Source of the DNA: Oscillospiraceae bacterium
GTDB lineage: Bacteria > Bacillota > Clostridia > Oscillospirales > CAG-382
Assembly: GCA_015064895.1 (NCBI GenBank)
Contig: SVRI01000001.1
Span: forward strand, 127,619-191,618
Length of the DNA: 64,000 nt
Direction: 5' to 3'
Shown: positions 1-64,000 of the stretch, in pieces
Numbering within the stretch: the stretch's first letter is position 1
Layout of the letters: each line of letters begins with the position of its first letter
Notes under the pieces: generated by a model
What the model saw: only the letters and a program-made list of their open reading frames with translations
What the model was told of the DNA's origin: nothing
The model's database searches: none
Translations under genes and position numbers: made by a program

Positions 1-3
1 AAA

Positions 4-58
4 ACCTCCTCAGTCTCGCCATGCTCGACAGCTCCCCCATAAATGGGGAAGCCTTATT
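4..58. repeat. Partial copy of the CTCCTCAGTC...CTCCCC interspersed repeat
   Basis: The first bases carry a CCTCCTCAGTC start, a short palindrome, then CAGCTCCCCC-loop-GGGGAAGCC. The same order of modules occurs at 5524-5575, so this is a second, shorter copy of the same non-coding element. It lies directly upstream of the phosphorylase gene and ends just before its ribosome-binding site. Confidence 0.6.
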
Positions 59-76
59 TTGCGGAGGCAGAAAAAT

Positions 77-1378
77 ATGACCATCTACGATTTGATTACA
101 AAGAAAAAACACGGCGAAGAATTATCTTGTGATGAAATAAAATATCTTGTCAAAGGCTTTACCGACGGCAGTATTCCGGATTATCAGATGTCGGCATTTT
201 GTATGGCTGTAATCTTTAACGGCATGACCGACAGAGAAACAACCGACCTTACCATGGCAATGGCAGAGTCAGGCGATACGGTTGACCTGTCGGTATTCGG
301 TGATTTATCCTGTGACAAGCATTCAAGCGGAGGTGTGGGTGACAAGACAACGCTTATTGTTGCACCCATAGTTGCATCTCTCGGCGGAATTGTTGCAAAG
401 ATGTCGGGCAGAGGCCTCGGTCACACGGGCGGTACTGTCGACAAGCTGGAATCAATCCCCGGTTATAAAACCGAGCTTACTCCCGATGAATTTATGTCGA
501 TTTCAAAGAAGTGCGGTCTTTGTGTCTGCGGACAGAGCGGAAACCTGGCCCCCGCCGACAAAAAGCTGTATGCCCTTCGTGACGTTACGGCAACAGTCGA
601 TTCCATTCCTCTTATTGTTTCGAGTATAATGAGTAAGAAAATTGCGGCAGGCTCAAAGAATATCATGCTTGACGTAAAATGCGGCAGCGGTGCTTTCATG
701 AAAACGGTAGAGGATGCAAAAAAACTTGCCGAAGGTATGGTTACGATAGGCAAAATGTGCGGACGTAACACAAAAGCACTCATAACAAACATGGATGTTC
801 CTCTCGGCTTTGCTGTCGGAAATTCTCTTGAAGTAATTGAGGCTATCGACGTTCTCAAGGGAAAAACAAAGGGCGATATAAGAGAGGTGTCCGTCTCTCT
901 TGCCTCGGGACTTGTGGCAAGCCTTAAGAATATAAGCACAGACCAAGCAAAGCTGCTTTGCGAAAAGGCAATAGATGACGGCACTGCTTTTATGAAGTTC
1001 AAGGAATGGATATCTTGTCAGGGTGGAAACGCAGATTATGCAGATGATACAAACCTTTTCCCCAAGGCGAAGTTTGAATATCAAATAAAAAGCACCCGTG
1101 AGGGTTACATAGCCCGCATGGATGCAGAAAAAATAGGACTTTCCTCCTGCGAACTGGGTGCAGGCAGAAAGACGAAAGCAGATGTTATTGACTTGTCGGC
1201 AGGGCTTGTGCTTTCAAAAAAGACGGGTGACGCAGTGAAATCGGGCGAAGTCATTGCAACGCTTTATACAAACGACGAAAGCAGAATTTCAAGGGCAGAG
1301 GAAATATTTGTTTCGGCACTTGAGTTTTCAGAGGAAAAGCCCGATGAAATGACACTTGTCATTGATGATGTCGAGTGA
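77..1378 (+). CDS. pdp: Pyrimidine-nucleoside phosphorylase (thymidine phosphorylase family)
   Basis: A 433-residue cytoplasmic enzyme that cleaves thymidine, uridine or deoxyuridine with phosphate to give the base and (deoxy)ribose-1-phosphate in pyrimidine salvage. The family signature SGRGLGHTGGTVDKLE is intact (about residues 109-124), and the phosphate-binding KHSSGGVGDKT stretch precedes it. Length matches Pdp/DeoA (about 430-440). The ATG at 77 is preferred over an in-frame TTG at 59 because GGAGG lies at 63-67 with 9-bp spacing. No other nucleoside-salvage gene follows, since the next gene has its own promoter and riboswitch. DeoA and Pdp cannot be separated with certainty by eye. Confidence 0.93.
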   Translation: MTIYDLITKKKHGEELSCDEIKYLVKGFTDGSIPDYQMSAFCMAVIFNGMTDRETTDLTMAMAESGDTVDLSVFGDLSCDKHSSGGVGDKTTLIVAPIVASLGGIVAKMSGRGLGHTGGTVDKLESIPGYKTELTPDEFMSISKKCGLCVCGQSGNLAPADKKLYALRDVTATVDSIPLIVSSIMSKKIAAGSKNIMLDVKCGSGAFMKTVEDAKKLAEGMVTIGKMCGRNTKALITNMDVPLGFAVGNSLEVIEAIDVLKGKTKGDIREVSVSLASGLVASLKNISTDQAKLLCEKAIDDGTAFMKFKEWISCQGGNADYADDTNLFPKAKFEYQIKSTREGYIARMDAEKIGLSSCELGAGRKTKADVIDLSAGLVLSKKTGDAVKSGEVIATLYTNDESRISRAEEIFVSALEFSEEKPDEMTLVIDDVE

Positions 1379-1413
1379 TATGTTAACACGATGTTAATAT
1401 TACCGTAAAACAC

Positions 1414-1442
1414 TTGACGAATTTTGACAAATAGTATACAAT
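1414..1442 (+). promoter_or_regulatory. Sigma-A-type promoter of the lysine-riboswitch transcript
   Basis: TTGACG at 1414-1419 and TACAAT at 1437-1442 are separated by 17 bp. It lies about 25 bp before the riboswitch P1 stem, as expected for the leader RNA start. Confidence 0.75.
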
Positions 1443-1460
1443 TTTTAAGTAAATTAAATA

Positions 1461-1687
1461 CAACCTGATTAGAGGTGCGTCTGACAATTATCTTTTCTTC
1501 CGCTTTCGGAGGCTATGGATGAAAAGTAGGTGCAGTCGCCGAGATGGCAGCGTTTCCGAAAACAAAGCCGTCGGAGATATGTGAAAATATCCTTATCTCT
1601 GTCACATTTATTTATGTGGAGCGCTATATCGGTCATTTCTTTTTTGGAAATAATGGACTGTAGTGTTTTGCTGCAGTCTTTTTATTT
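1461..1687 (+). promoter_or_regulatory. Lysine riboswitch (L box) with expression-platform terminator
   Basis: Conserved L-box blocks appear in order: AGAGGTGCG (1471-1479), AGTCGCCGAGATGGCAGCG (about 1534-1552), CTGTCA (1599-1604) and TGGAGCGCTAT (about 1617-1627). The ends pair into an imperfect P1 (ACC-GAT-TAG near 1463-1472 with CTATATCGGT near 1624-1633). A Rho-independent hairpin with a T-run follows at 1656-1687. Known L boxes bind lysine and terminate lysine biosynthesis or transport transcripts, so high lysine should switch off the downstream transporter. Confidence 0.88.
1656..1687 (+). terminator. Intrinsic terminator of the lysine riboswitch
   Basis: GACTGTAG (1656-1663) pairs with CTGCAGTC (1671-1678, one G-U) and is followed by TTTTTATTTT. 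It sits between the aptamer and the ribosome-binding site, so it is conditional. Confidence 0.8.
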
Positions 1688-1714
1688 TATAAATAATTCT
1701 GGAGGTTTTAAACC

Positions 1715-3307
1715 ATGCAAAAAAAGAACTTAGTTTCTAACATTGCCATAATTGCTGTGGTAATTGCTTTTGCTGTTGTCTGCTTTTTGACAGGCGACAT
1801 CATGAGTCCCGTCGGCACATTGTGGTCACTTTTCCCGCCCGTAGTGGCTATCGGTCTTGCACTGATTACCAAGGAAGTTTATTCTTCACTTTTCATTGGT
1901 ATTCTTGCAGGCGGTCTTCTTGCTTCGAAGTTCAATGTTGTAAAAACAGTCGATTCTGTTGTACAAAACGGACTTATTGAAGCTGTTGCAGGAACGGCAG
2001 GCGTTTTCATTTTCCTTGTTTTCCTGGGTACAGTTGTTGCTTTGCTTAACAAGGCGGGCGGCTCCCGTGCTTTTGGCGAATGGGCTTCAAAGCACGTAAA
2101 GACAAAGGTCGGTGCATCTATTGCAACCTTTGCACTCGGCGTACTTATCTTTATCGACGACTATTTCAACTGCCTCACAGTCGGTGCAGTTATGCGTCCT
2201 GTTACAGACAAAGCTAAGATTTCAAGAGCAAAGCTTGCTTACCTTATCGATGCGACAGCAGCTCCCATTTGTATGATTGCTCCTATTTCTTCATGGGCGG
2301 CAGCAGTTTCCGAATACGCACCCGAAGGTGTCAGCGGTATCGGTATGTTCGTACAGGCAATTCCTTATAACTTCTACTCCCTTATGACCTTTGTATTTAT
2401 CATTGGTCTTACACTTATGAAGTTTGATTACGGCCCAATGAAGCTCCACGAAGAAAATGCTTTGAATGGCGACCTTTTCACTTCCAGAAACGAAAAGGCT
2501 GTTGAAACAGAAGAAGCTTCATCCAACACAAAGGGCAGAGTGTTTGACCTTATCATTCCTATTATCGTACTCATTGCTGTATGCGTAGTAGCACTCCTTT
2601 ATGTAGGCGGAATGTTTGACGGCAAGGGCTTTGTTGCTGCATTTGGTGATACAGACGCAACAATAGGTCTTCCTCTTGGCGGTCTTGTAACACTTATATT
2701 TGTTATTATTTACTTTGTTGCACGCAGACTTGTTTCTTTCAAGGAAGCTATGGAATGTATTCCCAAGGGCTTTATTGCAATGGTTCCCGCCATCCTTATT
2801 CTTACCATGGCAACCTCACTTAAGAATATGACAGGTCTTCTTGACTCCGATACATTCGTAAAAGAAGCCCTTGCAAATGCAAGCGGTCTCCAAAATTTCC
2901 TCCCTGCAATTATCTTTGTTGTTGCATGCTTTATTGCATTCTCTACAGGTACAAGCTGGGGCACATTCGGTATTCTTATCCCCATCGTTACAGCAATCTT
3001 CCCTGTAGGCAGCCCTCTCGGTGTTATGAGTATGTCAGCGTGTCTTGCAGGTGCAGTTTGCGGCGACCACTGCTCACCTATTTCCGACACAACAATCATG
3101 TCCAGTGCAGGTGCACAGTGTGACCATGTAAACCACGTTTCCACACAGCTTCCCTATGCGATAACCGTTGCTGCAATTTCCTTTGTGAGCTATGTTATTG
3201 CAGGCTTTGTACAGAACGTATACATCATGCTTCCCGTTGCGGCAGGATTGACAATCGGTACACTCTTTGTACTCAAGGCAACAGTCGGCAAGAAGAACGT
3301 TCAGTAA
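1715..3307 (+). CDS. NhaC-family transporter, probable lysine transporter (LysW type)
   Basis: A 530-residue integral membrane protein with about 12 hydrophobic segments, typical of the NhaC Na+/H+ antiporter superfamily. Motifs such as IDDYFNCLTVGAVMRP, SAGAQCDHVNHVSTQLPYA and a C-terminal CGDHCSPISDT match this family. GGAGG at 1701-1705 precedes ATG 1715. Alone it would be called an antiporter, but it is the only gene behind a lysine riboswitch, and comparative genomics has assigned riboswitch-controlled NhaC homologues as lysine transporters (LysW). Lysine uptake is therefore the better inference, possibly Na+- or H+-coupled. A terminator follows at 3328, so the unit is monocistronic. Confidence 0.85.
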   Translation: MQKKNLVSNIAIIAVVIAFAVVCFLTGDIMSPVGTLWSLFPPVVAIGLALITKEVYSSLFIGILAGGLLASKFNVVKTVDSVVQNGLIEAVAGTAGVFIFLVFLGTVVALLNKAGGSRAFGEWASKHVKTKVGASIATFALGVLIFIDDYFNCLTVGAVMRPVTDKAKISRAKLAYLIDATAAPICMIAPISSWAAAVSEYAPEGVSGIGMFVQAIPYNFYSLMTFVFIIGLTLMKFDYGPMKLHEENALNGDLFTSRNEKAVETEEASSNTKGRVFDLIIPIIVLIAVCVVALLYVGGMFDGKGFVAAFGDTDATIGLPLGGLVTLIFVIIYFVARRLVSFKEAMECIPKGFIAMVPAILILTMATSLKNMTGLLDSDTFVKEALANASGLQNFLPAIIFVVACFIAFSTGTSWGTFGILIPIVTAIFPVGSPLGVMSMSACLAGAVCGDHCSPISDTTIMSSAGAQCDHVNHVSTQLPYAITVAAISFVSYVIAGFVQNVYIMLPVAAGLTIGTLFVLKATVGKKNVQ

Positions 3308-3327
3308 TCAGAAAAATGCATAATTTC

Positions 3328-3357
3328 AGCGGACAGCTTTCGGCTGTCCGCTTACTT
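3328..3357 (+). terminator. Terminator after the NhaC-family gene
   Basis: AGCGGACAGC (3328-3337) pairs perfectly with GCTGTCCGCT (3343-3352) around a TTTCG loop. The T-rich tail runs into the palindromic repeat that starts at 3351. Confidence 0.7.
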
Positions 3358-3482
3358 TCTCTTTACTGAAAAGAGAAAGTAAGCAAAGAGAAAAGAATTT
3401 AGCACCGACAGTATGGCGGTGTTAAACAAATCTATAATTCACGAATAAAGTTATTCCCCGATGTCAAACGCCGACATCGGGG
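3351..3482. repeat. Interspersed palindromic repeat, copy A, with two-hairpin tail
   Basis: It starts with the palindrome CTTACTTTCTCTTT / AAAGAGAAAGTAAG (3351-3384), followed by the CAAAGAGAAAAGAA module seen in other copies. A small CACCG...CGGTG hairpin, TTAAACAAATCT, and a 10-bp hairpin CCCCGATGTC / GACATCGGGG (3456-3482) with loop AAACGCC follow. Copies with the same order lie at 14238-14409 and 26939-27047, with compensated stem changes. No coding function is evident. Confidence 0.7.
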
Positions 3483-3490
3483 AAGTTGTT

Positions 3491-3580
3491 TTAGTATTTA
3501 CAAATAATCACGCCGTTAAAAAGGCAAAATGTGCCGAAAAGGGCGAAAAGTATTTGTATTATTACTGTAGCTTTTTTCAT
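3491..3580 (-). CDS. Small hydrophobic peptide, 29 residues
   Basis: A short ORF beginning MKKATVIIQI and ending in TAA at 3491-3493. TCTGGAGG lies just upstream with 6-7 bp to the ATG (3578-3580), a stronger ribosome-binding site than chance would predict. The peptide is one predicted membrane segment of about 22 residues flanked by KK at the N-terminus and a short CKY tail. Stem-loops flank the ORF at 3456-3482 and 3601-3625. No family is recognised. It may be a small membrane protein or a spurious ORF, and the strong ribosome-binding site is the only positive evidence for translation. Confidence 0.4.
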   Translation of the reverse strand: MKKATVIIQILFALFGTFCLFNGVIICKY

Positions 3581-3600
3581 AATTTCCTCCAGACATAAAT

Positions 3601-3625
3601 TGAAAAAGCACCCTTTCGGGTGTTT
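3601..3625 (-). terminator. Probable terminator of the tRNA-Thr transcript
   Basis: On the minus strand AAACACCC pairs with GGGTGCTT around a GAAA tetraloop and is followed by TTTTTC. It lies about 95 bp downstream of the tRNA gene. Confidence 0.6.
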
Positions 3626-3718
3626 CTTTGCTTGACTGTTATAAACATTTGACGCGAGAACCAAAAATCGCATACCCACAAAAGAGGGTACGCGAAATTG
3701 CGTGTCGAGGTTCTCGAC

Positions 3719-3793
3719 TGGAGCTGGTGACAGGAGTCGAACCTGCAACCTGCGGTTTACGATACCGCTGCTCTGCCATTGAGCCACACCAGC
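3719..3793 (-). tRNA. tRNA-Thr (anticodon CGT)
   Basis: The reverse strand folds into a full cloverleaf. The acceptor stem is GCTGGTG/CACCAGC, the D arm is GCTC...GAGC, and the anticodon stem GCGGT/ACCGC carries loop ATCGTAA, so the anticodon is CGT, reading ACG. The T arm is GCAGG-TTCGACT-CCTGT. Discriminator T is followed by an encoded CCA (3719-3721). The mature part without CCA is 3722-3793. Confidence 0.96.
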
Positions 3794-3848
3794 GTGAGGA
3801 TATTTTACCTCAAAATCGGATATTTGTCAATAGATAAATTGCGGGGTA

Positions 3849-3877
3849 TTGATTTTTTTTGTAAAGTGTGATATAAT
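3849..3877 (+). promoter_or_regulatory. Promoter of scpB-rsmI
   Basis: TTGATT (3849-3854), 17-bp spacer, TATAAT (3872-3877), 54 bp before the scpB start codon. Confidence 0.75.
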
Positions 3878-3930
3878 TCTATGGATAATGGGTTAATATG
3901 TAGAAAACTTCAAAAAACGAGGTAAATATA

Positions 3931-4674
3931 ATGGCAATAAAAGGAACCTATCAGGCAGAGCTTATACATGACGAAGAGTATCTTATAAGGGCGGCAGAGG
4001 CGGCAATATTTGCATACGGCAGTGCCATATCCTTTGACAAGCTTGCAGAGGCAATCGGTGCCGAAGAAAAGCAGATTCCCCAGCTTCTCCACTCCATGCT
4101 CGGAAGATATGAAAAGAGTGCCTTTGAGCTTCTTATTTTAGACGGACATGCACAGTTTGCAACAAAGAGCGAGTATGCACAGGTTGTAAGAAATGCACTT
4201 ACAATCCGTCACAATCAGCCTCTTTCACGTGCAGCACTTGAGGTTCTTGCCATAATTGCATACAATCAGCCTGCAACACGTGCACTTGTAGATAAGGTCA
4301 GAGGTATCGAATCGCCGTCGGTTATTATGTCGCTCTGCGATAAAGGTCTCATTGAAGAAGTCGGCAGACTCGATGCACCGGGACGTCCTATGCTCTATGG
4401 TACAACAACCGTATTTCTAAGGACTTTCGGACTTGAAACGATAGATGACCTTGATGAAGTTCCTGAACTCAGTATGTTTACACAGCAGATTAAGGAGCAG
4501 AGACGAGAACTTCTTCTCGGGGAAGAAACAACCAAGGCTCAGAAGGACCAGCTCAGCCTTGAGGCGGTGGCAGAAAATGATTCTGTTGCAGATGTAACCG
4601 TGACAGATACGGCTGAAACACCCTTTGAAGCAAAGATGGAAGAACAGAATCTTTCACAGGAGACCGAGGAATAA
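3931..4674 (+). CDS. scpB: Segregation and condensation protein B (ScpB)
   Basis: A 247-residue winged-helix protein that with ScpA forms the kleisin/kite part of the bacterial SMC condensin. The family core is clear: IRAAEAAIFAYGSAISFDKLAEAIG near the N-terminus and LSRAALEVLAIIAYNQPATRALVDKVRGI in the second winged helix. The last 50 residues are acidic and probably disordered. In most Bacillota scpA lies directly upstream; here the preceding gene is a tRNA on the other strand, so scpA must be elsewhere. The stop codon overlaps the rsmI start (TAATG), indicating translational coupling. Confidence 0.94.
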   Translation: MAIKGTYQAELIHDEEYLIRAAEAAIFAYGSAISFDKLAEAIGAEEKQIPQLLHSMLGRYEKSAFELLILDGHAQFATKSEYAQVVRNALTIRHNQPLSRAALEVLAIIAYNQPATRALVDKVRGIESPSVIMSLCDKGLIEEVGRLDAPGRPMLYGTTTVFLRTFGLETIDDLDEVPELSMFTQQIKEQRRELLLGEETTKAQKDQLSLEAVAENDSVADVTVTDTAETPFEAKMEEQNLSQETEE

Positions 4675-5513
4675 TGGCAAACGAAATTGAAAGAGGTGTG
4701 CTTTATGTGGTGGGAACACCCATAGGCAACCTTTCGGACATGACCGAAAGAGCAAAGTACGTTCTTGAAAATGTTTCCTTTGTTGCGGCAGAGGACACCA
4801 GGGTTTCGGGAAAGCTCTTGTCTTGCTTTGATATAAAAAACAGCTTTGTCAGCTATCACGAGCACAATAAGGCTGCAGCGGGAAAGCAGATACTTGAAAG
4901 ACTGCAAAGCGGCGAGACGGGTGCCATTGTTACCGATGCGGGCATTCCTGCCATATCCGACCCCGGTGAAGACCTTGTAAAGCTGTGCAAAGAAAACGGC
5001 ATAAAGGTTATTCCCGTACCTGGTGCGTGTGCATTTGTTACTGCACTTTCGGCATCGGGCTTTCCATCAAGACGTTTTTCCTTTGAAGGCTTTTTGCCCA
5101 CCGACAAAAAAGAAATGAACGAAGTCCTCGACGACTATAAAAACGACAAAAAGACGGTTATCTTCTACGAAGCACCTCACAGATTGGTTAAGACGTTGGA
5201 GACAATGTATAAGGCGTGGGGAAACAGAAAAGTTTGTCTTGCAAGGGAACTTACAAAACTCAACGAGGAGATAGTTGTAACAACATTTGAAGAAGCACTT
5301 GAAATGTACAAAACACGTGAGCCGAGAGGCGAATATGTTGTCATTGTCGGGGGTGCCGAGGAAAATGACGGCGGTTGTTTCTTCGAAAATATGACAATAG
5401 AAGAACACGTTGAGTTTTACGAAAAGCAGGGGCTTCGCAGAATGGATGCCATAAAGGCTTGTGCCAAGGACAGAGGAGTTCCGAAGAATGAAGTATATAA
5501 GTATTTCATTTAG
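4674..5513 (+). CDS. rsmI: 16S rRNA (cytidine-1402-2'-O)-methyltransferase RsmI
   Basis: A 279-residue SAM-dependent methyltransferase of the tetrapyrrole-methylase fold that 2'-O-methylates C1402 in the ribosomal decoding centre. Diagnostic motifs are VVGTPIGNLSDMTERA at the N-terminus, VAAEDTRVSGKLL, TDAGIPAISDPGEDLV and ALSASGFPSRRFSFEGFLP. The C-terminal helical segment (MDAIKACAKDRGVPKNEVYKYF) is the usual small RsmI tail. Its ATG overlaps the scpB stop by one base, so both are made from one mRNA. A MITE-like repeat starts 10 bp after its stop. Confidence 0.95.
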   Translation: MANEIERGVLYVVGTPIGNLSDMTERAKYVLENVSFVAAEDTRVSGKLLSCFDIKNSFVSYHEHNKAAAGKQILERLQSGETGAIVTDAGIPAISDPGEDLVKLCKENGIKVIPVPGACAFVTALSASGFPSRRFSFEGFLPTDKKEMNEVLDDYKNDKKTVIFYEAPHRLVKTLETMYKAWGNRKVCLARELTKLNEEIVVTTFEEALEMYKTREPRGEYVVIVGGAEENDGGCFFENMTIEEHVEFYEKQGLRRMDAIKACAKDRGVPKNEVYKYFI

Positions 5514-5523
5514 CGGGGCGATA

Positions 5524-5652
5524 CCTCCTCAGTCACCTTGCGGTGACAGCTCCCCCTACACATAGGGGAAGCCTTAAAGTGACAAAAACTAACCAAAAGC
5601 CTTCCCCAAAGCATGGGGAAGGTGTCAAAATCTCCGATTTTGACGTATGAGG
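5524..5652. repeat. MITE-like repeat with imperfect terminal inverted repeats
   Basis: The left end CCTCCTCAGTCA (5524-5535) and right end TGACGTATGAGG (5641-5652) are inverted repeats matching at 9 of 12 positions. Inside are CTCCCC...GGGGAAG and CCTTCCCC...GGGGAAGG hairpins. It encodes nothing, starts right after rsmI and reaches to within 32 bp of the next gene. The partial copy at 4-58 shows it is repeated. Mobilisation by a transposase in trans is an inference. Confidence 0.65.
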
Positions 5653-5683
5653 TTTGACATGTGGTAAAAAACAAGGAAGACAT

Positions 5684-6607
5684 ATGCAAGATTTATACTT
5701 AGGCAAACGCTATCACACCCTTGATTACTTCTTTAAAAACAAGTTCGGGTGCAAGATTGCAAAGATACCACTCTCGGGCGACTTTTCCTGTCCCAACCGT
5801 GACGGCACAAAGTCCACCGGCGGATGTATATACTGTTCGGGTGCTCTTTCCGGCGACTTTGCGGGAAAGGCATGCGACAGCATAGACAAGCAGTTTTCCG
5901 ACATTGCCGGCATGATGGCAAAAAAGTGGAAGAACACAAAATACATGGCGTACTTCCAGACGGGAACCGGCACATATGCACCCATAGAACGCTTGGAATA
6001 CCTCTATAATGCGGCAATTTCACAGCCCGATGTTGTGGCACTGTCCGTTGCAACCCGACCCGACTGCATAACAAAAGAATGTTTTGAACTCTTTGAGAAG
6101 ATTTCAAAGAAAACATATCTTACCGTTGAGCTAGGACTTCAGTCGGTACACGACAAAACGGGTGAGATTATAAACAGACAGTCAACCTACGCAGAGTTTC
6201 TTGATAGCTTTAATACACTCAAAAATCTCGGAATCGACGTGTGCGTTCACCTTATAAACGGGCTTCCCTTTGAAACGGTCGATATGATGAACGAAAGCGT
6301 TATGCGGGTATCCGAGCTTTTACCGTGGTCGTTGAAGTTACACCTGCTTCATGTAATACGCGGCACAAAGTGTGCTGAAATGTACGAAAGAAGTGAATTT
6401 CTCACCTTTGAAAAGGATGAATACGTTTCCCTTATCTGCGACCAGTTAGAGCTTATTGACAAAAGAATTGTCATGCAGAGGCTGACGGGTGATGGAAAAC
6501 GTGAGGATCTTGTATCTCCTTTGTGGAGTATACGTAAATTTGAGGTTCTCAATGCCATAGATGCAGAAATGACAAGAAGAAATGCTCTTCAGGGAGATAA
6601 GGCATAA
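5684..6607 (+). CDS. Radical SAM protein of the YtqA/TIGR01212 family
   Basis: A 307-residue cytoplasmic radical SAM enzyme. The cluster-binding cysteines are C36, C48 and C51 in CPNRDGTKSTGGCIYC, the unusual CxxxxxxxxxxxCxxC spacing typical of the YtqA family rather than the canonical CxxxCxxC. Conserved YQTGTGTYAPIERLEYLYNAA-like and VELGLQSVHDKT segments follow. The family is widespread in Bacillota and its substrate is not known to me, though members resemble tRNA-modifying Elp3-type enzymes. ATG 5684 is chosen because AAGGA at 5673-5677 gives 6-bp spacing; an upstream in-frame TTG (5654) has no such site. Confidence 0.88.
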   Translation: MQDLYLGKRYHTLDYFFKNKFGCKIAKIPLSGDFSCPNRDGTKSTGGCIYCSGALSGDFAGKACDSIDKQFSDIAGMMAKKWKNTKYMAYFQTGTGTYAPIERLEYLYNAAISQPDVVALSVATRPDCITKECFELFEKISKKTYLTVELGLQSVHDKTGEIINRQSTYAEFLDSFNTLKNLGIDVCVHLINGLPFETVDMMNESVMRVSELLPWSLKLHLLHVIRGTKCAEMYERSEFLTFEKDEYVSLICDQLELIDKRIVMQRLTGDGKREDLVSPLWSIRKFEVLNAIDAEMTRRNALQGDKA

Positions 6608-6678
6608 ATTTTCACGCAGAATACACATTAAAGTGTTACGATAAATCAGTTTAAAACGAAAGGAAGAAGAGTAAATCA

Positions 6679-7629
6679 ATGATTGAAATTTCAAACCTCG
6701 TCAAAAGATACGGAAAAGGCAAGGCTGCGGTAGACGATATCAGTCTTAATATAGGCAAAGGTGAAATCGTAGGTTTTCTTGGCCCTAACGGTGCGGGAAA
6801 ATCAACAACCATGAACATTATAACAGGTTACCTTTCCGCAACAAGCGGCACAGTCAAGGTCGCAGGCTACGATGTTCTTGAAAATCCCATGGAAGCAAAA
6901 AAGCACATAGGATTTCTTCCCGAACAGCCGCCGCTTTATCTTGATATGACCGTAAAGGAATATCTGGGCTTTGTCTTTGACCTTAAAAAGTGTACACTTA
7001 ATAAAAAAGCACATATCAATGAAATTGTTGACATACTGAACATAGGCGACTATTTCAAGCGTCCAATAAACCAGCTTTCAAAGGGTTACAGACAGAGAGT
7101 CGGTCTTGCTCAGGCACTCATTTCATCTCCCGACATTCTCATTTTTGATGAACCTACGGTTGGTCTTGACCCCAAGCAGATTATTGAAATAAGAGAGCTT
7201 ATTTCCTCGCTGGGTAAGAATCATACAGTAATTCTTTCTACACACATACTTCCCGAAGTAAATGCAGTATGCGACAGAGTTGTAATTATAGACAAGGGCA
7301 GAATTGTTGCCGATGAAAAGACTAGTGAGCTTGAAGCTGTCACGGGTATGAGAAAAATGCGTGTAAAGGCGTGCGGCCCCAGAAACGAAGTGCTCAGAAC
7401 ACTTCAAAATGTAAACGGTGTCGTCAGTGTCAGCATACTTCCCGAAAGAGATGCCGACAGCACATCCTTCCTTGTGGAGGCACAGACAAATGTGGACGTG
7501 AGAGCATCCATATTCCACGCTCTTGCACAGAATGACTATCCAATGATAGGTCTTGAAGGCTTCTATTCCAGCCTTGAAGATGTATTTATAGCAATTCTCG
7601 ATAAAAACAAAAAGGAGGGTAACGCATGA
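6679..7629 (+). CDS. ABC transporter ATP-binding protein, GldA-like
   Basis: A 316-residue nucleotide-binding subunit of an ABC-2 type exporter. Walker A is GPNGAGKST (35-43), the signature is LSKGYRQRVGLAQAL and Walker B is ILIFDEPTVGLDP; the H-loop follows as STHILPEV. The roughly 90 residues after the ATPase core form the extension seen in this subfamily. Its stop overlaps the start of the permease (ATGA at 7626-7629). With the next three genes it forms the GldA-GldF-GldG-DUF4340 set. In Bacteroidota GldAFG was linked to gliding, but Clostridia have the set without gliding, so the exported substrate is unknown. Confidence 0.9.
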   Translation: MIEISNLVKRYGKGKAAVDDISLNIGKGEIVGFLGPNGAGKSTTMNIITGYLSATSGTVKVAGYDVLENPMEAKKHIGFLPEQPPLYLDMTVKEYLGFVFDLKKCTLNKKAHINEIVDILNIGDYFKRPINQLSKGYRQRVGLAQALISSPDILIFDEPTVGLDPKQIIEIRELISSLGKNHTVILSTHILPEVNAVCDRVVIIDKGRIVADEKTSELEAVTGMRKMRVKACGPRNEVLRTLQNVNGVVSVSILPERDADSTSFLVEAQTNVDVRASIFHALAQNDYPMIGLEGFYSSLEDVFIAILDKNKKEGNA

Positions 7630-8357
7630 GCGCTATATATAAAAGAGAACTGATGGCGTATTTTACATCGCCCATAGGTTATGTATTTTCTGCGATATTC
7701 TTTGCAATATCCGGCGGACTTTTTGTTGCAACAACACTTCTTCTCGGTTCTACCGACACTTCGGCGTATTTTATGTTTATGCTTATCTTTTTTGTTGTTC
7801 TTATCCCGCTTCTTACAATGAAGCTGATGTCAGAAGAAAAGAAGCTGAAAACCGAGCAGATACTTATGACAAGTCCCGTCAGCCTTCTCGGTATAGTTTC
7901 GGCAAAGTTTTTCGCTGCATTTACCATTTTTGCCGTGACATTGGGTGTGTCATCAATTCTCAATGTTGTATCCCTTTACAACATGGCAAAAAAGCAGGTA
8001 TACGTAATAGAAAAGATGAATCTTCCCACATTTGCCGTATGCATTCTCGGTGTGCTTCTTATAGGAGCGGCATTTATTGCTATTGGTATTCTTATTTCAT
8101 CTCTTACGGAAAATCAGATTGTTGCGGCAGTTGCTTCGATTGGTGCTTTTGGTTTTATCCTTGCCTCACAGCTGTTGATTATCGGTGTGGAAAATGAAGT
8201 TATAAGAGTAATACTAAAGTGGTTTTCCATTCTTGACAGATTCGGTAATTTCCAAAGAGGTATATTTGATATTACTGCCGTTATATACTACGTAAGCCTT
8301 GTTGCGATATTCCTATTCCTTACCGTCAGGGTTTACGAAAAGAGACGTTGGGAATAA
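7626..8357 (+). CDS. ABC-2 type permease, GldF-like
   Basis: A 243-residue membrane protein with six predicted helices, starting AIYKRELMAYFTSPIGYVFSA, the cytoplasmic elbow helix typical of ABC-2 permeases whose partner is GldA. The ATG overlaps the ATPase stop. The segment MSEEKKLKTEQILMTSPVSL between the second and third helices is well conserved in the family. It should form the membrane channel with the ATPase encoded upstream. Confidence 0.88.
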   Translation: MSAIYKRELMAYFTSPIGYVFSAIFFAISGGLFVATTLLLGSTDTSAYFMFMLIFFVVLIPLLTMKLMSEEKKLKTEQILMTSPVSLLGIVSAKFFAAFTIFAVTLGVSSILNVVSLYNMAKKQVYVIEKMNLPTFAVCILGVLLIGAAFIAIGILISSLTENQIVAAVASIGAFGFILASQLLIIGVENEVIRVILKWFSILDRFGNFQRGIFDITAVIYYVSLVAIFLFLTVRVYEKRRWE

Positions 8358-8370
8358 GGCGGTGAATGAT

Positions 8371-9933
8371 ATGAACAATAATCAGAACAATAACAATCAG
8401 AACAGTAACAAAAACATGTCAGTAAAGAAGGTTCTTACATCCCGTAAGTTCAAATACGGCACATCCGCACTTGTTTTTACGGTGGTTTTTGTTGCCGCCA
8501 TAATCCTTGTCAACGTACTTGTATCCTTTGTTGATTCAAAGACCGGCGGACTGTATGTTGATTTGACAACAAAACAGCTTTACAGCGTTTCCAATGCTAC
8601 AAGGGATGCATTGAAAAATGTAGACAAACCCGTAGAAATCATTTTCAGCCAGCCTGCCGACAAATGTGCAGAGGATGACATGCTCAATTCAGTGAAAATG
8701 CTGGCGGAAAGCTACGAAAAAGAGTTTAACAATGTCACTGTCATATTCAAAGACAGAAAGTCTGACCCTGCATATTTTAACCAGTTTAAAAAATCCAGTG
8801 CAGATATGACAGATACAAACAGCATTATTATTCACTGTCCTTCCAACGGAAGATCTGTTATTTATGATAAAGAGCAGATGTATAAGAGAAATCAGTATGG
8901 CGAGCTGTTTGCATTCAACGGCGAATACAAGATTACATCGGCTATTCTTTCAACTGCAAGAACAAGCGAAAGTATGCTAAGAGCAGGCATGATTACGGGC
9001 CATAATGAACTTTCACTCGATTCTGTAAAACATACCCTTGAGGATTACGGATATGAAGTATCCGATGTCAACCTCATGACAATTTCGCAGGAAGAGCTCG
9101 GCACATATGATCTCTTGCTTGTGTGCGACCCTGTGAGTGATTTTGTAGGCATGAGCAATACTGATTCGAGTGATAATAATGCGGCAAACGAATCGGCAAA
9201 GCTTCTTAATTATGTTGTCAACGACCTTGGAAATGTAATGTTTTTCCTTGATCCCATAGTTATGAATAACTGCAAAGAGCTTCCCGAACTCTATTCTCTT
9301 ATTTCCGACGGCTTTGGCGTTGAGGTGGATAATCTACAGTATATTAAAGACCCTTCAACCATACTTTCAGATTACGCTTTCTATGGCTCTTATGCTATAA
9401 ATGATACCGCCTCTGCAGGCTATGCAATGCATAAGCCTGTAAGCGAAAGCAGCGCAGGACTTCCTCCTGTATTCTATTATTCCTGTGCCCTTAACATTCC
9501 GAAGGAAAATGATGACGGATTCAATATCACACCTGTCATGACTGTTTCCGACGGCGGGGTGCAGGTGACTACTAAAGACGGAGAAAAATCTGCAGCAAAC
9601 ACACCTATTATGACACTTTCAAAGTATACAAAAATTGAAAATAACAAGGAAGTGTCGGGAAACGTTATAGTTTGCGGCTCAACAGGATTTTTGTTAAACC
9701 TTGAAACAAGTTCTTCAGCAAACGGAGACCTTTTCAAGCAGATGCTTGTTACCATGGGTAACGATAAGATTATTGTAGACATCGATTATAAGGTACTTGA
9801 TGAAACCAAAATTGATGTCCCCATGGAAACGGTTAAAAATATGGCAATCAGACTTGCGGTAATTGTGCCGACAGTCATAATAATTATTGGTGTTGCGGTA
9901 TTTATCAAGAGGAAATATTTTAATGGAAAATAA
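8371..9933 (+). CDS. GldG-family auxiliary protein of the ABC-2 transporter
   Basis: A 520-residue protein anchored by one helix near each end (about residues 35-58 and 490-512), with a large extracytoplasmic domain between them. This matches the GldG-type ABC transport auxiliary component: VYVDLTTKQLYSVSNATRDAL-like start of the outer domain and a central TGHNE motif. The N-terminal tail is unusually asparagine-rich (MNNNQNNNNQNSNKN). ATG 8371 follows GGCGGTGA; earlier in-frame starts overlap the permease and lack a ribosome-binding site. It overlaps the next gene by 11 bp. Confidence 0.85.
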   Translation: MNNNQNNNNQNSNKNMSVKKVLTSRKFKYGTSALVFTVVFVAAIILVNVLVSFVDSKTGGLYVDLTTKQLYSVSNATRDALKNVDKPVEIIFSQPADKCAEDDMLNSVKMLAESYEKEFNNVTVIFKDRKSDPAYFNQFKKSSADMTDTNSIIIHCPSNGRSVIYDKEQMYKRNQYGELFAFNGEYKITSAILSTARTSESMLRAGMITGHNELSLDSVKHTLEDYGYEVSDVNLMTISQEELGTYDLLLVCDPVSDFVGMSNTDSSDNNAANESAKLLNYVVNDLGNVMFFLDPIVMNNCKELPELYSLISDGFGVEVDNLQYIKDPSTILSDYAFYGSYAINDTASAGYAMHKPVSESSAGLPPVFYYSCALNIPKENDDGFNITPVMTVSDGGVQVTTKDGEKSAANTPIMTLSKYTKIENNKEVSGNVIVCGSTGFLLNLETSSSANGDLFKQMLVTMGNDKIIVDIDYKVLDETKIDVPMETVKNMAIRLAVIVPTVIIIIGVAVFIKRKYFNGK

Positions 9934-11566
9934 TCAGAAAAAAGCCAGAACACTGCTGGCAAAACAAAAGATTACTATTATAATTCTTGCATGTGCCATA
10001 GTTGTGCTTGCTGCACTTTGTATCATTCTTCCTAAAGTGCTAAAGCAGGAGGAACACGTGGTTTATGCCGTTAATGACAGGGGCGACTATGTCTATTCCA
10101 CCGTTTATGATGCCAACGGACAGCCGATAAGCTCACGCATTGAATCCATGGCAAACGGGACAGAAAAAAACGATTGGAATGTAAAAAAAGGAGATAATGA
10201 AGAGGTTCTTTATACTTTTAATCTTGACGGTGCAAAGGTTGAAGAAAGACCGTTTATTTTCAAGGAAATTCCCAAAGAAAACATCCTGCGTGTGACTGTT
10301 ACCCAAAAGACGGGCAAGCTTTCAATTTACAATTATGACGGAGGCTTCTTTTTCGAGGGTGCCGAGAAAAATCTCTACGACGAGCAGATGGTATCCGAGT
10401 TGTTGTTTCAGGCAAGATATATGCTTGCAAATTCGTATGTTGAGAATCCCAAAAAGCTTTCGGACTACGGTCTTGAAAAGGGCAACTGTACTGCCGAAAT
10501 TAAGGTGACGGATAAATCGGGAAAGACAGAGACGGTATATATTGGCAACGAAGTAATGAGCGGAAGCGGATATTACATGAAGCATGCCGATAAAGACAGC
10601 ATTTATATCATGGACAGCTCAATATCCGTCCTTCTTATGGATATAAAGAACTTCCTCAGTCCCGTGGTCATCCGACCTATTGAAGAAAACAACAGAGCCT
10701 ATCTTGAAAAGTTTGCACTTGCAAAGAACGGAGAACCCTTCTTTGCCTGCCGTATTCTTGCGGAAGAAGAACAGGTTGGCGTATATGCAAATCAGCTTCA
10801 TAAAATGACATATCCCGAACCCGAACATGTTCTGAGCATTACGACACTTTACGACATGTTCAATCAGGTTGGTGCACTAAGCGGATTTATGGTCGTGGAA
10901 TACGGTGTTTCCAAAATGGAAAACATTGATGAAGTAAGGGCGTTTTACGGACTTGATGCACCAATAGCCAACATTTCCTTCTCCTACGGCGGAAATAATT
11001 ATACGTTGGATGTGAGTGCACCGAAGGAATATGAGTCCATGTATTATTACTGTATATACAGCGAATATCAGGACACGATTGTTTTGGTTCCTCCGGAAAA
11101 TCTGATGTTTTTGAATTATAAGCTTGAAGATTTATACCAGCCTCAGGTGTTCCAGTATAACATCAACGAAATTGCTTCGGTAGAGGCAAAATACGGCGAT
11201 AAGGTGTATAACTACAAGCTTGAAGGCTCCGGTGAAAGTCTTAAGGTTACGGAAACCAACTCATCCAAGACGATTGATACGCAGTCATTCAGACAGTTCT
11301 ATATTTCACTTATGAATATAACAATCGGCGGCTATTCTTCGCTTGAAGGAGCTTCCGTAGATGAACTCAAGCATGAGTTGACGTTTACGGTTACATTCAA
11401 GAATTCATCAAAGCTTGTGTATGAGTTCTACTCCGAATCCACAATGAACTGCTATATGATTGCCGATGGCAAGGGCGGTTTCAAGACCGAGAGACGACTT
11501 GTTGAAGACATTGTAACAAAGTCCGATATGCTTATAAACGGCGAAGTTATTGAATCGGAAACATAA
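9923..11566 (+). CDS. DUF4340 domain-containing membrane-anchored protein
   Basis: A 547-residue protein with one N-terminal membrane helix (about 15-38) and a long extracytoplasmic part that contains DUF4340-type repeats (for example YDEQMVSELLFQARYMLANSYVENPKKLSDYGLEKG, split by family logic into a Leu-rich helix and a DYGL motif). DUF4340 genes regularly follow gldG, and this context is the main argument for the call. It begins inside the gldG-like gene behind GAGGAAA. Its molecular role is unknown; it probably forms an outer scaffold of the transporter. Confidence 0.82.
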   Translation: MENNQKKARTLLAKQKITIIILACAIVVLAALCIILPKVLKQEEHVVYAVNDRGDYVYSTVYDANGQPISSRIESMANGTEKNDWNVKKGDNEEVLYTFNLDGAKVEERPFIFKEIPKENILRVTVTQKTGKLSIYNYDGGFFFEGAEKNLYDEQMVSELLFQARYMLANSYVENPKKLSDYGLEKGNCTAEIKVTDKSGKTETVYIGNEVMSGSGYYMKHADKDSIYIMDSSISVLLMDIKNFLSPVVIRPIEENNRAYLEKFALAKNGEPFFACRILAEEEQVGVYANQLHKMTYPEPEHVLSITTLYDMFNQVGALSGFMVVEYGVSKMENIDEVRAFYGLDAPIANISFSYGGNNYTLDVSAPKEYESMYYYCIYSEYQDTIVLVPPENLMFLNYKLEDLYQPQVFQYNINEIASVEAKYGDKVYNYKLEGSGESLKVTETNSSKTIDTQSFRQFYISLMNITIGGYSSLEGASVDELKHELTFTVTFKNSSKLVYEFYSESTMNCYMIADGKGGFKTERRLVEDIVTKSDMLINGEVIESET

Positions 11567-11608
11567 GGTGAAAAACATGCGGCAACAAGCCGCGGGAGGT
11601 GATAGTTT

Positions 11609-12853
11609 ATGGCACCGCTTGCAGATTCTGTAAGACCAAAGGATTTGTCCGAAGTGATAGGTCAGGAGCATCTTTTGTCAAACGGAAGCCTTTTCAGAAG
11701 AATGACCGAAAGCGGGAAAATACCGAATATGGTTTTCTACGGCCCGTCGGGTACGGGAAAGACTACCGTTGCACGTATTATTGCCGAGAAAAGCGGCATG
11801 ACACTCAGAAAAATCAATGCCACAAACGCATCTCTTTCGGATATAAAAGAGGTACTCGGAGAAACCGATACACTTTTCGGCTCGGACGGTATACTCCTTT
11901 ATATTGATGAAATACAGTATTTTAACAAAAAACAACAGCAGACAATTCTCGAGTTTATTGAGGATGGCAGAATAACCCTTATTTGTTCTACCACCGACAA
12001 CCCCTATTTTTCGATATATCCCGCTGTGCTTTCAAGATGCAGTGTGTTTGAATTTAAGCCCTGTAAGGCAAGTGAAATAAAAAAGGCACTTGTACGTGCC
12101 GTTTCCATACTGGATGAAAAGAACACAAAAAAGGATTTTGACGAAACTGAGAGGGATAAGGCACTCGATTATATCTCACAGGCGGCAAACGGCGATGTCA
12201 GACGTGCGCTGGGTGCTCTTGAAATTTGTTACAGTGCATCGGGCGGAGAAATGACAGAGGATTTTGCCGAACAGTCAATAAACGGCTTTGGACTGAAGCT
12301 TGATAAAGACGGAAATGAGCATTACGACCTGCTTTCGGCGTTCCAGAAGTCGATACGCGGTTCTGATGAAAATGCGGCACTCTTTTATCTTGCAAGACTG
12401 CTTGAGGGCGGAGATTTACTGTCGCCCATACGCAGACTGCTTGTAATTGCTTCTGAGGACATTGGTCTTGCACATCCCATGGCGGTGTGTGTGGTCAAGG
12501 CTTGTTGTGATAATGCAGTACAGCTGGGACTTCCCGAAGCAAGACTTCCTCTTGCCGAGGCTGTAATATACCTTGCAACACTTCCCAAATCCAATTCCGC
12601 ACATGATGCATATGCCCTTGCTGCAGAGGACGTAAGACGCGGACTTGGCAGAAACATGCCCGATTATATCCGTGATTCCATGCAGCCCTCGGCAAATAAA
12701 AACGCAGGCTATGTTTATCCTCATCCGTATCCCAATCACTACTATCCTCAGCAGTATTTACCCGACGACATAAAGGACAGGGTATACTATGAATACGGCG
12801 ATAATAAGGCTGAAAATGCGGCTAAGGAATACTGGAAAAAGGTAAAAGGTTAA
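11609..12853 (+). CDS. rarA: Replication-associated recombination protein A (RarA/MgsA AAA+ ATPase)
   Basis: A 414-residue clamp-loader-like ATPase acting at stalled replication forks. Walker A is GPSGTGKTT (45-53), Walker B is LLYIDEIQYFN, sensor 1 is STTDNPYFS and the arginine-finger region is LSRCSVFEF. The C-terminal tetramerisation domain has the typical SIRGSDENAALFYLARLLEGGD and ASEDIGLAHP motifs. Length agrees with RarA (about 420). ATG 11609 follows GGGAGGTGA. It starts 42 bp after the DUF4340 gene and may be cotranscribed with it, although the functions are unrelated. Confidence 0.95.
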   Translation: MAPLADSVRPKDLSEVIGQEHLLSNGSLFRRMTESGKIPNMVFYGPSGTGKTTVARIIAEKSGMTLRKINATNASLSDIKEVLGETDTLFGSDGILLYIDEIQYFNKKQQQTILEFIEDGRITLICSTTDNPYFSIYPAVLSRCSVFEFKPCKASEIKKALVRAVSILDEKNTKKDFDETERDKALDYISQAANGDVRRALGALEICYSASGGEMTEDFAEQSINGFGLKLDKDGNEHYDLLSAFQKSIRGSDENAALFYLARLLEGGDLLSPIRRLLVIASEDIGLAHPMAVCVVKACCDNAVQLGLPEARLPLAEAVIYLATLPKSNSAHDAYALAAEDVRRGLGRNMPDYIRDSMQPSANKNAGYVYPHPYPNHYYPQQYLPDDIKDRVYYEYGDNKAENAAKEYWKKVKG

Positions 12854-12916
12854 AGAAAAAAGCCGAAAAATGTCGCAAATGCGTGCATTTTGGCATATTA
12901 AATGCGGCTTTATCTA

Positions 12917-12945
12917 TTGACAACAAAGTCAAAATGATATAAAAT
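12917..12945 (+). promoter_or_regulatory. Promoter of the DUF1292 gene
   Basis: TTGACA (12917-12922), 17-bp spacer, TAAAAT (12940-12945). The start codon is at 12979. Confidence 0.72.
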
Positions 12946-12978
12946 AAGTTATACCACCAAGAACGGAGGATTTTTATA

Positions 12979-13281
12979 ATGGCAGACGAAACACTTGAAT
13001 TTGAACAGGAAATATTTACTCTTACAGATGAAGACGGCAACGAAAGCGATTTTGAACTTATCGGCAGTCTTGAACTTGACGGTGTGACATACGTTGCACT
13101 TCTTCCCGTAGAAGGCACGGATGATGAATACGTTATTCTTAAGCTTACAGAAGATGAAGACGGCGACGAAGTTCTTGTTACCATCGATGATGATGACGAA
13201 TTCGACAAGGCGGCAGATGCTTTTGAGGATGAGTTTATGTCTGACATCGATCACGATGCACTTGATAAACCCGAAGAATAA
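12979..13281 (+). CDS. DUF1292 domain-containing protein
   Basis: A 100-residue, very acidic cytoplasmic protein. ETLEFEQEIFTLTDEDGNESDFELI and GVTYVALLPVEGTDDEYVILKL are the two beta-rich blocks of DUF1292 (YrzB family), common in Bacillota near the ruvX/yrrK genes. Here it stands alone behind its own promoter and a good GGAGG site. Function unknown. The C-terminal 25 residues are mostly Asp/Glu and probably disordered. Confidence 0.85.
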   Translation: MADETLEFEQEIFTLTDEDGNESDFELIGSLELDGVTYVALLPVEGTDDEYVILKLTEDEDGDEVLVTIDDDDEFDKAADAFEDEFMSDIDHDALDKPEE

Positions 13282-13517
13282 TCTTTGCTCAAAAAGAGAA
13301 TACTTTCTTTGAGAGTTTGGAGTTAGAAGTCAGGAGTTAGGAATTGTGGTTGATTTGCTGACTTAAATCTTCGTTTTGGTTCATTGCTGAGCCTCATTCT
13401 GCTTCTGAACTTTTTGCTTGATTCTTAATGAGTTTGCGTTGTTGCGTGTATGCAACGCAAACGGTGCCGCTTGTGCGACATCGATAGCTTTGGTTTTTGC
13501 GAGGATAGCCCGTGAGT

Positions 13518-13539
13518 TTGCTGTCGGGCTATCCCGACC
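13518..13539. repeat. GTCGGG-CCCGAC hairpin module, copy 1
   Basis: TTGCTGTCGGGCT followed by ATCCCGACC. The same module occurs at 20027-20048 (inverted), 20237-20258 and 23721-23742, where the loop is CTTT instead of CTAT. Confidence 0.7.
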
Positions 13540-13787
13540 TGCCCTTCACGTATGATTTGTGTTTATAAACCCACATTTAGAAACAGGAGTCCGATTGTCC
13601 CGAAAGCAGGATGCAGACCTCCCGTATTTTCCCGCTCCCCGAATGAAACAGGTCGGAAAAGGACCGGAAAATTTCGGATGCTGGTAGCACAGAGCCAAAG
13701 GTAGGACACCACCCTTGCGAGAGCAGGGTTTCTTCAATGCAAATCTACGGCCGTGGCGGGGATTACTTTTTCTTTGCTGAAAAGAAA

Positions 13788-14216
13788 AAGTAATCAAAAA
13801 GAAAAGAACCCGAGACTATATGTTTGGACTTGTTTCCGATGCTTGGTGCCCGAAAGGTGTATCGTTTGACCGCCATAAATCCAAGCGGTCAAACTCAGTA
13901 GTACATTCGGAGTTTTTTTTGCTACAAGAAAAAGTAATCAAAAAGAAAAGAACCCGAGACTATATGTTTGGACTTGTTTCCGATGCTTGGCGCCCGAAAG
14001 GTGTATCGTTTGACCGCCATAAATCCAAGCGGTCAAACTCAGTAGTGCATTCGGAGTTTTTTTGCTACAAGAAAAAGTAATCAAAAAGAAAAGAACCCGA
14101 GACTATATATTTGGACTTGTTTCCGATGCTTGGCGCCCGAAAGGTGTATCGTTTGACCGCCATAAATCCAAACGGTCAAACTCAGTAGTACATTCGGAGT
14201 TTTTTGCTACAAGAAA
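13788..14216. repeat. Tandem triplication, units of 144, 143 and 142 bp
   Basis: Three head-to-tail units begin with AAGTAATCAAAAAG at 13788, 13932 and 14075, and a diverged fourth start (AAGTAACCAAAAAG) lies at 14217. Each unit has a conserved centre with a TTTGACCGC / GCGGTCAAA hairpin (third copy AACGGTCAAA) and ends in a T-tract of 8, 7 and 6 residues. The tract lengths fully account for the differing unit sizes. Otherwise units differ at only a few positions, indicating recent duplication. Confidence 0.9.
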
Positions 14217-14237
14217 AAGTAACCAAAAAGAAAAGAA

Positions 14238-14409
14238 CTTCGCAGGCAATGTCTACAGTTGGCAAATGGTATTTCCGCAAAACCAATCTTTTGTTGCCGC
14301 CTTTAAGGCTCGCGGCAACAAAATACGACACCGACATTGTGTCGGCTTTAAACAAATTATTGTTGCACGGTTATCCAATCCCGACCGCCAAACAACGGCG
14401 GTTGGGATT
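14238..14409. repeat. Two-hairpin structured repeat, third copy
   Basis: After AAGAACTTCG come a CCGACA/TGTCGG hairpin (about 14331-14345), TTTAAACAAATTAT, and a 13-bp hairpin AATCCCGACCGCC / GGCGGTTGGGATT (14377-14409) with loop AAACAAC. The layout parallels 3400-3482 and 26965-27047, though the stem sequence differs completely. Confidence 0.55.
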
Positions 14410-14510
14410 TACTCTTTATGCGACAACAATGGGTCGCCTATGGTAGGGACAGGCGTCCCCGACTGTCCGTGAAAGATATTATTTGTAAAAACATAAAAAG
14501 AGGGCAAAAA

Positions 14511-15878
14511 ATGAATACCCAAAACACAAAACGCACCTACCTTTTTGAAACCGCACCCGTATATAAAGCGGTTCTTACATTGGTTGTGCCTACCGTTATA
14601 TCTCAGATATTGACAATTATATACAATTTTGCCGATACGTGGTTTGTTGGAAGAACAAATAACGAGGCAGCAGTGGCGGCGGTTTCTGTTGCCATGCCGT
14701 TATTTATTGTAATGACGGGGCTTTCAAATCTTTTCGGTATTGGCGGTTCGAGTGTAATATCACGTTCCCTGGGTGCAAAAAAGCAAGAAGATGCAAAATC
14801 GGCATTTGCCTTTGCACTTTGGGGTTCTGTGGCGGCGGCAGTCCTGTATTCGGTAATTATATTCTTTTTCGGAAAGAATCTTGTATATATTATCGGCGGT
14901 GACAAATCCAGCGAAAAATATATAGTTGAATACCTTTTCTGGACAATTGTAGTCGGCGGTGTTCCTACAATGCTTTCGGCACTTTTCGGACATCTTGTAC
15001 GTTCTGTAGGGAAGGCCAAGGTCTCGGGGTTTGTCATGTCCATGGGTGCAATTCTTAACATCACCCTTGACCCGTTGTTTATGTTTGTCATTCTTCCCAA
15101 AGGGCACGAGGTCGCAGGTGCGGCAATCGCCACCATGCTGTCAAATACGGCATCTGCAATTGTGTTTGTTATTTATATTATAAAATCGAAGGAAGACGTT
15201 TTCACTTTAAATCCCAAAGATTTTTCATTAAGAGGCAATGTGCCGGGCGAAATACTTGCAACGGGTGCTCCTGCCTGCCTTTCTACCTGCCTTGCAATGG
15301 TTTCAAATATTGCGGCAAACAAGCTCATGAGTGATTATGGTTCTGCCGCTGTTGCAGGGCTTGGCATTGCAAAAAAATCAAATACCCTTGCCTTTAACAT
15401 CAACATGGGTTTGACACAAGGTGTGCTTCCGCTTATCGGCTATAACTTTGCGGCGAAAAACTATGACCGCATGAAAAAGGTGGTTGCTTTTACCTTTGGT
15501 ATTACCATAACCTTTTCGGTGATGTGTACCCTTGTTTACCGTACTTTTCCCGAACCCATAATGAAGTTTTTCATTGATGAGCCCAAAACAGTTGCCGCAG
15601 GCACTAAACTGCTTCCCACACTTGCCATTGCCGTTGTGTTCTGCGCAATGACATATCTTATGAATACAATCTTTCAGGCTACGGGCAGAAAATTCTATTC
15701 ACTTTTAACCTCAATGATGAGAAAGGGAATATTTGATATACCGCTTATGTTCCTGCTTAAAAGATATTTTAAGGAAACGGGTATTGTTGTTGCGACACCT
15801 ATTGCAGAGGTCTTGTCAATATTCGTATCGCTTTTTTTACTGTTGAGATTTCTGAAATCTTTGAAAAAAGATGCATAA
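14511..15878 (+). CDS. MATE-family multidrug/metabolite exporter
   Basis: A 455-residue protein with 12 predicted membrane helices and the MATE two-lobe layout: VLTLVVPTVISQILTIIYNFADTWFVGR in lobe one and the GLGIAKKSNTLAFNINMGLTQGVLPLIGYNFAAKNYDRM motif in lobe two (given here in parts: GLTQGVLPLIGYNFAAKNYD). Probably Na+- or H+-driven efflux; the substrate cannot be told from sequence. ATG 14511 is preceded by AGAGGG with suitable spacing; an earlier in-frame ATG near 14418 lies within the repeat island and is not credible. It is monocistronic. Confidence 0.9.
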   Translation: MNTQNTKRTYLFETAPVYKAVLTLVVPTVISQILTIIYNFADTWFVGRTNNEAAVAAVSVAMPLFIVMTGLSNLFGIGGSSVISRSLGAKKQEDAKSAFAFALWGSVAAAVLYSVIIFFFGKNLVYIIGGDKSSEKYIVEYLFWTIVVGGVPTMLSALFGHLVRSVGKAKVSGFVMSMGAILNITLDPLFMFVILPKGHEVAGAAIATMLSNTASAIVFVIYIIKSKEDVFTLNPKDFSLRGNVPGEILATGAPACLSTCLAMVSNIAANKLMSDYGSAAVAGLGIAKKSNTLAFNINMGLTQGVLPLIGYNFAAKNYDRMKKVVAFTFGITITFSVMCTLVYRTFPEPIMKFFIDEPKTVAAGTKLLPTLAIAVVFCAMTYLMNTIFQATGRKFYSLLTSMMRKGIFDIPLMFLLKRYFKETGIVVATPIAEVLSIFVSLFLLLRFLKSLKKDA

Positions 15879-15933
15879 AACATTGCATAAATCTTGTTTA
15901 TGCATTAAAAGTGTGAAAAAAGTATCAAAACTA

Positions 15934-15962
15934 TTGACTTTTTTGAATTGACCGAATATAAT
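15934..15962 (+). promoter_or_regulatory. Promoter of the amino-acid ABC operon
   Basis: TTGACT (15934-15939), 17-bp spacer, TATAAT (15957-15962), 36 bp before the start codon. A TGCATAAA/TTTATGCA hairpin at 15884-15904 lies upstream and may end the MATE transcript. Confidence 0.8.
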
Positions 15963-15997
15963 CAATATGTAAATTTATAATAAAGGAGATTTTAATC

Positions 15998-16777
15998 ATG
16001 AAATTTACTAAAGTTTTAGCTCTCACACTTGCAGTTCTTATGCTCGCAGCGTGCTTTGTAGGTTGCGGTAAGGTTGAAGAATCCGCAAGCGATGCAAACA
16101 TCGAAGAAAAAGAAAAGCTTGTTATGGCAACAAACGCTTATTTCCAGCCCTATGAATACTACGAAGGTGATAAGATCGTAGGTATTGATGCTGAAATTGC
16201 AGCTGCAATTGCTGAAAAGCTCGGTATGGAACTTGAAATTAAGGATATGCAGTTCGACTCCATCCTTACAGCTGTTGAAACAGGCTCTGTTGACTTCGGT
16301 ATGGCAGGCATGACTGTTACCGAAAAGAGACTTGAAAGCGTTAACTTCACATCCAGCTATGCTACAGGCGTTCAGTCTATTATCGTTAAGGAAGGTAGCC
16401 CCATCACCACAGTTGATGATCTTTATGCAGAAGGTGCAGCTTATAAGGTAGGCGTACAGCTTGGTACAACAGGCGACATTTATTCTACAGACGATTTTGG
16501 TTCTGACAATGTTGTTCAGTACTCCAACGGTAACGAAGCAGTTATGGCTCTTCAGGGCGGTGCAGTGGACTGCGTAATCATCGACAACCAGCCCGCAAAG
16601 GCACTCGTTGAAGCAAATGAAGGTCTTGTTATTCTTGAGACATCCTATGCTGATGAAGAATACGCAATTTGCGTAGCTAAGGAAAACACAGAACTTCTCG
16701 AAAAGCTCAACAAGGCTATCGATGAACTCATTGCTGACGGTACAGTTGATAAGATTATCGCAAAGTACATCAAGTAA
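15998..16777 (+). CDS. Polar amino-acid ABC transporter substrate-binding lipoprotein
   Basis: A 259-residue family-3 solute-binding protein. It has a lipoprotein signal (LMLAAC, modified Cys probably C19, alternatively C23), then the classic fold: LVMATNAYFQPYEYYEGDKIVGID at the ligand-binding start, MQFDSILTAVETGSVDFGMAGMTVTEKRLESVNFT and a GVQLGTTGDIY stretch. These motifs fit polar amino-acid binders such as glutamine, cystine or arginine, but the exact ligand cannot be assigned. It is the first gene of an operon with a permease and an ATPase. Codon choice looks like that of a highly expressed gene. Confidence 0.9.
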   Translation: MKFTKVLALTLAVLMLAACFVGCGKVEESASDANIEEKEKLVMATNAYFQPYEYYEGDKIVGIDAEIAAAIAEKLGMELEIKDMQFDSILTAVETGSVDFGMAGMTVTEKRLESVNFTSSYATGVQSIIVKEGSPITTVDDLYAEGAAYKVGVQLGTTGDIYSTDDFGSDNVVQYSNGNEAVMALQGGAVDCVIIDNQPAKALVEANEGLVILETSYADEEYAICVAKENTELLEKLNKAIDELIADGTVDKIIAKYIK

Positions 16778-16808
16778 TTTTTGATTTCAATTTAATTTGA
16801 TATTGCGG

Positions 16809-16831
16809 ACGGGAATGAGCTTCATTCCCGT
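16809..16831 (+). promoter_or_regulatory. Intercistronic hairpin between binding protein and permease
   Basis: ACGGGAATGA (16809-16818) pairs perfectly with TCATTCCCGT (16822-16831) over a 3-nt loop, with only a short T-run after it. Such hairpins often protect the binding-protein mRNA and lower permease expression; that role is inferred here. Confidence 0.6.
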
Positions 16832-16855
16832 TTGCGATGTATATGGAGATTTACC

Positions 16856-18295
16856 GTGAATAACACAAAGAAAAAAAAGAAGCTGTTGACAACAAAGAAC
16901 ATATTTTTAGCACTTTTGGCTTTAGCGGCAATTGTGTTTGTAATATATGTAGTAATAGCACAAAGTCTTGCCATGAGGGTCAGCAAGGAGCTTACAGTTA
17001 ATGATACAAAGGCGATTATTGAAGAAAAAATAGCCGAGCTTCCCAAAGAGCAGGCGTTATCGGCGTTGTATCTTGCCGAAAACATTGAGGTTGATGTAAA
17101 GAGTGTCGAAAAAGGCGAGAAAAAAAGCTTTATTGTTGACTGTGAAATAAAAACACTTGACCTTTATGATATAGTTTCTCAGAATATTGACAGATATTTT
17201 GGTCTTGCATATGAATACGAGCAGAAAAGAGCCGAAGAAGGACAGATAATGAAGCCCAACTCCACTCTTATCAGACAGAATATCGTTGATGATTTTAACA
17301 AGGATATTGAGAAAGCTGAAAAGTCAAACAAGAGAGTTGTTATCAAGATATTTGAAATATCGGAAAATAATTATCAGCTTTATTATACCGACGAAGTAAT
17401 AAATGCTATTTTCGGCGATTACAGAAAGGCGGTAGAGCTTATCAATAATGCTGAAACATGTACTATTGAAGGTGAAGAAGTTTCGGTAAAAAATAACAGT
17501 ACATATAAAAACGGCATTATAGAATGCTTTACTTTGAATAACTACGAAAAGAATGTTGAGCCCGATCCCAGTATCCCTGCGGTAAAATGGCTTAATTCCG
17601 TTAAGGATTCATTTGTAAGAAATTTCCTTGAAGAAGATCAGGGAAGACCACGATACATGTATATTGTTGACGGTATAAAAAACACAATACTTGTTACTCT
17701 TGCGTCTCTCATTATTGGTATTGTCATCGGTTTTGTTGTGGCTGTAATCAGAGTAACAAATGATACAACCGGTGCACTTGATTTCGGAGCATGGATATGT
17801 AAACTGTATCTGTCAGTCATGAGAGGCACTCCGCTAATGATTCAGCTGCTTATTATTTACTTTGTTATCCTTCTGCCGGCAGGTGTAGGAAGCGTTCCTT
17901 CGGCAATTATCTGCTTTGGTCTTAATTCCGGTGCATATGTGTCGGAAATTGTCAGAGGCGGTATAATGTCGGTGGATAAGGGACAGATGGAGGCGGGCAG
18001 AAGCCTTGGTTTTAATTATATAAGAACTATGTATCATATTGTTCTTCCTCAGGCGTTCAAAGCAGTTCTTCCGTCACTTGCAAACGAATTTATCACACTC
18101 CTCAAGGAAACTTCTGTTGCATTCTATATCGGTGTTGCAGATCTTACTCTCGGAGGTCTCAAGATTCGTTCGATTACATACTCAAGCTTTATGCCTCTAG
18201 TTGCAATTGCAATCATATATCTTATTCTTGTACTTGGCCTTTCAAAGCTTGTATCAATTCTTGAAAGGAGGCTGCGTAAAGGTGATAACCGTTAG
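16856..18295 (+). CDS. Amino-acid ABC transporter permease with large N-terminal extracytoplasmic insertion
   Basis: A 479-residue permease. The last 200 residues are a standard HisM/GlnP-type domain with the EAA loop [30 protein letters not shown] (conserved EAGRSLG...LPQA). Ahead of it lies one membrane helix (about residues 13-38) and roughly 220 residues of charged sequence, presumably outside the membrane. Normal permeases of this family have about 220-250 residues in all, so the insert is unusual. It does not resemble a binding-protein domain. Start is GTG 16856 with GGAGA 7 bp upstream. The gene overlaps the ATPase gene by 14 bp. Confidence 0.88.
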
Positions 18296-19013
18296 AGGAT
18301 TATGTAAGGATTTTGGCGATAATGACGAAATCAAGGTGCTTCGCGGCATTGACGAACATATCAAAAAGGGCGAAAAGGTTGTAATTATCGGACCGTCCGG
18401 CGGCGGTAAATCCACATTCCTTCGCTGCCTTAACAGACTGGAAGAACCCACAAGCGGTGAAATCTGGTTTGGTAATGAATGCATTACCGACAAAAAATGT
18501 GACATCAATAGGCTAAGAATGAAGATGGGTATGGTTTTCCAGCACTTTAATCTGTTTCCTCATAAGAGCGTTATGGAAAACATAACACTTGCTCCCATAA
18601 AGCTTCTTAAGCTTCCCAAGGAACAAGCAGAAAAAGAAGCAATGGAGCTTCTTGCTATGGTTGGACTTGCCGACAAAGCAAATGCGTATCCTTCCCAACT
18701 TTCCGGCGGTCAGAAGCAGAGAGTTGCAATTGCCCGTGCACTTGCAATGAAGCCTGAGGTTATGCTCTTTGACGAACCAACTTCAGCACTTGACCCTGAG
18801 CTTGTAGGTGAAGTTCTTAATGTTATGAAGAAGCTTGCAAACGATGGTATGACGATGGTTTGTGTAACTCATGAAATGGGCTTTGCCAAGGAAGTTGCAA
18901 CACGCGTTCTCTTTATGTGTGACGGTGTAATTGCCGAAAGCGGAACTCCCGATGAGATTTTCACAAATCCTCAGAATCCCAGAACAAAACAGTTCTTACA
19001 AAGTATTTTATAA
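18282..19013 (+). CDS. Amino-acid ABC transporter ATP-binding protein (GlnQ/HisP type)
   Basis: A 243-residue ATPase energising the uptake system. Walker A is [10 protein letters not shown]-loop [11 protein letters not shown], signature [17 protein letters not shown], Walker [15 protein letters not shown] and H-loop VTHEMGFA, all intact and typical of polar amino-acid importers. Start is GTG 18282 behind AGGAGG (18266-18271), within the permease gene. A strong terminator follows 6 bp after the stop, closing the three-gene operon. Confidence 0.94.
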
Positions 19014-19019
19014 TACTGT

Positions 19020-19050
19020 CCGCCCCGAAAAAACGGGGCGGATTTTTTTT
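19020..19050 (+). terminator. Terminator of the amino-acid ABC operon
   Basis: CCGCCCCG / CGGGGCGG (19020-19027 and 19034-19041) with an A6 loop and eight T residues: a textbook intrinsic terminator. Confidence 0.93.
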
Positions 19051-19099
19051 GCCGTGTTTTCATTTTTTGGGGAAATTATAAATAATTATCACAAAACTC

Positions 19100-19128
19100 T
19101 TGACAAATGCCAATGTTGTTGTTATAAT
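19100..19128 (+). promoter_or_regulatory. Consensus promoter of the Fur-family gene
   Basis: Perfect TTGACA (19100-19105), 17-bp spacer, perfect TATAAT (19123-19128). The AT-rich sequence around the -10 (TTATAATAACTTTGTAA) loosely resembles one half of a PerR-type box, so autoregulation is possible but unproven. Confidence 0.85.
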
Positions 19129-19170
19129 AACTTTGTAATCAATACAAATAAATGAAAAGAGGTGTCAGAT

Positions 19171-19560
19171 ATGACTTCAGCAGAAATATTGCAAAAGCAC
19201 GGAATACGCCCGTCACTTACAAGAGTTCTGATTTACGATTATTTAAGAGAACACCGGACGCATCCCACGGCAGATGAAATATATTCGGCACTGTCACCGG
19301 AAGCGCCGACGCTTTCCAAAACTACTGTATATAACACGATGAAACTGTTGTCGGCTGAAGGGGTTATTAAAACCATCACCATTGAGGAACAGCAGGCAAG
19401 GTTCGATGCCTGTACCGATATTCACGGACATTTTCTTTGTAAATCCTGCGGAAAGGTATATGATTTTGACACGAAACTGCCGTGTATGAAAATACCCGAA
19501 GGCTTTGGTGTTGATGTGACGGAAATATACTGCACCGGTAAGTGCGAGAAGTGTAATTGA
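19171..19560 (+). CDS. Fur-family metalloregulator (Fur/PerR/Zur group)
   Basis: A 129-residue winged-helix repressor. The DNA-binding half contains RPSLTRVLIYDYLREHRTHPTADEIY and LSKTTVYNTMKLLSAEGVI; the metal half has DIHGHFLCKSCGKVYDF and the C-terminal CTGKCEKC, giving two CxxC structural zinc pairs. PerR, Fur and Zur cannot be safely told apart here; in anaerobic Clostridia PerR is common. ATG 19171 has AGAGGTG 6 bp upstream, better than the GTG at 19162. It is transcribed alone, with its own promoter and a terminator at 19609. Confidence 0.88.
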   Translation: MTSAEILQKHGIRPSLTRVLIYDYLREHRTHPTADEIYSALSPEAPTLSKTTVYNTMKLLSAEGVIKTITIEEQQARFDACTDIHGHFLCKSCGKVYDFDTKLPCMKIPEGFGVDVTEIYCTGKCEKCN

Positions 19561-19608
19561 AATATCAAAAACACTGTATAAAGGTGTCCTCACATAGGGA
19601 TAAGAATA

Positions 19609-19639
19609 AAGTCAGTAAGTTTTTGCTTGCTGACTTTTT
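19609..19639 (+). terminator. Terminator after the Fur-family gene
   Basis: AAGTCAGTAAG pairs with CTTGCTGACTT (19609-19619 and 19626-19636, one G-U), followed by TTT-G-TT-ATTTTT. Confidence 0.8.
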
Positions 19640-19640
19640 G

Positions 19641-20371
19641 TTATTTTTCTGTACTTTTGCCCCGATGCAAAAGTACCAAAAAATCTCCACTCAACAAGAG
19701 GGGATGGCTCATTCGGGAAAAGCAAAGTGCAAAAAGGCAAATTTTGACTAGGACAAATGAAACCAAACACTTCTACGAAGCCGTCAAAATTTGGATTCTA
19801 CCAATTTCAATGATACTGCCGCCCTCATTCCGCTGACCTCCCCTCTTTCGCCGTGGCGGCTTAACTCCCCTCTCTTGGTGTTGGTGCTAACTTGAAGTAT
19901 ATTCAGTTTATTGGATTGAATAATATCAAGCAGTGTATCAAAGGCTATGCTTTAGACTTTTTCGCGAAAATGAGAGTTTAAAATTCAGTAATTACTTACC
20001 CGCGTTGTGAGAGGTAAGCCGCCGCGGGTCGGGAAAGCCCGACAGCAATATTTTTCATTTTGACGGTTTTCGGTATGCCGTCAAAATGACGGTTTGTCAG
20101 CGGCGACTCGCCGCCGAGTCATCTCTCCTTTTGAGCGGAGAATTTTTGGTTCTTTTGTTTCGGGACAAAAGAACAAATAAAAGACGTTGTTTATGCGACA
20201 ACTAAAGTCCGCTTATTGCGAGTATTCCCCGTGTATTTGCCGTCGGGCTTTCCCGACCACCGCAGTGACGAAACACTCCCAAATGTATAAAAAAGCGTAC
20301 CGCAGTACGCCTTCAAATTTTATTCATTCCTAAAGAAACACCCCTTACGGCAGTGTTTTTTTGTTATAATA
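19641..20371. other. Gene-free repeat island of about 0.7 kb
   Basis: No gene is supported. It holds a 10-bp inverted repeat GTACTTTTGC/GCAAAAGTAC (19652-19677), an inverted GTCGGG-CCCGAC module (20027-20048), a palindrome GTTCTTTTGT/ACAAAAGAAC (20151-20176) and a direct GTCGGG-CCCGAC copy (20237-20258). The two palindromes resemble the hairpin that heads the CTTACTTT repeat family. The last 60 bp carry a possible AACACC...GTGTT-T7 terminator (about 20336-20361). Confidence 0.65.
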
Positions 20372-20400
20372 TTGAAATTTTATTTCTGATGTGATATAAT
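20372..20400 (+). promoter_or_regulatory. Promoter of the DUF4430 / ECF-S pair
   Basis: TTGAAA (20372-20377), 17-bp spacer, TATAAT (20395-20400), directly before the GGACGGTG ribosome-binding site. No cobalamin riboswitch can be seen between this and the repeat island. Confidence 0.78.
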
Positions 20401-20420
20401 CTTGGCGGACGGTGATAAAT

Positions 20421-20798
20421 ATGAAAAAGAAAATAATAGCAATTTGTGCCATTGTACTGACCATAGCATTAATGGCGGGAGTGTATTTGATATTTGGTCA
20501 GAAGTTGCAGAAAGGTGTAAAGCAGATAACTGTTGAGGTTGTGTACCAGGACGGTTCTGAGGAATATAAGATAAAAACTAAGGCGGAGACTCTTGAAACG
20601 GCAATGAAAGAAGCAGACGGCCTTAAATTTGAAACAAAAGACGGAATGGTAATGGTTATCAATGGTGTCAGAGCCGACTATAATCTTGACGGTGCATACT
20701 GGGCAATTTACGTAAATGACGGATACGGTAATTACGGCATATCGGAACAGCCCGTGACAGACGGCGATTGCTTCAGATTTGAATATACGAAGGCATAA
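20421..20798 (+). CDS. DUF4430 domain protein, membrane-anchored
   Basis: A 125-residue exported protein: a KKK-plus-hydrophobic segment (residues 1-26) acts as signal or anchor, with no lipobox cysteine, followed by one DUF4430 domain. Domain landmarks are TLETAMKEADGLKFE and GAYWAIYVNDGYGNYGISEQPVTDGDCFRFEYT (core W-x3-VN...GD...Y). DUF4430 corresponds to the beta domain of animal cobalamin carriers and is common on bacterial surfaces beside ECF transporters. The stop overlaps the start of the S-component gene (TAATG), so the two are coupled. Ligand binding is inferred. Confidence 0.82.
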   Translation: MKKKIIAICAIVLTIALMAGVYLIFGQKLQKGVKQITVEVVYQDGSEEYKIKTKAETLETAMKEADGLKFETKDGMVMVINGVRADYNLDGAYWAIYVNDGYGNYGISEQPVTDGDCFRFEYTKA

Positions 20799-21328
20799 TG
20801 ATGAAAAGCGGCTCAAAAGCAAAGGATGTAGCAATTGTCGGTCTTATGATAGCCGTTATCGAAGCGGCAAAGCTTGCACTGGCGCAATTGCCGAATATTG
20901 AGCTTACATCTTTTTTCATAATAATATTCACTTTGTATTTCGGCAAAAAGATATTTATTGCAATCCCTGCATTTATACTTATAGAAATTATGATTTTCGG
21001 CTTTAACCTCATGTGGGTGTTGGCATATGTATATGTCTGGCCGATACTGTTTCTTCTGACATTACTGTTTTCCAAGTTTAAAAGTGCATTTGCAATGTCA
21101 ATACTTTCGGGGTTTTTCGGTCTCGGGTTCGGATTTCTGTGTTCCTTCCCGTATCTGTTTATTTCAACGTCGCAGAATCCCGATGCGGGTCTTGCCTCGG
21201 CTATAACCTACTGGATTGCAGGCATACCGTTTGATTTAATACACGGCATTTCAAATTTTATTATTATGCTTGTGTTGTTTGCACCTGTATCCCGTATTTT
21301 AGAAAAAAGCGGATTAAGCAAAGAATAA
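20798..21328 (+). CDS. ECF transporter S component
   Basis: A 176-residue membrane protein with about five to six helices, the size and hydrophobicity of an ECF substrate-capture subunit. The segments KAKDVAIVGLMIAVIEAAK at the N-terminus and PNIELTSFFIIIFTLYFG plus YWIAGIPFDLIHGISNF fit this class. The vitamin is not assignable from sequence alone; the coupled DUF4430 gene suggests cobalamin or a related ligand. No ECF ATPase or EcfT is adjacent, so it would share modules from elsewhere, possibly those at 56.0-59.3 kb. Start could be ATG 20798 or 20801. Confidence 0.83.
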   Translation: MMKSGSKAKDVAIVGLMIAVIEAAKLALAQLPNIELTSFFIIIFTLYFGKKIFIAIPAFILIEIMIFGFNLMWVLAYVYVWPILFLLTLLFSKFKSAFAMSILSGFFGLGFGFLCSFPYLFISTSQNPDAGLASAITYWIAGIPFDLIHGISNFIIMLVLFAPVSRILEKSGLSKE

Positions 21329-21354
21329 GAGCAGACGATTTTGTCTGCTCTTTT
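21327..21354. terminator. Bidirectional terminator between ECF-S and SulP genes
   Basis: AAGAGCAGAC / GTCTGCTCTT (21327-21336 and 21343-21352) with T-tracts on both sides serves two convergent genes. Confidence 0.85.
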
Positions 21355-21356
21355 GT

Positions 21357-22991
21357 TTATGCCTTTTCGACTATTTTTGCCGCTTTTGCAAGGGCATCGT
21401 CAATGTTGTTACAGAAATTGTCTTTTCCAAGGATATTCACAAATCCCGATTTTTCCATAACCTTCATGGGTTGTTCGTTTACATGGGACAACAACACGGA
21501 AATGCCTTGACGACCGCACTTTTTAACTAAAGATTCAAGACTCTGAAGTGCCGAAACATCAAGTGAAGTAACGGCACTCATTCTCAGAATGAGGCATTTC
21601 GTGGTATCATCGGTGACGATATTCTTAAGTGAATCGGTAACTGCAAAGAAGAGTGCACCCGAAAGCTCGTATACGCTTGTTCCTTCGGGGATTGCTTTGT
21701 GCCTGTCATCTTCTGCATCCTTCCACTTGTTAACCTTTGATTCGTCACCCATTCTCTTTAAGAAGAGTGCCGCAGTAATAACAAGACCGAAGCCGATTGC
21801 AACGACAAGGTCAAATACAACTGTAAGTACGAATGTAACAACAAGTACAAGTATATCGCTCTTGGGAGCAGTTTTAACAAGACGTAAGAAGGGCTTCCAC
21901 TGGGACATATTGTAAGCAACGTGAATAAGAATTGCCGCAATTGTTGCCATGGGAATCATCTTGGCATATGGCATGAGTACAAGCATTACAAGAAGAAGCA
22001 CTACTGCATGAACAATACCTGCAACAGGAGTTCTGCCGCCGTTTTTTACGTTTGCCGCTGTTCTTGCAATGGCACCTGTTGCGGGAATACCGCCGAAGAG
22101 TGCCGAACCGATGTTACCAATCCCCTGAGCAATAAGCTCTGTATTTGAACGGTGCTTTGAACCTACCATGCCGTCTGCAACTACACATGCAAGAAGCGAC
22201 TCGATTGCCGCAAGAATTGCAATTGTAAATGCATCGGGAAGAAGTGCTTTTATGTTCGAAAGTGAAAAATCGGGCAAAGTAAACTTGGGTAAACCGCCCT
22301 TGATATCGGGATAAAGATCGCCGATTGTCACAACCTTGTTGCCGAGAAGGAAATATGCACCTACACCGATAACAACGGCAATAAGGGATGCCGGAACTTT
22401 ATCTGTAATCTTGGGGAAAACAAACAGAACCACAAGACAGACAACACCAATGATAACAGACCAAAGATTTGCCGTACCGAAGTTGTGGATGAGTGCCTCA
22501 ATCTTTTCGATTGTTTCAATGGGGGCTTCACCGTTCATATATTTTACACCGAAGAAATCCTTGAGCTGACCTACTAGGATTGTTACGGCAATACCCGCGG
22601 TAAAGCCTGTTGTGATTGTGTAGGGTATGTACTTAATGAGTGCACCGAAGCGGCATATACCCATAATGATGAGTATCACACCTGCCATAACTGTTGCAAC
22701 GGCAAGACCGCCGACACCGTTTGTTGCCACAATTCCCGCAACTATTGTTGCAAATGCCGCGGTGGGTCCTGCTATCTGAACAGTACTGCCGCCAAAGAAT
22801 GAAATAAGAAAACCTGCAACGATTGCAGTATAAAGACCCATTTCGGGACCTACACCCGAAGCTATGGCAAGGGCGATTGAAAGAGGAAGTGCAATTATCG
22901 CAACTATTATACCTGCGATAATATCCTTAACCAGCTGACCTTTGGAATAATTCTTAAGACAGCTGAACAACATTGGATTGAATGTTTTCAT
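21357..22991 (-). CDS. SulP-family anion transporter with STAS domain
   Basis: A 544-residue carrier of the SLC26/SulP family, with about 12-14 membrane segments in the first 420 residues and a cytoplasmic STAS domain at the end (LFFAVTDSLKNIV, CLILRMSAVTSLDVSALQSLE). The signature region near the N-terminus, GVGPEMGLYTAIVAGFLISFFGGS, is conserved. Substrates in this family include sulfate, bicarbonate and dicarboxylates; which one applies is not visible. It is a single gene with its own promoter (23034-23062) and GAAGGGAA upstream of the ATG. Confidence 0.92.
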   Translation of the reverse strand: MKTFNPMLFSCLKNYSKGQLVKDIIAGIIVAIIALPLSIALAIASGVGPEMGLYTAIVAGFLISFFGGSTVQIAGPTAAFATIVAGIVATNGVGGLAVATVMAGVILIIMGICRFGALIKYIPYTITTGFTAGIAVTILVGQLKDFFGVKYMNGEAPIETIEKIEALIHNFGTANLWSVIIGVVCLVVLFVFPKITDKVPASLIAVVIGVGAYFLLGNKVVTIGDLYPDIKGGLPKFTLPDFSLSNIKALLPDAFTIAILAAIESLLACVVADGMVGSKHRSNTELIAQGIGNIGSALFGGIPATGAIARTAANVKNGGRTPVAGIVHAVVLLLVMLVLMPYAKMIPMATIAAILIHVAYNMSQWKPFLRLVKTAPKSDILVLVVTFVLTVVFDLVVAIGFGLVITAALFLKRMGDESKVNKWKDAEDDRHKAIPEGTSVYELSGALFFAVTDSLKNIVTDDTTKCLILRMSAVTSLDVSALQSLESLVKKCGRQGISVLLSHVNEQPMKVMEKSGFVNILGKDNFCNNIDDALAKAAKIVEKA

Positions 22992-23033
22992 GAAGAATAG
23001 TTCCCTTCAACATATATTTTATTTTGCTTATGT

Positions 23034-23062
23034 ATTATATACCTTTAGCCGTATAAAGTCAA
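23034..23062 (-). promoter_or_regulatory. Promoter of the SulP gene
   Basis: On the minus strand TTGACT, 17-bp spacer, TATAAT; the -10 lies about 43 bp before the start codon. Confidence 0.8.
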
Positions 23063-23128
23063 CTCGGGAGAATATACAAAATAATTGTACGGAACAAATA
23101 GCGTTTATGTCTATTTTTCAAATTTATA

Positions 23129-23157
23129 TTGCAAAAATCCGTGAAATGTGATACAAT
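23129..23157 (+). promoter_or_regulatory. Promoter of the DUF1893 gene
   Basis: TTGCAA (23129-23134), 17-bp spacer, TACAAT (23152-23157). Confidence 0.7.
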
Positions 23158-23223
23158 CAACCGGAAGACAGAGTACAGAATTATGCGAAAACCGAAGCTT
23201 AACGCATTTAGAAACAGAGGATT

Positions 23224-23655
23224 ATGGAAAAGAATACTTATCTTGAAAAAGCAAAAAACATAATAAAAGACACTTCTGCTGTTTTTGCCTATGTGTCCGG
23301 AAACGAAGAAATTATTTCAAGTGCCAAGGGCATAGGTTTTGTTGCTTCGCTCTGCAACGATAAAAAGGATTTATCTAAAGGTGCAGTTGCCGATAAAATT
23401 GTGGGAAAGGCTGCCGCAATGCTGTTTGTACTCCTTGGTCTCAAGTACGTACACGCAGAAACTATAAGTACGGGTGCGGTCAAGGTGTTTGAAGAATACG
23501 GCGTAGAATATAGTTATGATGTAATAACAGAGGCAATAGTCAACCGTAAGGGCGACGGTCTTTGTCCCATGGAAATGGCGGCAAAGGATACAGAGACTCC
23601 CGAAGAAACCTTGTCAGCTGTAAATAAAAAGCTTGAAGAATTGAGAAAAAGCTGA
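23224..23655 (+). CDS. DUF1893 domain-containing protein
   Basis: A 143-residue cytoplasmic protein matching DUF1893, a family with a cytidine-deaminase-like fold. Landmarks are VGKAAAMLFVLLGLKYVHAETIS and the C-terminal NRKGDGLCPMEMAAK, which contains a conserved Cys-Pro-Met-Glu. Biochemical function is unknown to me. The ATG follows AGAGG. The gene is monocistronic, with a promoter at 23129 and a terminator at 23667. Confidence 0.85.
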   Translation: MEKNTYLEKAKNIIKDTSAVFAYVSGNEEIISSAKGIGFVASLCNDKKDLSKGAVADKIVGKAAAMLFVLLGLKYVHAETISTGAVKVFEEYGVEYSYDVITEAIVNRKGDGLCPMEMAAKDTETPEETLSAVNKKLEELRKS

Positions 23656-23666
23656 ATACAACAAAG

Positions 23667-23700
23667 AGCCGTCCCGATGGGACGGCTTGTTGCTTTTTTT
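23667..23700 (+). terminator. Terminator of the DUF1893 gene
   Basis: AGCCGTCCC / GGGACGGCT (23667-23675 and 23679-23687) followed by TGTTGC and seven T residues. Confidence 0.88.
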
Positions 23701-23720
23701 ATCAAATCTTTCCCGTGGTT

Positions 23721-23868
23721 TTGCTGTCGGGCTTTCCCGACCGGCGGTCAAACGGTGCTTCATTCGGGCATCTGACATTCCGTTCAAATTCCAAAACGAA
23801 GTCCCGAGTTCTTTTCTTTTTTGCTTACTTTTTTCTTTTCAGCAAAGAAAAAAGTAAGTTATTCAAGT
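23721..23868. repeat. CTTACTTT-family repeat, inverted copy, fused to a GTCGGG-CCCGAC module
   Basis: Read on the minus strand, the element starts TAACTTACTTTTTTCTTT-loop-AAAGAAAAAAGTAAGC, includes AACTCGGGACTTCG, GAATGTCAGATGCCCGAATG and AAGCACCGTTTGACCGCC, and then joins the GTCGGG-CCCGAC hairpin (23721-23742). It closely matches the copy at 26783-26920. Its first bases overlap the TAA stop of the rhamnosidase-like gene. Confidence 0.8.
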
Positions 23869-25871
23869 ATCTTCTTTATATCAACATCCGCAAGGAAGGG
23901 AGCAACAGCACTCATTGTGAGGTGGCAGAGGGATGTGTTCCACTTTGTGTCCTTGCCCCAGCCCTCGAAGGTCACTGTACCGCCTTCGGCAACAATTCTT
24001 CTCCATGCACCCTCGTCAAGAAGGCAGGCTTTGAGGTCATCCCATTTGTCGCATCTTACAAGTCCCATAAGCGTTGGGAAATATGTAAAGAGGGCAATCG
24101 AGCTTATCTTTCTTTCCCTTAGCATGTTAAGTATGTTTTCTTCACATTCCTTGTCGGGACAGAGACCGAAGCCGAAGGTGTAGAGATTGCCGACAATACT
24201 TACATGGTCCGAACTTAAAGAGTCGGTGAATACGTGTTTTTCCTTGTCGTAGAATGCATCGAGGAACGCCTTGTAAAGCTCTGTCATGTCACGGTAGGGT
24301 TCTTTGCCTAGTGCCTTTGCAATTTTGTTGACACTGCTTATTGCTTCAAGGTAATGTCCGCACATTACAACGTGAGGTTCTGCACAGCCCTTGGTGTCGT
24401 TGTCGATTTTCACATAGCCGTCGTGGTAGTTTTGTGGCCATTCGACAAGATTCCACTTATCCGTAACATTGATAAGCCCATCGTCTCTTTCGTAGTCTCT
24501 TATGTAAACCTCAAGAAGTTTTACGCACTTGGGATAATTCTGTTCGAGATATTCCTTATCTCCCGTTACTCTGTAGTGCCAGAGAACAAGATGCACAACC
24601 ATGAGCGAGAACTCGGCAATTTCCTGCATGAAAGAGCCGTCAAGGCAGGTCATAAGGCTTTCGGAGATGAAAGAGGAATAGAAGGCATCGTCTATAAGCT
24701 TTCTTACAATGCTGTCTTCGCCGCTTAAAAGCATGTGGGTAAGTGCCGTGTAACAGCCGTCACCGACATAAAAGCCCTTTTCTCTTTCACAGCAGTCCTG
24801 AATTACCTCCTGAACCGCATAGTGCATGGTATCCTCGCAAAGCTTCCATATAGCTTCAAGGTCTTTATTGCCTTTGTATTCAGGCTTAAGAGCACTTGCA
24901 GCTTCAAAGGGATAGTGGCGGATATTGAAGTATATATCATAAACTTCCACACCCTCGGGTATATCTATTTCGACATATCTGAACGCCTTGAAGTCGAACC
25001 ATTCGAGGCTGTCTTCGGCCCCTGACAGAATCCACGGCTCGATATATTTGCAGTTGGCACGAAGCTCATATCTTACAGTTCCGTCGTCAAGAAGCTCCTG
25101 ACCGCACTTGATTGTAAGCTCGTCACCCTTGTTTCCCTTTGCTTTCATGCAGAGGTAGCCTGCATAAACCATGCCAAAGTCAAGATAAAGGGTGTTTCCT
25201 CTCATTTCGGATACAACCGGCTCTGCCTTTTCAAACACCAGCATCTTTGACTTCTGCTCTACAAGTGTATGGTCGGCAAAATTATTCTTCTTTGCAAATG
25301 ACCAGTCGGAGTCGTCAAAGTCCCATCCTTCAAAACCGAACATTTTTGAATTTGAGTCCTGTTTTTCCATAAACTGGGTGTCATATCCGACAGTATGTGT
25401 TTCGGTAAAGGCATCATGGGGTTTTGTAAGGAATGTTTCATCGGTACAGAGCACGCACTTTCCGTCAACTTCAAGGTCGAAGATAAGACCGTGTCTGTTG
25501 TCTCCGCTCTGCCACACTCTGTTGATAAGACCGTGGTAAAGGGTATGTACGGCAATAAGGTTTTCACCCTCATTCAGATATTCCGAAACGTCAACGACGT
25601 TATAGTTATAGTTTGAATGATAGCAGGGAGCAGGACCTTGTGCCACAAATACACCGTTGATATAAAGTTTATAATAGTCGTCACCGGAAATAAACATTAA
25701 AGCCTTGCCTGTTTTGTTGAGAGTGAACTTTTTTCTGAAAAGGATATGTCTGTTTCTGTGCTCGGAGCAGTCGATATTCATTTTATCCTTTTCTCTGTGA
25801 AAAATGTTTCTCGGCTGAAGATTGCAGAATTCATCATCTGTAATCCATACGCCTTTGAAATTATGGCTCAT
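23859..25871 (-). CDS. Alpha-L-rhamnosidase-like glycoside hydrolase (GH78 type)
   Basis: A 670-residue protein without signal peptide, so probably intracellular. The N-terminal beta-sandwich (about residues 40-130: FRKKFTLNKTGKALMFISGDDYYKLYINGVFVAQGP) and the (alpha/alpha)6 catalytic barrel from about residue 330 match GH78-type enzymes. The motif DCCEREKGFYVGDGCYTA corresponds to the family's D-x-x-x-R-E-x-x-G-x-x-GD block with the acidic catalytic residues. It is shorter than many GH78 enzymes and may act on imported rhamnosides or related sugars. ATG 25871 is chosen over TTG 25877 because AGGAGG then has 8-bp spacing. Confidence 0.85.
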   Translation of the reverse strand: MSHNFKGVWITDDEFCNLQPRNIFHREKDKMNIDCSEHRNRHILFRKKFTLNKTGKALMFISGDDYYKLYINGVFVAQGPAPCYHSNYNYNVVDVSEYLNEGENLIAVHTLYHGLINRVWQSGDNRHGLIFDLEVDGKCVLCTDETFLTKPHDAFTETHTVGYDTQFMEKQDSNSKMFGFEGWDFDDSDWSFAKKNNFADHTLVEQKSKMLVFEKAEPVVSEMRGNTLYLDFGMVYAGYLCMKAKGNKGDELTIKCGQELLDDGTVRYELRANCKYIEPWILSGAEDSLEWFDFKAFRYVEIDIPEGVEVYDIYFNIRHYPFEAASALKPEYKGNKDLEAIWKLCEDTMHYAVQEVIQDCCEREKGFYVGDGCYTALTHMLLSGEDSIVRKLIDDAFYSSFISESLMTCLDGSFMQEIAEFSLMVVHLVLWHYRVTGDKEYLEQNYPKCVKLLEVYIRDYERDDGLINVTDKWNLVEWPQNYHDGYVKIDNDTKGCAEPHVVMCGHYLEAISSVNKIAKALGKEPYRDMTELYKAFLDAFYDKEKHVFTDSLSSDHVSIVGNLYTFGFGLCPDKECEENILNMLRERKISSIALFTYFPTLMGLVRCDKWDDLKACLLDEGAWRRIVAEGGTVTFEGWGKDTKWNTSLCHLTMSAVAPFLADVDIKKILE

Positions 25872-25902
25872 AACCAAAACCTCCTACGGTTTATTTACCT
25901 GT

Positions 25903-25931
25903 ATTTTAGCATTTTACAGATATTTTGTAAA
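25903..25931 (-). promoter_or_regulatory. Promoter of the rhamnosidase-like gene
   Basis: On the minus strand TTTACA, 17-bp spacer, TAAAAT. Confidence 0.7.
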
Positions 25932-26022
25932 GCATTTTTAGGAAAAATTGCACTAAAAAACGGTTGTTTGAAGGACAAAAAAAGTATTTTTTGTAAATCT
26001 TGAATTTTTTTTAAAAAAAATA

Positions 26023-26051
26023 TTTACTAGTAAAAAAAATTGTGATATTAT
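26023..26051 (+). promoter_or_regulatory. Promoter of purC
   Basis: TTTACT (26023-26028), 17-bp spacer, TATTAT (26046-26051), with an A/T-rich upstream tract resembling an UP element. No purine riboswitch is visible. Confidence 0.6.
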
Positions 26052-26097
26052 TTAGCTGTGATAAATTTTAATTCATACTTCTAAAGGAGTGCTATTT

Positions 26098-26784
26098 ATG
26101 AAAAAGATTTACGAAGGCAAGACAAAAGACGTATACGCTCTTGATAACGGCAATGTAATGCTCAAGTTCAAGGACGACTGCACAGGTAAGGACGGCGTTT
26201 TTGATCCCGGTGAAAACTCTGTTGGTCTCACAATTGAAGGTATCGGTAAGGCTAACCTTGAAACAAGTATCCACTATTTCGAGCTTCTCAAGAAGGCGGG
26301 CATCAAGACTCACTATGTATCTGCCAACATTGACGATGCTACTATGGAAGTTCTTCCCGCCAAGGTGTTCGGTCACGGTCTTGAAGTAATCTGCAGACTT
26401 GTTGCAACAGGTTCTTTCATCAGAAGATACGGCGAATACATTGCTGACGGTACTCCTCTTGAAGGCGGATATGTTGAATGTACATTCAAGAACGATGAAA
26501 AGGGCGATCCCCTCGTAACAGGCGAAGGTCTTGCAGCTCTCGGCGTTATGAGCCCCGAACAGTTCTCAAGCATGAAGGAACAGACCTTAAAGATTACAAA
26601 GATTGTTGCAGACGATCTTAAGAGAATCGGTCTTGACCTCTGGGACATCAAGTTTGAATTTGGTTACAACAACGATGAAGTTATTCTTATCGACGAAATC
26701 GCTTCGGGTAACATGAGAGTTTACAAGGACGGCAAGATTGTTGATCCCGTTGAACTCACAAAGATCATTCTTGCTAACAGATAA
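26098..26784 (+). CDS. purC: Phosphoribosylaminoimidazole-succinocarboxamide synthase
   Basis: A 228-residue SAICAR synthase, which ligates aspartate to CAIR with ATP in purine synthesis. Signature motifs are [57 protein letters not shown] and [13 protein letters not shown] 26098 has AAAGGAG upstream, better than the in-frame GTG at 26089. It stands outside any purine cluster here. The TAA stop is the first triplet of a palindromic repeat. Codon use is of the highly expressed type. Confidence 0.96.
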
Positions 26785-27047
26785 CTTACTTTCTCTTTGA
26801 TAAAAAGAGAAAGTAAGCAAAGAGAAAATAACTCGGGACTTCGTTTTGGAATTTGAACAGAATGTCAGATGCCCGAATGAAGCACCGTTTGACCGCCATA
26901 AATCCAAGCGGTCAAACTCGGTTTGAGACGTCCCGTTTGATTCTTTCTTTGCTGAAAAAAGAATTTGGCACCATGCTTTTGACGGTGCATAACAAATCTG
27001 AAATTCTCGATTATGTTTTTCACCGCTGTCAAACTCCGACAGCGGTG
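26783..27047. repeat. CTTACTTT-family composite repeat with two-hairpin tail
   Basis: The purC stop merges into TAACTTACTTTCTCTTT-GAT-AAAAAGAGAAAGTAAG (26782-26818). The GAATGTCAGATGCCCGAATG block, the TTTGACCGC/GCGGTCAAA hairpin (26889-26917), GACGTCCCGTTTGATTC, a second small palindrome, a GCACC/GGTGC hairpin and the covarying CACCGCTGTC / GACAGCGGTG hairpin (27021-27047) follow. Almost the whole 300-bp gap is thus repeat sequence; the remaining bases hold the AAGGAG site of the next gene. Confidence 0.8.
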
Positions 27048-27084
27048 AAATTTACAATTACTTATAAAGTAAGGAGAACGCATT

Positions 27085-27657
27085 ATGAAAATGATAAAGG
27101 ACAAGGAAATCGTTGTAGGTGCTGACTTTGCAGGATTTCCTCTCAAAGAAGCAGTTTGCGAGCATTTAAGAGAAAAGGGCTGGAAGATTCTTGACATGGG
27201 TGTTAAATCCGACTCCGACCCCGATGACACAGACCTCATGTTCCACAGAGTAGGCCTCAGAGTAGGTGCCATGATTTCCGAAGGCGAATACGAAAGAGCA
27301 CTTCTTTTCTGCGGAACGGGCATGGGTATTCACATTGCGGCAAGCAAGTGTCCCCACGTTCATGCGGGTGTTGTTGAAAGCGTTCCTGCGGCACTTCGTG
27401 CAATTACAGGCAACGGTGTAAACGTACTTGCAATGGGTGCTTTTTATGTTGCTCCTGCAATGGCTTGCGACATAGTTGACGCATATCTTAATGCAGACCT
27501 CGGCACAGGCTACGAATGGTGGAAGAACTTCTACGAATTCCACAAGCTTGCCATTGACGAGCTTGAAGCTTTTGACTACGAAGAGTATAAGGCTAACGGC
27601 TTTAAGGTAAACAAGCTCGGCGACTATCCTCTCAAATTAGAAAAGAAGCCTGACTAA
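27085..27657 (+). CDS. RpiB/LacA/LacB-family sugar-phosphate isomerase
   Basis: A 190-residue isomerase of the ribose-5-phosphate isomerase B fold. VVGADFAGFPLKEAVCEHLREKGW and LFCGTGMGIHIAASKCPHVHA are the family blocks, with the active-site cysteine in FCGTGMG. It is longer than RpiB (about 150) because of a C-terminal extension, as in LacB-like or tetrulose/pentulose-phosphate isomerases, so the sugar is uncertain. ATG 27085 follows AAGGAG with 8-bp spacing. Gaps on both sides are filled with repeats and the stop codon starts a palindrome. Confidence 0.85.
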   Translation: MKMIKDKEIVVGADFAGFPLKEAVCEHLREKGWKILDMGVKSDSDPDDTDLMFHRVGLRVGAMISEGEYERALLFCGTGMGIHIAASKCPHVHAGVVESVPAALRAITGNGVNVLAMGAFYVAPAMACDIVDAYLNADLGTGYEWWKNFYEFHKLAIDELEAFDYEEYKANGFKVNKLGDYPLKLEKKPD

Positions 27658-28035
27658 CTTACTTTTTTCTTTGATAAAAGAAAAAAGTAAGCAAAAAAGA
27701 AAATAACTCGAGACTGTATTTTGAATTTTATTTAAATAATTGGTTCTCGAGTGAAACCCCGTTTGACCGCCATAAATCCAAGCGGTCAAACTCGGTTTAA
27801 GTTTTCATTATTCCTGTAGGGGACGGCGTCCTCGACGTCCCATTTGATTCTTTCTTTGATAAAAGAAAAAAGTAAGCAAAAAAGAAAATAACTCGAGACT
27901 ACATTTTGTGATTTGGGCTAAATGTCTATTGCCCGAATGAAACACCATTTGACCGCCATATATTCAAGCGGTCAAACTCAGTTACTCGTTTTACACAACA
28001 AAACCGCTGTCAAGTATCGACAGCGGTGATTTTTT
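27655..28035. repeat. Two further CTTACTTT-family repeat copies plus terminal hairpin
   Basis: The isomerase stop reads TAACTTACTTTTTTCTTT-GAT-AAAAGAAAAAAGTAAG (27655-27690). TTTGACCGC/GCGGTCAAA (about 27762-27791), a GTAGGGGACGGCGTCC module (27816-27831), a second palindrome (about 27845-27872) and a further TTTGACCGC/GCGGTCAAA hairpin (about 27948-27976) follow. The array ends with ACCGCTGTC / GACAGCGGT (28003-28027) and a T7 run, which can terminate transcription. No gene lies in this 440-bp gap. Confidence 0.8.
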
Positions 28036-28037
28036 TA

Positions 28038-28066
28038 TTGCACATTATCTGTATTTATGGTAAAAT
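28038..28066 (+). promoter_or_regulatory. Promoter of the radical SAM gene at 28101
   Basis: TTGCAC (28038-28043), 17-bp spacer, TAAAAT (28061-28066). Confidence 0.65.
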
Positions 28067-28100
28067 AAATACAAACCATTTATGCGAAAGGGTGTTTTTA

Positions 28101-29084
28101 ATGAAGACTCCTGTCTATTCGGGCATAATTACAAATTACAACTGCACGGCTGAGTGCGAGCATTGCATGTTTGCGTCATCCCCGTCATGTTCTAAAGAAT
28201 ATATAACAAAGGAAAAGGCTGAGGAAATTGCACGTCTTCTCAAGGAGGCCGGAACATATTCCGTACATATCGGCGGCGGTGAACCTTTCATCAATTTTAT
28301 GGCTCTTTGCATGCTTATAAAGGCTCTTAATGAGTTCGGCATAGGCATAGATTACATTGAAACAAATGCCTTCTGGTGTCGTGATGAAAAGGCGGCAAAG
28401 GAAAAACTCAAAATGCTTAAAGCACTCGGTGTTTCCACAATTATGGTTTCGGTTGACCCATTTCACATTGAATTTGTTCCGCTGGAGCTGCCTTTAAAGC
28501 TTTGCGGACTTTTGGACGAGCTCGGCTTTGAGTATTTTATATGGCAGCAGAAATTTTTAAAGCGTCTTTCGGCTCTTGACATTACCGTTACTCATACGAA
28601 GGAGGAGCTCATGGAGGTGCTTGGTGAAGATTATATAGTACAAACTGCGATGGAATACGGTCTCGGAATAAACGGCAGAGCACTATGCTTTGCAGACAGC
28701 ATATACCCCAAACGTTCCTATGAACATTGGGCGACCGACGAAGAGTGTCCGTCTTTGACACACCCTCATCACTGTCACATTGACCTTTACGGCAGGGCAA
28801 TTCCATCGAGATGTACGGGGATTTTTGCAGAGGCAAGGGATTATCTTGAAACGAACATACCGGAAAGCAGATATCCTGTTTTTGCGTCTTTGCTTGAATC
28901 GGGTACAAAGGGACTTTACGAATATGCAAAAGCCAAAGGCTTTGTTGCTGCAAAAAACGGTTATCCCACAAGATGTGCTTTTTGCTACGACATGAGACGT
29001 TTTTTATACGAAAACTGTCCGTCACAGGACATTTTCGACAAAAACTTTTATGAGAGCATGAAGAAGCGGGTATTCTTTAACTAA
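28101..29084 (+). CDS. Radical SAM protein of unknown substrate
   Basis: A 327-residue cytoplasmic enzyme. The N-terminal CTAECEHCMF gives the canonical CxxxCxxC cluster site, and SVHIGGGEPFINF is the SAM-binding GGEP motif. The C-terminal half has several further cysteines (CPSLTHPHHCHIDLYGR, SRCTGIF, RCAFCYDMR, ENC) that could bind an auxiliary Fe-S cluster, as in SPASM-type proteins, but the spacing is not one I recognise. No peptide or obvious substrate gene is adjacent; potassium-transport genes follow behind their own promoter. ATG 28101 has AAGGGTG upstream. Confidence 0.8.
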   Translation: MKTPVYSGIITNYNCTAECEHCMFASSPSCSKEYITKEKAEEIARLLKEAGTYSVHIGGGEPFINFMALCMLIKALNEFGIGIDYIETNAFWCRDEKAAKEKLKMLKALGVSTIMVSVDPFHIEFVPLELPLKLCGLLDELGFEYFIWQQKFLKRLSALDITVTHTKEELMEVLGEDYIVQTAMEYGLGINGRALCFADSIYPKRSYEHWATDEECPSLTHPHHCHIDLYGRAIPSRCTGIFAEARDYLETNIPESRYPVFASLLESGTKGLYEYAKAKGFVAAKNGYPTRCAFCYDMRRFLYENCPSQDIFDKNFYESMKKRVFFN

Positions 29085-29107
29085 TAATAAATGTCGAAAA
29101 AATGGCA

Positions 29108-29136
29108 TTGCAATCGGCACATTGATGTGTTATAAT
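29108..29136 (+). promoter_or_regulatory. Promoter of trkA-trkH
   Basis: TTGCAA (29108-29113), 17-bp spacer, TATAAT (29131-29136). Confidence 0.75.
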
Positions 29137-29177
29137 GTGGTGCATACAGAAGATTATTTCCGGAAGAAGGAATTACT

Positions 29178-30536
29178 ATGAAAATTGTTATTTTCGGTTG
29201 CGGAAGAACCGGTACAACAATAATTGACAGCCTTACCGGCGAAGGACATGACATTGTTGCAATGGACAAGGACAGCTCTGTTGTGGAAGAAGTATCTACA
29301 CAGTACGATGTTATGGGACTTTGCGGAAACGGTGTTGATTCGGATTCTCTTGCCGAAGCAGGTATGGAGGACACAGAGCTTTTTGTCGCTGTCACAGGCT
29401 CTGACGAAATGAACATGCTTGCATGTTTCATAGCACGCAAGATGGGTGCAAAGCATACCATCGCAAGAATAAGAACCCCCGAATACAACGACGACAGTCT
29501 CGGCTTTTTGAAGCAGAATCTTGACATATCTCTTGCATTGAATCCCGACCTTCTTGCGGCTCACGATATATTCAATGTTCTTTCGTTTCCCTCTGCGGTA
29601 AAGGTTGAAACCTTCTCAGGCAGAAACCTTGAGATTGTCGAAATGTACATAAAAGAAGACTCTCCGTTTGCAGGAATGAATCTTATTGATTTGCGTAAGG
29701 AATTTCCCGGCAACTATCTTGTATGCGTTGTTCTTCGTGATGACAACGTCTTTATTCCCGACGGCCATTTTGAACTGAGAGTCGGCGACAGAATCGGCGT
29801 TACTGCACCCCATGCAGAGCTTCAGAAGCTTTTGAAAAGTGCGGGTATGCCTCAGAAGATGCCAAAGAGTGTTGTTATACTTGGGGCAAGCAGAGTGAGC
29901 TACTACCTTTCAAAAGCACTTCTTCAGGCAGGTGTGAAGGTAAAGGTTATTGACTGGAGCAAGGAGATTTGTCACAGCTTTTCAAACCGTGTGCCTGCCG
30001 CCACAATGATATGCGGTGACGGTATGCAGCCTGAGGTTCTTCTTGAGGAAGGAATAACAAAATGCGATGCTTTTATCTCGCTTACAGGCTCTGACGAAGT
30101 AAATGTTCTCAGTGCGTTTTTTGCATCGGAGCAGAAGGTTCCCACAGTAATAGCAAAGGTCAACAGAAACGAGCTTGCACAGACATCGGAAAAGCTTGGT
30201 CTTAAATGTATAGTTTCACCGCAGAAATCTGTGTCGGATGTTCTTTCAAGATATGCAAGAGCACTTCACAATTCCATCGGAAGTAATGTTGAAACACTTT
30301 ACAAGGTTGCAGACGGCAAGGCAGAGGTGCTTGAATTCAATGTCAGCTCTGATTTCAAATATGCAGATGTTCCATTAAGAGAAATGAAGCTTAAGGCAAA
30401 TGTTCTCATAGCGGGTATTGTACGCGGCAGAAAGCCGATTATACCGTCAGGTAATGACATTATTCTTCCCGGTGACAAGGTTATTGTACTTGCGGCAGGG
30501 CATATTCTTTCCGACCTATCGGATATTATTGCTTAG
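29178..30536 (+). CDS. trkA: Trk potassium-uptake regulatory protein TrkA
   Basis: A 452-residue cytoplasmic subunit with two tandem RCK modules. The first NAD-binding motif is GCGRTG (residues 7-12) with the acidic MDKDSSVVEEV strand end; the second begins VVILGASRVSYYLSKALLQAG and lacks the full GxGxxG, as is common in second halves. Each is followed by an RCK_C domain. The protein gates the TrkH channel in response to nucleotides. It lies 14 bp before trkH, forming a two-gene operon. Length is standard for TrkA (about 455). Confidence 0.93.
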   Translation: MKIVIFGCGRTGTTIIDSLTGEGHDIVAMDKDSSVVEEVSTQYDVMGLCGNGVDSDSLAEAGMEDTELFVAVTGSDEMNMLACFIARKMGAKHTIARIRTPEYNDDSLGFLKQNLDISLALNPDLLAAHDIFNVLSFPSAVKVETFSGRNLEIVEMYIKEDSPFAGMNLIDLRKEFPGNYLVCVVLRDDNVFIPDGHFELRVGDRIGVTAPHAELQKLLKSAGMPQKMPKSVVILGASRVSYYLSKALLQAGVKVKVIDWSKEICHSFSNRVPAATMICGDGMQPEVLLEEGITKCDAFISLTGSDEVNVLSAFFASEQKVPTVIAKVNRNELAQTSEKLGLKCIVSPQKSVSDVLSRYARALHNSIGSNVETLYKVADGKAEVLEFNVSSDFKYADVPLREMKLKANVLIAGIVRGRKPIIPSGNDIILPGDKVIVLAAGHILSDLSDIIA

Positions 30537-30550
30537 GAAGGGGAGAAAAT

Positions 30551-32002
30551 ATGAACCGAAAAATAGTATTCGGTATAACAGGCCGTCTTTTACAGGCAAT
30601 GGCGGTTATACTGCTTCTTCCTCTGTTAGTCTCGGCAATATATAAGGAAAGCAATTGCATTGCTGCATTTATCATTTCGGCATGCTTGTCCTTTTCCATA
30701 GGTACCGTCCTTCGTTTTGCCACAAAGAATTACAGCAAGGAACTGTATGCAAAGGAAGGCTTTCTGATTGTATCTCTTGCATGGGTTTCTGCATCGCTGA
30801 TAGGCTGTCTTCCATTTATTATAAGCGGTGAAATACCATCTTTTTTCGATGCTCTTTTTGAAACTGTCAGCGGTTTTACAACAACAGGTGCATCGGTTGT
30901 TACAAATGTTGAAGAATTAAGCCACGGTATTATATTTTGGCGTTCCTTTACCCATTGGATAGGCGGCATGGGGGTTCTTGTTTTCATGCTTGCCTTTGTA
31001 AACAACATTTCGGATAAGGCAATTCACATTATGAGAGCCGAAATGCCGGGACCTGTTGTGGGAAAGTTGGTGCCGAGAGCAAAGGATACCTCAAAGGTGC
31101 TTTACATCATGTATATTGTCATGACGCTTGTGCAGATAGTGCTTTTATGGTGCGGCGAAATGAATTTGTTTGAGGCTGTTGTTCATACTTTCGGAACAGC
31201 AGGCACCGGCGGTTTTGGTTTGAAAGCCGACAGCATAGCTTCTTATTCAGCCTATTCACAGTGGATAATCACAGTATTTATGCTTATTTTCGGCATAAAC
31301 TTCAATCTGTATTTTCTCCTGATAATAAAAAGATTTCGTTCGACATTAAAAAGCACGGAACTTTGGACTTACTTAGGTATTGTCATAACATCTATCGTAA
31401 TTGTTTCTGTCAATATAAGTCCTGCTTTTACTTCTTTGTCGGATACAATAAGAACAGCTGCATTTCAGGTGTCGTCAATAATGACAACAACAGGATATTC
31501 AACCACTGACTTCAACCTATGGCCGAATCTTTCAAAAACTATACTTCTCATCCTTATGTTCATAGGTGCCTGTGCAGGCTCTACCGCGGGCGGTCTAAAG
31601 GTATCAAGAGTTATACTTCTATTCAAAATGGGCTTTAGAGAAATAAAGCGAATGATTCATCCTCGCTCTGTTGTGAGCATAAAATTCGAGGGAAAAGAAG
31701 TTGACGACCACACAAAGCATAGTGTCACTACTTACTTTGCTGTTTATATGGTATGCTTTTTTTTCATTTTTCTTTTATTGTCCTTTGAAGAGGCACCTTT
31801 TGATTTTGAAACAAACTTTTCGGCAGTTGCCGCCTGTTTCAATAATATAGGTCCGGGTTTTGGCGTTGTAGGCCCTATGGGTTCATTTGCACAGTACTCC
31901 GACTTTTCAAAGATAGTTCTTTCCTTTGCAATGCTTTTCGGAAGACTTGAAATATTCCCGCTTCTTATTGCACTTATCCCTTCCACATGGAGAAAAAGAT
32001 AA
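30551..32002 (+). CDS. trkH: Trk potassium-uptake channel TrkH
   Basis: A 483-residue membrane protein of the TrkH/KtrB superfamily with four repeated M1-P-M2 units. Selectivity-filter regions are visible as FETVSGFTTTGASVV, FGTAGTGGFGLKA, MTTTGYSTTDF and FNNIGPGFGVVGPMG. The THWIGGMGVLVFMLA segment is also typical. It takes up K+ together with TrkA, encoded just upstream. A terminator at 32010 ends the operon. Confidence 0.94.
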   Translation: MNRKIVFGITGRLLQAMAVILLLPLLVSAIYKESNCIAAFIISACLSFSIGTVLRFATKNYSKELYAKEGFLIVSLAWVSASLIGCLPFIISGEIPSFFDALFETVSGFTTTGASVVTNVEELSHGIIFWRSFTHWIGGMGVLVFMLAFVNNISDKAIHIMRAEMPGPVVGKLVPRAKDTSKVLYIMYIVMTLVQIVLLWCGEMNLFEAVVHTFGTAGTGGFGLKADSIASYSAYSQWIITVFMLIFGINFNLYFLLIIKRFRSTLKSTELWTYLGIVITSIVIVSVNISPAFTSLSDTIRTAAFQVSSIMTTTGYSTTDFNLWPNLSKTILLILMFIGACAGSTAGGLKVSRVILLFKMGFREIKRMIHPRSVVSIKFEGKEVDDHTKHSVTTYFAVYMVCFFFIFLLLSFEEAPFDFETNFSAVAACFNNIGPGFGVVGPMGSFAQYSDFSKIVLSFAMLFGRLEIFPLLIALIPSTWRKR

Positions 32003-32009
32003 AATGTTT

Positions 32010-32040
32010 ACGGCTGTCGAAAGGCAGCCGTGGTTTTTGT
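32010..32040 (+). terminator. Terminator of trkA-trkH
   Basis: ACGGCTG / CAGCCGT (32010-32016 and 32025-32031) followed by a T-rich tail. Confidence 0.75.
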
Positions 32041-32058
32041 CGTTTTTTTGTTTTGTAC

Positions 32059-32087
32059 TTTACAAATCCAAAAAACGGTGCTATACT
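32059..32087 (+). promoter_or_regulatory. Promoter of the MFS gene at 32120
   Basis: TTTACA (32059-32064), 17-bp spacer, TATACT (32082-32087). Confidence 0.7.
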
Positions 32088-32119
32088 ACCAAAGGTAGCA
32101 AAGATAAAGAAGGTATGAC

Positions 32120-33364
32120 ATGAACACAACAGTAAAAAAGATTACGCAGAAGAAGTATATTAGAGCACTTGTATTCATGTGCTCACTTGTGTATTTTGTT
32201 AGCTATCTGACAAGAATCAACTATTCGGCGGTTCTTGTTGAAATAATGAAAAGTGAAGGCTATCTTAAGCCTGCCGCATCAATACCTCTGACAGGCTTGT
32301 TTATTGTTTACGGCGTAGGACAGCTTATCAGCGGTGTTCTCGGTGATAAATTCAGTCCCGAAAAGATTGTTTTTTGCGGACTGCTTATCACGAGTGCCAT
32401 GAACATACTGTTGCCGTTTGTTTCATCCTCGGTTGTGCTTATGACGGTGACATGGAGCATCAACGGCTTTGCACAGGCACTCATGTGGCCTCCTCTTGTG
32501 AAAATCATGGCAAGATATCTTACAAAGGATGATTATTCTTTAAATATTGTTTATGTCATTTTCGGTTCAAGCCTTGGTACCATATTTGTTTATGCAGTAA
32601 GTCCCGTTGTCATTTCGCTGTCAGGTTGGAAGTTTGTATTCTGGGGTGCGGCAGTAATTGCAACAATTGTAGCATTAATATGGATATTCTGGATTTTTGG
32701 AATCGAAAAACACGCACAGTCTGTTGAAATTGAAGATTATTCTGCAAAAACTGTGCAAAAAGGAAACGCAATTTCCTTTACAAAGTCAGCACTTCTTCTT
32801 CTTTTACTTATTATGTTCACTAACATATTCCAGGGGCTTTTACGTGACGGTATAACCACATGGATGCCCACATACATGCAGGACACCTTTGGATTTGGCT
32901 CGTCAAGTGCCATTCTTACCGGTGTTGCACTTCCCATTGCGTCCATAATAATATCCTTCTTTACTGCAACAATTTACCGCAAGATACTCAAAAATGAAGC
33001 CAAGTGTACAACACTCTTTTTCTCGGTATGTACCGCATGCTGTCTTGTGCTTTGCATTGCGGGAACAAGAAACCCTGCAATTTCGACGGTAATGCTCATG
33101 GTGGCAAGTGCCGCTACCCATGCAATCAACTTTATGTATACGTCAATTTCCGTTGCCAAGTTTGAAAGATTCAACAGAACAAGCTTTGTTACAGGTGCGA
33201 TAAATTCGTCCGTATACATTGGCTCTGCCATTTCTACATACGGTATTGCCGCAATTACAACCCGTTTCGGTTGGTCGGGCACTATGGTGACATGGCTGCT
33301 TTGCTCCGTAATCGGACTTGTGGTCTGTATTTTTTCAATCAAACCTTTCAAAAAAGAACTTTAA
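32120..33364 (+). CDS. MFS transporter, GlpT/UhpT-like
   Basis: A 414-residue carrier with 12 predicted helices. VYFVSYLTRINYSAVLVEIM at helix 1, a GQLISGVLGDKFSP loop between helices 2 and 3, and NGFAQALMWPPLVKIMARY are reminiscent of the organophosphate:phosphate antiporter group. The substrate could be a phosphorylated or organic anion but is not determinable. It is monocistronic, with promoter and terminator of its own. Confidence 0.85.
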   Translation: MNTTVKKITQKKYIRALVFMCSLVYFVSYLTRINYSAVLVEIMKSEGYLKPAASIPLTGLFIVYGVGQLISGVLGDKFSPEKIVFCGLLITSAMNILLPFVSSSVVLMTVTWSINGFAQALMWPPLVKIMARYLTKDDYSLNIVYVIFGSSLGTIFVYAVSPVVISLSGWKFVFWGAAVIATIVALIWIFWIFGIEKHAQSVEIEDYSAKTVQKGNAISFTKSALLLLLLIMFTNIFQGLLRDGITTWMPTYMQDTFGFGSSSAILTGVALPIASIIISFFTATIYRKILKNEAKCTTLFFSVCTACCLVLCIAGTRNPAISTVMLMVASAATHAINFMYTSISVAKFERFNRTSFVTGAINSSVYIGSAISTYGIAAITTRFGWSGTMVTWLLCSVIGLVVCIFSIKPFKKEL

Positions 33365-33374
33365 GGATATAAAG

Positions 33375-33406
33375 AACCGTCAGGCAAAGCACCTGACGGT
33401 TTTTAC
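33375..33406. terminator. Bidirectional terminator
   Basis: AACCGTCAGG / CCTGACGGTT (33375-33384 and 33392-33401) between convergent genes, with TTTTT on the plus side. Confidence 0.82.
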
Positions 33407-33407
33407 T

Positions 33408-33992
33408 TTATTCGATTATCATTTTCCCGAAATATTCGGGTTTGTGAAAGTCGGGCTTTTGTCTGTCAACCATTTTCCAGCAGCCGTAGTGCTCGACTTC
33501 TGTTTCGTCACCGCACTTGTATACGTTTGACGGAAGTACTGCACCTTTTTTCAGTTCAAACTCCGGCATGTATTCCTTTATGAAGGTAAAGGGAACGGTA
33601 TAGTCGAGAGTCCATTTATCTTCAAGAATTTCCGTCTTTATTCCGAGGCATTCCGCATCCTCGACGGTAAACTTTTCGTCGTTGTTTCTGTCAACCCTGA
33701 AGGAAAAGTTTATAACGCCGTTGGCATTTATTTCAAAGTTTATGTACTTTGAAGTATGCTCGGGGTCAAAGTTGATAAACCACTCAAGACAGCTGTCGAG
33801 GTGCACGGGCTGAAAATGTTGAGTCATAACCCTTTTTGGATTCTTTTCATAGGCATCGTAGTGCACATGAAAACCCTCGTCCGAATATGTCACCGAAAAT
33901 ACGATTTTCGGGCAGTATCCGTTAGGATCAATATAGTCGGTAATTGTAATTGTCGGAATATTTTCCGAACCCTTTTTCTTTATTGTATACAT
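33408..33992 (-). CDS. Carbohydrate-binding family 9-like protein
   Basis: A 194-residue protein without signal peptide. It resembles the CBM9-like domain family: a beta-sandwich with DSCLEWFINFDPEHTSKYINFEINANG followed by DKWTLDYTVPFTFIKEYMPEF and a C-terminal YGCWKMVDRQKPDFHKPEYFGKMI. Stand-alone cytoplasmic members of this kind are frequent in gut Bacillota; their function is unclear. It is the last of three minus-strand genes after a TIM-barrel protein and a pyridoxal kinase, with only 13 bp to the kinase gene. Confidence 0.75.
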   Translation of the reverse strand: MYTIKKKGSENIPTITITDYIDPNGYCPKIVFSVTYSDEGFHVHYDAYEKNPKRVMTQHFQPVHLDSCLEWFINFDPEHTSKYINFEINANGVINFSFRVDRNNDEKFTVEDAECLGIKTEILEDKWTLDYTVPFTFIKEYMPEFELKKGAVLPSNVYKCGDETEVEHYGCWKMVDRQKPDFHKPEYFGKMIIE

Positions 33993-34005
33993 AATCCCTC
34001 ATCAA

Positions 34006-34833
34006 TTAAATCATCTGCTTTAATTTGTAAAGCACCGGCTCAAATCTTGCACCGTATGTATGGTCTGGGTCTGCCTGAGTACACTTAATTGCTTCAACAA
34101 CAAAGTCTGCGGCAATTTTTGCAGAGTCGTAGACGCTTCTGCCGTTCATAAGTGCACCGGTAAATGCCGAGGCATAAATGTCTCCCGTACCGTGACAGCC
34201 TCTTGAAATTCTGTCGTGGGCATAATCACAGAAGTCTTTGCCGTCATAAAGAACAAAGCCTGTCTTGCCCTCGGTAAAGCTCTCGCCCGTGAGGATTACA
34301 TTCTTTGCACCGAGATCGTATAACTTTTTCACAAGCATTTCTAGGAACTCTCTGTCGTGTCTGTCTTCGTAGGGAACACCTGCAAGGAAGCACGCCTCTG
34401 TAATGTTGGGAAGAAGATAGTCGGCTTTGGGAATAAGGGTTCTCATTGCCGCCACAAATTCGTCGTCAAAGCCGTAGTAGAGCTTGCCGTTATCGGCCAT
34501 GGCAGGGTCAACTATGTTTACGCTGTTTTTATTTCCCATGCTGTCGAGAACATCTGCTACAAAAGAGACCTGCTTTGTCGAGCCGAGATAGCCCGTGTAG
34601 ATTGCATCAAAGTCGATGCCCTCCTTCTGCCAATGTGCCTGAATATCCGGAATGTCATCCGTAAGGTCGCGGAATGTAAAGCCGGTAAAGCCGCCGGTAT
34701 GGGTAGAAAGAACGGCAGTGGGAAGCACGCTTGTTTCAATACCGCATGCCGAGATTATGGGAAGTGCAACGGTAAGTGAGCACTGCCCTACGCAGGATAT
34801 GTCCTGTATTGTAAGTATTCTCTTGAAATCCAT
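34006..34833 (-). CDS. Pyridoxal/pyridoxamine kinase
   Basis: A 275-residue ribokinase-fold kinase that phosphorylates B6 vitamers. Family marks: TIQDISCVGQCSLTVALPIISACG at the N-terminus, TAVLSTHTGGF for substrate binding, DPAMADNGKLY and the catalytic anion-hole motif CHGTGD with the base aspartate. It matches the PdxY/PdxK-like group of Clostridia. RBS AGAGGAA. It sits inside an operon with two carbohydrate-related genes and is divergent from a MocR-type regulator, a family that often controls pyridoxal genes. Confidence 0.88.
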   Translation of the reverse strand: MDFKRILTIQDISCVGQCSLTVALPIISACGIETSVLPTAVLSTHTGGFTGFTFRDLTDDIPDIQAHWQKEGIDFDAIYTGYLGSTKQVSFVADVLDSMGNKNSVNIVDPAMADNGKLYYGFDDEFVAAMRTLIPKADYLLPNITEACFLAGVPYEDRHDREFLEMLVKKLYDLGAKNVILTGESFTEGKTGFVLYDGKDFCDYAHDRISRGCHGTGDIYASAFTGALMNGRSVYDSAKIAADFVVEAIKCTQADPDHTYGARFEPVLYKLKQMI

Positions 34834-34860
34834 TATAATTCCTCTTTTCCGAGTGTAAAA

Positions 34861-36144
34861 TTATTTGTCAAGCCTGTATTCTATTGTGAAAGCTTCTTCT
34901 TTCATGTCCTGAACACGTATAAGTGTTGCGTCACCTGCTTTCAGATGGCAGAAGATTTCCTTTGTGCCCTCTTTTATGAGCTTCTGTCTGCCGTCATTTC
35001 TGTCAACGAGATAAAGGCGGCTGTCGTTTTTGAGTGAAAGGGTGAAGAATACATCCTTTTCATAGTCGCGGTTGAGTATGAGAAGATATTTATTGCCGTA
35101 CTCGTCGTGAAGCTCGCCTACGCTTGTTCTTGCAGGAAGAGTACCGTCAAGAATACTGCTGTCAGCAACAGTGTCTGTGGGCATACCTTCTTTGTATGTG
35201 TCAAGTGCTTCCGTAAGTAAGTCGGATGAGTGAAGCACCAACTTTGAGTCAAGAGCCATAAGAGTGTTGCCGAGCTTTTGGAACTCTCTGTTGATTACGC
35301 AGAACTCGTCAAAATACTGTCCCTTGTCACCCTTCATGTTGGTAATTGAATGGGGTGCGGTGAAGTTCTGAAGTGCCTTTGCACCGTAGAGACATGCCGC
35401 ATACATCATCATTCTTGCCATGGGGAATGTAAAGCCGCTGCCGCGCTTGTGAAGGTCGTAAGACTGGAAATAGAACCAAAGAGGCAGCTTCTTTTCACGG
35501 CAGATTTTTCTCATCATCTCAAGGTCGAGCCACATTCTCGAGTTGTCAAGCTGTCCGAGCTTTGTCCAACCTTCAATGCCAATTGGGTAGTAGTCAAGTG
35601 AAAGAATTGCAGGCTCGATTATGTCGGCATAGCGTCTAAGATATGCGGGAAATTCTCCGTTTATCCATGTATATTCATTGTTGTATGAAGGAATTGCCAC
35701 CGTAAATCCGAGTCTCTCGGGGTCTTCCTTTTCAATCATGTCAATCTGACGTCGTGTCTCTTCGAGCTGGTCGTCTTTGAACGGCTCGTCCCATACATAG
35801 TAGCCTATGGTTCTCTTCCAAGGTCTTATTTTATCGGCAATGTCCTTTGCCATAGTGTCACTTCTGACATCATTTCTGTGCCACTCCTGCATTCCGCCGA
35901 ATTCAGAGAAGTCCTGGAAAATAAGATCAAGTCCCACCTCTTCACAAAGGCGTACAACCTCCCAGGCTTCTTCGTGGTCTGCCCATCCCAGCTCTACGCA
36001 GGTAAGTCCCGATTCCTTCCAGTATTCTACTGCGTTTCTCTTGTTTTCACCCTTGCCCTGAAATGAGGAAAGAACAAAGTTGTCCTGCTTCCATCTTCTC
36101 TTTTCGTTGCCGAGGGGGTATCTGAATAGAATCTTATGTTCCAT
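34861..36144 (-). CDS. Putative TIM-barrel glycoside hydrolase
   Basis: A 427-residue cytoplasmic protein. The first 320 residues look like a (beta/alpha)8 barrel: GLTCVELGWADHEEAWEVVRLCEEVGLDLIFQDF, then GYYVWDEPFKDD with a likely catalytic Glu in the WDEP motif, and LSLDYYPIG. A C-terminal beta domain with LLILNRDYEKDVFFTLSL resembles the beta-sandwich end of GH42- or GH5-like enzymes. I cannot assign a GH family or substrate. GAGGAG precedes the ATG. It is the first gene of an operon with the pyridoxal kinase and a CBM9-like protein. Confidence 0.7.
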   Translation of the reverse strand: MEHKILFRYPLGNEKRRWKQDNFVLSSFQGKGENKRNAVEYWKESGLTCVELGWADHEEAWEVVRLCEEVGLDLIFQDFSEFGGMQEWHRNDVRSDTMAKDIADKIRPWKRTIGYYVWDEPFKDDQLEETRRQIDMIEKEDPERLGFTVAIPSYNNEYTWINGEFPAYLRRYADIIEPAILSLDYYPIGIEGWTKLGQLDNSRMWLDLEMMRKICREKKLPLWFYFQSYDLHKRGSGFTFPMARMMMYAACLYGAKALQNFTAPHSITNMKGDKGQYFDEFCVINREFQKLGNTLMALDSKLVLHSSDLLTEALDTYKEGMPTDTVADSSILDGTLPARTSVGELHDEYGNKYLLILNRDYEKDVFFTLSLKNDSRLYLVDRNDGRQKLIKEGTKEIFCHLKAGDATLIRVQDMKEEAFTIEYRLDK

Positions 36145-36169
36145 AGCTTTGTTCTCCTCAAAAATACTC

Positions 36170-36198
36170 TTTACAACCGTCTTTTTTTATATTATAAT
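36170..36198 (+). promoter_or_regulatory. Promoter of the MocR gene, overlapping a divergent minus-strand promoter
   Basis: Plus strand: TTTACA (36170-36175), 17-bp spacer, TATAAT (36193-36198). Minus strand: TTTACT, 16-bp spacer, TATAAT, whose -10 falls on nearly the same bases (ATTATA within 36191-36196). The two promoters thus share a symmetrical AT core, so one regulator can control both directions. Confidence 0.72.
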
Positions 36199-36249
36199 AC
36201 AAATTGGAAATAAGTAAATAGCCAAAAAAGGAGTTTTTTTTAAGACCAG

Positions 36250-37308
36250 ATGAAGGATAAAAAGTATATTGCTCTGTACAAGGCCATAAAAAACAAGATA
36301 AATCACGGAGAATACAAAAGCGGCGAAAAGCTGCCTTCAAAGAGAATTATGGCAAATATAACCGGCTACAGCCTTATCACGGTCGAAAATGCCTACAAAA
36401 TGCTCATCGACGAAGGATATGTAAAACCTGTGGAAAAAAGCGGATATTTCGTTGCCGAAACTCATTATATACCAACCTACACAAAAGCAGAACAAAAGAG
36501 TAGCCTGTCCCTGCTTTCTGAGGACTGCGAAAAGGGCGAAAACGATTCGTTTGAATATTCGGTCTGGAGTAAAACCGTCCGAAAGGTGCTGTCTGCAAAA
36601 GGAAGAGAGCTTTTCAACAGAAGTCCCTCCGAAGGATGTGCCGTTCTCAGAAACGCCATTGCGGAATATCTCTTGAGATACAGGGGAATGTATGCCGAAC
36701 CTTCCTGTATAATTATAGGCTCAGGTGCAGAAAGCCTGTATGAGTCGGCAGTGAAAATAATCGGACGTGACAAAATATACGGTGTTGAAAACCCCTGTTA
36801 TTCCCAGATAACAACCGTTTACGAGGGACTTGGTATAACTCCCGTTCCTTTAAAAATGGGACATGACGGCATAGAAAAAGATGCCCTTTCTTCTGCAGAC
36901 ATTGATGTTCTTCACGTCACGCCATTTCACAGCTATCCGTCGGGCGTAACGGCAAGTGCACCAAAGAGATATGAATACCTTGCATGGGCTGAAAAACGTC
37001 AAGGATACATAATTGAAGACGACTTTGACAGCGAATTTTTCATTCCCGGGAACCCCATTGACTCGTTGTACAGTATGGACAACGGCGGAAGGGTAATATA
37101 CATTAACACCTTTTCAAAGAGCCTGTCTCCGTCATTCCGTATGGGATACATGATTCTTCCCGAAAAACTGCTTTCTCGATATGGCGAAACAATCGGAAAA
37201 TACTCCTGTACGGTACCTGTACTCGAGCAGTATACTCTTGCGGAGTTCATTTCAAGCGGAAGCTTTGAAAGACACCTCAACAAAGTCCGGCGCAAAAATT
37301 CAAAATAA
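36250..37308 (+). CDS. MocR/PdxR-type GntR regulator, C-terminally shortened
   Basis: A 352-residue fusion of a GntR winged helix (residues 1-70: YKSGEKLPSKRIMANITGYSLITVENAYKMLIDEGYV) and a class-I aminotransferase-like domain. The PLP-lysine motif is present in INTFSKSLSPSFRMGYM. Intact MocR proteins have about 450-490 residues; this one stops at FERHLNKVRRKNSK, where the C-terminal subdomain of about 100 residues should follow. No continuation is seen in other frames, because a terminator and an opposing gene follow at once. It lies divergent from the operon with the pyridoxal kinase. Function may be altered or lost. Confidence 0.82.
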   Translation: MKDKKYIALYKAIKNKINHGEYKSGEKLPSKRIMANITGYSLITVENAYKMLIDEGYVKPVEKSGYFVAETHYIPTYTKAEQKSSLSLLSEDCEKGENDSFEYSVWSKTVRKVLSAKGRELFNRSPSEGCAVLRNAIAEYLLRYRGMYAEPSCIIIGSGAESLYESAVKIIGRDKIYGVENPCYSQITTVYEGLGITPVPLKMGHDGIEKDALSSADIDVLHVTPFHSYPSGVTASAPKRYEYLAWAEKRQGYIIEDDFDSEFFIPGNPIDSLYSMDNGGRVIYINTFSKSLSPSFRMGYMILPEKLLSRYGETIGKYSCTVPVLEQYTLAEFISSGSFERHLNKVRRKNSK

Positions 37309-37310
37309 CA

Positions 37311-37335
37311 AAAACCGACCGCAAAGGTCGGTTTT
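37311..37335. terminator. Bidirectional terminator
   Basis: AAAACCGACC / GGTCGGTTTT (37311-37320 and 37326-37335) between the convergent MocR and ABC ATPase genes. Confidence 0.82.
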
Positions 37336-37345
37336 CTTATATTCT

Positions 37346-38074
37346 CTATACAGAAAAGAAAATTTCACCGTCTGAATCAAAACGTCTGACACCGAAATTA
37401 TTTTCTATCATTTCTTTTTCAAGGCAAGTCTCTTTACTGCCGAAAAAAACACATTTTCCATTATCAAGAATTGCAATTCTGTCGGCAAATTTTACCGCCT
37501 GTGACAGATTGTGCATAACGCATATTACTGTTTTGCCGCTATGGCACATTTGCTTTGCACAGGAAAGGATTTTTGCCTCAAAATCAATGTCGGCATTTGC
37601 CGTCGGCTCGTCGAATATCATAATGTCTGCATCCTGACAGAGATTCATTGCAAAATATGCAAGCTGTCTTTCTCCGCCCGATATTTTATCAACTCTTTTG
37701 TCGGACAGATGCATAATATTTGCCATTTCAAGAGCATCATCAACCGTTCCGCCGCTTTTTTTGATGTCGCCGTAGGGGTTTCTTCCGAAGGAAACCATCT
37801 CACGTACGGTAAAGGGTACGGGAGAAACGTGCTGAGAAAGAAGAGATATCCTTTTTGCCCTTTCTGCAAAAGAAAAGGATGACACATCACTGCCGTCGTA
37901 CGTTATGCTTCCGACGTATTTGTTTATGCCCGCAATGCAGTTTACAAGAGTAGACTTGCCCGAGCCGTTTTTGCCGATAACGGCATGAAAGCTGCCCTTT
38001 TCAAAGGCAAGACTTATGTTGTCAAGCACTTTTCTTCCGCCGTAGAACGCTGACAGATTCTTAATCTCAAGCAT
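37346..38074 (-). CDS. Iron-chelate-type ABC transporter ATP-binding protein
   Basis: A 242-residue ATPase of the FecE/FepC/BtuD class. Walker A is GKNGSGKST, signature ISGGERQLAYFAMNL (a somewhat relaxed LSGGE), Walker B IMIFDEPTANAD, H-loop VMHNLSQA. The chosen ATG (38074) has AAGGAGG upstream and lies 8 bp inside the permease gene. It is the fourth and last gene of a minus-strand operon starting at 40904. Cargo could be ferric siderophore, haem or a corrinoid. Confidence 0.9.
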   Translation of the reverse strand: MLEIKNLSAFYGGRKVLDNISLAFEKGSFHAVIGKNGSGKSTLVNCIAGINKYVGSITYDGSDVSSFSFAERAKRISLLSQHVSPVPFTVREMVSFGRNPYGDIKKSGGTVDDALEMANIMHLSDKRVDKISGGERQLAYFAMNLCQDADIMIFDEPTANADIDFEAKILSCAKQMCHSGKTVICVMHNLSQAVKFADRIAILDNGKCVFFGSKETCLEKEMIENNFGVRRFDSDGEIFFSV

Positions 38075-39065
38075 TGTGATTCCTCCTTCCGGCAATAAGC
38101 AATAAGAGGAAAAACGGTGCTCCCGACAGTGCCAAAAAAATTCCGGCAGGCAGTTCCGACGGCGAAAACAGGGTTCTTCCCATGAGGTCTGAAATCACCA
38201 CGAGAACGGCACCGATAACGGCAGAGGACGGTATCATATGCTTTGCCCTTTCGTCAAAGAAAAACCTTGCAATGTGGGGTGCCATAAGACCTACAAAGCC
38301 GAGAAGTCCTGCAAAGCTTACCGCCGCCGAAGCACATGCCGAAGCAACAAGCATACAAATCATTCTTGTTCTATTTACGTTTATACCAAGACTGTGTGCC
38401 GTCGAATCGCCGAGGGTCAATATGTCAAGCTTATCTGCCATGATAAGTCCTGTTATCAAGGATAAAACAACCATGAAAAACGGAATGTATAAGTCGTCAA
38501 ACGAAACACTCGACAAAGAGCCGATGGAAAAGGCATTGTATGACACAAGAATATCCGAATCAAGAAGTGTCACAAGTGATATTCCAGCCGAAAGAATCGA
38601 ACTTAAGGCAAGACCGACAAGAATTACCGTGTTTCTTGTCATGCCGATTTTTTTTGATAAACCGATTATGAAAAGAGTAGCCACAAAGGCACCGACCATT
38701 GCAAAAAAGGGGGTGAATGCAAAAAGAGACGGAAAAAGAGAAAGCGATACAATCACGGCAAAGCCTGCACCTGAGTTTACACCCACAAGATTTGGCGATG
38801 CCATTTTGTTGCCGACAATCGTCTGAAGAATGGCACCCGACATACCGAGACCTGCACCCGAGATTATTGCACCTGCAATTCTCGGAAGCCTTACCGAATA
38901 AAGAATAACCCCGAAAGGCGTTTGTTTATTTGTGTCGGACAGTGCTCTGAAAAACTCCTGCCATGTCATTTTGGCAGAGCCTAGCCGCAAAGACAAAAGG
39001 CATAGCACCAAAAGCACTATGCCGCAGAGTATTGTGTTTTTCAAGTTTCTTCTACTGCTTTCCAT
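38067..39065 (-). CDS. FecCD-family ABC permease
   Basis: A 332-residue permease with about ten membrane helices, homologous to FecD/FhuB/BtuC. Typical blocks are RLPRIAGAIISGAGLGMSGAILQTIVGN near the N-terminus, AHSLGINV and the C-terminal ATPase-contact region GLLGFVGLMAPHIARF. The ATG lies inside the binding-protein gene (14-bp overlap), behind GGCGGAG. It forms the membrane pore with the ATPase encoded next. Confidence 0.93.
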   Translation of the reverse strand: MESSRRNLKNTILCGIVLLVLCLLSLRLGSAKMTWQEFFRALSDTNKQTPFGVILYSVRLPRIAGAIISGAGLGMSGAILQTIVGNKMASPNLVGVNSGAGFAVIVSLSLFPSLFAFTPFFAMVGAFVATLFIIGLSKKIGMTRNTVILVGLALSSILSAGISLVTLLDSDILVSYNAFSIGSLSSVSFDDLYIPFFMVVLSLITGLIMADKLDILTLGDSTAHSLGINVNRTRMICMLVASACASAAVSFAGLLGFVGLMAPHIARFFFDERAKHMIPSSAVIGAVLVVISDLMGRTLFSPSELPAGIFLALSGAPFFLLLLIAGRRNHNA

Positions 39066-39987
39066 ATAAAAGCTCCGCCAATGTTATATACGCCTTGTCC
39101 CAACGGTTGTTGGGTTTATACTGGAACAGGTCTTTGTCCAAAAATGTGTAATTTCCGTTTTTTACGGAAGAAAGAGTCTGCCATTCATCACTTTCAAGCA
39201 CACCCGTCATATACTCTTTTGCCGCATTCTCGTCTCCCATTGCCGAAAAGAAAATGTAGTCGGGGTCTTCTTTTATAATTTCTTCAACCGACAGTCCGTC
39301 GAGAAGTACGGGCGCGTTTTCCGCAATGTTGTAGGTGTTCATTTCATCAAGCATTGCACACACAAAGTTTTCGTTCTTTGTTTTTGCCTTTGTAGCCTTT
39401 GAGGATGAGGCACATCTGACAAAGAGAATTTTTTTCTTTTCACCTTTGGGAACGGATGATAAAACCTTGACAATGTTTTCCTTCACGTCCGAAACATTCT
39501 TTTTGTAGTACTCTTCACAGCCGAAAACATCGCAAAGAATACCCATTGCTCTTTGATAATCATTGAAGGATTCAACGTGAAAGAGCGCTGTCGGAATGCC
39601 TGCTTTTCTCAAAAGCTCCGCCGACTCTCTGTGAGCGGCAATGTCGTATGAGCCTATTACAAAATCGGGAGCGTAGGATATGAGAAGCTCGGCATTTATG
39701 CTTTTACCCGCACCCGAATCAACAAGGGGAGTACCCTCTTTGGCAAAACCCCTTTCAATACTTTCACCCACCGTAATGTCAACACTTCCGCCCGAAAGCA
39801 GTACCATTTCGGCATGGGACGAAAACAATACCGCCACCTTTTTCGGCTTTTGGGCAAGGGATATTTCAATGCCCGAATCGTCTTTGAAGGCATAAAACGG
39901 TTGTGATACCTCCTGCCTTTTTCCGCATGATATAAAAACAAGAACCATACATAAAACGGGCAGGATAAAGCTCAGTATTCTTTTCAT
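39052..39987 (-). CDS. Iron-chelate/corrinoid-type substrate-binding lipoprotein
   Basis: A 311-residue class-III binding protein (FepB/BtuF type). The signal ends in the lipobox FISC with modified C21, followed by the two-lobed fold: KPKKVAVLFSSHAEMVLLSGG, LLISYAPDFVIGSY and a long inter-lobe helix. Class-III proteins bind siderophores, haem or cobalamin. Its ATG overlaps the stop of the siroheme/Fe-S gene (ATGA at 39984-39987), so it is translationally coupled to that enzyme, an unusual arrangement. Confidence 0.88.
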   Translation of the reverse strand: MKRILSFILPVLCMVLVFISCGKRQEVSQPFYAFKDDSGIEISLAQKPKKVAVLFSSHAEMVLLSGGSVDITVGESIERGFAKEGTPLVDSGAGKSINAELLISYAPDFVIGSYDIAAHRESAELLRKAGIPTALFHVESFNDYQRAMGILCDVFGCEEYYKKNVSDVKENIVKVLSSVPKGEKKKILFVRCASSSKATKAKTKNENFVCAMLDEMNTYNIAENAPVLLDGLSVEEIIKEDPDYIFFSAMGDENAAKEYMTGVLESDEWQTLSSVKNGNYTFLDKDLFQYKPNNRWDKAYITLAELLYGKQ

Positions 39988-40904
39988 TTTGTAAGTATTT
40001 CGTCTTTTCTCTTTAGCATTTCACCCGAGACAAGAACCCTCTCGGTTTCCTCAAAGCCGATTCTTGCAATTGTATCGGCAAAGCGTTCGCCTGCCTGTCC
40101 TTTGTCACGGAAAAAGAGAATTGCACTTTCGACAAGGCGCATAACCTCGTCTTCTGTTGTAAACAGCTTTGTCAGAGGTTTGCCGTTTGCAGTCTTTTTT
40201 CCCCATCTGCCGCCAACATATACTTTATAGCCGACAGTCTTTTCTCCCACCGCATCAAAGGGACATTTACCTATACATCTGCCGCAATGATTGCACTCAC
40301 CCTCGGGCTTTGTAATTTTGCCTTTGGTAACCTTTGCACACTTGACGGGGCAAGCCTTTTCAACCTGACATACCTTACATCCGCGGCATTTGTCAAGGTC
40401 AATTGACGGAACTCTCTGACCGATAATACCAAGGTCATTAAGGTCGGGCTTTACGCAGTTGTTGGGACAACCGCCCACAGCAATCTTGAACTTATGGGGA
40501 AGCTTTACGTCGTGATAACCCTTATAAAATTCGTTATGTATTCTTTCCGAGAGAGCAAATGTGTCGATAAGACCGTACTGACAGGTTGTACCCTTACAGG
40601 AAACTATGGGTCTTACCTTAGGACCCGTGCCTCCGATTTCAAGGTCGTGTTGTGAGAGATAATCAATGAGAGGCTGTATGTTTTCATAGGGGATGTGCTG
40701 TATTTCCACCGTCTGACGTGTGGTGAAGGCACACTCTCCCGAGCCGAATTTTTTTGACGCCTCGGCAATGCAGGACATCTTTTCCGCACTTATCTTGCCG
40801 TTAACGGTTAAAACTCTTGCATTGAAGTGACACATTGTTGTTTTGTCTATAAGAAATCCGAGTCCCTTTACCTTTGCAATTTCTTCGGGGGTTGGTTTGT
40901 ACAT
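39984..40904 (-). CDS. Sulfite/nitrite-reductase-like siroheme and 4Fe-4S protein
   Basis: A 306-residue cytoplasmic protein. The first 70 residues form the ferredoxin-like half domain of sulfite/nitrite reductases; CKGTTC and GGCPNNC supply the four cysteines of a siroheme-coupled 4Fe-4S cluster. An inserted ferredoxin domain (CRGCKVCQVEKACPVKC, CNHCGRCIGKCPFDA) binds two more 4Fe-4S clusters. The layout is like anaerobic sulfite reductase subunit C, but asrA/asrB are absent. ATG 40904 follows AGAGGAA. The gene leads the ABC-importer operon. Electron transfer to a sulfur, nitrogen or chelate substrate is possible; the true role is open. Confidence 0.82.
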   Translation of the reverse strand: MYKPTPEEIAKVKGLGFLIDKTTMCHFNARVLTVNGKISAEKMSCIAEASKKFGSGECAFTTRQTVEIQHIPYENIQPLIDYLSQHDLEIGGTGPKVRPIVSCKGTTCQYGLIDTFALSERIHNEFYKGYHDVKLPHKFKIAVGGCPNNCVKPDLNDLGIIGQRVPSIDLDKCRGCKVCQVEKACPVKCAKVTKGKITKPEGECNHCGRCIGKCPFDAVGEKTVGYKVYVGGRWGKKTANGKPLTKLFTTEDEVMRLVESAILFFRDKGQAGERFADTIARIGFEETERVLVSGEMLKRKDEILTK

Positions 40905-40941
40905 TTTTATTCCTCTTTTCCTTTTGCAAATTTCTAAATAA

Positions 40942-40970
40942 AATATATCATGTTTTGCCGATTTTGTCAA
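40942..40970 (-). promoter_or_regulatory. Promoter of the siroheme-protein/ABC operon
   Basis: On the minus strand TTGACA, 17-bp spacer, TATATT. Confidence 0.78.
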
Positions 40971-40975
40971 TCAAA

Positions 40976-41004
40976 CAGCAAAAAAACGGTGCTGGAGCAC
41001 CGTT
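40976..41004 (-). terminator. Terminator of the AraC-family gene
   Basis: AACGGTGCT / AGCACCGTT (40985-40993 and 40996-41004) with a run of seven T residues on the minus strand. Confidence 0.85.
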
Positions 41005-41009
41005 CCTTT

Positions 41010-41894
41010 TTATTTGTTGTTTTCACCGGATACAAACTTATAATAGTTCTTTGGCGACATACCGAATTCATCCTTGAATGCTTTGCTGAAGGCGTATACC
41101 GAATTATATCCAAGAAGATTTGATATTTCTCCTATTTTAAGTCTGTTTTCCCTTACCATTAGTTTCGCACTTTCAAACCTCTTGGACTTGTAATAGTCGG
41201 AAAGTGTGGTTCCCGTCACTTTTCTGAAAAGGAAGGAAAGATAGCTGTAGTTGTAGCCGCACAGGTCGGCAATTTCGGTAAGACTTCCGATGGAGAAAAG
41301 ATGGGTGTCTATATAGTTTTTGACTGTTCTGCACATCTTTTCGGAATCCTGATACGAGCCGTCGGATATAAATCCCACGTCTCTCTTAACCTCAAAAATC
41401 TTGAGAATTTCAAGAAGTATAATGCTGAAAGCAGCTTCAAGATAATCCAACTTGAAATCAGCTTTTCTGAGAATCTCATTTATGCATCCGTCAAGCATTT
41501 CTTTGATAAGATAGCTCTTGAAGGCACGCTTTTGGGGATTTGAATAGCTTGCCATGAGCCTTTCAAGTCTTTCCTTGTATTCTTCGTCTGTAGTATAAAA
41601 GGCAAAATGGTCAAAGGCAAGGGGGTTTTCAACCGAGGATGTGATTTTATGTACCTCACAGGGAAAGGAAAGAAATATGTCGCCTTTTTTAACATCAACC
41701 TTTGTGTCTCCGCCGTAGATTTCTCCCTCGCCGTCGGTGACACAGGTGAGTTCAAACCAATTGAGGTGTGTGTGCCTGTGAATGAGATGACCGGGAGAAC
41801 ATTCAAGTCTTCCTATTTGCACAAGACAAATTTTTCCGAATACATTATGTCTTTCGGCTACATTCGCAAGGTCGAGTATGTGTGTAGCTGCCAT
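41010..41894 (-). CDS. AraC-family transcriptional regulator
   Basis: A 294-residue regulator with an N-terminal cupin sensor (HRHTHLNWFELTCVTDGEGEIY, VKKGDIFLSFPCEVHKI) and two C-terminal helix-turn-helix motifs (LTEIADLCGYNYSYLSFLFRKVTGTTLSDYY and IGEISNLLGYNSVYAFSKAFKDEFGMSPKNYYK). Such proteins usually activate sugar-utilisation genes on binding a sugar. It is divergent from the Gfo/Idh/MocA pair at 42106, its likely target. ATG 41894 has AAAGGAG upstream; an in-frame upstream start lacks a good site. Confidence 0.92.
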   Translation of the reverse strand: MAATHILDLANVAERHNVFGKICLVQIGRLECSPGHLIHRHTHLNWFELTCVTDGEGEIYGGDTKVDVKKGDIFLSFPCEVHKITSSVENPLAFDHFAFYTTDEEYKERLERLMASYSNPQKRAFKSYLIKEMLDGCINEILRKADFKLDYLEAAFSIILLEILKIFEVKRDVGFISDGSYQDSEKMCRTVKNYIDTHLFSIGSLTEIADLCGYNYSYLSFLFRKVTGTTLSDYYKSKRFESAKLMVRENRLKIGEISNLLGYNSVYAFSKAFKDEFGMSPKNYYKFVSGENNK

Positions 41895-41917
41895 GCCGTC
41901 ATCTCCTTTCCACGTAT

Positions 41918-41946
41918 ATGTTATCATGTTTTTTCTTACATTTCAA
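41918..41946 (-). promoter_or_regulatory. Promoter of the AraC-family gene
   Basis: On the minus strand TTGAAA, 17-bp spacer, TAACAT. Confidence 0.65.
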
Positions 41947-42030
41947 TAAAATAATTAAAATTTATCATAAAAATATCGCGATATTCTATCACTTCACAAA
42001 AATTAATTAAAACTATACAAAAAAATAATA

Positions 42031-42059
42031 TTTACTTTCCCGTTATGTGTGTATATAAT
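42031..42059 (+). promoter_or_regulatory. Promoter of the Gfo/Idh/MocA pair
   Basis: TTTACT (42031-42036), 17-bp spacer, TATAAT (42054-42059). The AT-rich 80 bp between it and the divergent AraC promoter is the likely regulator site. Confidence 0.75.
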
Positions 42060-42105
42060 GTGGTTGTAATAATGGGTTGAATCCCAAAAATGGAGGTAAA
42101 TAATA

Positions 42106-43182
42106 ATGAAAGTTGTTGCAATTATAGGTTGCGGAAGAATCGCAAGAAACGCTCATCTTCCCGCACTCAGCCAGCTCGATGACGTAAGAATCAAGTACGG
42201 TTGCGATCTTCTCGAAGACAAGGCTAAAAAGCTTCAGGAAGATTTTCCCAAAATCGAAAACGTAATCACTGACTACAAAGTAGCTCTTAATGACCCCGAA
42301 GTAGAAGCGGTATGGGTACTTACTCCCAACTTTGCTCACTACACAGTAACAATGGATGCTCTCAGAGCGGGCAAGCATGTTCTTTGCGAAAAGCCCATTA
42401 CCGTAAACTATGCTCTTTCCTGCGAAATGAAGGAAGAAGCTGACAAGCAGGGTAAAATCCTCAACATCGGTGTATGTAACAGACACCATGCATCTGTTGA
42501 AAAGCTTGCTGAAATGTACAAGAACGGTGACTTCGGTGACATCTACCACATCGTTTGCTCCTTCAGAGCTTGCCGCAGCATTCCCGGTCTCGGCGGAGAC
42601 TTTACAACAAAGGCAGCATCCGGCGGCGGTGCACTTATTGACTGGGGTGTACACTTCCTTGACCTCATTCTCTATGTTCTCGGCGGTGCAAAGCTTAAGA
42701 CTGTAACCTGCGATACATACTGCGAAATGGCAAAGGATATGAAGTCCTACAAATACAAGGGTAGCATGTGGGCAGAAGACACAATGAACCTTGAAGGTAC
42801 AAACGACGTTGACGACTATGTAACAGGTTATGTAAGAACAGACAAGGCTTCCATCTCCCTCAACGGTGCATGGGCACAGAACCTTGACATCGGCGAAATG
42901 TACGTAGACTTCCTCGGCGACAAGAAGGGTGCAAGACTTCAGTACCAGGGCATGATTCAGGTATTCGACGGTCAGACTCTCGAAACAGAACATCCCGAAT
43001 ACGACATTCCCAACCAGTACCTCGCTGAAGACAAGGCATTCCTCGATTCTATCGACACAGGCGTTAAGACACGCGGTAACATCGACAATGTACTCGAAAG
43101 TGCAAAGCTTCTCGATATGCTCTATCAGTCTGCTGACGCTCATAAGGAACTTGATGCCGATAAGGTTACTTTTACAAAGTAA
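42106..43182 (+). CDS. Gfo/Idh/MocA-family NAD(P)-dependent sugar oxidoreductase
   Basis: A 358-residue dehydrogenase. The Rossmann motif GCGRIARNAH lies at residues 8-17, the family EKP motif is GKHVLCEKPITVNY, and the second catalytic stretch GGGALIDWGVHFLDLILYVLGG holds the conserved D...H pair. The substrate is probably a sugar, inositol or sugar acid. Codon usage is strongly biased to preferred codons, suggesting high expression. It is divergent from an AraC regulator and followed by a second, degenerate family member 80 bp downstream. Confidence 0.9.
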   Translation: MKVVAIIGCGRIARNAHLPALSQLDDVRIKYGCDLLEDKAKKLQEDFPKIENVITDYKVALNDPEVEAVWVLTPNFAHYTVTMDALRAGKHVLCEKPITVNYALSCEMKEEADKQGKILNIGVCNRHHASVEKLAEMYKNGDFGDIYHIVCSFRACRSIPGLGGDFTTKAASGGGALIDWGVHFLDLILYVLGGAKLKTVTCDTYCEMAKDMKSYKYKGSMWAEDTMNLEGTNDVDDYVTGYVRTDKASISLNGAWAQNLDIGEMYVDFLGDKKGARLQYQGMIQVFDGQTLETEHPEYDIPNQYLAEDKAFLDSIDTGVKTRGNIDNVLESAKLLDMLYQSADAHKELDADKVTFTK

Positions 43183-43189
43183 GCAGGTA

Positions 43190-43240
43190 GCACCCGCTGG
43201 CAATTCACGGTGTATATCCAAGCGGTCAAACTCATTCCTG
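43190..43240. repeat. Truncated GCGGTCAAACTC repeat half
   Basis: Between the two oxidoreductase genes the sequence TATATCCAAGCGGTCAAACTC matches the right arm of the TTTGACCGC/GCGGTCAAA hairpin seen at 26.9 and 27.8 kb, while the left arm is missing. It is a decayed copy or a solo end. Confidence 0.6.
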
Positions 43241-43262
43241 AATTTTGAAAGGAAAAATAATT

Positions 43263-44114
43263 ATGAAAAAGATAGGTTTTGTTGATTATTATATCAGCGA
43301 ATGGCACGCAAACAACTATCCTGCATGGATGAAAGATGCTTGCGAAAAGCTCGGCTATGAATTTGAAGTGGCATACGCATGGGCAGAAATCGACAAGAGC
43401 CCCGTTGATGGTGTTACAACTGACGAATGGTGCGAAAAGAACGGCGTTCAGAAGTGCGATTGCATAGAAGAACTCTGCGAAAAGAGTGACATGATTGTTG
43501 TTCTCGCTCCCTCAAACCCCGAAACACACCTTCGTTATGCAGAAAAGGTTCTTAAGTACGGCAAGAGAACTTACATCGACAAGACATTTGCTCCCGACTA
43601 TGCAACTGCAGCAAAGATTTTTGAAGCAGGCAAGGCGGGAAATGCTCCCTTCTTCTCCACATCTGCTCTCAGATATGCTGATGAACTCGAATACTACGGC
43701 ACACTTTCAGATGTAAAGTCCGTTATCATCACAGGCCCCGGCGGAAGTTTTGAAGAATACATTATCCATCAGGTTGAAATGCTCGTAAAAATCTGCCAGA
43801 AGAAGCCTGTAAAGTGCAAGGTTGAAACTGTAGGTCTTACCAGCGAAGGTACTGTTATGTATGAAGACGGCACCCGTGCAAAGCTTATCTACTCCCCCAG
43901 ATATCCTTTCACGGTTTATGCTGATGACGGTGTGGAAAGCGGCGAACAGAAGCCCGTTGTATCAGGCTACTTCACAACACTCATGGAAGAAATCTTAAAG
44001 TTCTTCGAAACAGGCGACCTTCCCTTTGATTCACAGCAGACACTCGACTGCATGAAGATAAGAGAAGCTCTTATCTACGGTCACGACCACGACGGCGAAT
44101 GGGTTGAATTATAA
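43263..44114 (+). CDS. Divergent Gfo/Idh/MocA-like protein
   Basis: A 283-residue protein resembling the Gfo/Idh/MocA fold but lacking its usual nucleotide-binding glycine motif: it starts KKIGFVDYYISEWHANNYPAWM instead of GxGxxA. IVVLAPSNPETHLRYAEKVLKYGKRTYIDKTFAPDYATA corresponds to the region around the EKP motif, here IDKTF, so the lysine may remain. It may be a non-canonical oxidoreductase or a structural partner of the upstream enzyme. ATG 43263 has AAAGGA with 8-bp spacing. A strong terminator follows. Confidence 0.75.
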   Translation: MKKIGFVDYYISEWHANNYPAWMKDACEKLGYEFEVAYAWAEIDKSPVDGVTTDEWCEKNGVQKCDCIEELCEKSDMIVVLAPSNPETHLRYAEKVLKYGKRTYIDKTFAPDYATAAKIFEAGKAGNAPFFSTSALRYADELEYYGTLSDVKSVIITGPGGSFEEYIIHQVEMLVKICQKKPVKCKVETVGLTSEGTVMYEDGTRAKLIYSPRYPFTVYADDGVESGEQKPVVSGYFTTLMEEILKFFETGDLPFDSQQTLDCMKIREALIYGHDHDGEWVEL

Positions 44115-44127
44115 TAGAATAAAAATG

Positions 44128-44158
44128 TCCCCGATACCGGAAGGTGTCGGGGATTTTT
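44128..44158. terminator. Bidirectional terminator
   Basis: TCCCCGATACC / GGTGTCGGGGA (44128-44138 and 44143-44153) followed by TTTTT, and by TTTTT on the other strand. Confidence 0.88.
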
Positions 44159-44180
44159 GCGTATATTCTGAAAGTATCAA

Positions 44181-45194
44181 TCAGCTTCTGGACATGAGCC
44201 TTGCTCTTTCTGCGGAAATTTCGTCTTTGGCAAGAAGCTCTTTTCCGTCATCTACAAACTCTTTGCTTTCCAGCAGAAGCGCCTTTGTAATAACCTGTCT
44301 GAGATTGATTGTGGGACCTCCTCTGTGTGGCATGAGAAGAACATTCGGAAGAGTAAGAAGAACGTCATCCTTATCAATAGGTTCTTTTTCGAGTACGTCC
44401 AGCATGGCATTGAAGTCGCCGTTTACAAGATGTTTTGTAAGTGCTTGCTGGTCAACAACAGCACCTCTTGATGTGTTTACAAAAAGACTTCCTTTTTTCA
44501 TCATGGACAAAAGTCTGTCATCGATAAGGTGGTGTGTTTTTTCATTCAAAGGAGTATGTACCGAAACAATGTCGCAGGTAGAGAATATTTCCTCAATGGA
44601 AGCCTGCCTGAAATTGTACTTTTCCATGTCTTCCTTGGGAATGTCCACAATGTCGTAAACAAGAAGCTCAACATTGAAGGGCAAAAGCTTTTTCACGAGA
44701 TGCTTTGCAATTGCACCGTAGCTGATGAGACCCACTTTTTTGTAAATAAGGCTGTCGCTGGGGTCATTTCCGCCTGCCCAGATACCTTTTTCTTTGAGCT
44801 GGGTCGAATAAAACGGAATCATTCTGAGGGCTGACAGCATGTATGCCACAGTACCTTCCGCAACAGATTCTGCAAAAAAGTCATTTCCGCATATTACACG
44901 TATTCCTCTGTCCCACATTTCGTCGGTAACAAAAGGAACAACGGTGCCTGCCACATGGGTAAGAAGCTTGAGCTTCGGTGCACAGTCGAGGATTTCTTTG
45001 GTAAGTGCGGGGGAACCCCAGCATGTAACATATACGTCACAGTCGGCGATCTTTTCCTTTATTTCTTCAACAGGCATTGGAACATCATTTTCATTCCATA
45101 TTATTTCGCCGAGACTTTCTGCGTATTCTATATTTTCCTTGGGAAAGAATGTGTCAAACATTTCGTTTTTCGGCAGAGTAACAAGTGCCTTCAT
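44181..45194 (-). CDS. D-isomer-specific 2-hydroxyacid dehydrogenase
   Basis: A 337-residue NAD-dependent dehydrogenase. LLTHVAGTVVPFVTDEMWDRGIRV, the nucleotide-binding VGLISYGAIAKHLVKKLLPF (GxxxYGxIA instead of GxGxxG), VSVHTPLNEKTHHLI, LFVNTSRGAVVDQQAL and the final LMPHRGGPT supply the catalytic Arg/Glu/His set. The glycine motif is slightly altered (GLISYGAIA). The substrate is not evident. It is monocistronic with its own promoter. Confidence 0.88.
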   Translation of the reverse strand: MKALVTLPKNEMFDTFFPKENIEYAESLGEIIWNENDVPMPVEEIKEKIADCDVYVTCWGSPALTKEILDCAPKLKLLTHVAGTVVPFVTDEMWDRGIRVICGNDFFAESVAEGTVAYMLSALRMIPFYSTQLKEKGIWAGGNDPSDSLIYKKVGLISYGAIAKHLVKKLLPFNVELLVYDIVDIPKEDMEKYNFRQASIEEIFSTCDIVSVHTPLNEKTHHLIDDRLLSMMKKGSLFVNTSRGAVVDQQALTKHLVNGDFNAMLDVLEKEPIDKDDVLLTLPNVLLMPHRGGPTINLRQVITKALLLESKEFVDDGKELLAKDEISAERARLMSRS

Positions 45195-45210
45195 GGTATC
45201 ACTTCCTTAT

Positions 45211-45239
45211 ATAATAAAAATACACCGAAACAGTGTCAA
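45211..45239 (-). promoter_or_regulatory. Promoter of the 2-hydroxyacid dehydrogenase gene
   Basis: On the minus strand TTGACA, 17-bp spacer, TATTAT. Confidence 0.68.
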
Positions 45240-45277
45240 AGTCAAGAGAATAATCGCTCATATAATATTACTATTCG

Positions 45278-46081
45278 CTACTTTTTTCTGTAGATGTGAA
45301 TTGTAAAGTCTGCGGTAACAGATAAACTTTCAACTTTTGACAACCTTTCCTTGCCGTCATCGGGTGTATTCCATGTGTAAGGTGTCATGTGGAAAAGGGC
45401 GTCTATGTCTTCCCTTGTATCAAGGGTAAAGACATTTCCTGTTTTTTCTGCACCTATATATTCAAATCCTTGGTACTGCTCGATTTTTTCTTCGTTTTCA
45501 TACGGCTTCTCGTAGAGTATGCACTTGAGTTCCCAAAGATGTCTCGGTGCAGGCACTACATAAAAAAGATAACCGCCGTCAGCAAGAACCCTTAAAAACT
45601 CATCGGGGGCATTGGGCGAAAAGCAGTTGACAACAGCATCGCAGGATTTATCGGATATGGGAAGATGATATACCGAGCCTACTGCAAATGAAGCATTTTT
45701 ACATCTTTTTGATGCATGCCTGACGGCACTTTTTGATATATCAACTCCGACAGTATCTTCGAAAAGCTCTGAATATGCACTTGTGTAATAGCCTTCACCG
45801 CAGCCTGCATCAAGGAGCTTTTTGCCGTCGGGCACATATTTTTTGAGAAGACGGCATACAGAATTCCTTAAAGGCTCGTAATGACCGCCGTCAAGAAAAC
45901 GGGTGCGTGATGAAACCATTTGTTTGTCGTCACCCGAAAAGTCGGTGCTTTTGCTTCCGACAAGCAGGTTTACATAGCCTTCCTTTGCCATATCAAAGCA
46001 ATGGTTGTTTGGGCATTTGTAGGTTCTGTTTTCACAAAAAAGATGTTCTTTGCATACGGGACAGGAGAAAACCTTCGTCAT
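45278..46081 (-). CDS. rlmA: 23S rRNA (guanine-N1)-methyltransferase of the RlmA family
   Basis: A 267-residue SAM-dependent methyltransferase modifying G745/G748 of 23S rRNA. The N-terminal zinc ribbon uses C7, C10, C23 and H27 (CPVC...CPNNH), followed by FDMAKEGYVNLL. The Rossmann SAM motif is LLDAGCGEGYYTSAY and the later motif VNCFSPNAPDEFLRVLADGGYL is typical. RBS GAGGTGA. RlmA I and II cannot be separated by eye; Gram-positive enzymes are usually type II. It stands alone behind a consensus promoter. Confidence 0.88.
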   Translation of the reverse strand: MTKVFSCPVCKEHLFCENRTYKCPNNHCFDMAKEGYVNLLVGSKSTDFSGDDKQMVSSRTRFLDGGHYEPLRNSVCRLLKKYVPDGKKLLDAGCGEGYYTSAYSELFEDTVGVDISKSAVRHASKRCKNASFAVGSVYHLPISDKSCDAVVNCFSPNAPDEFLRVLADGGYLFYVVPAPRHLWELKCILYEKPYENEEKIEQYQGFEYIGAEKTGNVFTLDTREDIDALFHMTPYTWNTPDDGKERLSKVESLSVTADFTIHIYRKK

Positions 46082-46096
46082 AATATCACCTCTTGT

Positions 46097-46125
46097 ATTT
46101 TAACAGAATGAGAATGTGCTGTCAA
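46097..46125 (-). promoter_or_regulatory. Promoter of rlmA
   Basis: On the minus strand TTGACA, 17-bp spacer, TAAAAT. Confidence 0.78.
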
Positions 46126-46153
46126 GGGACAGCCTTTGTTATGCAATAAGAAG

Positions 46154-46174
46154 CGGCAGGATAACTACCTGCCG
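46154..46174 (-). terminator. Terminator of the aromatic amino-acid operon
   Basis: CGGCAGG / CCTGCCG (46154-46160 and 46168-46174), 11 bp after the tyrA stop, followed on the minus strand by CTTCTTATTG; the T-run is weak. Confidence 0.6.
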
Positions 46175-46184
46175 TTTCATTTAT

Positions 46185-47042
46185 TTATTTTTTATCAAAC
46201 AAAGCACGTCTTTCGGTAGAGTGACGCATCATCTTTCTCATACCGTCAATGTCTTCTTCTTCAAGCATGTTCTTAAGTTCATTGAACTTATCTATAAACA
46301 GATTCATCTGTTCGAGAAGAGGTTTTTTGTTTGCCACAAACAGCTCACTCCACATAAGATCGTTGATTCTTGCGATTCTTGTAAGATCCCTGAATGAGTC
46401 ACCCGTGAATTTCTCCATGTTCTCCTTGTCATTGCATGTCATAAGCGTAATGGCAATACAATGGGTAAGCTGTGAAAGAAATCCTATCATTTCATCGTGC
46501 TCTTCGGGGGACAGGGTTGTGACGTTGGAAAAACCGAGAAGCTTTCCCAACTCAAGACATGTGCTTATTGCCTCGGGTGTGTTTTTGTCGGTGGGGGTTA
46601 CTATATAGTTCGCACCGATGAAAAGCTTGTCGGTACTGTTTTCAACTCCCGACACTTCACGTCCTGCCATGGGATGTGCCGCTATAAACTCAACATCGGG
46701 ACGAAGCATATTTTGAATCTGATATACAATACTTCCTTTTACACCCGTGACGTCGGTTATAAGAGCACCGCTTTTGAGAAGGGACTGGTTTTTTTCAATC
46801 CATTCCACAAACACATGGGGATAGAGTGCAAAGATTACAAGATCTGCTTCTCCTATTATTCTTTCATCAAGCTCTGTTGAGCCTTCGTCGATAATGTTTT
46901 CTTTAAGTGCATAGTCAATAGAGGTTTGCTCAAGGGTTATGGCACTTATATGGAATCCGAATCTTTTCAGCACCTTTGCATAGCTTCCGCCGAGAAGACC
47001 GAGACCTACTATGAGTATTCTTTTGCTGACATCTACTATCAT
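46185..47042 (-). CDS. tyrA: Prephenate dehydrogenase
   Basis: A 285-residue NAD(P)-dependent enzyme converting prephenate to 4-hydroxyphenylpyruvate for tyrosine synthesis. The Rossmann motif is GLGLLGGS (13-20), and the substrate region has FIAAHPMAGREVSGVENS with the conserved HPM(A)G histidine. There is no fused chorismate mutase or ACT domain, so allosteric control by tyrosine may be absent, which makes the operon attenuator more important. The ATG overlaps the aroA stop (ATGA). It is the last gene of the operon. Confidence 0.93.
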   Translation of the reverse strand: MIVDVSKRILIVGLGLLGGSYAKVLKRFGFHISAITLEQTSIDYALKENIIDEGSTELDERIIGEADLVIFALYPHVFVEWIEKNQSLLKSGALITDVTGVKGSIVYQIQNMLRPDVEFIAAHPMAGREVSGVENSTDKLFIGANYIVTPTDKNTPEAISTCLELGKLLGFSNVTTLSPEEHDEMIGFLSQLTHCIAITLMTCNDKENMEKFTGDSFRDLTRIARINDLMWSELFVANKKPLLEQMNLFIDKFNELKNMLEEEDIDGMRKMMRHSTERRALFDKK

Positions 47043-48241
47043 GATAATTCTACCTCTGCTCCAAGCCGTATTATTTCTTCAAAGAAGGAAGGATAGCTTT
47101 TTCTTACGGCCTGTGTACCGTTTAATACACCGCCCGTCTTTGTGAGTATAACGGACATTGCCATAACAATACGGTGGTCATTATGACCGTCGATGGGAAT
47201 GCCGCGATACTCGAGCGATTGCTTTGGAACGGTGATTGTATTGTCGCCGAAAACAAGTCCTTTGCCGAGCTTTGAAAGTTCAGCGTGCATTGCAGCACCC
47301 CTGTCGCTTTCTTTTGCCTTTAGTCTGTCTGTTCCCGTAAAAACCGCACCGTTTTTTAATGCCGCAAGGGCAAAGAGCACGGGACCAAGGTCGGGACAGT
47401 CGGAAATGTCAAGGGTAGGGGTACCGTCTGAAATCATTTCAAAGTACTTGCCGTACACCTTGTCCCCCTGAAGACTGTCGGGGCAAAGGTTTCCTATTTC
47501 AATTTGCGATCCTATATGATTGAAGGCATCAAGAAAAGCCGCATTGGAGTAGTCTCCTTCAATTTTGCCCGAAAAGCCGTTCATTTCTGATGCTTTGATT
47601 ACGATTGTATATTTGTCTGTCAACTCGACATCTGCTCCAAAGGATTTCAGTGCCGAAATTGTAAGATTGATATAAGAAGCACTTTCAAAGGGCGGGATTA
47701 TTTCAATGCACGAGTCTTTGCCGAGATACACCAGGGCAAAAATGAGCCCCGTGATGAACTGACTGCTGATATTGCCGTGTATCTTGTATGTGCCGCTTTG
47801 AAGATTCCCGCAAACGGTTACGGAGTTTTTGTCCTTTTTGAATGTAAAGCCTTTTTCGTGGCAAAGCTCTTCATAAATGCCAAGCGGTCTTTCAAACAGA
47901 CGCTCACTGCCAAGAAAAGTAACCTCTTTACCGAGACACAGTGCAAGAGGGATAAAGAAACGAAGGGTGCTTCCGCTTTCTCTGCACTTGAGAACGGGCT
48001 TTTCCACCTTCATAAACTCCGAAGAATCAATCGTGACAATATCTTCATCCGTTGTAATATGTGCACCAAGTGCTCTAAGACAATCGATGCTTGCAAGGAT
48101 ATCCTCGCTGTAATCGACACCCGAAAGAATGCATTTTTCTCCCGAAAGAGCGGCACCGATAAGATATCTGTGTGCCATGCTCTTGGATGGAGGTGCATCT
48201 GCTTTTCCGTGTAATACACACCTTTTGAATGTTGCTGTCAT
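47039..48241 (-). CDS. aroA: 3-phosphoshikimate 1-carboxyvinyltransferase (EPSP synthase)
   Basis: A 400-residue two-domain enzyme joining PEP to shikimate-3-phosphate. N-terminal PPSKSMAHRYLI carries the SKS and Arg residues for substrate binding, ESGSTLRFF is the second binding loop (here Ser replaces Ala of the common NAGTA/ESGT form), and DGHNDHRIVMA the C-terminal catalytic loop. Slightly shorter than the usual 425-430. Both ends overlap neighbours by ATGA junctions, so translation is coupled. Confidence 0.94.
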   Translation of the reverse strand: MTATFKRCVLHGKADAPPSKSMAHRYLIGAALSGEKCILSGVDYSEDILASIDCLRALGAHITTDEDIVTIDSSEFMKVEKPVLKCRESGSTLRFFIPLALCLGKEVTFLGSERLFERPLGIYEELCHEKGFTFKKDKNSVTVCGNLQSGTYKIHGNISSQFITGLIFALVYLGKDSCIEIIPPFESASYINLTISALKSFGADVELTDKYTIVIKASEMNGFSGKIEGDYSNAAFLDAFNHIGSQIEIGNLCPDSLQGDKVYGKYFEMISDGTPTLDISDCPDLGPVLFALAALKNGAVFTGTDRLKAKESDRGAAMHAELSKLGKGLVFGDNTITVPKQSLEYRGIPIDGHNDHRIVMAMSVILTKTGGVLNGTQAVRKSYPSFFEEIIRLGAEVELS

Positions 48242-48675
48242 TTTTTTACGGTTTCCTTTGTTAAAAAGTCAATTGCTTCAAGATATCCGTCTGTCCCGTG
48301 ACCTGTAATCGTTTTAACGCAGGCAAGACGGATATAGCTTATCTGTCTGAAGTCCTCACGTTCCTCAACCTTTGAGATATGCACTTCAACCGTTGGGATA
48401 CTGACGGATTTTACGGCATCAAGAATTGCAATGCTTGTGTGGGTATAAGCACCGGGATTTATGACAATACCGTCGGCATTTCCGTATGCTTCCTGTATCT
48501 TGTCCACAAGAGCACCCTCGTGGTTGGATTGGAAAGTCTCAACCTCCACACCGTTTTTGTCACAGTGGTTGTGTATTTTTTTCACAAGATCCGCATATGT
48601 TTCCTTGCCGTAATGATCGGGCTCTCTTATGCCGAGCATATTGAGATTGGGACCGTTTATAACAAGTATCTTCAC
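48238..48675 (-). CDS. aroQ: 3-dehydroquinate dehydratase, type II
   Basis: A 145-residue dodecameric dehydratase. NGPNLNMLGIREPDHYG holds the catalytic R17 and Y22; NPGAYTHTSIAILDA, VEVHISKVEERE and the terminal TGHGTDGY complete the active site. Length is typical (about 145-150). It shares 4 bp with aroEK upstream and with aroA downstream. Confidence 0.95.
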   Translation of the reverse strand: MKILVINGPNLNMLGIREPDHYGKETYADLVKKIHNHCDKNGVEVETFQSNHEGALVDKIQEAYGNADGIVINPGAYTHTSIAILDAVKSVSIPTVEVHISKVEEREDFRQISYIRLACVKTITGHGTDGYLEAIDFLTKETVKK

Positions 48676-49919
48676 AGTATCAGCTCCATTCGTTTGTTGA
48701 GGATATATTCGGCTTCTTCTTCCGGCGTTTCCATATCGGGAACAATTACATCTGCTGTTGCATTGTATATATCCATTCTTTCGTTATACAGCTTTTTGAG
48801 TTTATCCTCGGTATCCGATAGGGGTCTGTCATCGGTTGCAACAAGTCTTGAAAGACTTGCGTTTATAAAGAACAGCTTACCGTTTCGTTTAAGATACCGT
48901 ACATTTTCCGGACGTAGTATTGCACCGCCGCCGGTGGATATGATTTTGCAGCTGTTTGATGAAACATCTCTTATAACTTCTGTTTCAAGATCACGGAAGT
49001 ATTTTTCTCCCTTTGATGCAATCAGTTCTTTTATGCTGCAGCCGCAACGTTTTTCAATTTCCGTATCTGTATCGACAAATTCGTATCCGTCAATGTCAAT
49101 AAGCTTGCCGACCGTACTTTTGCCGCTGCCGGGCATCCCTGTAAGGACTATGTTTTCCTTTGATGCATAGACCGAGGCAAACACTTTATCAGCCGTATCC
49201 ATGTCTATTTCAGTATCAAGGAATTTTTCAACTGCCGCAACTGCTTGCATGACAAGCATGTAAAGACCGCCTTCGGCCTTTAAGCCTCTTTCTTTTGCAT
49301 CGAGTATGAGGTTTGTGCAAAGGGGATTGTAAACGGCATCCGCAATTCCTTCGAGCATGTCAAAATGAGAAATGTCCAAAGGCTTTGATTCACAGTCGGG
49401 ATACATGCCCGAGGGGGTTGTGTTGATGATTATTTCTGCATCGCTGTGAAGAACTGCCGCATCATCATATGAGATAAATTCATCTGTTTTTGTGCGGCTT
49501 ACCGTCAGAACGGTTGAAGCACCCATGTCCGATGCCACAACTCTTGCGGTTTTGCTTGTGCCGCCCGTACCCAACACCAACACCTTTTTATCTTTGAGGT
49601 CAAGCCCTATACGTTCAATAAGCCTGCTCATGCCGTAATAGTCGGTGTTGTAGCCGAAAAGAATACCGTTTTTATTGACTATGGTGTTTACGGCACCTAT
49701 TCTTTTTGCTATATCGCTTACAGAGTCGAGATAGGGAATGACGGTTTGCTTGTAAGGTATTGTCACATTGATTGCTTCAAAATCCTTTTTCTCGAAAAAA
49801 GACGGTATTTCATCTTCTGTAAGTTCAATAAGCTCATATTCATAATCGGCAAGATGAGAGTGAATCTCTTTTGAAAAGCTGTGGGTGAGCTTTTTGCCGA
49901 TACATCCGTATTTTTTCAT
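48672..49919 (-). CDS. aroE-aroK: Fused shikimate dehydrogenase - shikimate kinase
   Basis: A 415-residue bifunctional protein. Residues 1-250 are AroE: shikimate-binding SFSK, NVTIPYK with catalytic K57, GYNTD with D93, NADP motif GTGGTSKTA (117-125) and the C-terminal LYMLVMQAVAAVEKF. Residues 255-415 are AroK: Walker A GMPGSGKST (261-269), DTDTEIEKR, ISTGGGAIL and the DDRPLS lid. It should carry out two consecutive steps, 3-dehydroshikimate to shikimate to shikimate-3-phosphate. RBS AGGTAA. No frameshift is seen, so this is a true fusion. Confidence 0.95.
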   Translation of the reverse strand: MKKYGCIGKKLTHSFSKEIHSHLADYEYELIELTEDEIPSFFEKKDFEAINVTIPYKQTVIPYLDSVSDIAKRIGAVNTIVNKNGILFGYNTDYYGMSRLIERIGLDLKDKKVLVLGTGGTSKTARVVASDMGASTVLTVSRTKTDEFISYDDAAVLHSDAEIIINTTPSGMYPDCESKPLDISHFDMLEGIADAVYNPLCTNLILDAKERGLKAEGGLYMLVMQAVAAVEKFLDTEIDMDTADKVFASVYASKENIVLTGMPGSGKSTVGKLIDIDGYEFVDTDTEIEKRCGCSIKELIASKGEKYFRDLETEVIRDVSSNSCKIISTGGGAILRPENVRYLKRNGKLFFINASLSRLVATDDRPLSDTEDKLKKLYNERMDIYNATADVIVPDMETPEEEAEYILNKRMELIL

Positions 49920-49939
49920 TTGTTTTTTACCTGCTTTGT

Positions 49940-51028
49940 TTATTTAAGCCAGTCTGTGCCGTAACGCATTGCCAACGCATCGCACAATACGATTGCAGTC
50001 GCCGCATCCTGTACGATTCTTGCTCTGTGAACGATGGCGGGGTCATGTCTGCCCTTTGCTTCAAGAACCGCATCTGTCATGTCCTTGAAGTTTATTGTGT
50101 CCAGAGCTTTGAATATGGTGGCTGTGGGCTTAATTGCCGTCCTGAAAACAATGGGCATACCGTTGGTGATACCGCCGTTGATACCGCCGTTGTTATTTGT
50201 CTCGGTAATTGCTTTGCCGTCTTGTATTCTGAATGGATCGTTGGCAGTGCTTCCTCTCATATCGGATATAGCAAAGCCTTTGCCGAATTCTATGCCTTTA
50301 ACGGCAGGAATTGAGAACATCATATGTGAAAGCATGCTTTCAATCGAATCAAACCAAGGCTCGCCTACACCTTCAGGCATGCCTATAACGGCAGTTTCGA
50401 GAATGCCTCCGACGCTGTCGCCTTCGGATGCCGCTTCGATAATGGCATTTACCATGTCGTTTTCACACTTGTCATCAAGCACGGCAAAGGTTTTCTTGTT
50501 TACTGCGTCAATATCTTGTTTGAAATTGTCAAAATCTCTGTCATTGATACATGCACAGCGTTTGACATGTGTTCCGATATATATTCCTTTCTTTTCAAGG
50601 GCACATTTGCATACAGCACCTGCCGCAACAAGAGCTGCGGTAATTCTGCCGCTGAAATGACCGCCGCCGCGGGAATCCTGATATCCGTGATACTTGCACT
50701 CAGCAGTATAATCGGCATGAGAGGGGCGGGCAAGGGTTTTCATTTCGGAATAGTCGCCGCTTTTTACGTTTTCGTTGGGAATGAGAATGGTAAGGGGCGT
50801 GCCGGTAGTTGTATTGCCGACAATACCGCTTACAATTCTGTACTCATCCTTTTCCTTTCTCGGGGTTGATATTTTGCCGTCTGGACGTCTGAGGGTAAGC
50901 ATATGGGCAATGTATTCGTTGTCAATCTCAATTCCCGGTGCAAGTCCGTCAATGACTGCTCCTATATATTCGCCGTGGCTTTCACCAAAGAGGGTTACAG
51001 CCACACTGTATCCGAATGTATTCTTCAT
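49940..51028 (-). CDS. aroC: Chorismate synthase
   Basis: A 362-residue FMN-dependent enzyme that makes chorismate from EPSP. GESHG (15-19), the LTLRRPDGKISTPRKEKDE segment, SHADYTAECKYHGYQDSRGGGHFSGRITA (signature in parts: RGGGHFSGR), and GSTANDPFR near the flavin site are all present. ATG 51028 is preferred over TTG 51037 because AAAGG lies 9 bp upstream of it; it starts right at the end of aroB with a 6-bp gap. Confidence 0.95.
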   Translation of the reverse strand: MKNTFGYSVAVTLFGESHGEYIGAVIDGLAPGIEIDNEYIAHMLTLRRPDGKISTPRKEKDEYRIVSGIVGNTTTGTPLTILIPNENVKSGDYSEMKTLARPSHADYTAECKYHGYQDSRGGGHFSGRITAALVAAGAVCKCALEKKGIYIGTHVKRCACINDRDFDNFKQDIDAVNKKTFAVLDDKCENDMVNAIIEAASEGDSVGGILETAVIGMPEGVGEPWFDSIESMLSHMMFSIPAVKGIEFGKGFAISDMRGSTANDPFRIQDGKAITETNNNGGINGGITNGMPIVFRTAIKPTATIFKALDTINFKDMTDAVLEAKGRHDPAIVHRARIVQDAATAIVLCDALAMRYGTDWLK

Positions 51029-51033
51029 ACTTA

Positions 51034-52047
51034 TCAACCTTTCAGACAGCTTTTTGCCATCCCGATTACATCGAGACAGTTCATTTTCTTCATTTCAAAG
51101 CTGCCTATTTCGTTTACTGTTATTACCGTGACGGTGTCTCCGTCGGTTTTTTTGTCATGGAATGCTGCGTTTGTAATCTTTTCCCAGTCATATTCCATTT
51201 CGCGGTAAAGATTGCACTTTTCAAGTACTTTTATTACTCTTTCGCGTATTTCTTCACCGCACATGGGTATCATGCCGAGAGCTACACATTCACCGTGGTA
51301 GAGTTTTTCGGCCCCTTGACTGCTTTCGATGCCGTGTCCTACCGTGTGACCGAAATTGAGCACCTTGCGAAGACCTGATTCCTTCTCGTCTTGCTCAACA
51401 ACATTCTTTTTAATATTGAGGGAACGGATTATTATTTCGTCCATGTTTTGCTCGATATCTTTGTTTTCAAATATGTCAAACAGCTCTTTATCGCTTGTAA
51501 GAGACACCTTGACGGCCTCGGCAAGTCCGTTGGAAATCTGCCTTTTGTCGAGTGTTGCCAGAAGTTCAGGGTCAATCAGCACCTTTTTAGGCTGATAGAA
51601 TGCTCCGACAATATTCTTTACACCGCCGAAGTTTACGGCTGTTTTGCCGCCGATTGAAGAATCAATCTGCGAAAGAAGGGTTGTGGGGATGTTATAAAAA
51701 TCAATTCCTCTCATGTAGGCAGATGCCGCAAAGCCCGAAAGGTCTCCGACAACACCGCCTCCGACTGCAACGACGCAGTCATTTCTTGAAAAGCCGTTGT
51801 CGAGCATTGTTTGAAGCAGTTTTGAGAACACCTCAATGCTCTTGGAGCCTTCTCCCTGTTCGACAGTACAGATTATACCGGTTTTACACATATCGCATAC
51901 TGTTTTTGCATACTTTTCGGGAACACCTGTATCGGTTACAACCAGAACACGCCTGTCGAGATTCAAATGTCTGTTTGCTTGTGCAAGAACATTTCGTTCT
52001 ACAATTATATCGTAACTGTCCTTGCCGAGATTCATATGTATTGTCAT
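51034..52047 (-). CDS. aroB: 3-dehydroquinate synthase
   Basis: A 337-residue NAD- and metal-dependent cyclase turning DAHP into 3-dehydroquinate. GGGVVGDLSGFAASAYMRGI is the NAD/substrate motif, TTLLSQIDSSIGGKTAVNF the catalytic loop, and GLAEAVK plus LNFGHTVGHGIES contribute Glu and His metal ligands. ATG 52047 (MTIHMN) is chosen because AAGG precedes it at a usable distance, whereas ATG 52056 would abut that site; the true start could be either. It lies about 10 bp after pheA. Confidence 0.95.
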   Translation of the reverse strand: MTIHMNLGKDSYDIIVERNVLAQANRHLNLDRRVLVVTDTGVPEKYAKTVCDMCKTGIICTVEQGEGSKSIEVFSKLLQTMLDNGFSRNDCVVAVGGGVVGDLSGFAASAYMRGIDFYNIPTTLLSQIDSSIGGKTAVNFGGVKNIVGAFYQPKKVLIDPELLATLDKRQISNGLAEAVKVSLTSDKELFDIFENKDIEQNMDEIIIRSLNIKKNVVEQDEKESGLRKVLNFGHTVGHGIESSQGAEKLYHGECVALGMIPMCGEEIRERVIKVLEKCNLYREMEYDWEKITNAAFHDKKTDGDTVTVITVNEIGSFEMKKMNCLDVIGMAKSCLKG

Positions 52048-52058
52048 ATTCTTCATCC

Positions 52059-53147
52059 TTATATTTCCGTATGGGGAGAAAATGTTCCCGCAACCTTGAG
52101 CCTGTCACATACCTTGCCAAGCTCGTCAAGCATCTTTGCACCGTTTTCGCTGTTTACCGTACCGTCTATTTCTATGTAGAAATAGTACTGCCATGAATGT
52201 TTTTTCATGGGACGGCTGCGAAGGGCTGTCATGTTGAAGCCGTGTTTACCTATAATGCTTACGGCATTTGCCAGTGAACCTGCTTCATGCTTAACGGTGA
52301 GCATAAGTACTGTGCTTGAAAGTGATGGAGATGCTGCACGTGATTTTGAAAGAACGGCAAAGCGGGTGGTGTTTTCACCGCTTTTATTGATATTGGCTTC
52401 AATTACCTTCAGATTGTAAAGCTCAGCCGTTTCAATGCTTGCGATTGCTCCGTAGGATTTGTCATTCAGATTTGCCACCGACTTTGCGGCAAGGGCTGTG
52501 TTGTTTGCTTCTTCCGTTTCAAATCCGCGCATTTTGATGTAATCGTGACATTGGCTCAGTGCCTGCGGATGGCTTGTTACCTTTTTTATATCATCAACCG
52601 TAGCACCGGGAATGCCGAGAAGATTCTGATGAATCTCAAGCTCGTAAATACCGTTAATGTAGAGGTTGCCCGAAAAGATAAGGTCGATTGTCTGACCGAC
52701 TTCACCTGCGTAGCTGTTCTCAATCGGAAGTACGGCAACATCGCTTTCGCCGTTTACTACCGAGTTGTATGCCGCCTTGAAATCGCTGTAGGAAATACGG
52801 TTGCCGTCGGGAAAAATTCTGCCTGCGGCAATGTGTGCAAATGCACCTTCAACTCCGCTGTATGCGACCTTTAGACCGTTCTGCAGACGGTGCTGATATG
52901 CACGGGACACCGACATCATGTGTTTGAGATAGTCGATGTAATAACCCTTGAGCACTTCATCTTCAACGAGTACCGAGTTTTTTTCCACAACCTCAGCCTC
53001 ACGCTTTGTGTCAAGGATCGGCAGACCGTACTCTTTCTTGTGTTCATAAACAAGCTCGGCGGCTCTCATTCTCTTGACAAACAGTTCTGCCATCTGAGCG
53101 TCCACTTGATTTATGATTTGCCTTGCTTCTTCCAGTTTGTTACTCAT
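52059..53147 (-). CDS. pheA: Bifunctional chorismate mutase / prephenate dehydratase (P-protein)
   Basis: A 362-residue enzyme. Residues 1-90 are an AroH/AroQ-type chorismate mutase helix bundle (QVDAQMAELFVKRMRAAELVYEHKKEYGLPILDTKRE). Residues 105-275 are the dehydratase (AYSGVEGAFAHIAAG, VLPIENSYAGEVGQTID, and TRFAVL with the catalytic Thr). The last 80 residues are an ACT domain for phenylalanine feedback (TVLMLTVKHEAGSLANAVSIIGKHGFN). RBS AAAGGTGAG. It follows DAHP synthase by 24 bp. Confidence 0.95.
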   Translation of the reverse strand: MSNKLEEARQIINQVDAQMAELFVKRMRAAELVYEHKKEYGLPILDTKREAEVVEKNSVLVEDEVLKGYYIDYLKHMMSVSRAYQHRLQNGLKVAYSGVEGAFAHIAAGRIFPDGNRISYSDFKAAYNSVVNGESDVAVLPIENSYAGEVGQTIDLIFSGNLYINGIYELEIHQNLLGIPGATVDDIKKVTSHPQALSQCHDYIKMRGFETEEANNTALAAKSVANLNDKSYGAIASIETAELYNLKVIEANINKSGENTTRFAVLSKSRAASPSLSSTVLMLTVKHEAGSLANAVSIIGKHGFNMTALRSRPMKKHSWQYYFYIEIDGTVNSENGAKMLDELGKVCDRLKVAGTFSPHTEI

Positions 53148-53171
53148 TTATACTCACCTTTGTTGATTTTC

Positions 53172-54200
53172 TTAAAGCTTGTCTGCGATGTCGAGGATAA
53201 GCTGCTCGGTCTTTTCCCAACCGAGACAGGGGTCGGTGATGGACTTGCCGAATACATGTTCATCTGTGCCCTGAGCACCGTCCTCAAGGTAGCTTTCTAT
53301 CATAAGTCCCTTTACAAGGCTCTTGATGTCGGAATTTTGATTTCTGCTGTGAACAATGTCCTTTGCAATACGAACCTGTTCAAGGTACTTTTTGCCCGAG
53401 TTGTTGTGGTTGGTGTCTACAATTACAGAGGGGTTTACGAGATTTGACTTTTCGTAGAGTTCCTTTACTCTGAGCAGGTCTTCGTAGTGGTAATTTGAAG
53501 CACTTCTTCCTGCGTAGTCAACATAACCTCTGAGGATTGCGTGGGAATAGGGATTGCCGTCGCTTGTTACTTCCCAGCCTCTGTAAAGGAATGTGTGGCT
53601 CGACTGTGCCGCAACGATGGAGTTCATCATAACACTCATATCGCCGCCTGTGGGATTCTTCATGCCTACAGGAACGCTGATACCGCTGGCTGTGAGTCTG
53701 TGCTGCTGATTTTCAACGGAACGTGCACCAACGGCAACATATGAAAGAAGGTCGGAAAGGTAGCGGTAGTTTTCGGGATAGAGCATTTCGTCGGCACATG
53801 AGAAATCGTAATCGCGAAGTGCTGCAAGATGAAGCTCTCTGATTGCTACTATACCCTTGTACATATCGGGTTTTGCTTCGGGGTCGGGCTGATGAAGCAT
53901 ACCCTTATATCCCTGACCGGTGGTTCTTGGCTTGTTTGTATAGATACGGGGAACAATAATGATTTTGTCATTAACCTGCTCCTGAATTTTGCGAAGACGG
54001 GAAATATATTCAAGCACGGGTTCCTTGTGGTCTGCAGAGCAGGGGCCGATAACAAGAATAAATTTGTCGGACTTGCCTTCGAACACCGCCTTTATGCTTT
54101 CGTCACGTTCTGCCTTTACCTGTTCCATGCGTTGTGTTAAGGAAAATTCTTTTTTAACCTCCTGAGGGATGGGAAGTTTTCTGTGGAAGGTCATTGCCAT
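53172..54200 (-). CDS. aroF: 3-deoxy-7-phosphoheptulonate (DAHP) synthase, AroF/G/H type
   Basis: A 342-residue class-I-alpha DAHP synthase, the first enzyme of the pathway. VIGPCSADH is the PEP/metal-binding motif; PRIYTNKPRTTGQGYKG, GARSVENQQHR, VGMKNPTGGD and VDTNHNNSGKK complete the active site. Length (about 350) fits AroF/AroG/AroH, more often met in proteobacteria than the AroA(beta) type of bacilli. ATG 54200 is chosen with GAGGT upstream. It is the first enzyme gene behind the attenuator. Confidence 0.94.
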   Translation of the reverse strand: MAMTFHRKLPIPQEVKKEFSLTQRMEQVKAERDESIKAVFEGKSDKFILVIGPCSADHKEPVLEYISRLRKIQEQVNDKIIIVPRIYTNKPRTTGQGYKGMLHQPDPEAKPDMYKGIVAIRELHLAALRDYDFSCADEMLYPENYRYLSDLLSYVAVGARSVENQQHRLTASGISVPVGMKNPTGGDMSVMMNSIVAAQSSHTFLYRGWEVTSDGNPYSHAILRGYVDYAGRSASNYHYEDLLRVKELYEKSNLVNPSVIVDTNHNNSGKKYLEQVRIAKDIVHSRNQNSDIKSLVKGLMIESYLEDGAQGTDEHVFGKSITDPCLGWEKTEQLILDIADKL

Positions 54201-54244
54201 TTTTTGAGTACCTCGATTCTGAAAATAAATGTTTTGCTTGTGAT

Positions 54245-54296
54245 AAAATAAAAAGTCCGCACCTCTAAGCCTAAAAAAGCATAGCAAATGCGGACT
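54245..54296 (-). terminator. Attenuator terminator of the aromatic operon
   Basis: On the minus strand AGTCCGCA (54289-54296) pairs with TGCGGACT (54254-54261) around a 27-nt loop and is followed by TTTTATTTTA. The 5' arm overlaps a small self-complementary CGGACAGTCCG, which can act as part of an alternative fold. It lies about 26 bp after the leader-peptide stop. Confidence 0.82.
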
Positions 54297-54321
54297 GTCC
54301 GTTTTTATCCGACCAAAGGAA

Positions 54322-54396
54322 TTAATCCTCGGAAATCACAGAAGACGGGCAGCCCTTTTTAAAATAATAAAAGTAAAAATAAAACTTGTTTTTCAT
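54322..54396 (-). CDS. Aromatic leader peptide, 24 residues
   Basis: A short ORF with AAAGGAGG upstream of its ATG (54394-54396) and TAA at 54322-54324. Residues 5-12 read FYFYFYYF: eight consecutive Phe or Tyr codons, four of each. Such runs occur almost only in leader peptides of amino-acid operons, where ribosome stalling at scarce charged tRNA prevents the terminator from forming. With the terminator at 54245-54296 and the promoter at 54432-54460 this forms a complete transcription-attenuation module that responds to both Phe and Tyr. Confidence 0.88.
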   Translation of the reverse strand: MKNKFYFYFYYFKKGCPSSVISED

Positions 54397-54431
54397 TATT
54401 TTTCTGCCTCCTTTGTGATTTGTTGTCATAA

Positions 54432-54460
54432 AGTATATCACGTTAATTTGATAAAGTCAA
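54432..54460 (-). promoter_or_regulatory. Promoter of the aromatic amino-acid operon
   Basis: On the minus strand TTGACT, 17-bp spacer, TATACT, about 36 bp ahead of the leader-peptide start. Confidence 0.82.
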
Positions 54461-54550
54461 GAGGTTTTTTGAAATTTTTGAGGTTTTTTCGGGGTGGCGG
54501 GGATAGGTCGAAAGAATTGGTTGGAAAACTTAGCAATTCAAGATTACTTC

Positions 54551-55744
54551 CTATCTACGCTTTACAACCCGCACTCTGCCAAGTACAATCAGGCAAATAA
54601 CCAACACCACGGGGAATCCTGTTGCGGCAAGTAATCCCGTTTTGAGATTTCCGCCTGCCATTTCGGCAAGGCTTCCCACCATTGCAGGGCTTACCGTAGC
54701 CCCAAGGTCACCTGCCAATGCAAGAAAAGCAAACATGGCAGTGCCGCCTCCCGGACATGCTTTTGAAGAAATGCTGATAGAGCCGGGCCACATAATGCCG
54801 ACGGCAAGACCGCAAAGTGCGCAGCCGGCTAGACCTAAAACAGGTAAAGCCGACAGGGATGCCAACAAATAACAGCCCGCCGCCATAATGCCGCAGATAA
54901 GCATAATCTTACGGAGATTGAGCCTTTCGCTGAACCTGCCGTACATCATTCGGGAAATTCCCATAAACATGGCAAAAAGACACGGCCCTGCAAGGTCGCC
55001 GACGGCTTTTGAAACACCGATGGCAGACTCGGTAAACGCCGATGCCCACTGCGCCATGGTAGCTTCCGATGCACCGGTGCAAATCATGAGCAGTATCATG
55101 AGCCAGAATATGGGTGTTTTTAAGAGATTTCTGACACCCATGCTTTCGCCGTCACTGTTCAATTTTTCGATGGGACAGTTTATGAAGTTGAGTGTATTGT
55201 ATAAGGGAATGAGTGCCCAGATAACGGTTAAAATCTTCCAATTTTCAAGACCGAAAAGAGCAAAGAATAAAGTTGAGCCTAAAATGACACCCACCGCACC
55301 CCAACAGTAGAAGGAATGTAATGTACTCATTACGCCCTCCTTATTTTCAAAGGGACATGCCTCAACAATGGGGCTGAGTAAAACCTCGATAAGACCGCTG
55401 CCTACGGCATAAAGTACAACCGAAATGATAATTCCCGCAAAAGGATGGGGTAAGAGCTCAGGCAAAAATACCATTGATATAAGGCCGACCGATGAAACAA
55501 TCTGAGACAAAATAACACAGGTGCGGTATCCGATTTTGTCGGCAAACTTTGTTGCCGCAAGGTCAACGATGAGCTGTGTCAGATAGAATACCATGGGAAT
55601 CATGGCGATTTTTTCAAGTGTTATTCCGTAAGTGTTCTTGAATGTGAGAAATAATAATGGTGTAAAATTTGCACTTATTGCCTGTGTTACAAATCCCAGA
55701 TAGCAGGCTATAAGTGTTTTTTTGTAGTTCTTCTTGGATGTCAT
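54551..55744 (-). CDS. MFS transporter
   Basis: A 397-residue carrier with 12 predicted helices. The loop between helices 2 and 3 reads KFADKIGYRT (the family G-x-x-x-D-R-x-G-R motif in relaxed form), and the second half has GRFSERLNLRKIMLICG. It resembles fucose/sugar permease-like MFS proteins, but the substrate is not determinable. ATG 55744 is chosen with GGAAAGGA upstream. It is monocistronic, with a promoter at 55786; no convincing terminator was seen. Confidence 0.85.
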   Translation of the reverse strand: MTSKKNYKKTLIACYLGFVTQAISANFTPLLFLTFKNTYGITLEKIAMIPMVFYLTQLIVDLAATKFADKIGYRTCVILSQIVSSVGLISMVFLPELLPHPFAGIIISVVLYAVGSGLIEVLLSPIVEACPFENKEGVMSTLHSFYCWGAVGVILGSTLFFALFGLENWKILTVIWALIPLYNTLNFINCPIEKLNSDGESMGVRNLLKTPIFWLMILLMICTGASEATMAQWASAFTESAIGVSKAVGDLAGPCLFAMFMGISRMMYGRFSERLNLRKIMLICGIMAAGCYLLASLSALPVLGLAGCALCGLAVGIMWPGSISISSKACPGGGTAMFAFLALAGDLGATVSPAMVGSLAEMAGGNLKTGLLAATGFPVVLVICLIVLGRVRVVKRR

Positions 55745-55785
55745 GATGAGTCCTTTCCAAAGGGGAGTTCTTCGCATTGCCACGT

Positions 55786-55814
55786 ATTATATCATAAAAC
55801 GTTATGGCGGTCAA
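55786..55814 (-). promoter_or_regulatory. Promoter of the MFS gene at 54551
   Basis: On the minus strand TTGACC, 17-bp spacer, TATAAT. Confidence 0.78.
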
Positions 55815-55861
55815 GGTGTTTTAACATAAAAATGGTGAAAGATTCGTGACACCACTCGAGC

Positions 55862-55903
55862 ACAAAAAGAAAAAACTCAAGACTAAGATATAGTCCTGAG
55901 TTT
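55862..55903 (-). terminator. Terminator of the ECF/DUF4430 operon
   Basis: On the minus strand AAACTCAGGACTA pairs with TAGTCTTGAGTTT (55891-55903 and 55873-55885, one mismatch) around a 5-nt loop, and is followed by a T-rich tract. Confidence 0.75.
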
Positions 55904-56049
55904 GGAACGGCACTTTGCCGCTGGTGGAGGCGACCCGTAACTGCTCATTTTCACGTCAAGAGGGATGTGGATTGGCTGGACAGGACGGATGACGCACCCG
56001 TGACGGCTTTGATATCCATAAGCGGACGCGATAATGAATATGTGCGGTA
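55904..56049. other. Unexplained 146-bp stretch between operon end and terminator
   Basis: The sequence after the last ECF gene and before the terminator holds no gene I recognise. It contains CGGCA-CTT-TGCCG and, on the minus strand, CGCCTCCACCA, which equals the 3' end of many tmRNA genes. On the plus strand one frame stays open for about 50 codons up to a TAA at 56051 without a good start or ribosome-binding site. It may be a remnant. Confidence 0.4.
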
Positions 56050-58434
56050 CTAATCAGTCATAAGCCCATACTTGATCTTTACCCTCTCAATTTTCCCGAC
56101 AAATGCCTCTGCCAAGACAAACAGAAACACCACCGTTGACAGCGAATGTATAAGGTCAAAGGGAAAACCTGCGACAAACGAAGAAAGCAAAAGCTTTGCC
56201 GAAGGCTCGGGGTTCATCATTAGTACCGATGCGGGATTCAGTATTCCGCCGTAAATGAGGAATGTTGCAAAGAAGCCGAAAATACATAAGGCCGTCTTTG
56301 ATTTTTTTACCTTACAAGAATCGAATACAAGTCCCGAAACAAGACCGATAAGTGCGAATGCCGTCATCTGCCACACAGTCCACGGACCTTGCCCGAAGAA
56401 AAGGTTTGAAACGAATGCAGATACTGCACCCACAATCATTCCCGATTCATACCCAAGACAAGCACCGGAAATTATGATGATTGCCGCCATAGGCTTGAAC
56501 TGGGGTACCATAAAGAATATGCTTCGTCCTGCAACGCATATTGCAGAGAGAACGGAGAGCGTTACAATTTCTCTTGCCTTTGGCTTTCGTCTTTCGAACA
56601 TAAGTAAAAAAGGTAAAAGTATTTCTGCAATTACGATACCGCTTACAAGATAATACTGCCTGTCAGAAAGGTGCTTTATGCCGAAATAAACAGTAAACGG
56701 AACGGCAAGCAATACAAAAATAAGCGGTAATAAGGACTTTAAGGTGAATCCCTTTGAGTCCTTTTCTTTTTTGCTTATAGGTGGTAATTTATCGCCGTCA
56801 GAATTATCGCTGTCATTCTTTTCAGACTCAAAATTCTTACCGCCCAAAGCAGAAATTGCATCATTTACCGTTACTGCCGTGGGAAGAATATTATTTGCCA
56901 TTCGTACGGTGTCTGTGGTGTAATAGTTCATCTTTGTAAAAAAGCTTTTCGGCGTTACGACAGATGAAATTTTACCGTCAAACATAAGAGCGCACCTGTC
57001 GGAAAAGGAAGCGCAAAACTCTATGTCGTGGGACACATTTATAATTGTTATGCCGTCATTTTTAAGCTTGTGCAGGAGCTTTCCGAAGCTTTCCTTGAAA
57101 TGAGCATCCATACCCTTTGTCGGTTCGTCAAGAAGGAGAATTTCGGGATTTGTAAGCAGTACCTTGCAAAGTGCCGCACGTTGCTTTTCACCGCCCGACA
57201 GGTCATAGGGGTGCTTATCAAGAAGGTTCAGAATGTCACAAAGCTCGGCTGTTTTCATAACGGCGTTTTCGTTCCTTGTGATTTCAAAAAGGTCAGTTCT
57301 TACAGTATCTTTGACAAACAGGCTTGTCACATCCTGCGGCATATAGGATATTCTGCCGTCTGTTTTCACCTTTCCGCAATATCCTTTGCGAATACCCAAA
57401 ACTACAGAAAGAAGCGTTGATTTACCCACACCGTTCGAGCCGAGGATTGAAAGTATTTCGCCTTTGTATGCGGTAAGACTTATACCTTTCAGCACGTCCC
57501 CTGAATTCTTTTCGTATCTGAAATGGACTTCGAAAAGAGAAACTGCTTTTTTTGTGGTGTCGGGCTGTGTGTCGGCTTTTATTCTTTCGGGGTAAAGAGT
57601 GTGATTTTGTGAATACTCTGTAAGCCACGTCTTGCCGTCTTTGACGGATATGGGATAGTCGCTGCCATTCTCAATACTTGCATATATTCTCATCTGCGGC
57701 GGGAAGGCGGAGAACATTTCGTGCCTTTCTTCAAAAAGTGTATTTGCAACCGCACTTACACTTCCGTCAGCAAATATTCTGCCGTCATCCATAACAACAA
57801 CCCTGTCGGATATGGGAAGTACCTCATTTAGCCGTTGCTCCGACATTATGACGGTGACTCCCATTTCGGTGTTTACCCGCTTTACCGCCTCTATAAAATG
57901 CTTTGCGGAAATGGGGTCAAGGCTTGAGGTCGGCTCGTCAAGGATTAACACTTTCGGCTTCATTACCATAACAGATGCAAGACATACAAGCTGTTTCTGT
58001 CCGCCCGAAAGCTCGCTTACTTTTTTGTGAAACAGGTCAGAAATGCCGAAAAAGGAGGATGTTTCGGAAACACGAAGGCGTATTTCATCTTCGGGAAGTC
58101 CCAGACTTTCAAGACCGAATGCAATCTCGTGCCACACCTTGTCACAGCACAGCTGAAACTCGGGATTCTGGAAAACAAAACCTATGTTTTGTGCGTCCTC
58201 TCTCGGTGAAAGCTCACGGAGATTTCTGCCGAGATATATAATACTTCCGCTTGTTTTGCCTTCAGGTGAAAGAGAGCTTTTGAGAAGACGGAGAAGTGTT
58301 GTTTTACCGCATCCCGATTTTCCGCAAAGGGTTATAAACTCGCCGTTGTTTATGGTAAAACTCAAACCACTTATAGCATTTTCGCCACTTTCGGGGTAAG
58401 CAAAGCTTAGATTCTCGACCTTAAATATTTCCAT
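56050..58434 (-). CDS. Fused ECF transporter: EcfA - EcfA' - S component
   Basis: A 794-residue protein with two ABC ATPase domains and a membrane S domain. ATPase 1 has Walker A GKSGCGKTT (38-46), LSGGQKQLVCLASVMVM and LILDEPTSSLDP. ATPase 2 has GSNGVGKST (about 335), LSGGEKQRAALCKVLL and ILLLDEPTKGMD. From about residue 590 six hydrophobic helices follow, including QFKPMAAIIIISGACLGYES and FFGQGPWTVWQMTAFALIG, an S-component pattern. All but EcfT is therefore on one chain. ATG 58434 has GGGAGGTGA and overlaps ecfT by 28 bp. The likely ligand is a corrinoid, judged from the neighbours. Confidence 0.87.
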   Translation of the reverse strand: MEIFKVENLSFAYPESGENAISGLSFTINNGEFITLCGKSGCGKTTLLRLLKSSLSPEGKTSGSIIYLGRNLRELSPREDAQNIGFVFQNPEFQLCCDKVWHEIAFGLESLGLPEDEIRLRVSETSSFFGISDLFHKKVSELSGGQKQLVCLASVMVMKPKVLILDEPTSSLDPISAKHFIEAVKRVNTEMGVTVIMSEQRLNEVLPISDRVVVMDDGRIFADGSVSAVANTLFEERHEMFSAFPPQMRIYASIENGSDYPISVKDGKTWLTEYSQNHTLYPERIKADTQPDTTKKAVSLFEVHFRYEKNSGDVLKGISLTAYKGEILSILGSNGVGKSTLLSVVLGIRKGYCGKVKTDGRISYMPQDVTSLFVKDTVRTDLFEITRNENAVMKTAELCDILNLLDKHPYDLSGGEKQRAALCKVLLTNPEILLLDEPTKGMDAHFKESFGKLLHKLKNDGITIINVSHDIEFCASFSDRCALMFDGKISSVVTPKSFFTKMNYYTTDTVRMANNILPTAVTVNDAISALGGKNFESEKNDSDNSDGDKLPPISKKEKDSKGFTLKSLLPLIFVLLAVPFTVYFGIKHLSDRQYYLVSGIVIAEILLPFLLMFERRKPKAREIVTLSVLSAICVAGRSIFFMVPQFKPMAAIIIISGACLGYESGMIVGAVSAFVSNLFFGQGPWTVWQMTAFALIGLVSGLVFDSCKVKKSKTALCIFGFFATFLIYGGILNPASVLMMNPEPSAKLLLSSFVAGFPFDLIHSLSTVVFLFVLAEAFVGKIERVKIKYGLMTD

Positions 58435-59291
58435 TTTCTCACCTCCCATAGTTCAATTATTACAGGTGTCATACATAGTAAAAAGTAGCTGACAAAAACG
58501 CTGATTGAATACATCGTAATCGGCGTGGACTTAATCACAGGATAAAAGGAAAAATCCGTCTGCCCCGAGATATTTCCAATAATTACATATGTGCCGAGAA
58601 ACAGTATGTACAAAAGCACAGCTATGTCACGCTTTTCAATGCGGTAGTTGGAAAAGGATGTTCTTTTTCCCGTTCCGTAGCCCCGTGCTTTCATACTGTC
58701 GGCTGTATCAATTGCATTTTCAAGCGCCCACGTTACGGTTATCGAAAGTATTCGCAGGGCGTTTTTGATTTTCCTGAAAACACCCTTTTCGTCAAGTCCC
58801 TTACCGATGCACTTCTGAACTTCCGCTGTCTTTTTCAGTCTTTCGGAAAACAGTGGAACAAATCGCAGTGTCATGGAAAGAATAAGTGACAACGACGGTA
58901 TAACTTTGCCAAACAGGTACATAAATTTATCGCTTGTCATAACAGAGCTGAAACAGGAGAAATAGCACAGCACCGACACAAGACTTGCAGCGGCACAAAG
59001 TCCGTAGATTATGCTTTCCGAGGTTAGCGGATTTCCGTCAGGCAGATACCCGAGTATTGTCATTCCCTCGTGGTTGAAAAGAGGATTGATAAGAGAAGTC
59101 AGAATCATTGCGGGGAGCAGAAACGCAAGGCTGTGAAGTGCCTTTTTGCCGTTTATAATACACATATACAAAAAAGAGCAGAACAGCGATAAGGCGAGCA
59201 TCAGCGGATGCATCCCTGTACAGGCAAGACCTAAAACATACGCAAAGTATGAAAAATTCACCAATGGGTGATACATCTTAAATTCATTCAT
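58407..59291 (-). CDS. ECF transporter transmembrane component EcfT
   Basis: A 294-residue membrane protein with about six helices. The coupling-helix motifs are SMTLRFVPLF...KKTAEVQKCIG and ADSMKARGYGTGKRTSFSNY, which contains the A-R-G ATPase-contact motif of EcfT/CbiQ. ATG 59291 follows CGGAAAAG; the reading frame upstream overlaps the DUF4430 gene by 8 bp. It joins the fused ATPase/S protein encoded next. Confidence 0.9.
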   Translation of the reverse strand: MNEFKMYHPLVNFSYFAYVLGLACTGMHPLMLALSLFCSFLYMCIINGKKALHSLAFLLPAMILTSLINPLFNHEGMTILGYLPDGNPLTSESIIYGLCAAASLVSVLCYFSCFSSVMTSDKFMYLFGKVIPSLSLILSMTLRFVPLFSERLKKTAEVQKCIGKGLDEKGVFRKIKNALRILSITVTWALENAIDTADSMKARGYGTGKRTSFSNYRIEKRDIAVLLYILFLGTYVIIGNISGQTDFSFYPVIKSTPITMYSISVFVSYFLLCMTPVIIELWEVRKWKYLRSRI

Positions 59292-59859
59292 TGTCTTTTC
59301 CGTTTCTTTGTGAGTAGTCTCCGCCGATGTCTCTGCCAAGGTCGCAGGTGTAAATCCATTCTACCTTGTCGTGTTCCTTCAGCTTGTAACGTGAACAGCC
59401 GTAGTTGGGAAACCAATCATTTACCTTGTACATCCATCCCGAAAGCTCTCCGCAGTCAAATTCGTAGATGTTTGCAATACCCTCAATGTAGGCGCTTTCG
59501 TACATCGGTACTTCGTTGAACTCCATATGTATTTTGTTCTTCTTCATTTCACGGCGAAGAAGGTTGAACACCGTTTCTCCCTCGTAGAATACAACCTCTG
59601 TTTCACCAAGGATTACACCGTCTTTCGGTACAATGTCTGTCTTGTCTTTGTCAAAATCGGACATATTATCAAGGATTGTATCGCATCTTACCGAGAGAGT
59701 ACAGGTAAGCTCTTTATCTGTTATTACTGTTTCCTCAGCACTTACAGGCTCGGGTTTACCCTCGGGAACTTCTACAGGTACAGGCTCTGTATTGTCATTA
59801 CAGGATGTTAAAGTAAATATTACAAGTAAAGTTAAAAATAAAACTGTTATTCTTTTCAT
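59284..59859 (-). CDS. DUF4430 surface lipoprotein
   Basis: A 191-residue lipoprotein: signal peptide with lipobox LTSC (C20), a Pro/Glu-rich linker (residues 21-45), then one DUF4430 domain with TVFNLLRREMKKNKIHMEF, AYIEGIANIYEF and LSGWMYKVNDWFPNYGCSRYKLKEHDKVEWIYTCDLG. The W-M-Y-x-VN...D-x-V-E-W-x-Y-T core matches the DUF4430 part of the large protein at 61485. By homology with the transcobalamin beta domain it may bind a corrinoid near the membrane and hand it to the ECF transporter. The ATG overlaps the previous stop (ATGA). Confidence 0.86.
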   Translation of the reverse strand: MKRITVLFLTLLVIFTLTSCNDNTEPVPVEVPEGKPEPVSAEETVITDKELTCTLSVRCDTILDNMSDFDKDKTDIVPKDGVILGETEVVFYEGETVFNLLRREMKKNKIHMEFNEVPMYESAYIEGIANIYEFDCGELSGWMYKVNDWFPNYGCSRYKLKEHDKVEWIYTCDLGRDIGGDYSQRNGKDNE

Positions 59860-61412
59860 ATACGATTTGCCTCTTTCAATAAGTTATAGAGCATATACGC
59901 AATTTCTCCTCGTTTTACCGCTTCTTTAGGATTTATTTTAATTGCCGAATCGTCAAGAATTCCTTTGTCATAACAGAAAGCAAGTCCTTCCTTTGCCCAT
60001 GTGGAAACGGTCTTGTAGTCGGTAAACTGCGACAGCACATTTCTTACGGCACTTTCGTTATAAGTTTTATCAATACCGAGGATTTTTGCACTTCTCTCTA
60101 CTATGACCGCCGCTTCTTCACGGGTAATTGTGCCGTTTGGGTTGAATCGGTTTTCAGACACACCCTTGATTATACCGTAATCATAAGCAGTACCCACAAA
60201 ACCGTAGTACCAGTCAGTTTTTTTCACATCAGAAAAGACATCTATTCCTTTTGCTTCAAGTCCGAGGGCTCTAACAGTAATTGTTGCAAATTCTGCTCTT
60301 GTCATGGTGGAATCAGGCGAGAAGGTATTTTCAGTCATTCCGTTTATTATGCCTCTTTGACAGAGTGCCTCAATTTCAGACTTATACTTGTGATTCTTAA
60401 TATCGCTGAAGGTTTTATTCGGGTACTTTATCCCGATTCTGTCACCGCCTGCATTATTGCCCAATATAGAAATACCGTCGCTCATATCGAAAAGCTTACT
60501 CTTTCCCGTCTCTAACCGTTTCAGACTTACAAGGGCATAAAAACCTTGCTCTGTTGACATAAGGTTTGATTCTTTGTCAGACTTTGTGTGCCTGAAGCCT
60601 TTTCCTTTTATGTGAAAATTCATAAGTGCATCAACTGCTGTCTTTCCGTTCTTGACAAACCTTGAATCTTTTTGGGATATACCAAGACTTGAAAGAGCAA
60701 CAATTACCTGAGATGTGCTTTCGGAGTATTCTCCAAAGCTTCCGTCGCTTTTTTGAATGCCGGAAAGATACGAAAGTCCCTTATCAACCGCCTGCTTCAC
60801 CTTGCTATTATCGGTATAAGACGAAAGAGCCGTCAGCACCATTGCGGTGATATCCACATCAGCTTCTTGCACCGAACTGTTAAGTGCCCATCCTCCCGAA
60901 GAAAGCTGTCTGGAAAGAATAAGGTCTATATATTTCGTTCTTATTTCGTCATTGTTATACTCTGCCGCATCAAGTGCAATAAGCGCCCATGAAGGACCGT
61001 TTATACCCTGCTTTATAACGCTGTCATAGTCAAGAAGCGGTGTTATGAGATTATATCCGCCAACATTTTCCGGATTCTTACCAATGGCACAAAGGGTGGT
61101 TACAACCCTTGAATACTCGGTGTACTTATTTTTACTGAGTACACCGTTTTTGTTTTTTACGTATTCTTCTACGTTGTCATAGTAGCTTTCATAGTAAGCA
61201 CTTGGTACATCAAGACAGCTTCTGGAGAGTCCCAGCACTGCCCATTCACCGCCGATTGAGTTTGGCACCGCTTCTTTTACCGTTTCAAATAAAAAACTAC
61301 CAACCGTCAATGTAAGGTTGTCAACTTTTTGCGAATAATTTTCAACAGCCTCTGCCGATATCCCAAAAACCACTATCAAAGACAAAAATACGCTTATTAT
61401 TCTTTTCATCAT
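59856..61412 (-). CDS. SLH-anchored protein with terpenoid-cyclase-like alpha/alpha repeats
   Basis: A 518-residue exported protein. After a signal peptide (1-23) come alpha/alpha-barrel repeats of the prenyltransferase/squalene-oxidase type, with QW-like motifs (SSGGWALN, KSDGSFGEYS) and DVDITAMVLTALSSY. Three SLH motifs fill about residues 335-515 (FSDIKNHKYKSEIEALCQRG, FSDVKKTDWYYGFVGTAYDYG, FTDYKTVSTWAKEGLAFCYD) and should bind cell-wall polymer. No active-site DxDD motif of real terpene cyclases is visible, so binding rather than catalysis is likely. The start is ATG 61412 or 61409, behind GGGAGC. Confidence 0.85.
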   Translation of the reverse strand: MMKRIISVFLSLIVVFGISAEAVENYSQKVDNLTLTVGSFLFETVKEAVPNSIGGEWAVLGLSRSCLDVPSAYYESYYDNVEEYVKNKNGVLSKNKYTEYSRVVTTLCAIGKNPENVGGYNLITPLLDYDSVIKQGINGPSWALIALDAAEYNNDEIRTKYIDLILSRQLSSGGWALNSSVQEADVDITAMVLTALSSYTDNSKVKQAVDKGLSYLSGIQKSDGSFGEYSESTSQVIVALSSLGISQKDSRFVKNGKTAVDALMNFHIKGKGFRHTKSDKESNLMSTEQGFYALVSLKRLETGKSKLFDMSDGISILGNNAGGDRIGIKYPNKTFSDIKNHKYKSEIEALCQRGIINGMTENTFSPDSTMTRAEFATITVRALGLEAKGIDVFSDVKKTDWYYGFVGTAYDYGIIKGVSENRFNPNGTITREEAAVIVERSAKILGIDKTYNESAVRNVLSQFTDYKTVSTWAKEGLAFCYDKGILDDSAIKINPKEAVKRGEIAYMLYNLLKEANRI

Positions 61413-61438
61413 TACGCTCCCGATTTATATCGAATACA

Positions 61439-61464
61439 GACAGCAGAAGATTGCTTCTGCTGTC
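61439..61464 (-). promoter_or_regulatory. Intercistronic hairpin between the two SLH protein genes
   Basis: A perfect 11-bp stem GACAGCAGAAG / CTTCTGCTGTC with a 4-nt loop and no strong T-run. It may protect the mRNA or act as a partial terminator. Confidence 0.6.
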
Positions 61465-61484
61465 CTATGCCATTAAAATAAGAT

Positions 61485-64000
61485 TTATTTTGCCAGGTTT
61501 TCGCAAAAACGCATAATAATTGTTGCTATCTGTGCTCTTGTTGCTGAAGCTTTGGGGGACAAAGAGAATTTATCGGTACCATTTATAAGTTCATGATTTT
61601 TTGCCCACTTTACGGCATCGATTGCCCACTCGCTTACGTTATCAACGTCGGAAAATGCCGAAACATCTTCCGTGCCGTTTACATCATAGCCCTTCATTTT
61701 GGCAAAACGATACATAATAAGAGCCATCTGTTCTCTTGACACATCACTGTCAGGCGCAAATTCAGTTTCGGTAACACCCTTTATAATACCATTTGAAACT
61801 GCCCATGATACAGCATCAGCATACCACTTTTCTTTGGAAACATCACTGAAAAGATGTGTGTATTCGCTCTTGGTACCATTATCCATTCTGTAGAGAACCG
61901 TTACAAGCATTGCTCTTGACATATTGCTGTCCGGCTCAAATCCGTTATCCGTGCCTTGCATGAGATTATTTTCATACACATATTTTACCGAATCGTAGTA
62001 CCAATTATCTGATTTCACATCTGCAAATGTTGTATCACCGAAAACATTCTTCTGCGCTTCTTCCTGTGTTTTGTCGATATTTTGCGGAACATCTGTTATT
62101 TCTTGCTCGACGTCTTCTTTATCTGATTTTGACGAAGAAACACCTGAAGATTTTGATTGTCCCAAGTCTTCACCAAAGTCCCTTGTATAAAGCCATTCAA
62201 CATAATCTCCTTTGGAAAGAGCATACATAGACGAAGAAATGCTCGGAAACTTTCCGTTTACACGATACATCCATCCGCTTCCTTCTCCCTCATCAAATTC
62301 CGCCAGATCTTCAATTCCCGAAACATACATTCCGTATACGCTGCGAGAAACATCAATATCAAGCCCGGTTTTTTCGAGAAGTTCGAAAGCTGTCGTTCCT
62401 TTTTTAACCGAATACGACACTTTTTTCAGGTATGTTTCACCCTCGGGATCTGAAATCTTGATATAAACCTTAATGTCCTTGGCAGTGCCTGAACCTACAG
62501 TATTATTTGTATCCTTAACGGTTATTCTGCAAACGCACGGAACAATGCTGTTATCATCTTTGCATGCAACCACATAATAATCTCCGGCTTTCGCTGATTT
62601 CGGAAAGTTAATCTTTACCTTTCCGTTTTTATTTGTAGTTAATACCTTCTGTGCACTGTTGTTGCTTCCAAGAATTTCCACATTTGCTCCCTTACAGGGT
62701 GATGAAACAACATTCCATGAGGCATCATATCCAAGGCAGTTCAAGGTCAAAGTAACTGTCTTGCCTTTATTAACCTCTGTAGTATTTACATCAAAATAAG
62801 CATAAGAATCGCTCCATCCGATTGTATCATAGTAATTAAAAGCAACAATATAATCGCCTTCTTTTACTTCATCGGCAAGACTCCAACAGCTATTGTTATT
62901 AAGGTAGTATCCGCACGATGTAGGTGCTTCAAGGCTACCCTTGCCCCAAAGCTTTGCAACTGACAAGCCATGTGCTGTATTTTGCGAAGCATATCCTTCT
63001 TGTGCACCACCATCGTAGTAGGCTTCGTGTGCAGCATACAGTACCTCATCAACTGTATGTATGCCGTTTTTGTCAAGGTCTGCAACTGTAACTTTGGCTG
63101 CAGCTACATATTCTCCGTTTTTGTCTGTAACAACACTTGCATCAGAAACCAAAGTAACATAAACGTTTGCCGAAGCTGCTTCTTGTTCATCGTTATCAGC
63201 TTCTCCTTCGTTTTCTCCGCCATCATCATATATCTGTCCTTTTACGGAAAAGTCCCAGTAGGAAAGGTTCTCCTTGAATGCTTTTCTGTATGCATCATAC
63301 GCCTGAATAACCTGATATGTTGCAGATGAAGAAACAACACCGTTTTCACTGATATATCCGTTTGTGTTTTCACTCTTGTATTTTCCAAGAGCAGTAACAA
63401 TGTTTTCATCCTCCCCGTTTCCAAAACCACTGTCAGAATCTGTAACATCGATTCCAAGACACGAAAGTGCCAACAAAACCTGGGCTGTTGAGTATGCATT
63501 ATTTAAGTAATCAAATTCTTCGGAAGCAGTTCTTTTAAGGTATTCAACCGCATCATTTACAGCATCATTTACGTTTTCAAATCCTGTATAGGGTGCTAAC
63601 GACTGAATACACATAGCAGTCATATCAACATCAGAAACAAGGTTATCTAAAGCAAGGCCAAAGGCTCCGTCTGATGTTTGGTACTTTAAAAGCTCGGTAA
63701 TAATTGCATCTCTGCTCCAAAGCGCATTTTCAGGTATTTCTACACCTGCTGCGTCAAGGGCAAGAAGTGCAAAAACCAGTTTATTGGATCCCGTTTCAAG
63801 CGCAGCGTTGTTGTAAATGAGCTCTGCTAAATTTACGCCGTCTACATCTGTGATGTCTTTATCCATAGCCGATATTGCAAGAGCGCATCTTTCAATATTT
63901 GTGGGAGTTGTTTCAACAGTCCACCCTTTAACAGTTTCAACCAATGAATTGTAGTACTCAAGAAGTATTTCATCATTAATTGTCTTTCCGGCTCTGAGCA
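61485..64000 (-). CDS. Transcobalamin-like surface protein: alpha/alpha repeats, DUF4430, three SLH domains (5' end outside window)
   Basis: The reading frame stays open to the window edge, so the N-terminus with its signal peptide is missing; about 837 residues are visible. Residues are counted from the edge. Order: terpenoid-cyclase-like alpha/alpha repeats (about 1-250, with YQTSDGAFGLA and DVDMTAMCIQSL), a beta-rich middle region (about 270-490, with GYYLNNNSCWSLADEV), a DUF4430 domain (about 510-610, with GSGWMYRVNGKFPS and YVEWLYTRDFGEDLG), a Ser/Lys/Glu linker, and three SLH motifs at the C-terminus. Alpha/alpha barrel plus DUF4430 is the two-domain design of transcobalamin and intrinsic factor, here anchored to the wall. 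Ligand capture is inferred. Confidence 0.85.
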   Translation of the reverse strand, partial: LRAGKTINDEILLEYYNSLVETVKGWTVETTPTNIERCALAISAMDKDITDVDGVNLAELIYNNAALETGSNKLVFALLALDAAGVEIPENALWSRDAIITELLKYQTSDGAFGLALDNLVSDVDMTAMCIQSLAPYTGFENVNDAVNDAVEYLKRTASEEFDYLNNAYSTAQVLLALSCLGIDVTDSDSGFGNGEDENIVTALGKYKSENTNGYISENGVVSSSATYQVIQAYDAYRKAFKENLSYWDFSVKGQIYDDGGENEGEADNDEQEAASANVYVTLVSDASVVTDKNGEYVAAAKVTVADLDKNGIHTVDEVLYAAHEAYYDGGAQEGYASQNTAHGLSVAKLWGKGSLEAPTSCGYYLNNNSCWSLADEVKEGDYIVAFNYYDTIGWSDSYAYFDVNTTEVNKGKTVTLTLNCLGYDASWNVVSSPCKGANVEILGSNNSAQKVLTTNKNGKVKINFPKSAKAGDYYVVACKDDNSIVPCVCRITVKDTNNTVGSGTAKDIKVYIKISDPEGETYLKKVSYSVKKGTTAFELLEKTGLDIDVSRSVYGMYVSGIEDLAEFDEGEGSGWMYRVNGKFPSISSSMYALSKGDYVEWLYTRDFGEDLGQSKSSGVSSSKSDKEDVEQEITDVPQNIDKTQEEAQKNVFGDTTFADVKSDNWYYDSVKYVYENNLMQGTDNGFEPDSNMSRAMLVTVLYRMDNGTKSEYTHLFSDVSKEKWYADAVSWAVSNGIIKGVTETEFAPDSDVSREQMALIMYRFAKMKGYDVNGTEDVSAFSDVDNVSEWAIDAVKWAKNHELINGTDKFSLSPKASATRAQIATIIMRFCENLAK

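Follow-up and report, generated by a model that had tools for sequence, protein, structure and literature searches.

A probable ribosome-mediated Phe/Tyr attenuator at the head of a complete shikimate-Phe-Tyr operon in an Oscillospiraceae bacterium

The window analyzed here, a 64,000-nucleotide stretch of an Oscillospiraceae genome, carries an eight-gene operon on its minus strand whose enzymes cover all steps from entry into the shikimate pathway to phenylpyruvate and hydroxyphenylpyruvate. Intergenic gaps are 24 nt or less, and several of the genes overlap. Pfam matches identify the genes as follows.

53172..54200 (start ATG at 54200), minus strand: aroF, class I DAHP synthase (PF00793, E = 1.2e-46)
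52059..53147, minus strand: pheA, chorismate mutase-prephenate dehydratase, with a C-terminal ACT domain at 21.8 bits, under the cut-off of 27
51034..52056, minus strand: aroB, 3-dehydroquinate synthase
49940..51037, minus strand: aroC, chorismate synthase
48672..49919, minus strand: aroE-aroK fusion, shikimate dehydrogenase plus shikimate kinase
48238..48675, minus strand: aroQ, type II dehydroquinase
47039..48241, minus strand: aroA, EPSP synthase
46185..47042, minus strand: tyrA, prephenate dehydrogenase without an ACT domain

These matches bear out a first-pass annotation that had read the locus as a complete aromatic operon containing pheA and a tyrA lacking the ACT domain. The same annotation had described a promoter, a ribosome-binding site, a 24-residue open reading frame (ORF) with eight aromatic codons (FYFYFYYF), and a terminator ahead of the DAHP synthase gene. 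All of these could be located, on the minus strand like the operon, with promoter to terminator running from 54460 to 54245. In order of transcription, the elements and the RNA segments that they contain are listed here.

54432..54460, minus strand: sigma-70-type promoter, TTGACT - 17 nt - TGATATACT, with 10 of 12 consensus bases and a TG extension (-35 TTGACT at 54460-54455; TG-extended -10 TATACT at 54437-54432)
54404..54421, minus strand: segment 1, AAAUCACAAAGGAGGCAG, which contains the leader's ribosome-binding site and pairs with segment 2
54412-54407, minus strand: leader Shine-Dalgarno sequence (SD) AGGAGG, a strong ribosome-binding site
54322..54396, minus strand: leader ORF MKNKFYFYFYYFKKGCPSSVISED, 24 residues, stop codon included in the coordinates (start ATG at 54396; stop at 54324-54322), kept in 46 relatives
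54361..54384, minus strand: sensor, eight consecutive Phe/Tyr codons (codons 5 to 12)
54333..54355, minus strand: segment 2, GGGCUGCCCGUCUUCUGUGAUUU, which forms the protector with segment 1 or the antiterminator with segment 3
54309..54332, minus strand: small hairpin at the leader stop codon, nested in the antiterminator between segments 2 and 3
54292..54302, minus strand: segment 3, ACGGACAGUCC, common to antiterminator (2:3) and terminator (3:4)
54245..54296, minus strand: intrinsic terminator (3:4), AGUCCGCA...UGCGGACU plus UUUUUAUUUU

The aromatic codons read, in order, UUU UAU UUU UAC UUU UAU UAU UUU. Phe/Tyr runs of eight or more were absent from 40 first-order Markov copies of the window, and runs of six or more arose in these copies at 0.075 per window, against exactly one in the real sequence. 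A simple terminator scan missed the leader terminator because its stem is long and interrupted; in the RNA fold it is clear, as an 8-bp outer stem (AGUCCGCA/UGCGGACU) and an inner stem followed by UUUUUAUUUU, with the T-tract at 54254-54245. The leader RNA folds 3.7 standard deviations below its dinucleotide shuffles.

A DAHP synthase search of 84,980 genomes returned 80 loci. At 46 of these, aroF is directly preceded, at a distance of about 80 to 300 nt, by a leader with the pattern M..(F/Y)5-8..(K)GCPS. A promoter comparable to that in the window is found in many relatives. The attenuator reading of the first-pass annotation would have lost its footing had relatives lacked the aromatic run and the alternative hairpins; these 46 of the 80 keep both, and the helices covary.

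Three mutually exclusive helices can form in the leader RNA: the protector (1:2), the antiterminator (2:3), and the terminator (3:4). Segment 2 begins two codons past the aromatic run and encodes the GCPSSVI tail, and the part of it that receives segment 3 is GGGCUGCCCGU; in its alternative role, segment 3 opens the terminator stem. The minimum-energy fold of the free leader consists of 1:2 plus the terminator, and in most relatives 1:2 hides the leader SD.

On an alignment of 47 leaders, 94.7% of the cells in the antiterminator are paired and 6 of its 10 pairs show double changes; for the terminator the values are 92.8% of cells and 7 of 8 pairs. None of 500 shuffles reached the result for either helix. 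We then used a covariance model (R1) built from 1:2 and 3:4 only, which gathered 82 leaders. Although this model does not contain 2:3, 9 of the 11 antiterminator pairs show double changes on the resulting alignment (0 of 500 shuffles did as well), and every register slid from this one is far worse. Of the 22 pairs in helices 1:2 and 3:4 taken together, 19 show double changes on these 82 leaders, an alignment fitted to those helices. Compensated pairings can be read directly in L061 (GGUCGUU with AACGACC), L150 (CUUUCUG with CAGAAAG), and L153 (GGACUACC with GGUAGUCC). One position of the antiterminator is a conserved A-C mismatch, unpaired in 59 of 74 leaders, which may keep this helix from excess strength.

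A column-wise test of the protector was marginal on the first, gappy 47-leader alignment. Pairing energies computed after exchanging partners among leaders favored native partners: segment 1 pairs with its own segment 2 at -20.2 kcal/mol and with swapped ones at -17.6 (0 of 2,000 permutations), segment 2 with its own downstream region at -23.1 versus -20.5 kcal/mol, and the arms of the stop-codon hairpin with each other at -9.1 versus -6.6 kcal/mol (0 of 2,000 permutations), the relatedness of the leaders being only partly corrected for in these swaps and in the shuffles. A strong 1:2 helix is missing in three leaders, namely L049 and the second copies of L012 and L024.

Different parts of the leader appear to be conserved for different reasons. 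In the 47 leaders, 336 of 345 codons in the run specify Phe or Tyr with varying third bases (TTT 144, TTC 26, TAT 104, TAC 62). Among species Phe and Tyr change places within the run, yet both residues occur in every leader, and the share of Tyr shows half the variance seen when leaders are shuffled by column (P = 0.002). Segment 2, in turn, is intact as RNA and lies in a different frame in L060 (7285-7460), L140 (1501-1672), and L145 (504-681), whose tails read KAARLL, RAARLM, and RAARIL in place of KGCPSS. The tail is therefore conserved as RNA, and only the Phe/Tyr run as codons; a role for the GCPS tail at the peptide level is ruled out by these out-of-frame leaders. Pfam and NCBIfam profiles had no match to the leader peptide at E ≤ 10, in searches whose power is low for such short queries.

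The locus thus combines an ORF, its SD, and a cognate codon cluster, all read from the sequence, with a terminator before the first gene, an antiterminator that excludes the terminator and is so placed that a stall would leave it free, and an upstream protector helix (weak in 3 of 47 leaders). We consider it very probable, on this comparative evidence, that the element works as a transcription attenuator of the ribosome-mediated type, with charged tRNA-Phe and tRNA-Tyr as its signals and transcription of the entire operon as its output. A ribosome would load on the leader once the SD has been transcribed and, when Phe or Tyr is short, would stall in the eight-codon run. Given the usual ribosome footprint, a ribosome whose A site has stopped anywhere from codon 5 to about codon 10 would leave segment 2 uncovered. 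With the stalled ribosome sitting between segments 1 and 2, the protector would not form, 2:3 would take its place, no terminator would follow, and RNA polymerase would continue into aroF. When both amino acids are plentiful, the ribosome would clear segment 2 and halt at the stop codon, leaving segment 2 behind it to pair with segment 1, which would also hide the SD; the freed segment 3 would enter 3:4 and terminate transcription. Without any ribosome, 1:2 should form too, and the operon would be off. In this scheme we infer the stalling, the coupling, and the sufficiency of either shortage alone, as well as the block of 1:2 by the stalled ribosome, which is an assumption in that segment 1 lies mostly behind the footprint.

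Folding of the growing transcript is consistent with this scheme. When a ribosome is placed in the run, 47 of 47 leaders have 2:3 as their best structure at the point where segment 3 has been completed; in the window leader this helix lasts until segment 4 has been made. Without a ribosome, the window RNA ends as 1:2 plus the full terminator; at the completion of segment 3, ribosome-free RNA also prefers 2:3 in 21 of the 47 leaders. Equilibrium folding of the full-length RNA with a masked ribosome gives the terminator as the minimum, and no antiterminator, at any ribosome position, so that the antitermination decision must be kinetic, as would be expected by analogy with other attenuators.

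The choice of Phe and Tyr as signals fits the metabolic setting. The window's own genome (98% complete) has no match to the anthranilate synthase N domain or to the chorismate-binding domain (PF00425; trpE, pabB, menF), whereas both domain searches found matches in 14 of 14 control genomes. With no chorismate-binding enzyme, chorismate has no visible exit except Phe and Tyr, which are therefore the sensible products to sense. Within the family, trpE occurs in 0 of 16 leader-bearing genomes and 5 of 47 others, a difference that is not significant alone. The first-pass annotation had called dual sensing of Phe and Tyr logical, and the balance of Phe and Tyr codons and the missing chorismate-binding enzymes speak for that view, the latter more cogently than TyrA's lack of an ACT domain, to which the annotation had pointed. 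The genome has the full shikimate pathway and, from the tryptophan pathway, trpB alone, preceded by a T-box, which suggests indole salvage.

The leader is not confined to aroF. At six further loci the operon begins with pheA and ends with aroF, and the leader stands at its head, before pheA. It precedes a PLP-dependent aminotransferase (NCBIfam NF005305) at L142 and similar proteins at L143, L146, L147, L148, and L150, and at L093 it precedes a sodium/solute symporter with the run FYYYYYYF. This symporter leader and one of the aminotransferase leaders have nearly all-Tyr runs. All targets found serve aromatic amino acid supply, or plausibly so. Searching with R1 recovered the leader in at least 16 of the 63 genomes from the family and at least 22 of the 394 from the order; the class added a few more carriers, and 398 genomes sampled across the phylum gave no further case among the candidates scored. 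The carrier counts are lower bounds because about six candidates were scored per genome. In all, the leader occurs in at least about nine families, after removal of two false class-level matches, L158 and L159 (a repeat and a coding stretch).

At four loci, aroF is preceded by two complete leaders with their terminators, one after the other: L003 (792-1153), L012 (7607-7966), L015 (688-1038), and L024 (7590-7962). In L012 and L024 the downstream one of the two lacks the 1:2 helix, and its tail past the run is very short. Leaders at L160 and L161 (1501-1680), with the Tyr-rich runs RFFYYYYYYF and RFYFYYYYF, precede an ABC_sub_bind lipoprotein (PF04392); their helices are diverged or unrelated and their terminator is unrelated, and they could belong to yet another aromatic attenuator family, one that serves a TrpX-like transporter.

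Leader and operon appear to have traveled together. We compared the element (window positions 46185-54460) among the window's own genome (G000), one genome of another genus (G050), and three congeners (G055-G057). For PheS, the identity of the own genome is 100, 92, and 88% with the congeners and 68% with G050; for DAHP synthase it is 65, 65, and 69% with the congeners and 91% with G050, which also has the leader. R1 had no match in the three congeners, the aroF upstream regions of two of them, when read, had no recognizable attenuator, and an Rfam scan of the leaderless aroF upstream regions of relatives returned no family. In the aroF tree, the window falls in a large leader-bearing clade with scattered losses. 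Because aroF matches the other genus, PheS matches the congeners, and the congeners lack the leader, the simplest account of these comparisons would be that leader and operon were acquired together, across genera. Mis-binning of the contig is an unlikely cause of the mismatch, as the contig measures 364 kb and contamination of the genome is 0.03%. A contig binned as Treponema bryantii (L048, 4002-4172) carries the leader, here with a perfect terminator stem that differs from the others, and an aroF operon that groups within Clostridia; this is either transfer to a spirochaete or mis-binning.

In Bacillota, the usual device for reading uncharged tRNA is the T-box. It shares signal and outcome with the proposed attenuator but binds the tRNA directly and needs no translated ORF. 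A T-box or riboswitch at the locus was rejected: RF00230 has eight matches in the genome (L082-L089), six of them above the Rfam cut-off, and none lies here. By eye, the genes behind these matches are leuA/citramalate-synthase-like, a sodium symporter, ilvB, the lone trpB, pheS, phenylacetate-CoA-ligase-like, thrS, and serS. A T-box (at pheS) and a stalling leader hence coexist in this genome for the same tRNA-Phe. No Rfam family fits the leader region at gathering or relaxed thresholds; the best match, leu-phe_leader (RF01743), scored 25.2 bits against a gathering score of 70, and Phe_leader (RF01859) scored 14.1 against 55.

Some features of the leader could also be explained if the nascent peptide itself arrested the ribosome, as in TnaC, with free Phe/Tyr or another metabolite as cofactor; the RNA switch would be the same, and the signal would be something other than tRNA charging. 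A bulky aromatic run could, on general grounds, contact the exit tunnel, and six to eight codons exceed what codon sensing strictly needs. Arrest peptides, however, retain specific residues, whereas here the Phe/Tyr order varies, the residues upstream are unconserved, and the tail is frame-shifted in three leaders; Phe and Tyr numbers are moreover balanced, as codon sensing predicts. Arrest is thus improbable, and the three remaining explanations are considerably more so. That the ORF encodes a small functional protein, for instance in the membrane, and that the terminator ends an upstream mini-transcript while the operon goes unregulated, would agree with a hydrophobic peptide conserved in many species. 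It is very hard to reconcile with a tail kept as RNA and not as peptide, alternative helices that covary, complete tandem copies, and the leader's position in front of aromatic genes and operons.

Control of the terminator by another sensor RNA (a T-box, a riboswitch, or a protein-bound leader), with the ORF incidental, draws some plausibility from the six T-boxes above cut-off elsewhere in the genome, including those at pheS and trpB. We give it very little weight given that no Rfam family reaches its gathering score in the region, no T-box is present, and Phe and Tyr codons are kept while their third positions vary. Nor does it seem at all probable that control is exerted chiefly on translation, with 1:2 serving to hide the SD and effects on aroF arising through Rho or mRNA stability: the leader SD is indeed covered by 1:2 in most relatives, but a conserved intrinsic terminator with its U-tract stands before the first gene and the antiterminator covaries. 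Attenuation by a ribosome stalling at Phe and Tyr codons accordingly remains our preferred reading.

Among known systems, the proposed attenuator is closest in kind to pheL of E. coli pheA and the other classic leaders (trp, his, thr, ilv), with which it shares an ORF rich in the regulated codons, the triad of helices, and control over biosynthesis of its own product. It differs from pheL in having a mixed Phe and Tyr run where pheL has Phe, a protector arm that is the leader's ribosome-binding site and not the sensor codons, an extra stop-codon hairpin, an entire shikimate pathway under control, and a clostridial host. Upstream of Acholeplasma aroF, uORFC-13-1 has been predicted with a promoter, a ribosome-binding site, U-rich Phe codon(s), and an intrinsic terminator, and the speed of Phe incorporation was proposed as its signal; it comprises 24 sequences, at aroF only, with at least one Phe codon (PMC8632094). 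It resembles the window leader as an upstream ORF before aroF in a lineage related to low-GC Gram-positive bacteria, and its description, which is what we compared, mentions neither an antiterminator triad nor Tyr sensing, targets besides aroF, or transfer. The leu-phe_leader of Lactococcus (RF01743) is likewise a two-amino-acid leader in a Firmicute. Stalling leaders outside Proteobacteria and Actinobacteria include a His leader at Bacillus hisS*/hisZ paralogues (PMC2965389) and the leucine-rich attenuator of the Staphylococcus aureus ilv-leu operon (PMC5794164); in both, ribosome-mediated attenuation replaces T-boxes, with amino acids, genes, and sequences other than those here. The first-pass annotation had judged a stalling leader notable in Bacillota, whose aromatic genes are more often under T-boxes or TRAP; the hisS, ilv, aroF, and leu-phe_leader precedents qualify this, as do the T-boxes elsewhere in this genome. 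The open-access literature yielded no Phe/Tyr leader in Clostridia.

The leader is therefore a switch of a classic kind and apparently an undescribed family, set apart from uORFC-13-1 by description only. What sequence comparison makes notable is the predicted dual sensing, the SD-containing protector arm, the tandem copies, the likely joint transfer with the operon, and unusually good conservation. It would enlarge the repertoire of gut Clostridia, whose amino acid genes are generally taken to be under T-box control, by a well-supported attenuator family, and offers a candidate ready-made sensor RNA for Phe/Tyr limitation in anaerobes. It also provides a natural experiment in dual-codon sensing (the Phe/Tyr order drifts and the balance stays), in tandem attenuators, and in regulation inherited with an operon because the switch needs no protein of its own. 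Taken further, the data may describe one portable regulon switch, a dual Phe/Tyr RNA family of Clostridia that moves horizontally with its operon, has come to stand ahead of pheA, aminotransferase, and transporter genes, owes its tuning to the Phe:Tyr codon ratio, and in some species is doubled in tandem for a sharper response; we put this wider picture forward tentatively, as somewhat short of an even prospect.

Two other parts of the window drew attention. A lysine riboswitch (RF00168, 70 bits) lies at 1462-1634 on the plus strand. At 56050-63998, on the minus strand, an ECF-type transporter (a fused double ATPase plus S component, and a CbiQ-like T component) adjoins a lipoprotein with DUF4430 and a pair of SLH surface proteins, of which one has alpha-alpha toroid repeats and the other DUF4430. 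Toroid and DUF4430 resemble the two domains of transcobalamin/intrinsic factor, and by this analogy the cluster is possibly a surface system for corrinoid capture.
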